A DNA stretch of 34,827 bases from an uncultured Acidiferrobacteraceae bacterium (GTDB lineage Bacteria; Pseudomonadota; Gammaproteobacteria; Arenicellales; UBA868): positions 1 through 34,827 of the forward strand of contig CAJWEF010000010.1 in the NCBI GenBank assembly GCA_913031305.1. The letters are read 5' to 3'. Positions 1 through 34,827 of this stretch are shown here, one piece after another (position 1 is the first letter of the stretch; each line of letters starts with the position of its first letter). A program made the position numbers and the translations under genes. The notes beneath the pieces are model-generated. The model was given only the letters and a program-made list of their open reading frames with translations, was not told where the DNA came from and did no database searches.

Positions 1-18
1 AATTCGTCTGGCATGGCC

Positions 19-1230
19 TTATCCTGTCGCGTGATCCAATGCCTGCATGATATCCGCCGAGAGATCTTCGACATTTTCCAGGCCAACAGAAATCCGCACC
101 AATCCAAGGCTGATGCCGTGGGCTTCACGCTCCTCGTCGGTATAGTTGTTATGCGTCATGCTGGCAGGATGCTGCACCAGTGTTTCAGCATCCCCCAGAC
201 TCACGGCACGCTGCGCCAGTTGTAACGCATCCATAAAACGCACGCCGGCGTCATACCCCCCGTGGAGTTCCAGCGCGATCATGCCGCCAAATGCGCTCAT
301 CTGCTGGCTCGCCAATTCGTACTGGGAATGTGATTTCAGGCCGGGGTAGTACGCCGACACCACCCCTGAGTGTGATTCAATCTGGCCTGCAAGAATCAGT
401 GCGCTTTCACAATGGCGTGCCATTCGAAGTTCGAGGGTTTTGATTCCACGTAATAATAAAAAGGAATCAAATGCCGAGAGCACCGCCCCGGTCATATCTT
501 TAAGGCCTACCTTGCGCACAGTCAGCAACTCATCAGCACCACCAATGATTGCCCCGGCGATAAGATCTCCGTGGCCACTTAAGTACTTGGTCATGGAATG
601 CACCACGAAATCCGCGCCCAGTTCCAATGGGCGCTGCAGGCAGGGGGTGCCATAAGTATTATCAACAATGACTCGGGCGCCATGCGCGTGAGTCACACGG
701 GACACCTGCGCAATATCAATGACTCGCATGTTTGGGTTGGTGGGCGTTTCGAAAAATACAAAGCGTGTCGCTGGGGTCATCGCAGTTTCGAGCGCCCCGG
801 CTTGAGTCAGGTCGACAAAACGGGTGGTCACACCAAAACGTGACAGCCCATGTCCCATAAAAGCAAAAGTGCAGCCATAAAGCGTCTTATCGGCAATTAT
901 CTCATCGCCTAACTGGATAAAGGACCAGAGCAACGCGGTGATCGCAGCAATGCCCGATGCCACAGCCAGTGCCGCCTCGCCACCCTCCAGGCTTGCCAAA
1001 CGCTGCTCCAGTACCGACTGGGTGGGATTGCCAACACGGGCATAGATATAGCCCGGTACCTCACCGGCAAAGCGCTGCTGACCTTGGGCTATAGAGTCAA
1101 AAGAGTAGGTGGCATTGAGGTACACCGGCGGGTTCAACGAACCATGGTGACTTGCCGGGTCGTACCCTTCATGTATCGCGCGTGTGCTAAAGCCGGCCGG
1201 ACGGCCTGGACTGGGTTTTTTCATCGGCAC
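19..1230 (-). CDS. Cys/Met metabolism PLP-dependent enzyme (cystathionine/methionine gamma-lyase or O-succinylhomoserine sulfhydrylase type)
   Basis: 403 aa ORF; fold-type I PLP features: 'YARVGNPTQSVLEQRLASLEGGEAALAVASGIAAI', 'VDNTYGTPCLQRPLELGADFVVHSMTKYLSGHGD' (PLP Lys), C-terminal 'VRISVGLENVEDL'. Confidence 0.93.
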   Translation of the reverse strand: MPMKKPSPGRPAGFSTRAIHEGYDPASHHGSLNPPVYLNATYSFDSIAQGQQRFAGEVPGYIYARVGNPTQSVLEQRLASLEGGEAALAVASGIAAITALLWSFIQLGDEIIADKTLYGCTFAFMGHGLSRFGVTTRFVDLTQAGALETAMTPATRFVFFETPTNPNMRVIDIAQVSRVTHAHGARVIVDNTYGTPCLQRPLELGADFVVHSMTKYLSGHGDLIAGAIIGGADELLTVRKVGLKDMTGAVLSAFDSFLLLRGIKTLELRMARHCESALILAGQIESHSGVVSAYYPGLKSHSQYELASQQMSAFGGMIALELHGGYDAGVRFMDALQLAQRAVSLGDAETLVQHPASMTHNNYTDEEREAHGISLGLVRISVGLENVEDLSADIMQALDHATG

Positions 1231-1322
1231 AGATTGCTGTTCTAAAGAATGGAACTATGGCATAAACCGCTACTGCCGCCTAATTGCAGGTGCGATGCTA
1301 CAAAACACTGGCGGCCGCCAGC

Positions 1323-1506
1323 TTAGCCAAACCCCAGTCGCTCACCGACCCAGCGATGAAAAGCGGCGGTGGCACTATCCATCACCGGCGTCAACACGCC
1401 GCCGTCAAAACCTGGAGAGGCCCGCCCTGCCTGCATTCCGGCCACCACGTCGATATCCTCAGCGAATACCTCGCACCAGAACGAATGCTGTGCTTCGCAC
1501 AATTAG
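1323..1506 (-). pseudogene. C-terminal remnant of a Rieske-type ring-hydroxylating oxygenase alpha subunit
   Basis: Minus-strand reading ending at TTA 1323-1325 gives '...LCEAQHSFWCEVFAEDIDVVAGMQAGRASPGFDGGVLTPVMDSATAAFHRWVGERLGFG*', which resembles the C-terminus of RHO alpha subunits (ED-x-x-V-x-x-M-Q-x-G ... FHRW). An in-frame stop lies just upstream and no N-terminal Rieske part is present. Confidence 0.5.
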
Positions 1507-1743
1507 GTAAAACGGGATGAAAGTGCTATTCGTCATAAATCGGGTTAGGCCGTCGCATGGCAATAAATCTGTACCTGAATATTCTGCTCTGCGGGCTTAG
1601 TGAGTTATCTACGCAGAAACGACGATGCCTGCTATGGCCGCGACAACCGATGCTCTGTCGCGCTTAACAAAGAAATGTCGTCAATGAGCATTATTGAATT
1701 ACCAGTTATCTGCATCATTGGGAATCTTAATGGGAGAGGTTGT

Positions 1744-2553
1744 ATGGACTCGACAATTAACACCGATCTGGCGCAGGCCTACGCCCGTGATGGCTTTATC
1801 GGGGGGTTACCCGTGCTGTCAGCCAAGGCAGCAGCCCACCATCGACAGATGTTGGAAGACGCAGAGGTGCAAATCGGGCCGTTGCATTACCATAGCAAAG
1901 TGCATACGATTCTTCGGCCTCCCTATGAGCTTGCGACACACCCTACCCTGCTCGATCTTGTTGAGAAGATTCTGGGCCCTGACATACTGCTGTATAACGT
2001 GACCTACGTTATTAAGGAACCCGCGACACCGGCTTTTGTAAGTTGGCACCAGGATCTGACTTACTGGGGTTTTGATGGCGATGAGCAGGTCTCAGCCTGG
2101 CTGGCACTCTCGGTGGCATCTGCCCAAAGTGGTTGCATGCGGATGATCCCGGGGAGCCATACGCAGGGTATCTGCGACCAGAAAACCGGTGATGACCCTG
2201 ACAATGTGCTGTTGCAATCGCAGACCATAGAAAATGTCCGTGAAGAAGATGCAGTGCTTTGCCCATTAAAACCCGGAGAGGCCTCACTGCACCACGGTTG
2301 GACTATTCATGCCTCGAGTCCCAACACCAGTAACGATCGACGTATTGGCCTTAACATTCAATATATCAATCCTCGGATGCGCCAGAAAAAAGCCGCATCC
2401 GATTCGGCAATGCTGATCCGCGGGGAAGATCGGTACGGCCATTACGAAACCGACCAGCCTGCTACCGAATGGTTGCCGCAAGACGCGGCCACACGGATAC
2501 AGGAGTCAACCCAAAAATACCACGCCATCTCAGGGAGGCCTAACGATCCCTGA
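1744..2553 (+). CDS. Phytanoyl-CoA dioxygenase (PhyH) family Fe(II)/2OG-type oxygenase
   Basis: Start ATG 1744 preceded by GGGAGAGG; iron motif 'WHQDLTYWGF' (HxD) and distal His/Arg 'HHGWTIHASSPNTSNDRRIGLNIQYI'. The supplied ORF extends upstream to 1600. Confidence 0.88.
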   Translation: MDSTINTDLAQAYARDGFIGGLPVLSAKAAAHHRQMLEDAEVQIGPLHYHSKVHTILRPPYELATHPTLLDLVEKILGPDILLYNVTYVIKEPATPAFVSWHQDLTYWGFDGDEQVSAWLALSVASAQSGCMRMIPGSHTQGICDQKTGDDPDNVLLQSQTIENVREEDAVLCPLKPGEASLHHGWTIHASSPNTSNDRRIGLNIQYINPRMRQKKAASDSAMLIRGEDRYGHYETDQPATEWLPQDAATRIQESTQKYHAISGRPNDP

Positions 2554-2579
2554 CCCGAGACCCAACGACCAAAGAAGTC

Positions 2580-3995
2580 TCAGTCTTCGTTATTGCGGTT
2601 GTAGTCATCCTCTAGGCGCTCAATATCATCCTCGCCAAGATAATCACCTGACTGTACTTCGATAATCTCAAGCGGCCTGTCTTTCGGATTCGCCAGGCGG
2701 TGTATGGTGCCAGGCGGTATATAGGTCGACTGGTTCTCCTCCAATATGAAGGTTTCCTCCCCAACGGTTACCTGCGCCCGACCATGCACCACGACCCAAT
2801 GCTCTGCCCGGTGTTGATGGCGCTGCAAAGAAAGTTTCTTGCCTGGGTCCACCACAATACGTTTAACCTGAAAGCGCGCACCTTGGTCGACAGCTTCAAA
2901 GCTGCCCCAGGGCCGATAGACTCGTCGGTGATGCTGCACCTCAGCGCGGCCCTGCGTAGTTAGGTCTGCTACCAACTGTTTGAGTTCACCGCCGTGATCG
3001 CGCTTTGCGACCAGCAGGGCATCCGGCGTATCCACAATCACCAGATTATCGACACCGATCGTAGCAACCAGGCCGCGCTCGGCGATCACCAGGCTGTCAT
3101 CGGTATCGTTCAGGATGACATCGCCCTGACTGGCATTGTTGCGCTCATCTTTATCAAGAGACTCCCACAGGGAAGCCCACGAGCCAATATCACCCCAGCC
3201 CGCATCCAGCGACACCATCATCGTGCGCGATGCCTTTTCCATTACGGCATAATCGATAGAATCCGCTGGGGCCGACTCAAAACTACTCTTTTCCAGGCGC
3301 AAAAAATACCCGTCCGGCTGCGCGTTGGATACAGCCGTGCTACAGGTCGCCAGCATGTCTGGTGCGTGTTCGGCAAAGGCCTTGAGCATCGTTGATGCCT
3401 TAAAAACAAACATTCCACCATTCCAGAAATACCCGCCATGATCCAGGTAGGCCTGTGCAGTGGCGGCATCGGGCTTTTCAACAAACTCATCGACCTGCCC
3501 CACCCCTTTTTCGAGTTCGCCTTTAAGACGGATATAGCCATAGCCGGTATGGGCACTTTGCGGTGTGATGCCAAATGTCACCAGGTGGCCCTCACTCGCC
3601 AGTGCCACAGCCTGGTCCAGCGCTGTCTTAAATGCATCATTATCTGCAATGACATGATCTGCCGGAAACACCGCCATCACATCGTCACCGTGCTGTGCTT
3701 CAACCAACGTAGCTGCCGTGGCAATAGCCGGTGCCGTGCCCCGGGCAACGGGCTCAAGGATAATGTTCGAAGGCGTAATGCCCACCTCCTCGAGCTGGCC
3801 TGCCACCATGAAGCGGTGATCCTCGTTGCACAGGACCAGTGGCGGGCTGGCATAGCCGGCATCTTTCAGGCGCAGCGCCGTCTGCTGGATCAGCGTTGTA
3901 CTGCCAGTCAGCGCATGAAACTGCTTTGGGTGCAATGATCGTGACAGCGGCCACAATCGTGTGCCGGCGCCACCAGAGAGAATAACCGGAATCAT
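2580..3995 (-). CDS. Mannose-1-phosphate guanylyltransferase/mannose-6-phosphate isomerase, bifunctional type (AlgA/ManC/XanB family)
   Basis: 471 aa; 'MIPVILSGGAGTRLWPLSRSLHPKQF', 'FPADHVI', 'FVEKPDAATAQAYL', C-terminal cupin 'RPWGSFEAVDQGARFQVKRIVVDPGKKLSLQRHQHRAEHWVVV'. Confidence 0.96.
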   Translation of the reverse strand: MIPVILSGGAGTRLWPLSRSLHPKQFHALTGSTTLIQQTALRLKDAGYASPPLVLCNEDHRFMVAGQLEEVGITPSNIILEPVARGTAPAIATAATLVEAQHGDDVMAVFPADHVIADNDAFKTALDQAVALASEGHLVTFGITPQSAHTGYGYIRLKGELEKGVGQVDEFVEKPDAATAQAYLDHGGYFWNGGMFVFKASTMLKAFAEHAPDMLATCSTAVSNAQPDGYFLRLEKSSFESAPADSIDYAVMEKASRTMMVSLDAGWGDIGSWASLWESLDKDERNNASQGDVILNDTDDSLVIAERGLVATIGVDNLVIVDTPDALLVAKRDHGGELKQLVADLTTQGRAEVQHHRRVYRPWGSFEAVDQGARFQVKRIVVDPGKKLSLQRHQHRAEHWVVVHGRAQVTVGEETFILEENQSTYIPPGTIHRLANPKDRPLEIIEVQSGDYLGEDDIERLEDDYNRNNED

Positions 3996-4207
3996 TTCAA
4001 CTTAAGGGTCATTAATATTCGCGTGATATAAATACTCACAACCATGTCATTATACCCGGGGCGTATGGCTCCCCAAGGTTTACACAAAAGGTTATTGCCT
4101 CAAGCTGGTTCTTTTTCACGCGGCCTTGGTTGCACCAATGTATGCTAGTGCCATCCACAACCACGTTTCAATACGACAACGAATCGAACCGGAAAAATTG
4201 AAAAGCT

Positions 4208-4591
4208 ATGACTAAACTTACTTACCTTCTTGCCGGGGTCTCCCTTGGGATCATTGTTTTTCAAAGTGCCGTGGTTGCCCCGTTGGTATTTACGCAGCTA
4301 AAGAACGGCGCCAGTGGTGCTTTTCTGCGCACCCTGTTCCCACGCTTTTTTCTAATTCTTGCCGGTTTGGGTCTCGCAATGGGTATCACCAGCCAACTGG
4401 CTGGCTTCACGGCAGGCGCCATACTCGGAGGACTCGCCCTGGGATTTGCGCTACTGGCTTATGCGTTGATCCCGCCTACCAACCGGGCGCGAAATGAAGG
4501 GAGGACAGACTCTTTTAAACGACTGCATCTGGCAAGCGTCCTTTTGACGCTTGCGATCGGTGTGGTCGATGGTGTTACACTTTTTATTTAA
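4208..4591 (+). CDS. DUF4149-like small integral membrane protein
   Basis: 127 aa with about four hydrophobic segments; 'LAGVSLGIIVFQSAVVAPLVFTQL...' and 'PPTNRARNEG...FKRLHLASVLLTLAIGVVDG' resemble DUF4149. Confidence 0.65.
   Translation: MTKLTYLLAGVSLGIIVFQSAVVAPLVFTQLKNGASGAFLRTLFPRFFLILAGLGLAMGITSQLAGFTAGAILGGLALGFALLAYALIPPTNRARNEGRTDSFKRLHLASVLLTLAIGVVDGVTLFI
4532..4554. repeat. Perfect 9-bp inverted repeat with 5-nt spacer inside a CDS
   Basis: GCAAGCGTC-CTTTT-GACGCTTGC; the two arms are exact reverse complements. Confidence 0.9.
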
Positions 4592-4627
4592 CCGACCGGA
4601 TCAGGATCAAACCGGATTGTCAATTTC

Positions 4628-5086
4628 TCAGCCGCATGAATTGATGTATTCCTGGTCGATCCAGCTGCCATTCGGCGCGTTAGTAAAACAGGCCCAGGAC
4701 GTGATTACGCCCGAGCTGACCGTCGGTCGGAGTTCGAAAATTTTGTCCCTTATGAGGTCATTAACAGGTGTGTTATTAAAAAATTGGACCCTGATAGATC
4801 CATTAGCCTTCGCCGTAATTCGCCGTACATAGTCGCCACCGAGGTCATCCCGGTCGGCAATCCCTAACGCATCGTGCCTCTCAATACGAGTACCCGTCGC
4901 AAACGCTCCAGTCGTTTGATAATACAGACTCAGAGCTGTCTTGACAGGCGCCATTAGCGCAAAGGCCTCAGCCACCTGGGCGCGAGCCGTATACTTGTTG
5001 TATTGCGGAATCGCAACGGCGGCGAGAATGCCGATGATTGCAATGACGATCATCAATTCGATGAGAGTAAAGCCTTTCTGTTTCAT
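4628..5086 (-). CDS. Type IV pilin (PilA-like major pilin)
   Basis: 152 aa; class III leader and N-methylation site '[41 protein letters not shown]'; C-terminal Cys pair '[22 protein letters not shown]'. Confidence 0.95.
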
Positions 5087-5201
5087 CTCTTCTTACCTTT
5101 TGTTGGGCTCAAGAATGCATCAACCGATATGCCGGACTCAGGCATAGCGTCTGGCCACTGCGGTACTGGGATTCTGGCTGGACTTCATGAGGCTATTCAT
5201 T

Positions 5202-6377
5202 TTAGGCCGACTTGATGGCGGGTACCGTCGCTACGACCACCTGATTACGGCCCCTGTCTTTTGCCTGGTAACACGCCTGGTCGGCACGGTGGTACAGATC
5301 ATCGAGCGTGTCACCGGGAATAATTTCTGCCAGACCAAAGGACCCCGTCACCGTAAGTAATTCAGTACCAGTTTCTACTGTTGAACTCTGAAGTGTGCCC
5401 CGCAGTCGCTCCGTTACGCTATGCGCTTCTTGCAGGTTGTTTGTCCGAAGTAGGATGCCAAACTCCTCCCCACCAAGTCTGCCAACAAGATCAGGCTCGC
5501 GTTCTCCTACCGTCCGAACCGATCCCTGCAGCAATTTACCCACCAGTTCCAACACCTGGTCACCGATTCCATGTCCATAGGTGTCATTTACTTTCTTAAA
5601 ATGATCAAGATCTATCTGAATAAAGTAGATCCCGTGCTGATATCTCGTAAGCAGGTCTTGTCCTTTTGCGAAGAAAGTTCTTCGATTGAGAATACCGGTC
5701 AAACCGTCGGTATTCGCCAGGCGCACAAGCTCCGACTGGTATTCTCGTATCCGGCCAAGCAGCCCATTGAGGACATCGGTGAGCTCGCCGATCTCGTCTC
5801 TTGTCAGCCTCTGGATCAGTTCATGTTTGGTCAGATCTTTGGAGATCTCACGCAAACTCTTGACCAGAAATCCAACCGGGTATCCGACCACACGATGAAA
5901 TACGAAACCACTTCCGACAAGAAAAATCAGCAGAAAGATTGCCATCGCCAGAATACCCACCCGGAGCTCTCTTGAGACCTCTTCGTTTACCCATTGGCGG
6001 CTCACGTAAAAGCGAAGGTCCCCACCCCCTGAAAGCACATCCGGGTAATCGAGAGGGTATTTCTCTTCTTTGATGATCTCGCAGGGTAACGGCGGCCAAC
6101 GATAGAATTGCCCGGTCGAGGCGCTCATCTCGACACACAACAGAAAGGGGAACATGGCAAAAATTCCGAGCGTGTCATTGACCTGGTGATCGCCAGCTTC
6201 GGTAGCGGCGTCCAGCACACCAGACGCGCCTACCACAGCAGTAGCCAACTGGGCGGACGCCAGCCCCTCGTAATAACCCTGCCTATAGTTCTTGTAGGTA
6301 AGCAGCCCTGCAGCCCCAAGTGCCATTGCCAAAAGGCCGAACAGCACCACAAACTTGAGGAAAATCCCAAGTTTCAC
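5202..6377 (-). CDS. Membrane-bound diguanylate cyclase (GGDEF domain)
   Basis: 391 aa; two N-terminal TM segments around a periplasmic region; GGEEF active site 'GRLGGEEFGIL' with upstream I-site 'REPD' at RxxD-x5-GGEEF spacing. Confidence 0.93.
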   Translation of the reverse strand: MKLGIFLKFVVLFGLLAMALGAAGLLTYKNYRQGYYEGLASAQLATAVVGASGVLDAATEAGDHQVNDTLGIFAMFPFLLCVEMSASTGQFYRWPPLPCEIIKEEKYPLDYPDVLSGGGDLRFYVSRQWVNEEVSRELRVGILAMAIFLLIFLVGSGFVFHRVVGYPVGFLVKSLREISKDLTKHELIQRLTRDEIGELTDVLNGLLGRIREYQSELVRLANTDGLTGILNRRTFFAKGQDLLTRYQHGIYFIQIDLDHFKKVNDTYGHGIGDQVLELVGKLLQGSVRTVGEREPDLVGRLGGEEFGILLRTNNLQEAHSVTERLRGTLQSSTVETGTELLTVTGSFGLAEIIPGDTLDDLYHRADQACYQAKDRGRNQVVVATVPAIKSA

Positions 6378-6431
6378 CGCGTTGGTGCCTGTCGAACGAA
6401 AAGGGTGTGGATAAGGTGGGGACTGCTTAGG

Positions 6432-6899
6432 CTACATCCCCATCATTTTTTTGACAGAAGGACGGTTATTCATAATAACCTCGACGATCTTATAACCATC
6501 ACCCACCGGGACCGTCAGAAAATCCGCCGTGATCCGATCACCTTTCTCAGTAACCACCTCGGAGCAGACAAAAATAGCGCCATCCTTGTAGGGCACGATC
6601 ATGGGGTGCACATTCGCGCTGTAACCACCGACCAGATCGTTGGTCTGGCGATCGACGAAATAGAACTTGCCTGAATCATCAGCCCGATCTTTCACCCATT
6701 GTGCCAGAGTCATCTGAGCCTTTGCTTTGGTTTCTACCGATACTTCGTCTGCAACCGCTACACCTTGGTACGAAAAAACTATTGCTACCAATAGCGATCT
6801 CATTCCTAAGGACAGTCCTGAACAGGTCGCAGTCCAACATGATTTAAAAAGTAGCATATCTTTACTCCAGAAATTTAGGCCCGATGTAAACGGGCTCAT
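6432..6899 (-). CDS. Small secreted/periplasmic protein of unknown function
   Basis: 155 aa ORF, probably starting at an internal Met; hydrophobic signal-like segment 'MRSLLVAIVFSYQGVAVADE' then a soluble region 'FYFVDRQTNDLVGGYSANVHPMIVPYKDGAIFVCSEVV'. Confidence 0.65.
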   Translation of the reverse strand: MSPFTSGLNFWSKDMLLFKSCWTATCSGLSLGMRSLLVAIVFSYQGVAVADEVSVETKAKAQMTLAQWVKDRADDSGKFYFVDRQTNDLVGGYSANVHPMIVPYKDGAIFVCSEVVTEKGDRITADFLTVPVGDGYKIVEVIMNNRPSVKKMMGM

Positions 6900-6931
6900 G
6901 TGTTTAAGAAACGAGAGTTAAGGATTATTTT

Positions 6932-6958
6932 ACGGGAGGTTATCTCTCGATCTCCCGT
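6932..6958. repeat. 7-bp inverted repeat in intergenic DNA
   Basis: ACGGGAG (6932-6938) and CTCCCGT (6952-6958), 13-nt spacer. Confidence 0.8.
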
Positions 6959-7058
6959 CGCCGCGGCGGCAAAAATGGCTTCTGTCAGCCCTCGGCGAAG
7001 ATATATTATTATTCGATAATGACTCGTCCGGGGCGTAATATACCCTTCTGCCTTTGTG

Positions 7059-7106
7059 GATGGGAAGTTTTTTCGTGTTCCTGCTTCTTAGGAAAAGTTT
7101 CCCATC
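7059..7106. repeat. Nested inverted repeat (two-level hairpin) in intergenic DNA
   Basis: Outer arms GATGGGAA (7059-7066) and TTCCCATC (7099-7106); inner arms TTCCT (7078-7082) and AGGAA (7090-7094). Confidence 0.8.
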
Positions 7107-7165
7107 GTGGATAATATCAACAATAAATTAATGCTTTATTAATTAATTGGAATACTTTCGTATAG

Positions 7166-8929
7166 TCACCGACTACCCACGGCAAGCACCTGTTTGAGGT
7201 CAGTTAGCCCGTGAAGGCACTTGGTTACACCATCCTGCACAAGCGTGCGCATCCCGCCTTTTTCAGCAAGTGAGCGTAGTTCTCCGGTCGTGGCTCTTTT
7301 TTGTATCGCCTCGCGGATTTCATCATTATTGACCAGTAACTCATGCAATGCGATCCGGCCTCGGTAACCGGTGCTGTCGCATTCAGTGCAACCTTCGGCT
7401 CTAAATAATTTCAAAGGGCCGGGGCCCGAAAGCCTTGATAGCACTTCCTCCCCCAAATAACCCGAAAACTCAGTCCACTCGGCATCACTGGCATTGTATT
7501 CAACTTTGCATCGATCGCAGAGCCGCCGGGCAAGACGCTGTGCCAGTATTCCCAGCAGAGCATCTGAAAACGAAAACGGCTCCATACCCATGTCAGTCAG
7601 TCGGGTAATAGTCTCCGGGGCATTATTCGTATGCAGGGTTGAGAACACCAGATGACCGGTAAGTGACGCCTCAATAGCCATGTGCGCCGTTTCCTCGTCA
7701 CGCATCTCACCTACCATGATTACATCTGGGTCTGCCCGCAGAAACGAACGCATAGCTGACGCGAAGGTCAGCCCTATTTGCGGGCTCACCTGCATCTGGC
7801 GGAGCCCTGGCTGGGTAATCTCGACAGGATCCTCAATGGTCCAGACTTTCTTCTGCGTCGCATTTACCTTGCTGAGCATGGCATGCAGGGTAGTTGTCTT
7901 ACCCGAGCCGGTTGGGCCGACCGCCAGGATCATGCCGTAGGGGTTTACCACCAGATTCTGGATAGCACGCAGATAATCTGGGCTTAGGTTCATGTTGCCC
8001 AGGGGCTGGGCTCCTGAACCCGCCAGAATACGAAGCACAACATCTTCATTTTCACCGGCTGTCGGCAGCGTGACCATCCGAAGTTCCGCCTCATTTTCGC
8101 CTAACTTGAAGCGGATCTTGCCATCCTGAGGCATCCGCCTTTCTGCGATATTCAGCCTTGCCATGATCTTCAAGCGCGCCACCAGTTGCTCCCGATACTC
8201 TGATGGAATCTGCCGGTATTCGCGACATTCACCGTCTACACGAAAACGGATCAGGAGTTCACGCCGATCTCCATTTGGCTCGATATGAATATCAGAAGCA
8301 CGGTCTCGAATAGCATCAAGGATGATTTTATTCGCCAAGCGCACGGCTACCGCATCTTCACCGATCTCTCCACCCTGACCGGCGTCTCTCGCCAATGACT
8401 GTAAAAAAACTTGAAATTCCTCTTTGCTTTCGCTGACAGATACAGAGCGATTGATAAAACGTTTTATCTGGGACGGGGCAGATACGACCTCCAGAAGCCG
8501 CTTCTGACAGGAAAAGCGTACGGCCTCGATTGCATCGATCGCCAGAGGGTCGCCAAAAGCCACGGTTACCGAATCAGGATCACTGGCAATGGGTAACACG
8601 TTGTGCTCACGCATTACTCTCGAGGGCACCTCTTTTAGCGCCGCTTCGGGGATTTGAATCTGGTTGAGGTCTACAAATTTCAGATCAAGTCGATTGGCAA
8701 GCGTCTTAACGATCGTGACTTCATCGACGATTCGCAAATCAACGAGGACCTCACCGAGGCGCTTACCCTTGCTCTGCTTTTGGGCTGCCAGAGCAGACTC
8801 CACCTGCGCCTCACTGATGATCCCCTCTTTAACCAACACCTCGCCCAGGCGCAGGCGGCGGCGAGCCTCAGGGTGACTCTGACTCGAAATACTGGCCTCC
8901 GAATTGGCCGGTGTCTGGGGTGAACTCAT
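7166..8929 (-). CDS. GspE/PilB/MshE-type secretion or pilus-assembly ATPase with N-terminal MshEN-like domain
   Basis: 587 aa; Walker A 'GPTGSGKTTTLHAML', Asp box/Walker B 'RSFLRADPDVIMVGEMRDEETA', His box 'GHLVFSTLHTNNAPETITRL', zinc tetra-Cys 'CDRCKVEYN...CTECDSTGYRGR'; N-terminal 'RLRLGEVLVKEGIISEAQVESALAAQKQSKGKRLGEVLV'. Confidence 0.94.
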   Translation of the reverse strand: MSSPQTPANSEASISSQSHPEARRRLRLGEVLVKEGIISEAQVESALAAQKQSKGKRLGEVLVDLRIVDEVTIVKTLANRLDLKFVDLNQIQIPEAALKEVPSRVMREHNVLPIASDPDSVTVAFGDPLAIDAIEAVRFSCQKRLLEVVSAPSQIKRFINRSVSVSESKEEFQVFLQSLARDAGQGGEIGEDAVAVRLANKIILDAIRDRASDIHIEPNGDRRELLIRFRVDGECREYRQIPSEYREQLVARLKIMARLNIAERRMPQDGKIRFKLGENEAELRMVTLPTAGENEDVVLRILAGSGAQPLGNMNLSPDYLRAIQNLVVNPYGMILAVGPTGSGKTTTLHAMLSKVNATQKKVWTIEDPVEITQPGLRQMQVSPQIGLTFASAMRSFLRADPDVIMVGEMRDEETAHMAIEASLTGHLVFSTLHTNNAPETITRLTDMGMEPFSFSDALLGILAQRLARRLCDRCKVEYNASDAEWTEFSGYLGEEVLSRLSGPGPLKLFRAEGCTECDSTGYRGRIALHELLVNNDEIREAIQKRATTGELRSLAEKGGMRTLVQDGVTKCLHGLTDLKQVLAVGSR

Positions 8930-9011
8930 GGGTTAATCTCTAGTCGGCAGCGTTGACGGTTCGTTAGATTTGCTGCACCCCCCGGGCCCCGGAGAGTTTC
9001 GAGAGCCGCCA

Positions 9012-12000
9012 TCATGACACCTTCTCACATCCAAAAGAATCAAGCAAACCGACGAGATTGTCCACAAGCATAGCCTGCCCATCATGTGCGGCACCCGGAT
9101 CACGTTCCCGAACGTATATCCCACACAGAACCGGCTCCAGAACAGGAAGTCCGTTCTCTTCCGGGTCCAGCACATGGATACGCCCTTTGTTTAGCCGCTC
9201 TCCTTGCGAAATCGATGCCTTCTGTAAGGCCGTGATACCGAGCCCACTTCCCAAGGCATAGACAAGGCCCTGCAATGCCGAAGATTGAAAAACAATATTT
9301 GCGCTTCGATCCATTTTTCTAAGCCCATCCAGCATGCGTTTGCGAAGCGGTGAGCCTTCTGGGTGGACCAATAAGGGAATCTGAGCGTCTTTACCCAAAT
9401 CGATATCATGCCGACCAACCCATACCGGTCGATCCACCCAGGCATGCACTGGATCGAGCTCGAGTGGTCCTGCACTCATGATCACTGCCACGTCTACCTC
9501 CCCCAGCGTCAGCCCCTCGATCAGGTGGTCGCTAGTGTCGCATAGGATATTAACTTTCAGATCAGGGTGCTCGCTCAGAAAGTTCATTGTGCATTCTTGA
9601 AATTCGTCGATCGCGGAAAAACTGGGCAATCCAACGCGCAATGTTACGTCATCTTTCTGACTGTCCTTAACGCTCATGGCTGTTTCATGTTGATCAAGGT
9701 AGGAGTGAAATTTTTCTTTTGGCAAAGGCCTGCTATAGAAGTACCCTTGAGCAATATGGCAGCCTAGCTCAGTCAACATATCTGCTTGCTCTGATGTCTC
9801 GACGCCCTCAGCAACGATTGATAGACCCAGGGACCGAGCGAGTTGCGCGACAGCACGAACGATTGCCCAGTTGTGTTTTTCGGTACCGCGCACAAAGGCC
9901 TGGTCAATCTTCAGGGTATCAAAAGGTAATTTCGTCAAATAAGCCAGGCTTGAATATCCCGTGCCAAAGTCATCGATTGCCAGACTCACTCCCAGACTCT
10001 TGAGCTGCTCTAATGTTTTGCGCGTCAAATCCAGATCTTCAGCCACAATAGATTCGGTCAACTCAAGCTCTAAATATTGCGGCTCAAGCTCCGTCTCCTG
10101 GAGCACACTTCGCACTTTCTCGATAAAATCACGGCCGCGAAACTGGACTACCGATACATTAACTGAGACTACAAATGGCGGGTGCCCAGCCTCTTGCCAC
10201 TGTTTCGCCTGGGAGCAGGCATGATGCAAAACCCAGTCCCCTATCGGAACAATGAGTCCAGTCTCTTCAGCGACAGGAATAAACTCCAGTGGTGAGATCA
10301 GACCCTGCTTGGGATGAATCCAGCGAATCAATGCTTCGCACCCATGCAAACGTCCTGACTGAAACTCAATCTGCGGCTGATAATGAAGTATTAACTGACC
10401 CTCCTCAATTGCACTGCGTAGATCATTCTCGATCCTGATGTAATCAGAGGAGAACTTCCGTCGAGTAGACTGCCAGTCAAAAAATCGGAATGTGTCGCCC
10501 CCCTGGGTCGCGGCAAACTGCGCCGCCAATCGAGATTTGCTAACCAGGTCTTGAATATCGGTGCCATTTTCTGGAAACAAAACAATACCGCCGCTCAGGG
10601 TAAAGCTAATCTTCTGGCTCTTACCGTCTTCTGAGCTAAAGTGAAAAGGCGGCTTCATTGCCTCTTTCAAGACTTTCACGATTGAATTGGCCTTAGTATT
10701 TGCGTCATCCGCATCGTCGATCAGCAAGAACTCATTACCACCTGCCCTGCCAATTACGGTATTGACATCAACAACACCGCGTAGACGTTGTCCTACTTGC
10801 TTGAGGAGTCGATCACCGACCGTCTGACCGAAAATTTCATTGGCCATGCCGAAACGGTCTATCTGAATACGCATCCCGACGGCGTGTCTTCCAGATGCTG
10901 TGAGCGTCGGAATGACTTTTCCAACGATCGCCATCGTCGACTCCAGGGTTGGCAATCCGGTCACCGCATCGTAATTTCGGAGGCGCATGGCCTCTTTACG
11001 TTCCTCGGTAACATCAGTGTGTATCAGAGCAGTGCCCTTTCTTAGCGGGTTTGACCGTATCTCGATGATCCGGCCATCAGCCAAAGAAAGATCGCTCTTT
11101 TGTTCTGTTTTTGCAGAAAACTTTTCTATGATCCCATCCCCACGGGCGCCGGCCTCTGTAAGAAATCGACCCAGCGATGCGACCGAAGTACCACGACGAG
11201 TCAACTCTTCTGGAAAGTCATACATTGTTTGATGAAATTTATTAGCATGGATCAGTCTGAGTTCATCATCGTATACAGCCACACCAACACCAAGATGATC
11301 CATTGCTTCAAGGCCCAGAATATCTTCTAGCCCTCGTATTTCTTGTTCTTGGTGCTGTTCATGGGCCCGCTCCTGGGTAACATCTGTGAAAACAGTAATA
11401 AACCCGCCTACGCCTTCGTCTACCGGCCTGCCAGAGACGTGGATAATGGTACCGTCCTTACGAGTGCGTTCAAATTCGTGCGGCTCAAACTTTTTGGCCA
11501 GGGCCAGTCTCTCGTTTACCTGAGCTTCAATATCCCCTTCGCCATACTCTCCCCGTCTGGCGTTAAACCGAAACATCTCTGCAAGAGTAGTTCCCGGTTC
11601 TCCAAAGGACTCAGGAAGTTCCAACAGATCAACAAACGCTTTGTTAGCGCTGAGCAATATAAGGTTACGATCAAAAACCGAGATTCCCTGGCGTATAAAG
11701 TCAAGAGACTTAAGGGAGAGTAGATTTTCAAGGCTAGAAATCTCACTCTCTTTTTCTCGAAGTGTCGCAAGCCGTTGCTCAGCGAGAGATAGTGCGATTT
11801 GACTTTGGCCTTGTGCTTCTTCGAGCTTGTCTTCTGATGCTTTCTCCTGTGTTACATCTTTTACTGATTCAACAGCACCTATAACTAACCCCTTAGGGCT
11901 CTTGAGGAGCTGGGCTGACCTGGCAAGATGAACGCCACCTCGGAGATTTGGATGATACGATGCTGCAACTATTGCGCCACTTTCAAGCTTCTCTACAAAT

Positions 12001-12974
12001 AGGTATTCCCTCCGCATCTGCTCATCCCACTCCAGCATAAGGTCGATCAGGATTTTTCGACGTTCGCCGTAAAACGGCAATGCATATTCATAGTTACTCT
12101 TACCGATCATGTCATCTGCCCGAATCTGTGTGAGGTTTTCCATAGCGGAATTCCAGAAGATCACAGTGCCATCTGTATCGATGGCCATGGTGGGATCCAT
12201 GAACTCCATCACTCCAACCAGTGCAGTGTAGGTCTCCGCAGTTTGTCTATTGATACGCAACTGGTAACGCCAGTACAACAGCGAAGCCACAACTCCGCCC
12301 AGCAAAAGCAACAACCCAGCAAACAGGCCCCGCATGGACACTAGGAGCGTTCTGTCATAACTGACTATCGACCGGGCCTGTGCCTGATTTGCGGCTATCG
12401 CGATCTCGTGGAGGATGGCTTGATAGGGGGTTAGTTGCCTGGATATCCGCGCATAGAACGCTGGGTCATAAGTAAACCCAGGTGTGCCCGCTATGCTTAG
12501 TATCTCAGCTTCAATAGCGTCTAGGTCGGTTGCGAGATCAAGATGCACATTCGCATGCTGCGGCAATTCGGCGAAGACAAAATCCTCGTAACCTGATAAT
12601 TGCTCTACATACTCCCAGAAACGGTAGAATTTTTGTGTCAGCCTCTTGGAGGACTCCCGCGTCTGACTGACTTCTTGCTCAACATCTTCAGTTTGGTCAA
12701 TGTCAGTCGAACTGCTATCGGGGTCAGTTGCCAATAACTGGTGCTGGGACAGTTCTCCCAGCAGGCTCTTAAGTTGATAGTCGAGCTGAGACGCTTTCCA
12801 TAAGTTAGCACCCCTGGCTTCCACCATTTCGTCAGTAAAATCTGAGAGCACACCCTCTACATATCGAAATGAGAAAAAAATACCTGCCACAACAATTGCT
12901 ATCGCCACCGCGACAGAGGCCCAAACGGGGCCGCTCCAGCGGTTCGGACTGTACACTGATAGATTGCGATCCAT
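9012..12974 (-). CDS. Membrane TM-PAS-PAS-PAS-GGDEF(degenerate)-EAL protein with C-terminal LysR substrate-binding-like domain
   Basis: 1320 aa; two TMs; PAS-like segments; 'GRAGGNEFLLI' in place of GG[DE]EF; EAL signature residues 'EALIRW', 'VSVNVSVVQF', 'ELELTES', 'AIDDFGTGYSSL', 'DTLKIDQAFV', 'IVAEGVET', 'HIAQGY'; C-terminal ~210 aa (about 9012-9650) 'VTLRVGLPSFSAIDEFQECTMNFLSEHPDLKVNI...EGLTLGEVDVAVI...SSALQGLVYALGSGLGITAL' matches LysR_substrate topology. Confidence 0.93.
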   Translation of the reverse strand: MDRNLSVYSPNRWSGPVWASVAVAIAIVVAGIFFSFRYVEGVLSDFTDEMVEARGANLWKASQLDYQLKSLLGELSQHQLLATDPDSSSTDIDQTEDVEQEVSQTRESSKRLTQKFYRFWEYVEQLSGYEDFVFAELPQHANVHLDLATDLDAIEAEILSIAGTPGFTYDPAFYARISRQLTPYQAILHEIAIAANQAQARSIVSYDRTLLVSMRGLFAGLLLLLGGVVASLLYWRYQLRINRQTAETYTALVGVMEFMDPTMAIDTDGTVIFWNSAMENLTQIRADDMIGKSNYEYALPFYGERRKILIDLMLEWDEQMRREYLFVEKLESGAIVAASYHPNLRGGVHLARSAQLLKSPKGLVIGAVESVKDVTQEKASEDKLEEAQGQSQIALSLAEQRLATLREKESEISSLENLLSLKSLDFIRQGISVFDRNLILLSANKAFVDLLELPESFGEPGTTLAEMFRFNARRGEYGEGDIEAQVNERLALAKKFEPHEFERTRKDGTIIHVSGRPVDEGVGGFITVFTDVTQERAHEQHQEQEIRGLEDILGLEAMDHLGVGVAVYDDELRLIHANKFHQTMYDFPEELTRRGTSVASLGRFLTEAGARGDGIIEKFSAKTEQKSDLSLADGRIIEIRSNPLRKGTALIHTDVTEERKEAMRLRNYDAVTGLPTLESTMAIVGKVIPTLTASGRHAVGMRIQIDRFGMANEIFGQTVGDRLLKQVGQRLRGVVDVNTVIGRAGGNEFLLIDDADDANTKANSIVKVLKEAMKPPFHFSSEDGKSQKISFTLSGGIVLFPENGTDIQDLVSKSRLAAQFAATQGGDTFRFFDWQSTRRKFSSDYIRIENDLRSAIEEGQLILHYQPQIEFQSGRLHGCEALIRWIHPKQGLISPLEFIPVAEETGLIVPIGDWVLHHACSQAKQWQEAGHPPFVVSVNVSVVQFRGRDFIEKVRSVLQETELEPQYLELELTESIVAEDLDLTRKTLEQLKSLGVSLAIDDFGTGYSSLAYLTKLPFDTLKIDQAFVRGTEKHNWAIVRAVAQLARSLGLSIVAEGVETSEQADMLTELGCHIAQGYFYSRPLPKEKFHSYLDQHETAMSVKDSQKDDVTLRVGLPSFSAIDEFQECTMNFLSEHPDLKVNILCDTSDHLIEGLTLGEVDVAVIMSAGPLELDPVHAWVDRPVWVGRHDIDLGKDAQIPLLVHPEGSPLRKRMLDGLRKMDRSANIVFQSSALQGLVYALGSGLGITALQKASISQGERLNKGRIHVLDPEENGLPVLEPVLCGIYVRERDPGAAHDGQAMLVDNLVGLLDSFGCEKVS

Positions 12975-13270
12975 ATTTTCTGAAAGTCACGTGGCGTCGA
13001 ACTGGCTAGGAAAAATTAACGGAATTCTCTATTTAAGTCAAAATTATCTCTTTTAGTGTTTTATTGCCTCTCACCGTAACAATCTTCCTATCACGACCAC
13101 TGCTGAAGTAGCAGTTATTTCGAAGAATCTGACTCTTTTTATCAATCAATATCTTACGGATACCTATCAAGAAGAATTCTGCCAGGCGTCCAGCAGCTCT
13201 TTTTCGAGCCCCTTAAAGTGACAATCTCACAGACGGAAGAAATACAGCGGTACCGGCTGAGCCGGCCAGA

Positions 13271-14908
13271 TCAACAAACGACGCAATTACGACCCGCCGC
13301 CTTGGCACGGTAGAGGCAGGCGTCTGCCGCTTGTATCAGATCCCCAGGCGTGCTCTTTTCGTTGGCAACCACGCTTGCCACGCCAATGCTTACCGTCACC
13401 TGGGTCGAGCCATCGGGAGCTCCTGCGTGTTCAAGACTCTCATTCTCGATAGCCTCGCGCAATCGCTCCGCTAATGCCTGTGCCGCGCCCGGGCCCGTAT
13501 CCGGTAACAGCAACACAAACTCTTCGCCACCATACCGCGCTACGAAATCCTCGTATCCTTTCGCATTATTGCGAAGAATAGATGCCACGCGTTTAAGGCA
13601 GGCATCCCCTGCAAGATGCCCGTAGGTATCATTGTATGGTTTAAAAAAGTCGATATCGATAAGCAGAAGCGCACAGGTTCCATCCTTCTTTTCTACAAGC
13701 TGGCGCCACTCCTGTTCGGATCGAACCTGAAACTCACGCCGGTTCGCAATCTGGGTCAGGCCATCAAATTTAGCATGTTGCTCCATCGATATGGTCTTGC
13801 GTCGATCTGTGACCAGCTTGTCGAAACGCGCCGTGAGGACACCGACGCTACGATCCATTGGAAGGTACTCTGCTGCGCCGCTTTGCAGGGCCCGCATCTC
13901 GGCCTCATCAGATCCTTTCCTGGAGGCTACGATCCGGGTGACACCCTTCGACACGGCAGTATCTGACAACAGATTAAAGTCCGATTCACTCGCGAACTCA
14001 TGCTCTATCAACAGAAAATCCACAGACTCATCTTCTGTCAAGAGTTTGTGGTATTGCGCTGAATCCGAGAAATGCAGTACCTCACAAGAGTTGCGAATGA
14101 TCTTTATCAGAGGCCAGAGGTTCTCGATAGAGCCAAACACCAGAACGATCGGTCTGGGTTGGAAAACACATACATCATCGTTGACAAAAAAACTACGAGA
14201 ACCGCTTAGAAAATGATACAACCCCTCCTCAGTAGGCAGGCCCAGCAACAGGTTGCCGTTCGAGCGATGTTTGATAATCGGAATGCGTCGGTTAAGCTCC
14301 TCACTCGTTTCCCACTCTTTTTGCCACTCGTCAAATTTCTCAGACGCTGGCCCCAGTGTCTGCCAGAACTGCCACACGGGCAGGGTCGAATTGGCGTTTT
14401 CATCGCGCCCGTTCTTTTCAGAAGAATTCTCGCCATTCTCTGATCCAAGCGGTTTGAGAATATCAGACAAACCCGCCCTCTCAATCACAGCCTGAAGCGC
14501 TTGCGCATCAGCAATATTCTCGCCCTCCACCCACAAAGCTCGGTAAAGCGCAACCCGGACCGGCACCTGTTGCTCAATGGGTAACCGGTCAAGCGCATGA
14601 AGTAGCCGGGTGGCCATTTCACTACCCGGACGGGTTGGCGGAAGATTGACGGGAACATCGGGAGCCCGGTGATGAATTGAGAATACTTCGTTGGCCAGCA
14701 AGCTTTGATCCTCCATTGAAAACATGGATGACGATAGCTCAGGCGCATGAACGATCAAGCGCCATTCAATTCGATCAAGCAGGTTCCAGGCTAGGAGGCG
14801 CTCATGGAGCGCAAAACAAAAGGGGCAATTCAGATCGCCGTAGGCAATGAACTCTCCCGGGTCCATGGCCTGAAGATCCTGAATCGAATTTTGTACTGGG
14901 TCACTCAC
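13271..14908 (-). CDS. DsbA-like thioredoxin domain / receiver-like domain / GGDEF fusion protein
   Basis: 545 aa; N-terminal 'GEFIAYGDLNCPFCFALHERLLAWNLLDRIEWRLIVHAPELSS' (CxxC, DsbA/FrnE/HCCA-isomerase-like); middle 'RPIVLVFGSIENLWPLIKIIRNSCEVLHFSDSAQYHKLL...ALQSGAAEYLPMD' receiver-like; C-terminal 'FDGLTQIANRREF...YGHLAGDACLKRVASILR...VARYGGEEFVLLLPDTG...ACLYRAKAAGRNCV'. Confidence 0.9.
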   Translation of the reverse strand: MSDPVQNSIQDLQAMDPGEFIAYGDLNCPFCFALHERLLAWNLLDRIEWRLIVHAPELSSSMFSMEDQSLLANEVFSIHHRAPDVPVNLPPTRPGSEMATRLLHALDRLPIEQQVPVRVALYRALWVEGENIADAQALQAVIERAGLSDILKPLGSENGENSSEKNGRDENANSTLPVWQFWQTLGPASEKFDEWQKEWETSEELNRRIPIIKHRSNGNLLLGLPTEEGLYHFLSGSRSFFVNDDVCVFQPRPIVLVFGSIENLWPLIKIIRNSCEVLHFSDSAQYHKLLTEDESVDFLLIEHEFASESDFNLLSDTAVSKGVTRIVASRKGSDEAEMRALQSGAAEYLPMDRSVGVLTARFDKLVTDRRKTISMEQHAKFDGLTQIANRREFQVRSEQEWRQLVEKKDGTCALLLIDIDFFKPYNDTYGHLAGDACLKRVASILRNNAKGYEDFVARYGGEEFVLLLPDTGPGAAQALAERLREAIENESLEHAGAPDGSTQVTVSIGVASVVANEKSTPGDLIQAADACLYRAKAAGRNCVVC

Positions 14909-14949
14909 TATGCTATTGCCTGTTAGCCATTCTGCTGCGGTGAGGCGAA

Positions 14950-15435
14950 TTACTCTTTTTCACGGTCCTGCCGCCGCCGCTCCAGGCCAACTGCGGCCGG
15001 GGGTAATTGTTTGGCATCCTCGGGCAGGCTGTCGACGATCGACGCCATAACGACCCATGATCGGATGGGCTCACGGTAGTGACGAGGTAAGGCGGCCCAG
15101 GCACGGGCAAGAGCGATTGCCTCTACCGGCAGATCATCAACAGAGTCCCACTGCTCTGTCTTATGTCGAGGTCCAGTGCCGCTGGCAAGCCAATCCGGAT
15201 TGACGTTAAGCCAGTCGGCAACACGTTCAAGGCGGTGGCGCCTGGGGAAAGCTTCGCCCTCAAGATACTTACGTGCCGTAGTCAGACTCTTGGCCTGCGC
15301 CTCGCGACGCAGGGGCTCAATCTCTACCGGTAGTCGTGACCAGCTGCCCTCGCGTGAACTATGGCCTGCATCACACATCGCTTCAATCAGCCTTTGTGCA
15401 AACTCCTGATAGGGTGCCTCAGTTTTTTGATTCAT
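14950..15435 (-). CDS. XRE-family / phage-repressor-like helix-turn-helix regulator
   Basis: 'AQAKSLTTARKYLEGEAFPRRHRLERVADWLNVNPDWLASGTGP' is typical of CI/XRE proteins; ATG at 15435 (MNQKTEAPYQEF). The supplied ORF extends to a GTG at 15474. Confidence 0.75.
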   Translation of the reverse strand: MNQKTEAPYQEFAQRLIEAMCDAGHSSREGSWSRLPVEIEPLRREAQAKSLTTARKYLEGEAFPRRHRLERVADWLNVNPDWLASGTGPRHKTEQWDSVDDLPVEAIALARAWAALPRHYREPIRSWVVMASIVDSLPEDAKQLPPAAVGLERRRQDREKE

Positions 15436-15493
15436 AACATGACACCGTGATCTCGTCACACCACCTGGGCACACTACCTGGGAGTCAGACTAC

Positions 15494-15870
15494 TTAATCC
15501 TGCTGTTGATTAACCCGCGCGATCAGCGTGGCCCCGCGTTTTTTGAACAGATCTACTAAGTATGGAATCACGCGCGAGCGCCCTTCTGCCTTGGCGAAAT
15601 AAAGAGCACGGTCTGCATTTTTGAGTAATTTGTCGAGTGTTTCCCGGTCAGGACCAAACCCCGCAATTCCAGCGCTGAATGTAATATTAACCGATTCGGT
15701 CTTGGGAGTTTAAAGTTGCCTATCCCACACCAAATCCAGTACTCCCTGGAACTCGTCTGTCGCCGTTCCCGCGCTCCCGGAATAATCGACAATACAGAAT
15801 TCTTCGCCCCCTATGCGGGTAAATATGGTTTTCTCGGAGAGTCGATCACAAAGCAACCTATCGTCTCTTA
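15494..15870 (-). pseudogene. Decayed GGDEF (diguanylate cyclase) gene, 5'-truncated and frameshifted
   Basis: Minus strand: 'DDRLLCDRLSEKTIFTRIGGEEFCIVDYSGSAGTATDEFQGVLDLVWDRQL*', then in another frame 'KTESVNITFSAGIAGFGPDRETLDKLLKNADRALYFAKAEGRSRVIPYLVDLFKKRGATLIARVNQQQD*'. Together these cover the GGEEF motif and C-terminal half of a GGDEF domain; the frame breaks near 15710. Confidence 0.8.
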
Positions 15871-15925
15871 TTATTTATGGCACTAGGCTGGATCGGATGA
15901 AGACTGCATCAAAACTTGGTGTTTA

Positions 15926-16966
15926 CTACGCGGCCTGAGTTACCTGATAGCGATCCAGATTTACTTCAAATTCGTGCAGACGTTTCCAGATGGAGCGTAA
16001 TTCTGTGATGGTTGTCCAGTTATGCAAGAACAATGAAAAACTCCCGTGTACCTTAGCGAAGGCATTGGACACCTGAACCATTACACCCAGCGTTAACATG
16101 CCGGTAAAAAGACCCGGACCCATCACGATATAAGGCATTATTGACATAAATTGGTCGTAGGAAGTCGCCCAGGCATCGAAGTAGGTGTAGTGAAAGTAGA
16201 GCCGGTGGTAATTGCGCCGGATGTCTACAAAGAATCCGTGCAGTTTCCCCATATCGGCATGGTTGACCTTATCGTCTTCACCCAGAACCAGGTCTTTGCG
16301 AAAAGCGGCTTCGACTTTCTGGTTGTTGTATTCCAACCCTGGCAACTTCCAGCCCACCAACCAGGAAACAAACAGCCCACCAAGCGAGATTACCAAAGCC
16401 GCCCACACCAGCGAGCCTTCGATATCGCGAAGTATCGGCACATCAACCTTCTCCGATAATTCATGCAGTACCGGTATAAATGCGATCAAAGTCATAACAG
16501 CACGTACGATCTGAAGGCCCAGCGACTCCACAATCCGGGCAAAACGATTGCAGTCTTCCTGAATACGCTGCGAGGCCCCTTCGATCTCGTACTCAACTGC
16601 ACGCCAGCGCGGAACATAGTTAAAGGTAATGGCTTCGCGCCAGCGCAGGCCATAGATCCGGGTGAACCACCCCGTAAAGATGGCAAGAAGCACGTATGGA
16701 AATGCAATCACAACAAACGATGGCGTTCCTTCAAAACCCGAACTCACGTAACCGATCGAAGTCAGCTCCCCAAAGAATTGATCAATGCCTTTTTCTGGCT
16801 CGTCAGAGAAACTGGCGGCATTTTGCAATAAATCATAGAAACGGCCATACCACTCGTTAAGCGCGACTGTCATTTGTACCTGCAGCCAAAGCGACGATAT
16901 CAGCAGTGCCCCACCGCCATAGGCCCATAGCGCCCACTGCCGGGCCTTGTAAAACGCCTTGATCAT
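15926..16966 (-). CDS. SbmA/BacA-like peptide transporter (membrane domain only)
   Basis: 346 aa; 'ALNEWYGRFYDLLQNA', 'EGASQRIQEDCNRFARIVESLGLQIVRAVMTLIAFIPVLHELS', 'KLPGLEYNNQKVEAAFRKDLVLGEDD', 'RRNYHRLYFHYTYFD' closely resemble recalled E. coli SbmA motifs. Confidence 0.88.
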   Translation of the reverse strand: MIKAFYKARQWALWAYGGGALLISSLWLQVQMTVALNEWYGRFYDLLQNAASFSDEPEKGIDQFFGELTSIGYVSSGFEGTPSFVVIAFPYVLLAIFTGWFTRIYGLRWREAITFNYVPRWRAVEYEIEGASQRIQEDCNRFARIVESLGLQIVRAVMTLIAFIPVLHELSEKVDVPILRDIEGSLVWAALVISLGGLFVSWLVGWKLPGLEYNNQKVEAAFRKDLVLGEDDKVNHADMGKLHGFFVDIRRNYHRLYFHYTYFDAWATSYDQFMSIMPYIVMGPGLFTGMLTLGVMVQVSNAFAKVHGSFSLFLHNWTTITELRSIWKRLHEFEVNLDRYQVTQAA

Positions 16967-17158
16967 TTATTCAGTTCTCCGGGCCAGTTTTTCTTTAGAT
17001 GCCAGTTATTAGGGGGGCTACAACTCCCCTGCTCTTTGTTCATGTGACGAGAGGTCGAACCTCGCGGGTGCTCGGGATGCCGAGCCACGACCTTTTTACC
17101 ATACAGGACTGGTTTTTATGATTAAATTTAATTTAGACTTTTCCCCTGAAGTTTTGTT

Positions 17159-17237
17159 GGGTCGTTACCCGGTATGCGGGACACCCCAGCAAAGAGGCTT
17201 TGCACCATGAAAACACGGGTTGCGGTTTTCATGGTGC
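17159..17237 (+). promoter_or_regulatory. Hairpin-rich leader immediately upstream of the GMC oxidoreductase
   Basis: GGGT-CGTT-ACCC (17159-17170); GCAAAG-AGG-CTTTGC (17189-17203); GCACCATGAAAAC-N10-GTTTTCATGGTGC (17202-17237, 13-bp perfect stem), ending about 21 nt before GTG 17259. Confidence 0.5.
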
Positions 17238-17258
17238 CATGATCATCAACTAAACACT

Positions 17259-18890
17259 GTGTCGGAATACGATTACATCATCATCGGCGCCGGATCGGCC
17301 GGCTGTGTCCTGGCCAACCGACTAAGCGAAGACCCGGGTAACCAGGTGCTGATCCTCGAAGCCGGGCCCATGGATCGCAAACTGATGGTGCATATCCCTG
17401 CTGGGGTCTATCACGCATACAAGGATCCCAGCATTAACTGGAACTACCAGAGCGAACCCGAGCCTGAGTGCGATGGCCGGCGGATCGATTTGCCGCGCGG
17501 CAAAGTGATCGGCGGCTCATCTTCGATCAACTCGATGGTCTACATGCGCGGCCACCCGATGGATTATGACCGCTGGGCGGATAAATTCGGGCTGGCCGAA
17601 TGGACCTTTGCGCAATGCCTGCCGTATTTCAAACGTTGTGAATCCTCAGATCGGGGCCAGAGCATCTGGCGCGGTGGCAATGGCCCGCTTGGGGTAACCC
17701 GAGGCACCTTGGAGAACCCGCTTTTTGATGCACTCTATCTGGCGGGAGAGCAATCCGGTCAGGGCAACTCAGACGACTTGAACGGGTTTAAACCCGAGGG
17801 TATCGCCCGTCTTGACAGTACTACCCGCAACGGCTGGCGCTGTAGTGCCGCGGTTGCCCATCTAAAACCCGCATTAAAAAGAGCCAACCTGACATTAACG
17901 ACCAGGGCTCTGACTCGGCGGATCATTATCGAAGGCAGCCGCGCGAGCGGCATCGAGTATGAAAAAGACGGCCAGGTGAGCCAAGCCCATGCATCGCGTG
18001 CCGTCCTCGTCTGCTGCGGTGCCATCAAGAGCCCGCAACTGCTGATGCTCTCAGGGATTGGCCCAGCCGATTATCTAAAATCAATGAACATCACGCCGCT
18101 TGTGAATCTCAGTGGTGTCGGACAGAATCTGCAGGATCACCTCAGCATCATCAGCGCCTTTTACTGTAAGAAAGCAGTGACTTTGCATACCCTGGCCCGA
18201 CCCCTGACCAAACTCAGTACCGGGCTCAAGTGGCTGACTTCACGCTCAGGTCTCGGTGCATCGAATATCTGGGAGATGGGCGGCTTTGTCTATGGCAACA
18301 AAGACGCGGCCCACCCCAATCTGCAATACCATTTCGCGCCGGTATACAGCCAGTGGCAAGGACGACGCATTCAACTCAAACAAGGCTACGTACTGGATTG
18401 TGATCAGTTGCGTCCTAAGAGCCGTGGCGAGGTGAAACTGCATTCAGATGACCCCCATGAGCGTCCAGCGGCGCACTTCAATTACCTGAGCCATCCGGGT
18501 GACACGCGCGAATTGGTAGAGGCTTTGCGAGTCATGCAGGACCTACTGACACAGCCCGCGTTTGATGAATTTCGGGGCAATCGCATCGAGCCTGCGCCGG
18601 ATCTCAACTCAGACAGTGACCTTCAAGCCTGGATACGCGCCTACGCCACAACAGACTATCACCCCTGTGGCACCTGCCGCATGGGCAGCGATGACATGGC
18701 AGTCGTCGATGCGCAGATGCAAGTGCGCGGAATAGATAATCTACGGGTAATCGATGCCTCGGTAATGCCGGATATTGTGAGCGGCAACCTCAACGCCCCA
18801 ACCCAGATGATCGCCGAACGCGCCACCGATTATCTGTTAGGAAAACCGCAACTACCCTCAGAACAAGCACCGTTTCATTTCCAGAAGTAG
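17259..18890 (+). CDS. GMC-family FAD oxidoreductase (choline dehydrogenase/alcohol dehydrogenase type)
   Basis: GTG start 'VSEYDYIIIGAGSAGCVLANRLSEDPGNQVLILEAGP'; 'RGKVIGGSSSINSMVYMRGHPMDYDRWA'; C-terminal 'DYHPCGTCRMGSDDMAVVDAQMQVRGIDNLRVIDASVMPDIVSGNLNAPTQMIAERATDYL'. Confidence 0.95.
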   Translation: MSEYDYIIIGAGSAGCVLANRLSEDPGNQVLILEAGPMDRKLMVHIPAGVYHAYKDPSINWNYQSEPEPECDGRRIDLPRGKVIGGSSSINSMVYMRGHPMDYDRWADKFGLAEWTFAQCLPYFKRCESSDRGQSIWRGGNGPLGVTRGTLENPLFDALYLAGEQSGQGNSDDLNGFKPEGIARLDSTTRNGWRCSAAVAHLKPALKRANLTLTTRALTRRIIIEGSRASGIEYEKDGQVSQAHASRAVLVCCGAIKSPQLLMLSGIGPADYLKSMNITPLVNLSGVGQNLQDHLSIISAFYCKKAVTLHTLARPLTKLSTGLKWLTSRSGLGASNIWEMGGFVYGNKDAAHPNLQYHFAPVYSQWQGRRIQLKQGYVLDCDQLRPKSRGEVKLHSDDPHERPAAHFNYLSHPGDTRELVEALRVMQDLLTQPAFDEFRGNRIEPAPDLNSDSDLQAWIRAYATTDYHPCGTCRMGSDDMAVVDAQMQVRGIDNLRVIDASVMPDIVSGNLNAPTQMIAERATDYLLGKPQLPSEQAPFHFQK

Positions 18891-18902
18891 TGCCAGGTGT
18901 CG

Positions 18903-19835
18903 TCACCGCGGGGAACAGTTACTTATTACGGCTCGTTTGCGAAATTGTGAATCCAGCCAGACCACCATGCCACCGGCGACAATCAGCAATATTCCAATCA
19001 GCGCCATGGCGTTGGGGAACTCATTGAATACCAGGTAACCCCACAGCAGCACCAAAGGCAAATTGCTGTACTCAAAGGGCGCAAGAAAGGAAGCCTGTGC
19101 GCTGCGATAGGCGTAAGAAATTGATAAAGCCGTAATCGCCGACAGTACCCCGATCGCGCCAAAATAGATCATGTCGGACGATGCCGGCCAGTGCCAGGCA
19201 CGCAATATAAACTCAATGCCGGGATCGGTATGCCCGGCAAACTGCCCACTACCGACGACCAGCCCCATTAACATGCTCACTAGAAGAAACGAACCCTGTG
19301 CCGTGACTGCCAGCAGTGAGGCGCTTTCAGTGTTACCGATATAGCGGGTCATCGTGGTAAACCCGGCGTAACAAAAGGCAGCGGCCAACGGCCACAGGTA
19401 CGCCATCTCGATTCGCCCTGAAAATGGCTGCACTATAAGGGCCATACCTACCAGCCCCATCAATACCGCTACCCAGCGAAATGGCCCGAACTGCTCTTTG
19501 AGGATCCAAAAAGAAAATATCGTGATGATGACCGGAGCAAAAAACACCACAGCAGAAGCCTGAGCCAACGGCAAACTGGCAAGGCCTGTGAAAAACGTCA
19601 TGTTGGCCATGACCAGCAACAATCCACGAAAGATATGTGCGCCAGGGCGGCGGGTATGCATCGCCATGATCCCATGGCGAAACAAAACAGGTAGCAAAAT
19701 CACCAGGCTGATAACAGCACGGATGAATACCAGCTGGTGCAACGCATAACCACCGCTCAGCATCTTGATCATGGTATCCATAATCGAGATACACAACATG
19801 GCCAGCAGCAGATTAGTGACTGCTTTTAGATGCAT
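18903..19835 (-). CDS. EamA/DMT-superfamily transporter
   Basis: 310 aa; ~10 TMs; 'QLVFIRAVISLVILLPVL', 'LPLAQASAVVFFAPVIITIFSFWILKEQFGPFRWVAVLMGLVGMALIVQP', second repeat 'YRSAQASFLAPFEYSNLPLVLLWGYLVFNEFPNAMALIGILLIVAGG'. Confidence 0.92.
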   Translation of the reverse strand: MHLKAVTNLLLAMLCISIMDTMIKMLSGGYALHQLVFIRAVISLVILLPVLFRHGIMAMHTRRPGAHIFRGLLLVMANMTFFTGLASLPLAQASAVVFFAPVIITIFSFWILKEQFGPFRWVAVLMGLVGMALIVQPFSGRIEMAYLWPLAAAFCYAGFTTMTRYIGNTESASLLAVTAQGSFLLVSMLMGLVVGSGQFAGHTDPGIEFILRAWHWPASSDMIYFGAIGVLSAITALSISYAYRSAQASFLAPFEYSNLPLVLLWGYLVFNEFPNAMALIGILLIVAGGMVVWLDSQFRKRAVISNCSPR

Positions 19836-20045
19836 AAACCCTCGTTTTTGCGATCATCGCGCTAAATAATGCTGGTTTGCCCCTAAGGAATATTCAAGGA
19901 TCGAATGGTACAGCAGAACTTTCACTCCAAAGACAGGAGTATGGCCCCGATATTTTCTTAAAACCAGAGATGCCGTGCGAACACCATGGCCTTACAATCT
20001 ATGGGCGCACGATCCCGAAGGGATGCAACAAAAACCCAAGCGACA

Positions 20046-21620
20046 ATGAATATTCTTTTTATCATGTGTGACCAATTGCGGGCAGATTACCTGTCGTGCT
20101 ACGGACACCCCCATCTTGAAACCCCTCATATTGATGCGCTGGCGACGCAGGGGGTGCGTTTTGATCATGCCTACTGCCAGGATCCGCTTTGCGGACCCTC
20201 CCGCGCAAGCTTTTATACCGGGCGTTATGCCTCCTCCCATGGCGTACTGGCCAATGAAGATTCCCTGAAGATTAGTGAACTGACGCTGGGTGATTATCTT
20301 CGTGATATCGATATGCAGACCGTGGTCGTTGGAAAATCAGAGGGGCGCATCAATACCGCTGCTGTATCGCGCTTCAACATCACCAAAGGATCAATGCAGG
20401 AACAATGCCTGCGCAACAACGGGTTTGTCCCTTATGAGCTTTTTACCGGCCTCTACCCTGACCCCATTTTGCCAGCGGATCTGGGTTACAGCGACTACCT
20501 TCGAAGCCATGGACTAGGCGGCGAAAACCCCTGGGAGGCCTGGGCCAATAGCGCCGTCGACAGCAACGGCAAGATTGTCAGCGGCTGGCAGATGCGCAAC
20601 GCCAATCTTGCGGCCCGGGTCCCTGAAGAACACTCTGAAACTGCATTCATTACCCATCGGGCAATCGATTTTATCGACAACCTGACCGCTGATGATCGCT
20701 GGTGTATGCACCTAAGCTATATCAAGCCTCACTGGCCTTACCTGGCCCCGGCGCCTTATCACGATCGCTTCGGGCCCGAACAGGTACTCGCCGCAATCCG
20801 CAGCGATGCGGAGAAGCAAAATCCCCACCCGGTTTACAAAGCCTTTATGGCGCAGGACTACAGCGCAAACTTCTCACGTGATGAGGTGCGCCACACGGTA
20901 ATCCCGACCTATATGGGTCTCATCCGACAACTTGATGATCATATTGGCCGGGTACTGGCCAAGCTGGACGAGAAAGGCCTGAGAGAAAATACCCTGGTCG
21001 TGCTGACAAGTGACCACGGGGATTATCTGGGTGATCACTGGCTGGGAGAAAAAGACCTGCACCACGAGCCCTCGATCCGCATCCCTCTTATCATCAGCGA
21101 TCCCTCTCCTGCTGCGGATAGCACACGGGGAACAGCAGCGAAAGATCTGGTGGAATCAATTGACCTCGTGCCGACTTTTGTCGAGTGTGCAGGCGGTGAT
21201 ATCTGTCCCGAACGCATGGAAGGCTGCTCACTGATGCCGCTTCTACACAAGAGCACCCCCGCCTCGCCCTGGCGAGACTTTGTTGTCAGCGAGATTGATT
21301 TTGGTGATCGCGGCCCACGCACACTGCTGAATATGCATCCCTATGACTGCCGGGCCCGGATCATTCGCACGCAACAATGGAAGTACGTATTGCATGAGAA
21401 ATTTCGCCCGCAACTATATAACCTGCTCGATGATCCCAATGAATTTATCGATCTTGGGGAGGATCCAGCCTATAGCGGGCCTCGAGCGGAATTGCACGAG
21501 ACCCTTTTTGGCTGGCACCGCAAACTTAAAAGCCGCACCGAAGTGCACACAGATGACCTACCGGACCGAGGCCCCGAACGAGACGAGAGTGATTTTGGAA
21601 TTCTGATCGGACGCTGGTAA
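20046..21620 (+). CDS. Sulfatase (alkaline phosphatase superfamily, Cys-type formylglycine site)
   Basis: ATG 20046 'MNILFIMCDQLRADYLSCYGHPHLETPHIDALATQGVRFDHAYCQDPLCGPSRASFYTGRYASSHG' (CxPSR), 'TLVVLTSDHGDYLGDHWLGEKD'. Confidence 0.92.
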   Translation: MNILFIMCDQLRADYLSCYGHPHLETPHIDALATQGVRFDHAYCQDPLCGPSRASFYTGRYASSHGVLANEDSLKISELTLGDYLRDIDMQTVVVGKSEGRINTAAVSRFNITKGSMQEQCLRNNGFVPYELFTGLYPDPILPADLGYSDYLRSHGLGGENPWEAWANSAVDSNGKIVSGWQMRNANLAARVPEEHSETAFITHRAIDFIDNLTADDRWCMHLSYIKPHWPYLAPAPYHDRFGPEQVLAAIRSDAEKQNPHPVYKAFMAQDYSANFSRDEVRHTVIPTYMGLIRQLDDHIGRVLAKLDEKGLRENTLVVLTSDHGDYLGDHWLGEKDLHHEPSIRIPLIISDPSPAADSTRGTAAKDLVESIDLVPTFVECAGGDICPERMEGCSLMPLLHKSTPASPWRDFVVSEIDFGDRGPRTLLNMHPYDCRARIIRTQQWKYVLHEKFRPQLYNLLDDPNEFIDLGEDPAYSGPRAELHETLFGWHRKLKSRTEVHTDDLPDRGPERDESDFGILIGRW

Positions 21621-21835
21621 AGACCCGACTCACCTCACCTTCAGGCTGGGCTGTTTTGCAGCTTCTCGTTATCTGCCCAACAAGTCCGGTTATATGAGCC
21701 AGGCCTGATTTACCCTCTGGCTAGGGCTATGTTGATTCGATAGCCAACTCCTACCGCTATCACAATCTATCGGGCCGTCCGCCGCTAGGCATCTGGTCAT
21801 AGTGGGACAATTAGCAGTTTGCCCCGGGTTTCACG

Positions 21836-21864
21836 TTGACATATTCAGGGTAACTGCCCTATAT
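21836..21864 (+). promoter_or_regulatory. Candidate sigma70-type promoter for the downstream glutamine-synthetase/AOR cluster
   Basis: TTGACA (21836-21841), 17-nt spacer, CTATAT (21859-21864); about 110 nt upstream of ATG 21975. Confidence 0.4.
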
Positions 21865-21974
21865 CTAGGCCGACTAAATTACCATGCCGGAAAGATAAAA
21901 AAGATGGCAGGCTGCTTGCTCTTAATTTTGCAGGAGAGTCAGGTGTCTGCTTTGTAACCAGGAGAGCTTACGAG

Positions 21975-23306
21975 ATGCAGGTAAAGAAAATTGCTGAAAT
22001 GATCAAGAGCGCGGGTATCGATTCCATCAGGGTCGAATTTCCCGACCTGCACGGTATCTGCCGGGGCAAACTGATCCCGGCCGGACGCCTGGAGGCGGTT
22101 ATTGAGGAAGGCCTGAATTTTGCCCAAGCGGCCTATATCGTCGATCTGTCGAACGATATTGCTGTTGCAGGAGGCTGTGGCAGTGACACTGGCTGGTCGG
22201 ACATGTTGCTGCGACCCGACCTTGACACCTTTGCAGTACTCCCGCACCAGCCCCATACCGCGCGCCTCATCGGCGATACCTATCTCGGGGGTAGCCCGCA
22301 CCCGGTGGATCCCAGGGGAGCACTTAAGCGAATACTGAAAAAATACGAGGCGAAAGGTCTTACAGCCATAGTCGCATCCGAGCTGGAATTCGTGATCTTT
22401 CATCCCACTGACCCGGTAACGAGCTACAACCCGGCAACATCCTGCGTATACCAGGTGAACCCCGCTGTGGACAAACAGGGAATCCTGCGGGCCATTCAGA
22501 ACACCTGCATCGACCTGGGGCTGAATATCATGTACCTGAACCACGAGTACTTCCCCGGTCAGTACGAAGTGAACTGGCACCATGAAGAAGCGCTGAAAAT
22601 GGCCGACCAGACTTTTACCTTTAAGTACCTGTGCAAGGAACTGGCGGCACTCAATGACCTGCACCTGACTTTCATGGGCCGGCCAACCAACGAGGGTGGA
22701 GGCAATGGCTATCACACCCATATATCCCTGACCCACACAGAAAGTAACGAAAATGCCTTCTACGATCCACAGGCCGAAAACGGCATAGCAGATTTACAAC
22801 GCTATTTCATCGGCGGACAACTGGCTCACGCCAGGGGAATGTCGGCTCTTCTGGCACCGACCATCAATTCGTATAAGCGCTTCCTGCCGGATTCTTTTGC
22901 CCCGTACAACATCGCCTGGGGTGGTGATAATCGCACCGTCTACTGCCGTGTGCCTGATGACCGTGGCAGCGGAACCCGGATCGAAAACAGGGCCGGCTGT
23001 GCATCTGCAAATCCCTATCTGGTCATCGCTGCCATACTGGCAGCGGGACTCGACGGTATAGAGAACAAGATTGATCCGGGTGCCCCTGCCGACGGCGACA
23101 CCTATCACGATGAATCGGGCCAATACCAGCAGGTTCCGTTCTACCTGCGCGATGCCATTGCGGAGCTGAAGGCAGATACAGTATTAGCTGAAGCATTCAG
23201 CCCCGAGTTGATCAATGCTTTTGTTGCACTGAAGGAAAACGAGGAGTCTCGCTTCAAGACTACGGTCACCGACTGGGAATTCAACGAATACTCCTACCAC
23301 CTGTAG
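21975..23306 (+). CDS. Glutamine-synthetase-superfamily ligase (PuuA/GlnT/gamma-glutamyl-amine synthetase-like)
   Basis: 443 aa; 'RVEFPDLHGICRGKLIPA', 'ASELEFVIF', 'NHEYFPGQYEVNW', 'GNGYHTHIS', 'LAPTINSYKRF', 'RIENRAGCASANPYLVIAAILAAG'. Confidence 0.92.
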   Translation: MQVKKIAEMIKSAGIDSIRVEFPDLHGICRGKLIPAGRLEAVIEEGLNFAQAAYIVDLSNDIAVAGGCGSDTGWSDMLLRPDLDTFAVLPHQPHTARLIGDTYLGGSPHPVDPRGALKRILKKYEAKGLTAIVASELEFVIFHPTDPVTSYNPATSCVYQVNPAVDKQGILRAIQNTCIDLGLNIMYLNHEYFPGQYEVNWHHEEALKMADQTFTFKYLCKELAALNDLHLTFMGRPTNEGGGNGYHTHISLTHTESNENAFYDPQAENGIADLQRYFIGGQLAHARGMSALLAPTINSYKRFLPDSFAPYNIAWGGDNRTVYCRVPDDRGSGTRIENRAGCASANPYLVIAAILAAGLDGIENKIDPGAPADGDTYHDESGQYQQVPFYLRDAIAELKADTVLAEAFSPELINAFVALKENEESRFKTTVTDWEFNEYSYHL

Positions 23307-23383
23307 CGCCCAACCAGAGTCGATAAACCAACAATTCAACCGGTTGCACGAGATAACAAATTCGCTATACCCATGGAGTTAGC

Positions 23384-23665
23384 TTGAAAGCCCAGCGGAT
23401 CAGCAAAATCGAGCGCGCAACCCCGGTTACCATTATCGTGAACGGGCAAGAAATCCAGGCCCATGCCGGTGAAAGCATCGCCGCCGCCTTGCTGGCGGCC
23501 GGACAGCGGCAAATCAGCCAGAACAATAAAAGCAGTGCCGCGCGAGGCTATTTCTGCGGAATGGGCATGTGCTTTGAATGCGTGGCTACGGTAGACGGTA
23601 TCCCAAACGTACGTACCTGCATAACAGAAGTGGCTCCTGGGTGCATCGTTGATACCAGTTCGTGA
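23384..23665 (+). CDS. Small [2Fe-2S] subunit (HcnA / opine- or sarcosine-oxidase-associated ferredoxin type)
   Basis: 93 aa from TTG start; 'VTIIVNGQEIQAHAGESIAAALLAAG', Cys motif 'CGMGMCFECVATVDGIPNVRTC' (C-x4-C-x2-C-x11-C). Confidence 0.88.
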   Translation: MKAQRISKIERATPVTIIVNGQEIQAHAGESIAAALLAAGQRQISQNNKSSAARGYFCGMGMCFECVATVDGIPNVRTCITEVAPGCIVDTSS

Positions 23666-25125
23666 TGCCCCAGAAGCCCGACACGACTGAAATTGCCATC
23701 GTCGGAGCGGGACCGGCTGGGGTGGCGGCTGCCGTCACAGCAGCGCGCGCCGGCGCATCAGTGACTGTACTGGATGAATATGCCAGACCCGGCGGACAGT
23801 ATTACAAACAACCAGCACACGCCGACGGTGGACCGACATATCCAAACTCCCTGGCTTCGAACATTGAACAGGGCCGGGAACTGCTGGAGGGGCTGAGTCA
23901 CCCGGGAATTGACCTTCAGTGCAATACGCTGGTCTGGAACATCTCGGCAGATGAACTGGTACTCGATCTGTGCGGCCCCGCAGGTGCACGGGCACTGCAA
24001 GCGCAATGCATCATCCTCTGTGCCGGTGCCACCGAGAGGGTGATGCCTTTCCCCGGCTGGACACTGCCCGGCGTGATCATGGCTGGCGCGAGCCAGCTGA
24101 TGCTGAAAGCGCATGGAATACTGCCCGGAAAAAGGTTCCTGCTGGCAGGAACCGGACCCCTGCTGCAAATCACAGCCATACAACTACTTGAGGCCGGTGC
24201 CCAAATCGCCGCGCTCGTGGAATTGCGTTCACGTACAGAATTTCTTCGAAGCGCCGCCAGCTTATGGCGATATCGAGACAAGCTTGGGCAGGGTTTTGCC
24301 AATCTGCAGAAACTGCTGCAAGCACGGGTACCAATAAAGTTCGGGCACACCATCGCCCGGGCCCTGGGTGAGAACGAAGTTTCCGGCGCCGTGATCATGA
24401 GAGTTGATGGCGATGGCCGACCGATACCAGGCAGTGAAACAACACTTAAGGTTGACACCATCTGCCTGAACTACGGTTTCACCCCTGCTACAGAATTACC
24501 CCGGATCGCAGGCTGTGAGCAGTACTTCGACCAGGACTACGCCACTTATGCCACCAGCACTAATGACAACCTGGAGACCAGCATAACGGGAATTCTTGCG
24601 GCCGGTGAAACCCGCGGCATGGGTGGGGCGGAGGTGGCCGTAATTGAAGGCCAGTTGGCCGGCAGTGTGGCTGCACAACAACTGGGGTTTAGTCCGCCAA
24701 TTGACCAGAACGAGTTATTCGACAAACGGCTACAGGCACGCGCCGTGGCCGCAACACTGGGGAAGATGTTCCAGCTCAAGCCTGGGCTATGTGCGCTGGT
24801 AACCGATGATGTGCCGGTTTGCCGCTGCGAGGAGGTCAGTGCCGGCGAAGTGCGGACGGCCATACGCAATGGCGTGGTGCAGTTAAACCAGCTAAAGCCC
24901 TGGACTCGCGCCGGTATGGGAAGCTGCCAGGGTCGAATCTGCGGTGATATTCTCCGCCAGATCGTGGCATCTGAAACCGGCTTGCCGCTCCAGGACATCC
25001 AGCCTTTTACTGCACGTGCGCCGGTCAAACCTGTGCCGTTGGAAGTGGTCGGCGGCCCTGTTGCTGACACCGGCACACTGACCTGGGAGGATCACGTCGG
25101 TGGATATGGGGTGGCAAGGACCTGA
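23662..25125 (+). CDS. FAD/NAD(P)-dependent oxidoreductase with C-terminal [2Fe-2S] BFD-like domain (HcnB/OoxA-like)
   Basis: 487 aa; 'IAIVGAGPAGVAAAVTAARAGASVTVLDEYARPGGQYYKQP'; C-terminal 'VPVCRCEEVSAGEVRTAIRNGVVQLNQLKPWTRAGMGSCQGRICG'; start overlaps the preceding stop (GTGATG). Confidence 0.92.
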   Translation: MMPQKPDTTEIAIVGAGPAGVAAAVTAARAGASVTVLDEYARPGGQYYKQPAHADGGPTYPNSLASNIEQGRELLEGLSHPGIDLQCNTLVWNISADELVLDLCGPAGARALQAQCIILCAGATERVMPFPGWTLPGVIMAGASQLMLKAHGILPGKRFLLAGTGPLLQITAIQLLEAGAQIAALVELRSRTEFLRSAASLWRYRDKLGQGFANLQKLLQARVPIKFGHTIARALGENEVSGAVIMRVDGDGRPIPGSETTLKVDTICLNYGFTPATELPRIAGCEQYFDQDYATYATSTNDNLETSITGILAAGETRGMGGAEVAVIEGQLAGSVAAQQLGFSPPIDQNELFDKRLQARAVAATLGKMFQLKPGLCALVTDDVPVCRCEEVSAGEVRTAIRNGVVQLNQLKPWTRAGMGSCQGRICGDILRQIVASETGLPLQDIQPFTARAPVKPVPLEVVGGPVADTGTLTWEDHVGGYGVART

Positions 25126-25127
25126 CC

Positions 25128-26846
25128 ATGGCCCACTACCAGGCAGACGTGATCATCATCGGTGGCGGCATCGTAGGCTGCACCACCGCCTACCAACTGA
25201 CCCGTGCTGGAGTTGATGTCCTGCTGCTGGACCGCAATGGTATCGGCAGCGGTGCCAGCGGCCGCTCCGGTGGGGGAGTCCGGCAATCCGCCCGTGTCTC
25301 TGAGGAGATCCCACTCGCCAAAGCCAGCGTTGCGTTGTTCCCGGGCTTATCCGATGAACTCGGAGTTGATATCGAATATGTCCAGGCGGGCAACCTGCGG
25401 GTGGTGGAATCATTCGATTACCGCCGCGCGATGCAGGTAGATGTTGCACGTCAGCAGTCACATGGGCTGGACGTTTCCTGGCTGGAGGTTGCCGATGTGC
25501 TGGAACTGGTGCCCGCACTGCGTTGGCAGAGCATCATCGGGGCAAGTTACTGTCCTGATGATGGTCACTGCAACCCGCTACGGCTGGTAACAGGGTTTTA
25601 TAACAAGGCAATTGAAGGTGGCACCCGTGTGCTACTCAATTGTGAAGTACAAAATATTACCCAGACCGACAGTGGGCTGGCTGAAGTTGAAACGCTCACT
25701 CACACCGCAACTGCGCCGGTTGTTGTTCTCGCCGCAGGCTTTGGCTCACAGGAGTTGTGTTACCGGATCGGCTATGACTTGCCGCTCGCAAATGTCCGTT
25801 ACGAATCGATGATTACCGAACCACTGCCCCCCCTGTTCCGGCAGATGTTCGGAGTCGCAAGCAGCGATCTTTTTTTCCGCCAAACCGGTAATGGCGGCGT
25901 ACATTTTGGTGGAGGCATTCTCGAGGAGACTGGTCAGGAAGATACCCGTACTACCAGCAGCAACTTGCAACTCGCGGTCGCACATATCTCAAAACTGGTG
26001 TCGGATCTTGAAAAAGCCAAGCTGCTTCGCACCTGGGGCGGGCTGGACCCCAGCACTCCCGACGGCATGCCTATCATCGATTTTCTGAATGACAACGTGC
26101 TGCTGGCCTCGGGTTTCTGCGGGCACGGCCTGGCGACCGGGCCGATCGTCGGCCAGCATCTGGCGCAGTGGGTACAAAGCGGTACACGCCCCGAGGCGCT
26201 GGCACCTTTCAACCGCAACCGTTTTGACGGGTGGCTGCAGACCAAGTGGACCCCTTCGGGGTCTTTTGCCGCAGTGCTAGCAACCGAAGATACCCAGATC
26301 GCCGGTGCGGGTGACCTGGAGGCGGGGGTTCCTTTCATGACGCCCCCAAAATACGAAGAGCCGAACGAGCCCTGCGGACAGCCCAAACTCGCAGTCAATC
26401 CGCAGATGTGCACCGGCTGTCGCATGTGTGAGGTCGCCTGTTCCATCGCCCACGAGCAGGTAACAGCCCAGGCTCAGTTGCGCATCCAGGTGGTTTACCC
26501 CAGCGATGAATATTTCCTGCCGATCGTATGCATCCACTGTGAGGAAATGTACTGCCTGAAAGCCTGCCCACATGAAGCAATGGAAGTAAATGAGTCCGGC
26601 GCCGTCACTATCATTCGCGAGAACTGTACCAGTTGCATGGAGTGTATTTTTGCCTGCCCGACAGGCGGAGTTACGCACTCTCCGGCCAGATCAGCGGTGG
26701 TCAAGTGTGATCTGTGTGACGGAGACCCCGCCTGTGTTCGTTATTGTCCCACCCAGGCGATTACCTTTCGTCACATCGATTCACCAGCCGCTGACGAACT
26801 GGCAGCCCTGATGACAACCCACCTGGCGGCCCGAGCGCCGAGGTAG
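25128..26846 (+). CDS. DAO-type FAD oxidoreductase (OoxB/HcnC/SoxB-like) fused to a four-[4Fe-4S] polyferredoxin domain
   Basis: 572 aa; N-terminal 'DVIIIGGGIVGCTTAYQLTRAGVDVLLLDRNGIGSGASGRSGGGVRQSAR' ... 'GLDPSTPDGMPIIDFLNDNVLLASGFCGHGLATGPIVGQHLA'; C-terminal part (about 26382-26846) has 16 Cys in four motifs: CTGCRMCEVAC, CIHCEEMYCLKAC, CTSCMECIFAC, CDLCDGDPACVRYC. Confidence 0.92.
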   Translation: MAHYQADVIIIGGGIVGCTTAYQLTRAGVDVLLLDRNGIGSGASGRSGGGVRQSARVSEEIPLAKASVALFPGLSDELGVDIEYVQAGNLRVVESFDYRRAMQVDVARQQSHGLDVSWLEVADVLELVPALRWQSIIGASYCPDDGHCNPLRLVTGFYNKAIEGGTRVLLNCEVQNITQTDSGLAEVETLTHTATAPVVVLAAGFGSQELCYRIGYDLPLANVRYESMITEPLPPLFRQMFGVASSDLFFRQTGNGGVHFGGGILEETGQEDTRTTSSNLQLAVAHISKLVSDLEKAKLLRTWGGLDPSTPDGMPIIDFLNDNVLLASGFCGHGLATGPIVGQHLAQWVQSGTRPEALAPFNRNRFDGWLQTKWTPSGSFAAVLATEDTQIAGAGDLEAGVPFMTPPKYEEPNEPCGQPKLAVNPQMCTGCRMCEVACSIAHEQVTAQAQLRIQVVYPSDEYFLPIVCIHCEEMYCLKACPHEAMEVNESGAVTIIRENCTSCMECIFACPTGGVTHSPARSAVVKCDLCDGDPACVRYCPTQAITFRHIDSPAADELAALMTTHLAARAPR

Positions 26847-26855
26847 CAAACGATC

Positions 26856-28688
26856 ATGTACCACGGCTATACCGGAAACATTCTGCGGGTCGATCTCAGC
26901 ACGGGTGTTATTAGCAGGGAACTGCTGGATATGCAGATGGCCGAGGACTTTATCGGCGGCCGCGGGCTGGCCTCCCGCCTGCTGTGCCAGGAACTCGACC
27001 CGGCAGCAGATGCGCTTGGCCCGGAAAACCCCCTGATTTTCGGTACCGGCCCACTCACCGGTACCGGTGCACCGGCGACATCCCGTTATGTGGTCGTATG
27101 TAAAGCGCCGCTGACAGGAACTATTGCCTGCTCTAACTCGGGCGGCTTCTTCGGCCCGGAACTCAAGTTCGCTGGATACGATGCCCTGATCATCCAGGGT
27201 GAGTCTGCCGCACCGGTCTACCTCTGGATCGACAACAGGACGGTGCAGATTCGCCCGGCAGAATCACTCTGGGGCAAGTTTCCCACTGAAACAGAGGCGG
27301 CGCTGCGTAGCCTGACCCATCCAAGTGCCAAGGTCGCCTGTATCGGTCCGGGCGGTGAGAACTTGTCGCTACTGGCCGGCGTGGTGAATGATGGTTACCG
27401 TCTTGCCGCACGTAGCGGTGTCGGTGCGCTGATGGGCAAAAAGAAACTCAAGGCTATTGCTGTTCGTGGCACTGGCAATATCAGCCTGCATGACCCACAA
27501 CAGTTCTGGAAAGCCACACTGGACATGTATCAGAAGATAACGGCGGACCCGGTTTCGTTTGGGAGTTTCCGTGCCTATGGCACTGCCAGCCTGGTGAGTC
27601 TGATCAACGAGATGGGAGCGTATCCCACTCGTAATTTTCAGTCTGACACCTTTGAAGGCGCTGCCAACACCAGTGGAGAAGCGCTCGTTGAAGGGATTCT
27701 GCAGCGCAACCGCGCCTGTTTTGCCTGTCCAATCGCGTGTACCCGCGTCTCTGAAGTCAAAGAGGGGCCCTACCAGGGTCGCGGCGAGGGGCCGGAATAT
27801 GAGTCGATCTGGGCGCTGGGCGCCCTTTGTGGCGTTGCTGACCTGGCGGCTGTAAGCAAAGCCAACTTCATATGCACGGACTATGGTATTGACACTATCT
27901 CCACCGGTGCCACCATCGCCTGTGCAATGGAACTGTTCGAGAAAGGCGCCCTACCAGAACAGGAACTTGGCTTCCCGTTGAGATTCGGTGATGCAGGGGC
28001 CATGGTCCGTGCGGTTGAGATGACGGGAAAAAGAGAAGGATTCGGTGATGTTCTGGCTGATGGCAGTTACCGGCTGGCCGTACGCTACGGCCACCCCGAG
28101 TTTTTCATGGGCGTGAAAAAACTGGAGATGTCGGCCTATAGCCCGCGTGTCTTTCAGGGTATGGCACTGCAATATGCAACCTCGAACCGCGGTGCTTGCC
28201 ACGTGCGGGGTAACACTGTCGCTGCCGAACTGTACGGCATCCCCCGCTATCTGCCACCGGAAGTACTGGAGCAGAAAGAAGAAATGGTACGACGCCCATT
28301 CCAGAATTCGACCGCATTCGTGGACTCGACCGGCATTTGTCTGTTTACCAAGTTCGCCATTACCCATCGCGAGATCTGCGCCTTGCTAGCACCTGCCACT
28401 GGGCTTGATTTCAATTTTGACCGCTCGATTGAACAAGGTGACCGGATCTGGAACCTGGAGCGAATGTTCAACCTGCGCGCCGGCTTTACCAGTGAGGACG
28501 ATCGACTGCCACAACGCGTCAGTGAGCCCGCGGTTGACGGGCCTCGGGCCGGTAGCCGGGCCATCCTGCAGGAGCACCTGCAGACCTATTACCTGCTGCG
28601 AGGCTGGGATAAGTCAGGCCGCCCAACACGCGCCAAACTGGAAGAACTGGGCCTGGATGACTGGTGGGGCGTGTGCAGCGACACTTAA
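26856..28688 (+). CDS. Aldehyde:ferredoxin oxidoreductase (AOR) family tungsten-pterin enzyme
   Basis: 610 aa; 'MYHGYTGNILRVDLSTGVISRELLDMQMAEDFIGGRGLASRLL', 'NPLIFGTGPLTGTGAPATSRYVVVCKAPLTGTIACSNSGGFFGPELKFAGYDALIIQG', cluster motif 'CFACPIAC', downstream Cys 'CALLAPATGLDF'. Confidence 0.95.
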   Translation: MYHGYTGNILRVDLSTGVISRELLDMQMAEDFIGGRGLASRLLCQELDPAADALGPENPLIFGTGPLTGTGAPATSRYVVVCKAPLTGTIACSNSGGFFGPELKFAGYDALIIQGESAAPVYLWIDNRTVQIRPAESLWGKFPTETEAALRSLTHPSAKVACIGPGGENLSLLAGVVNDGYRLAARSGVGALMGKKKLKAIAVRGTGNISLHDPQQFWKATLDMYQKITADPVSFGSFRAYGTASLVSLINEMGAYPTRNFQSDTFEGAANTSGEALVEGILQRNRACFACPIACTRVSEVKEGPYQGRGEGPEYESIWALGALCGVADLAAVSKANFICTDYGIDTISTGATIACAMELFEKGALPEQELGFPLRFGDAGAMVRAVEMTGKREGFGDVLADGSYRLAVRYGHPEFFMGVKKLEMSAYSPRVFQGMALQYATSNRGACHVRGNTVAAELYGIPRYLPPEVLEQKEEMVRRPFQNSTAFVDSTGICLFTKFAITHREICALLAPATGLDFNFDRSIEQGDRIWNLERMFNLRAGFTSEDDRLPQRVSEPAVDGPRAGSRAILQEHLQTYYLLRGWDKSGRPTRAKLEELGLDDWWGVCSDT

Positions 28689-28707
28689 ATGGCGCAATCC
28701 ATCGAAC

Positions 28708-28953
28708 ATGATCGAAGTCACTGTCAGCCTTAATGCCGGCCTGCGCCGTTACCGGCCCGATCTTGACATTGGCCAGGCACTGCCACTGCACATTCCCAGC
28801 GGGACGAACCTGCACGAACTTCTAATTCAAATACTACAGATTCCCCCGGCTGAAGTCGCCTTCCCGATGGTCAACGGCATCAAGTGCGGCCTGGACCAAC
28901 CGCTGGTGGCCGGTGATCGTGTTGCCCTCTGGCCGCCAGTCGCCGGGGGCTGA
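28708..28953 (+). CDS. MoaD/ThiS-family ubiquitin-like sulfur carrier protein
   Basis: 81 aa 'MIEVTVSLNAGLRRYRPDLDIGQALPLHIPSGTNLHELLIQILQIPPAEVAFPMVNGIKCGLDQPLVAGDRVALWPPVAGG*'; ends in Gly-Gly; 19 nt after the AOR stop. Listed only as part of a longer ORF in the supplied track. Confidence 0.85.
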   Translation: MIEVTVSLNAGLRRYRPDLDIGQALPLHIPSGTNLHELLIQILQIPPAEVAFPMVNGIKCGLDQPLVAGDRVALWPPVAGG

Positions 28954-29145
28954 CAATCTGTAAAAAATATCGCACGTCCTTCGATAAGCAAAAGGTAAGA
29001 ATCTTGACAGGCGCAGCCCTGACAATTACCGTGCTATAGGTAAGGAAAAGAAGATCTTGTAAAAGGAGCGAGTGATTACTGGCCAGCCACACAAGTTAGT
29101 TGGCTCGCGCCGCACGCGTAACCTGAACACCAGAGGAGAAATACA

Positions 29146-30333
29146 ATGAAACAGACCGCTCGTATCATTTCTTTTAGCGCATCAGTACTGATGCTGATGC
29201 TTGGTACAGCCCATGCCGGATCGTTCGATATCGATGCGGCACTGGCAGCCAATCTCAAAGCATGTAAAGCAGCGCCAACCGGCACGCCGTTGAAAATCGG
29301 CTATGCTGCCGATTTTTCTGATCTCGGAGGATTTGCCGACAAGCCCGCAAGTGAAGCCGGAATTTATTTTGTTGAGTTGGTCAACTGTGCCGGTGGAGTC
29401 AATGGATCACCGATCGAATTCACTGTCAAGAATATCGAAGGTGATCCGGAGGTAACTCAACGGGCCGGGCAGGAACTCGTTGATGCCGGTGTATCCGCTA
29501 TCCTGGGCCCACCGTTCCCGGATTTTGGCGAGCCCTTGCTGCAGGTTACTGCTGGCAAGGTTGCCACACTGTTTGTCGCCTCAACCGAACCAACGCTGGC
29601 TGATGCCTCAGCCATGTCATTCCTGGTTGCCTTTGATGATACGGCCCAGGCTACCGCCGCGGCCAAGTTCGCCCTTGACCAGGGCTGGAAAACCGCTGTT
29701 ACCTTCTCAGCTCCGGGACCTTATTTTGGCTACAACCCTGTCATCTTCACCAAAGTTTTTGAAGCGGGCGGCGGCAAAGTAACATCTGACTACGCCTTCG
29801 TGCCGATCGACGATATGGATTTCTCGGCTCAGGCAAATGCCATGGCGTCTGCGGGTTCCGCACCCGACGTTGTTTACTCGGCCATGCTGTCTTTCCAGAG
29901 CGCCGTGCTGCGTGGCCAACTCGATGGTGCCGGGGTAGAAACAAACTACCTTGTGACTGATGCCTTCGAAGCGACGGGCGGCTATTTCACCAAGGGTGTT
30001 GAAGGCTTCTACCACACCACTCACTCCTTCCCCGCCGAGGGCAGTCGCGTCAAGGCGCTCGCGGATGGCTACGCAGCAGCCCGAGGCGCACCATTGGAGA
30101 ATGCTTCTTTCGGTGGTCTTGCTGTTGATGCCATTGCAGTGATCATCCAGGCGTACTTAACCACTGGCTCAATGGATCCGGCGGTCCTTGGGACTGCGAT
30201 TGGCGGGCTGGATGGGGTCATCGGTGCCACCGGGACTTTATCCTACTCCGGCTCTAACGGATCACCGAGCAAACCGGTATACGTTCACCGGGTCGTAAAC
30301 GGAGCACCTACGCTGGCGGCGACTTACGACTGA
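29146..30333 (+). CDS. Branched-chain-amino-acid-type ABC transporter substrate-binding protein (Peripla_BP_6-like)
   Basis: 395 aa; RBS GAGGAG; signal peptide 'MKQTARIISFSASVLMLMLGTAHAG'; 'LKIGYAADFSDLGGFADKPASEAGIYFVELVNCAGGVNGSPIEFTVKNIEGDPEVTQRAGQELVDAGVSAILGP'. Confidence 0.92.
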   Translation: MKQTARIISFSASVLMLMLGTAHAGSFDIDAALAANLKACKAAPTGTPLKIGYAADFSDLGGFADKPASEAGIYFVELVNCAGGVNGSPIEFTVKNIEGDPEVTQRAGQELVDAGVSAILGPPFPDFGEPLLQVTAGKVATLFVASTEPTLADASAMSFLVAFDDTAQATAAAKFALDQGWKTAVTFSAPGPYFGYNPVIFTKVFEAGGGKVTSDYAFVPIDDMDFSAQANAMASAGSAPDVVYSAMLSFQSAVLRGQLDGAGVETNYLVTDAFEATGGYFTKGVEGFYHTTHSFPAEGSRVKALADGYAAARGAPLENASFGGLAVDAIAVIIQAYLTTGSMDPAVLGTAIGGLDGVIGATGTLSYSGSNGSPSKPVYVHRVVNGAPTLAATYD

Positions 30334-30351
30334 TCCACAGCGGCTGCCAGG

Positions 30352-31068
30352 GTGCTCGATATCGAGTCACTGATCACCCGTTACGGCACCATCACAGCCG
30401 TTCGGGACGTCGGGCTAACCGTTCAGGCCGGTGAGGTCGTGTGCCTCATCGGCCCCAACGGCGCCGGCAAAACTACCCTGCTCGCAACGATTGCGGGTCT
30501 ACTGAAGCCATCGGCCGGGCGGGTCACCCTGGATAATAAAGACGTCACCGGCTGGGCGCCCGATCGAATGCTGCGGGCCGGGCTGGCACTGGTACCCGAG
30601 CACCGCCGAATCTTTTCCGACTTCACGGTCCGCGAGAACCTGCTGGTCGGCGGCGTCACCCAACCGGCCAGTCGGCGACAGGAACTGCTGGATGAAATGG
30701 TTACACTGTTTCCGGTGCTTAAGGAGCGGCTCTCAGCTCAGGCCGGCTATCTTTCCGGTGGTGAAGCGCAACAACTCGCCATCGGCCGTGCGCTGATGAG
30801 TGACCCCGCCGTGCTGCTCATGGACGAGCCATCGCTGGGCCTGGCCCCGGTGCTGGTCGAGCAGGTATTCGACCTGATCACCCGCCTGCGCGTAAGCGGT
30901 CGCACCTTGTTCGTGGTAGAGCAGAACGCGCAACGGATGCTTGCGGTAGCCGACCGGGCCTACGTCATGCGCTCGGGCGAGATCGTCGCTGACGGGCCCG
31001 CCGCACAACTTTCAGCCCGGGAGGATCTGTTTGAAACCTACCTGGGTCAGTCTGGAGGCAGCACATGA
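30352..31068 (+). CDS. ABC transporter ATP-binding protein, LivF type
   Basis: 238 aa from a GTG/TTG-type start; Walker A 'GPNGAGKTTLL', signature 'LSGGEAQQLAIGRALM', 'LLMDEPSLGLAPVLVEQVF'. Confidence 0.94.
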   Translation: MLDIESLITRYGTITAVRDVGLTVQAGEVVCLIGPNGAGKTTLLATIAGLLKPSAGRVTLDNKDVTGWAPDRMLRAGLALVPEHRRIFSDFTVRENLLVGGVTQPASRRQELLDEMVTLFPVLKERLSAQAGYLSGGEAQQLAIGRALMSDPAVLLMDEPSLGLAPVLVEQVFDLITRLRVSGRTLFVVEQNAQRMLAVADRAYVMRSGEIVADGPAAQLSAREDLFETYLGQSGGST

Positions 31069-31952
31069 TTGAACTCATTCAGCAGATTATTGACGGCCTG
31101 GGCCGGGGCGGCATCTACGCTTTGCTGGCCCTGGGTATTGCCGTGATCTTCGGCGTCATGCACCTGATCAATTTTGCCCATGGGGAACTGATCACGGTAA
31201 GTGCCTATACCAGTTACTGGCTTTTTGCCAGCGGCTTCAACTGGTGGTTCATCGCACCAGCGATCATTGTTGTCGCGGTTCTCACTGCAGTGATTATTGA
31301 GTTCGTTGCCTTTCGCTGGGTTCGCGGCGCGCCTGATTTCACCATGCTGATGACTTCCTTTGGTGTGCACTTTCTGGTACAGGCACTGTTCGTGATGTAC
31401 GTATCTGCTAACTTTCGGCAATTCCCACGGCCCGGCTGGATTTTTGATACCTGGCGCATCGGCGACCTCAGTCTGGAGGTATTCGACCTGGCGGTCATCG
31501 CTGCTACTCTGGTGACGCTGCTTGGCACCTACTGGCTGCTGCAACGCACCATGTTCGGCGTCAGCCTGCGCGCCGCTGCCGAGGATTTCGATACGGCCCG
31601 GTTGATGGGTATTCGCAGTAACCGGGTGATTCGCGGCGCTTTCATTCTCTCAGGGGTGCTGGCCGGAGTTGCCGCAATTTTCTGGCTGATGCGCAGCGGC
31701 CAGGCCGGACCCACTGCCGGCCTTAACCCGATGCTCAAAGGGGTACTGGCTGCCTTGATCGGCGGCTTGGGCAGTCTCAGTGGCGCCGTGCTGGGCGGTA
31801 TTACTCTTGGCCTGGTCGAAGTGCTGCTGATCTCCCGCCTGCCCGGTGGGACCGCCGGACTGACCGACGGCATCGTGTTTCTTCTTATCGCCCTGTTGTT
31901 TGTATTCAGACCACAGGGTTTGATCACAGTACGCCGGGTCGAGCGCGTTTAA
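31065..31952 (+). CDS. Branched-chain amino acid ABC permease, LivH type
   Basis: 295 aa; 'GLGRGGIYALLALGIAVIFGVMHLINFAHGELITVSAY', 'GVSLRAAAEDFDTARLMGI'; overlaps the LivF-type gene by 4 nt. Confidence 0.94.
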   Translation: MIELIQQIIDGLGRGGIYALLALGIAVIFGVMHLINFAHGELITVSAYTSYWLFASGFNWWFIAPAIIVVAVLTAVIIEFVAFRWVRGAPDFTMLMTSFGVHFLVQALFVMYVSANFRQFPRPGWIFDTWRIGDLSLEVFDLAVIAATLVTLLGTYWLLQRTMFGVSLRAAAEDFDTARLMGIRSNRVIRGAFILSGVLAGVAAIFWLMRSGQAGPTAGLNPMLKGVLAALIGGLGSLSGAVLGGITLGLVEVLLISRLPGGTAGLTDGIVFLLIALLFVFRPQGLITVRRVERV

Positions 31953-33778
31953 TGCAGACTGACCCCCTCCGGCGCGCTATCGCGCCCACGCTGGGCTCAG
32001 CTTTTCTGTTTCTGTTACTGCTTGGTGGCAGCCTGCTGTACACCGCCAATGGTGATGCTTCAAGTAACAGCCTTGTCACTCAAATGCTGATTAACGCAGT
32101 GGTGGTGCTCGGACTCCAGATTTACATTGGTAATACCGGTGTATTGTCTTTCGGGCACATCGGCTTTGGTGCTATCGCCGGCTACACCTTTGCCATTTGT
32201 GCCATTTCCCCGGAACGAAAACTCCGACAGATACCCAATGCGCCATTTGGATTGGCCGAGATCGACCTGACGCCGCTGCAGTCTGGAATGGTTGCACTGA
32301 CCTTGACCATCATCGTTGCCTTTGTGATCGGACTGGCGCTATCCCGCTCGGGAGCGCGGTCCGGTGCGGTAGCAGCGGTTGTCATCACCCTGGCACTGCT
32401 GTTCGTAGTCCACGAAGTTGCACGCAACTGGATCGATCTGACCCGGGGCGGAAAGACCGGCCTTTCATTCAGCCCGCTCGGCAATGCCACACTGCAAGGC
32501 AAAGTACCCATTTACCTGATCCTGGTGGGGGCGATCGCACTGGCCCGGCTATTCAAGGAAACCCGGGCGGGCCGCCTGGCACAGGCCGCCCGGGAAGATG
32601 ACCTGGCGGCACGGGTCATGGGAATCGATCCTGCAGTACAGCAGATGATCGCGTTGTTATTATCCGTGGCGGTGGTATCTGCCGGATCGGCGCTTCGCGT
32701 ATTTGAACTTGGCAGTATTAATCCACGATTGTTCTTTTTTGACTATACCTTGCTGACCCTGACCATGCTCATCGTTGGAGGTCGCAACAGCGTGGCCGGA
32801 ACCCTGGTCGGGGTATTAATCATTACCGCCGGTAGCGAATTGACCCGCAATCTGTCGGGTATGGATGTGCCGGGCATGAACTGGCTGTTACGCGATGGGC
32901 TGACCGACATCTTCCTGGGCGGTGCAATGCTGGGATTTATGATTCTGCGACCGGCCGGGTTGCTGGGTGACTGGGAAGTGGATCACTGGCTTTACCGGCG
33001 ACTGCGCCGCGCGGAGTCGCCACCAGCACCTTCACCGGTCACTACCGCAAGATCGACATCAGTCTTGCAAGCGGCAAAGGTCACTGTGCATTTTGGAGGC
33101 TACCAGGCACTGGATAATGCCAGCCTGGAAGCAACAGCCGGTGAAGTGGTTGGCCTGATCGGCCCCAACGGAGCCGGCAAGACTACGCTGCTGAATGTAA
33201 TCACCGGCCTGGTTAGATCAGACTCTGGCCGAATCGAACTTGATGGTACTGTGCTCACCGGGTTATCTCCGCATGGCATTGCACGTTCTGGCCTGGCTCG
33301 TACTTTTCAGAACTTCCGCCTGTTCTCCGCCCTCAGCGTACGGGAAAACATTGGGGTGGTACACCTGATGGCGACCCGTTTTCGCCAGAGCCGCTCCTTG
33401 CCGCCGGTCGATACGCTGGTGACCCAGGCAGGATTGTGGGAGCACCGTGATCGACGGGCTGCCGAGCTGGATTATGGCAGTGCGCGGCGGCTTGAGTTGG
33501 CGCGTGCTGCCGCTGCGGGACCGGATTTTTTACTGCTGGATGAGCCGACCAGCGGCATGAGCGACCATGAATCCATCAACATGATCGACCAGGTGCGCTC
33601 GATGGCAGAATTGATCGGAGCCGGGGTGGTGGTTATAGACCACGATCTGAATTTCATTACCGGAATCTGTGATCGCGTCTACGTGCTTGACCAGGGACGG
33701 GTGATTGCGGTGGGAACACCGGCAGAGATTTCAGTGAACCCAGCCGTGCAGGCGGCTTATCTGGGCACTACCGACTAG
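31952..33778 (+). CDS. Fused LivM-type permease and LivG-type ATP-binding protein
   Basis: 608 aa; N-terminal permease 'GNTGVLSFGHIGFGAIAGYTFAI', 'GRLAQAAREDDLAARVMGID'; C-terminal ATPase 'GLIGPNGAGKTTLLNVITGL', 'LDYGSARRLELARAAAAGPDFLLLDEPTSGMSDHE'. Confidence 0.94.
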   Translation: MQTDPLRRAIAPTLGSAFLFLLLLGGSLLYTANGDASSNSLVTQMLINAVVVLGLQIYIGNTGVLSFGHIGFGAIAGYTFAICAISPERKLRQIPNAPFGLAEIDLTPLQSGMVALTLTIIVAFVIGLALSRSGARSGAVAAVVITLALLFVVHEVARNWIDLTRGGKTGLSFSPLGNATLQGKVPIYLILVGAIALARLFKETRAGRLAQAAREDDLAARVMGIDPAVQQMIALLLSVAVVSAGSALRVFELGSINPRLFFFDYTLLTLTMLIVGGRNSVAGTLVGVLIITAGSELTRNLSGMDVPGMNWLLRDGLTDIFLGGAMLGFMILRPAGLLGDWEVDHWLYRRLRRAESPPAPSPVTTARSTSVLQAAKVTVHFGGYQALDNASLEATAGEVVGLIGPNGAGKTTLLNVITGLVRSDSGRIELDGTVLTGLSPHGIARSGLARTFQNFRLFSALSVRENIGVVHLMATRFRQSRSLPPVDTLVTQAGLWEHRDRRAAELDYGSARRLELARAAAAGPDFLLLDEPTSGMSDHESINMIDQVRSMAELIGAGVVVIDHDLNFITGICDRVYVLDQGRVIAVGTPAEISVNPAVQAAYLGTTD

Positions 33779-33816
33779 ATGGCTTTTCTGCAAACCGATT
33801 ACAACAGGAGCTAACA

Positions 33817-34575
33817 ATGGACTTTTCGGGCAAGCGGATTCTGGTTACTGGATCTTCCAGGGGGATTGGCAGGGCCACAGCAAAAGTGTTCCTGGATGCT
33901 GGCGCACGGGTTGCCATTAACGGCCGTTCACGACAAGCCACTGACAGTGGTATCGAAATGCTCGGTCCGGGTACAGCGGTGGTTGCGGCGCCGGGTGACG
34001 TCAGCGAGGTTGCTGGCTGTGAGGCCGTGGTCAACCGGGCTATCTATCTTCTCGGTGGCCTTGATGTACTGGTGAATTCCGCCGGAGTCGCGTTTTTTGA
34101 AACTATAGAAAACAGCGACGAGACGATCTGGAATTCAACCATAAACACCAACCTGAAGGGTACGTACTTCTGTATCCGTGCCGCCCTGCCCGCCCTGCGG
34201 GCCGACTACGGCAACGTGGTCAATGTGGCCTCCGACGCCGGCCTGCAGGGCGAGACGGGGCTCACCGCTTACTGTGCTTCCAAAGGCGGTGTGGTCAACC
34301 TCACTCGAGCCCTGGCCATGGAGCTGGCACCGGCGGTGCGGGTAAATTGCGTGTGCCCAGGTTATGTCGATACCGATATGGTTCGCCGGGACGGCATCGA
34401 CAAGACCGAGGATCCTGCAGCTGAAGAACGAAGACTGATGAATCTTGCGCCGCTCAAGCGATTTGCCCAACCCGAGGAGATCGGCCAGGCAATTGCCTAC
34501 CTCGCCAGTGCGCAGGCCAGAAACGTAACGGGCGCAACACTACAGATCGACGGGGGCAGTACCGCCGGACAATAA
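33817..34575 (+). CDS. Short-chain dehydrogenase/reductase (SDR, FabG-like)
   Basis: 252 aa; 'KRILVTGSSRGIGRATAKVFLDAGARVAINGR', 'LDVLVNSAGVAFF', 'YCASKGGVVNLTRALAMELAPAVRVNCVCPGYVDTDMV', 'NVTGATLQIDGGSTAGQ'. Confidence 0.95.
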   Translation: MDFSGKRILVTGSSRGIGRATAKVFLDAGARVAINGRSRQATDSGIEMLGPGTAVVAAPGDVSEVAGCEAVVNRAIYLLGGLDVLVNSAGVAFFETIENSDETIWNSTINTNLKGTYFCIRAALPALRADYGNVVNVASDAGLQGETGLTAYCASKGGVVNLTRALAMELAPAVRVNCVCPGYVDTDMVRRDGIDKTEDPAAEERRLMNLAPLKRFAQPEEIGQAIAYLASAQARNVTGATLQIDGGSTAGQ

Positions 34576-34663
34576 CAGGGCCAACATGGCCGGGCTAAAG
34601 ATGGGCCAGCAGCCTGGGGTCGGTTGTTCGGCTACTAAAACGGCTTTGGTTAAAACCGGTATT

Positions 34664-34827
34664 TTACCGCCACTGCTTCTCCTCAGAAATCCACTTTCCA
34701 CCAGGCAATGGCCCGTCCTTTGAGAAGGCATCGACCAGATTCGACAGCAACTTGGACACATTGTTGTTGAATCCATGACTGGGAAGCGCCTGACCAAAAG
34801 CGATTGAACCACTTGAGAAAACAGCGC
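34664..34827 (-). CDS. C-terminal fragment of an unidentified protein (start beyond right edge)
   Basis: Minus-strand open frame from the window edge: 'AVFSSGSIAFGQALPSHGFNNNVSKLLSNLVDAFSKDGPLPGGKWISEEKQWR*' (stop TTA 34664-34666). Composition looks protein-like; family not recognised. Confidence 0.45.
   Translation of the reverse strand, partial: AVFSSGSIAFGQALPSHGFNNNVSKLLSNLVDAFSKDGPLPGGKWISEEKQWR

Follow-up and report, generated by a model that had tools for sequence, protein, structure and literature searches.

A single open reading frame in the DNA analysed here, a stretch of 34,827 nucleotides from an uncultured Acidiferrobacteraceae bacterium (referred to as the window), joins a DAO-type flavoprotein to a four-cluster ferredoxin and directly precedes an AOR gene. 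In a preliminary description, this arrangement had been taken to suggest that the oxidation of a C-N bond and that of an aldehyde share one electron conduit. This raised the question of whether the fusion is genuine, and which reactions its product may connect.

Structure and conservation of the fusion gene

The open reading frame (25128-26846, + strand) begins with ATG and is stop-free across 572 codons, and was assigned as a dehydrogenase β-subunit fused to a ferredoxin of the AorA/WorS type. The Pfam DAO profile matched residues 7-348 (25146-26171; E 4.6e-73) and was covered over positions 1-353 of 353, corresponding to a complete domain. A linker of residues 349-418 (26172-26381), with the motif LQTKWTP[S/T]G at 370-378, is followed by the AorA/WorS-like domain of residues 419-549 (26382-26774), which contains 16 Cys residues for four [4Fe-4S] clusters: 428/431/434/438, 468/471/476/480, 500/503/506/510, and 527/530/536/540. 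Similarity to AorA extended over residues 419-551 in phmmer, and several overlapping Fer4-type and 4Fe-4S dicluster models of Pfam matched residues ~462-548. In the PDB, the C-terminal part was closest to AorA of Aromatoleum (8c0z_C, E 4.6e-30), as the initial reading of this domain had supposed, and the fusion occupies the place of the stand-alone AorA gene in ordinary AOR operons, as had also been proposed. The N-terminal part was closest to the β-subunit of L-proline dehydrogenase (1y56_B, E 6.8e-39), and the FAD motif and the GHG motif common to L-proline dehydrogenase were both retained. The earlier label of "oxidase" for this part was not supported, since the closest characterised family consists of dehydrogenases.

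Structure prediction with 11 alignment rows was poor (pLDDT 45), and a model with 49 rows was used. The DAO part was predicted with confidence (pLDDT mostly 85-98) and resembled 1y56_B and the glycine oxidase 4ysh_B in Foldseek (TMt of 0.90 and 0.91, respectively). Beyond residue 368, the model was of low confidence: pLDDT was 31-37 at ~370-410, with a predicted helix at 379-391, and 31-68 in the ferredoxin part even with 49 rows, so that the geometry of the linker was unreadable. The linker is thus predicted to be largely disordered; a direct transfer from flavin to cluster is accordingly invisible in the model, and the fusion could mainly tether the AOR.

When 84,980 species, each represented by one genome, were scanned, 11 further full-length fusions with 55-93% identity were found, a lower bound because the two degenerate patterns used miss diverged copies. 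All of the additional carriers were MAGs: five of the loci were gammaproteobacterial (UBA2133, NP54 with two cassettes, ETNP20, and UBA5680, the last from the same order as the source and a different family), two were from SAR324-type MAGs, and four were from Chloroflexi. In the alignment of the window protein with ten relatives, all 16 Cys residues were kept in 11 of 11 copies, and the linker motif was almost invariant. Against relatives of 93% and 84% identity, the dN/dS ratio was ~0.085 over the gene as a whole; the linker gave 0.11 and 0.08, and the ferredoxin part 0.12 and 0.05, values that indicate purifying selection on the fusion protein, including the junction. The chance that a sequencing or assembly artefact joined two genes is therefore negligible: a missed stop or joined contigs, which had been named as a possible refutation of the preliminary description, are excluded by eleven copies in independent assemblies, the conserved Cys residues, and the selection over the junction. 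The in-frame fusion of 572 residues is accordingly genuine.

The gene is rare and patchily distributed, being found in 5 of 109 genomes in the order of the source and in 2 of the 52 genomes of the SAR324 group; apart from the seed, no copy was detected among 399 sampled Pseudomonadota or among 400 sampled Chloroflexota. The latter 400 genomes also contained no unfused intermediate, namely, separate DAO and AorA genes beside a close AOR. A mobile or viral origin was rejected because viral contigs held no relative of the fusion protein and no plasmid had a match covering 80% of it. Two loci showed peculiarities of their own. The NP54 genome carries its two cassettes on different contigs (L024 on C60 and L026 on C82), of which one only has the Liv importer described below. 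In an Anaerolineae MAG (L040), unrelated genes lie between the α-subunit and the fusion and between the fusion and the AOR, as if inserted (11714-14911 and 5680-9880), leaving 3.2 kb between the fusion and the AOR.

Dehydrogenase subunits and AOR encoded beside the fusion

Two genes just upstream complete a dehydrogenase set. The first (23384-23665, +) encodes a 93-residue [2Fe-2S] protein with a TTG start, similar to HcnA and OdhC (Fer2_4, E 2.8e-25; γ-subunit), and the second (23662-25125, +) an FAD protein similar to HcnB, OdhA, and the α-subunit of L-proline dehydrogenase, with Pyr_redox_2, Fer2_BFD, and SO_alpha_A3 domains (α-subunit). In the latter, a second nucleotide motif (GTGPLL) and the Fer2_BFD cysteines (CRC...CQGRxC) were found, and the four Cys residues and GAGPAG were conserved in eight of eight copies. 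The best PDB matches of the α- and β-subunits, 1y56_A and 1y56_B, belong to one complex, which points to a three-subunit dehydrogenase, and the tandem of γ [2Fe-2S], α FAD, and β DAO genes is that of the opine/proline/HCN-synthase type. At two fusion loci, L041 (at the contig start) and L042, the γ-subunit was not found. By this evidence, the DAO part is the β-subunit of such an enzyme, a relationship that goes beyond the preliminary description; dehydrogenase activity toward a secondary amine or an amino acid is predicted from the family.

Membership in the sarcosine oxidase/MgdABCD family was considered and rejected. The canonical MgdC (Paracoccus aminophilus pAMI6) ends in the folate domains GCV_T and GCV_T_C, and SoxD resides in MgdB. 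Pfam detected no GCV_T folate domain in the γ- and α-subunits of the window, the soxA model (996 positions) was matched at 7-93 by γ and at 169-597 by α only, and no SoxD- or SoxG-type subunit was encoded among the neighbours. Since the γ- and α-subunits lack the folate part, the enzyme probably sets the aldehyde free.

A gap of 9 bp separates the fusion from the AOR gene (26856-28688, +), which encodes a tungsten-type (WorL) catalytic subunit (AFOR_N, E 7.9e-77; AFOR_C, E 3.2e-138), with 9mqx_D (E 9.1e-197) and 1aor (E 4.3e-185) as PDB matches. The cofactor residues of aldehyde-oxidising WORs, given in the text of a recent classification as Thr243, Glu313, Tyr427, and His448 in PfAOR numbering (PMC13328260), correspond to T243, E314, Y428, and H449 of the window protein, which were intact and invariant in the alignment; the cluster ligands Cys 288/291/295/495 were also intact. 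The use of tungsten and the oxidation of aldehydes are predicted from family membership, and MoaA is encoded in the source genome. Whether an AOR gene accompanies the fusion had been proposed as a check, and one did so at 12 of 12 loci in three distant bacterial groups (truncated in L041). These AORs, 70-96% identical among the fusion loci versus 56-93% for the fusion protein, formed one clade (100/100), and their tree agreed with that of the fusion where resolved, indicating that the pair travelled together. A small MoaD/AorD-like protein ending in GG (28708-28953, +; moaD_arch, E 4.5e-4, a weak match below the cut-off) is encoded after the AOR, as at most fusion loci and likewise in AorABC operons. 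The sigma-70 promoter scan, which is uninformative for the source organism, found none in the region.

The nearest unfused AORs, among 400 Chloroflexota genomes, were 51-52% identical, and the two loci examined had the order AorA-AorB-AorC, one with a MoaD-like gene. Although an AorC-like gene was present beside these AORs, none was found beside the AOR at the fusion loci. In the cryo-EM structure of AorABC, AorA conveys electrons from AorB through its last cluster to the FAD of AorC (PMC10413684); with AorC missing, we infer that the flavins of the α- and β-subunits may now be the outlet. On contig C127, the source genome also encodes an ordinary unfused AorA-AOR pair (L028:428-7296), whose AOR is ~45% identical to that of the window and which is followed by genes for the methylaspartate mutase E chain and MutL, an unexpected pairing.

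Pathway context and possible functions

Upstream of the γ-subunit, a GS-III-like ligase is encoded (21975-23306, +; Gln-synt_C, E 1.5e-103), which we propose to be a γ-glutamyl-amine synthetase resembling GmaS. It scored 322 bits against TIGR03105, below the cut-off of 469.6, and was 33% identical to GmaS of P. aminophilus. In seven genomes (G000, G015, G040, G109, G110, G111, and G113), among them that of the window, this gene shares a contig with the fusion, and all of these except G000 also encode relatives of MgsABC there (GATase_6, GXGXG, and Glu_synthase), such that the four domains characteristic of the pathway stand in one cluster. The window contig shows the GS part only: it ends after an SDR gene, before the position expected for MgsABC from G015, in which these genes come after the SDR, and the best MgsC of the source genome is a paralogue of 53% identity encoded on contig C101. 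No GS-like gene was found anywhere in the NP54 genome (G021), and neither GS nor Mgs genes on the contigs of L035, L039, and L044. In P. aminophilus, mgsABC-gmaS together with mgdABCD form the annotated methylamine pathway (PMC4543880). The identities of 33% for GS and 47-53% for MgsC relatives, with a Paracoccus reference from another species than that of the paper, fall far under the published thresholds of >40% for gmaS and >81% for mgsC (PMC5023228); these genes are therefore not called gmaS and mgsC, the pathway is termed N-methylglutamate-like, and the amine may not be methylamine.

The GS gene of each SAR324 locus has close neighbours for S-(hydroxymethyl)glutathione dehydrogenase and S-formylglutathione hydrolase that score above curated cut-offs (L105:4171-6200 and L106:3615-5594), suggesting that formaldehyde arises; such neighbours were confined to these two related genomes. 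Several Chloroflexi MgsC relatives (L042:6493-7893, L108:11346-12749, and L040:2297-3703) carry an N-terminal CxxCxxCxxxCP stretch, weakly matched by Fer4 (E ~1e-4) and missing in the G040 copy, a hint of ferredoxin-dependent N-alkylglutamate synthesis.

Downstream of the MoaD-like gene, Pfam identified an ABC importer of the branched-chain amino acid type (29146-33778, +): LivK (29146-30333), LivF (30352-31068), LivH (31065-31952), and a LivM-LivG fusion (31952-33778). The last joins permease and ATPase in 608 residues, as in the relatives that have the importer. Gammaproteobacterial and SAR324 loci keep the importer next to the fusion, and in Chloroflexi the GS/Mgs genes are linked to a gene for an APC permease. 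The SDR (33817-34575, +) after the importer is shared by none but the closest relatives. Farther upstream lie a gene similar to GMC choline dehydrogenases (17220-18890) and a PehA/choline-sulfatase-like sulfatase gene (19986-21620); as neither gene is conserved at other fusion loci, involvement of the system in the degradation of choline or sulfate esters was rejected. A methionine-γ-lyase homologue occupies the left end of the window (19-1230), and in G015 lies downstream of MgsC (L023:17617-18822), a difference suggesting that the surroundings of the cassette were rearranged.

We favour, with modest confidence, the explanation that the locus encodes a variant N-methylglutamate-type amine pathway, in which a tethered AOR oxidises the released aldehyde and one Fe-S wire serves both oxidations. 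The GS-III-like ligase (with MgsABC in most relatives) would load an amine on glutamate, leading through a γ-glutamyl amide to N-alkylglutamate; the γ/α/β flavoenzyme would oxidise its C-N bond in the DAO part, yielding glutamate together with an aldehyde that may be formaldehyde. The fused polyferredoxin would dock the AOR where the aldehyde appears, and the AOR would convert it to the acid (formate in the case of formaldehyde). The electrons of the AOR would enter the Fe-S wire and most likely proceed to the α/β flavins, which stand in for AorC, where they would join the electrons from amine oxidation. This scheme builds on what the sequences establish (the fusion and its conservation, the subunits, the cofactor residues, the linkage to GS-III/MgsABC, and the absence of a folate domain and of AorC); from these we infer the substrate, the order of steps, the shared electron flow, and the final acceptor, for which no gene was evident at the locus. 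The coupling of C-N and aldehyde oxidation, as proposed before, gains weight from the γ- and α-subunits, the GS-III-like and MgsABC relatives, and the missing AorC, and the wider cluster resembles the N-methylglutamate pathway, which had not been noticed earlier.

The fusion may instead serve only to hold the AOR beside the aldehyde-producing dehydrogenase, capturing a toxic aldehyde while electrons exit separately: those of the amine via α/γ, and those of the AOR via the ferredoxin domain to a soluble ferredoxin, in the manner of Class II. The low predicted order of a linker of ~50 residues agrees with this, and the Class II WorLS enzymes, as described in the classification text (PMC13328260), use soluble ferredoxin; furthermore, opine dehydrogenase reduces dyes and cytochrome c, not NAD(P)+ (PMC4575208), so that its electrons can leave at a higher potential. 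A mere tether, however, would not need a nearly invariant LQTKWTP[S/T]G motif, an FAD protein is the usual docking partner of the terminal cluster of AorA, and a separate AorC is absent here; we regard this explanation as rather unlikely. That same absence could also mean that the DAO part has lost its activity on amines and, together with α, acts only as the flavin outlet for the electrons of the AOR, which would then be the real enzyme. The DAO part is positioned where AorC would act, and the AOR is the best-conserved protein of the set. On the other hand, the retained FAD and GHG motifs, the full γ/α/β set, and the GS-III/MgsABC linkage indicate an amine substrate, and DAO proteins are not known to act as NAD reductases, which leaves this replacement of AorC improbable.

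The chemistry itself may differ from that proposed, with an imported amino acid derivative or opine as the substrate and the GS-III/MgsABC relatives merely handling nitrogen. An amino-acid-type importer (Liv or APC) adjoins the cluster, the dehydrogenase is homologous to opine, proline, and hydroxyproline enzymes, and the GS/Mgs genes are missing from three of the contigs, as described above; however, the AOR requires an aldehyde, whereas the known cleavage of opines yields a keto acid, and the SAR324 loci are adjoined by formaldehyde genes. We consider such a substrate a possible, if unlikely, alternative to an N-alkylglutamate. A bolder form of the shared wire, in which the complex is a flavin-based electron-confurcating enzyme, is doubtful: electrons from the aldehyde (~-0.5 V) and higher-potential electrons from the amine would merge in the α/β flavins and pass to a single acceptor whose potential lies in between, for example NAD+. 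If this were true, the complex would represent a new WOR class, with C-N cleavage and aldehyde oxidation performed as one machine.

Comparison with known systems

The locus consists of known enzyme types in a new arrangement that is real and conserved. No description of a DAO-ferredoxin fusion, consistent with the earlier supposition, and none of an AOR with N-methylglutamate genes, was found in a non-exhaustive search of open-access papers; the sole paper that mentions both DAO and ferredoxin terms (PMC5023235) concerns separate loci, not a fusion. In the latest WOR classification (4,064 sequences in five classes; Putumbaka et al. 2026, PMC13328260), the main text mentions neither such a fusion nor amine-related neighbours, and a physiological role has been assigned for only 5 of 92 WOR clades. 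With WorS fused to an amine dehydrogenase, genome context indicates where the aldehyde probably comes from, making the role of this AOR directly testable. If the favoured pathway is correct, it would be an oxygen-sensitive alternative to the capture of aldehyde by folate in amine breakdown (the carriers include a MAG from an oxygen minimum zone) and a new wiring of two redox reactions through one Fe-S relay, and the five-class scheme would be extended.

Judged by those main-text descriptions, the locus fits none of the five classes. Like Classes II and IV, it combines WorL with a four-cluster subunit of the WorS type and keeps all cofactor residues, but it has no separate WorS gene, the four-cluster domain being fused to DAO, and the text on Classes I-V describes no WorS fused to an amine-oxidising flavoprotein. 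The WorABC bifurcation genes described there for Class IV and the membrane/cytochrome subunits of Class V were not among the window neighbours. AorABC of Aromatoleum aromaticum (8c0z; PMC10413684) is similar in that a WorL-type catalytic subunit stands beside a four-cluster AorA protein, with a MoaD-like gene nearby and the order AorA-AorB-AorC-MoaD in ordinary relatives. In the window, by contrast, AorA forms the C-terminal portion of a DAO flavoprotein, an opine-type dehydrogenase set takes the place of AorC, and the catalytic subunit has closer relatives in 9mqx_D and 1aor than in A. aromaticum AorB.

The γ/α/β genes are encoded together as in OdhABC opine dehydrogenase, D-hydroxyproline dehydrogenase, HcnABC, and archaeal L-proline dehydrogenase (PMC4575208; 1y56), from which the window differs in the 200-residue ferredoxin extension of the β-subunit and the AOR that follows it. 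With the N-methylglutamate pathway of P. aminophilus pAMI6 (PMC4543880), the locus and its relatives share the clustering of a GS-III-like ligase, a glutamate-synthase-like trio (GATase, GXGXG, and FMN), and a DAO dehydrogenase. They differ in the distant GS and MgsC sequences, in a dehydrogenase of the opine type that has neither a folate domain nor the MgdB and MgdD subunits, and in the addition of an AOR.
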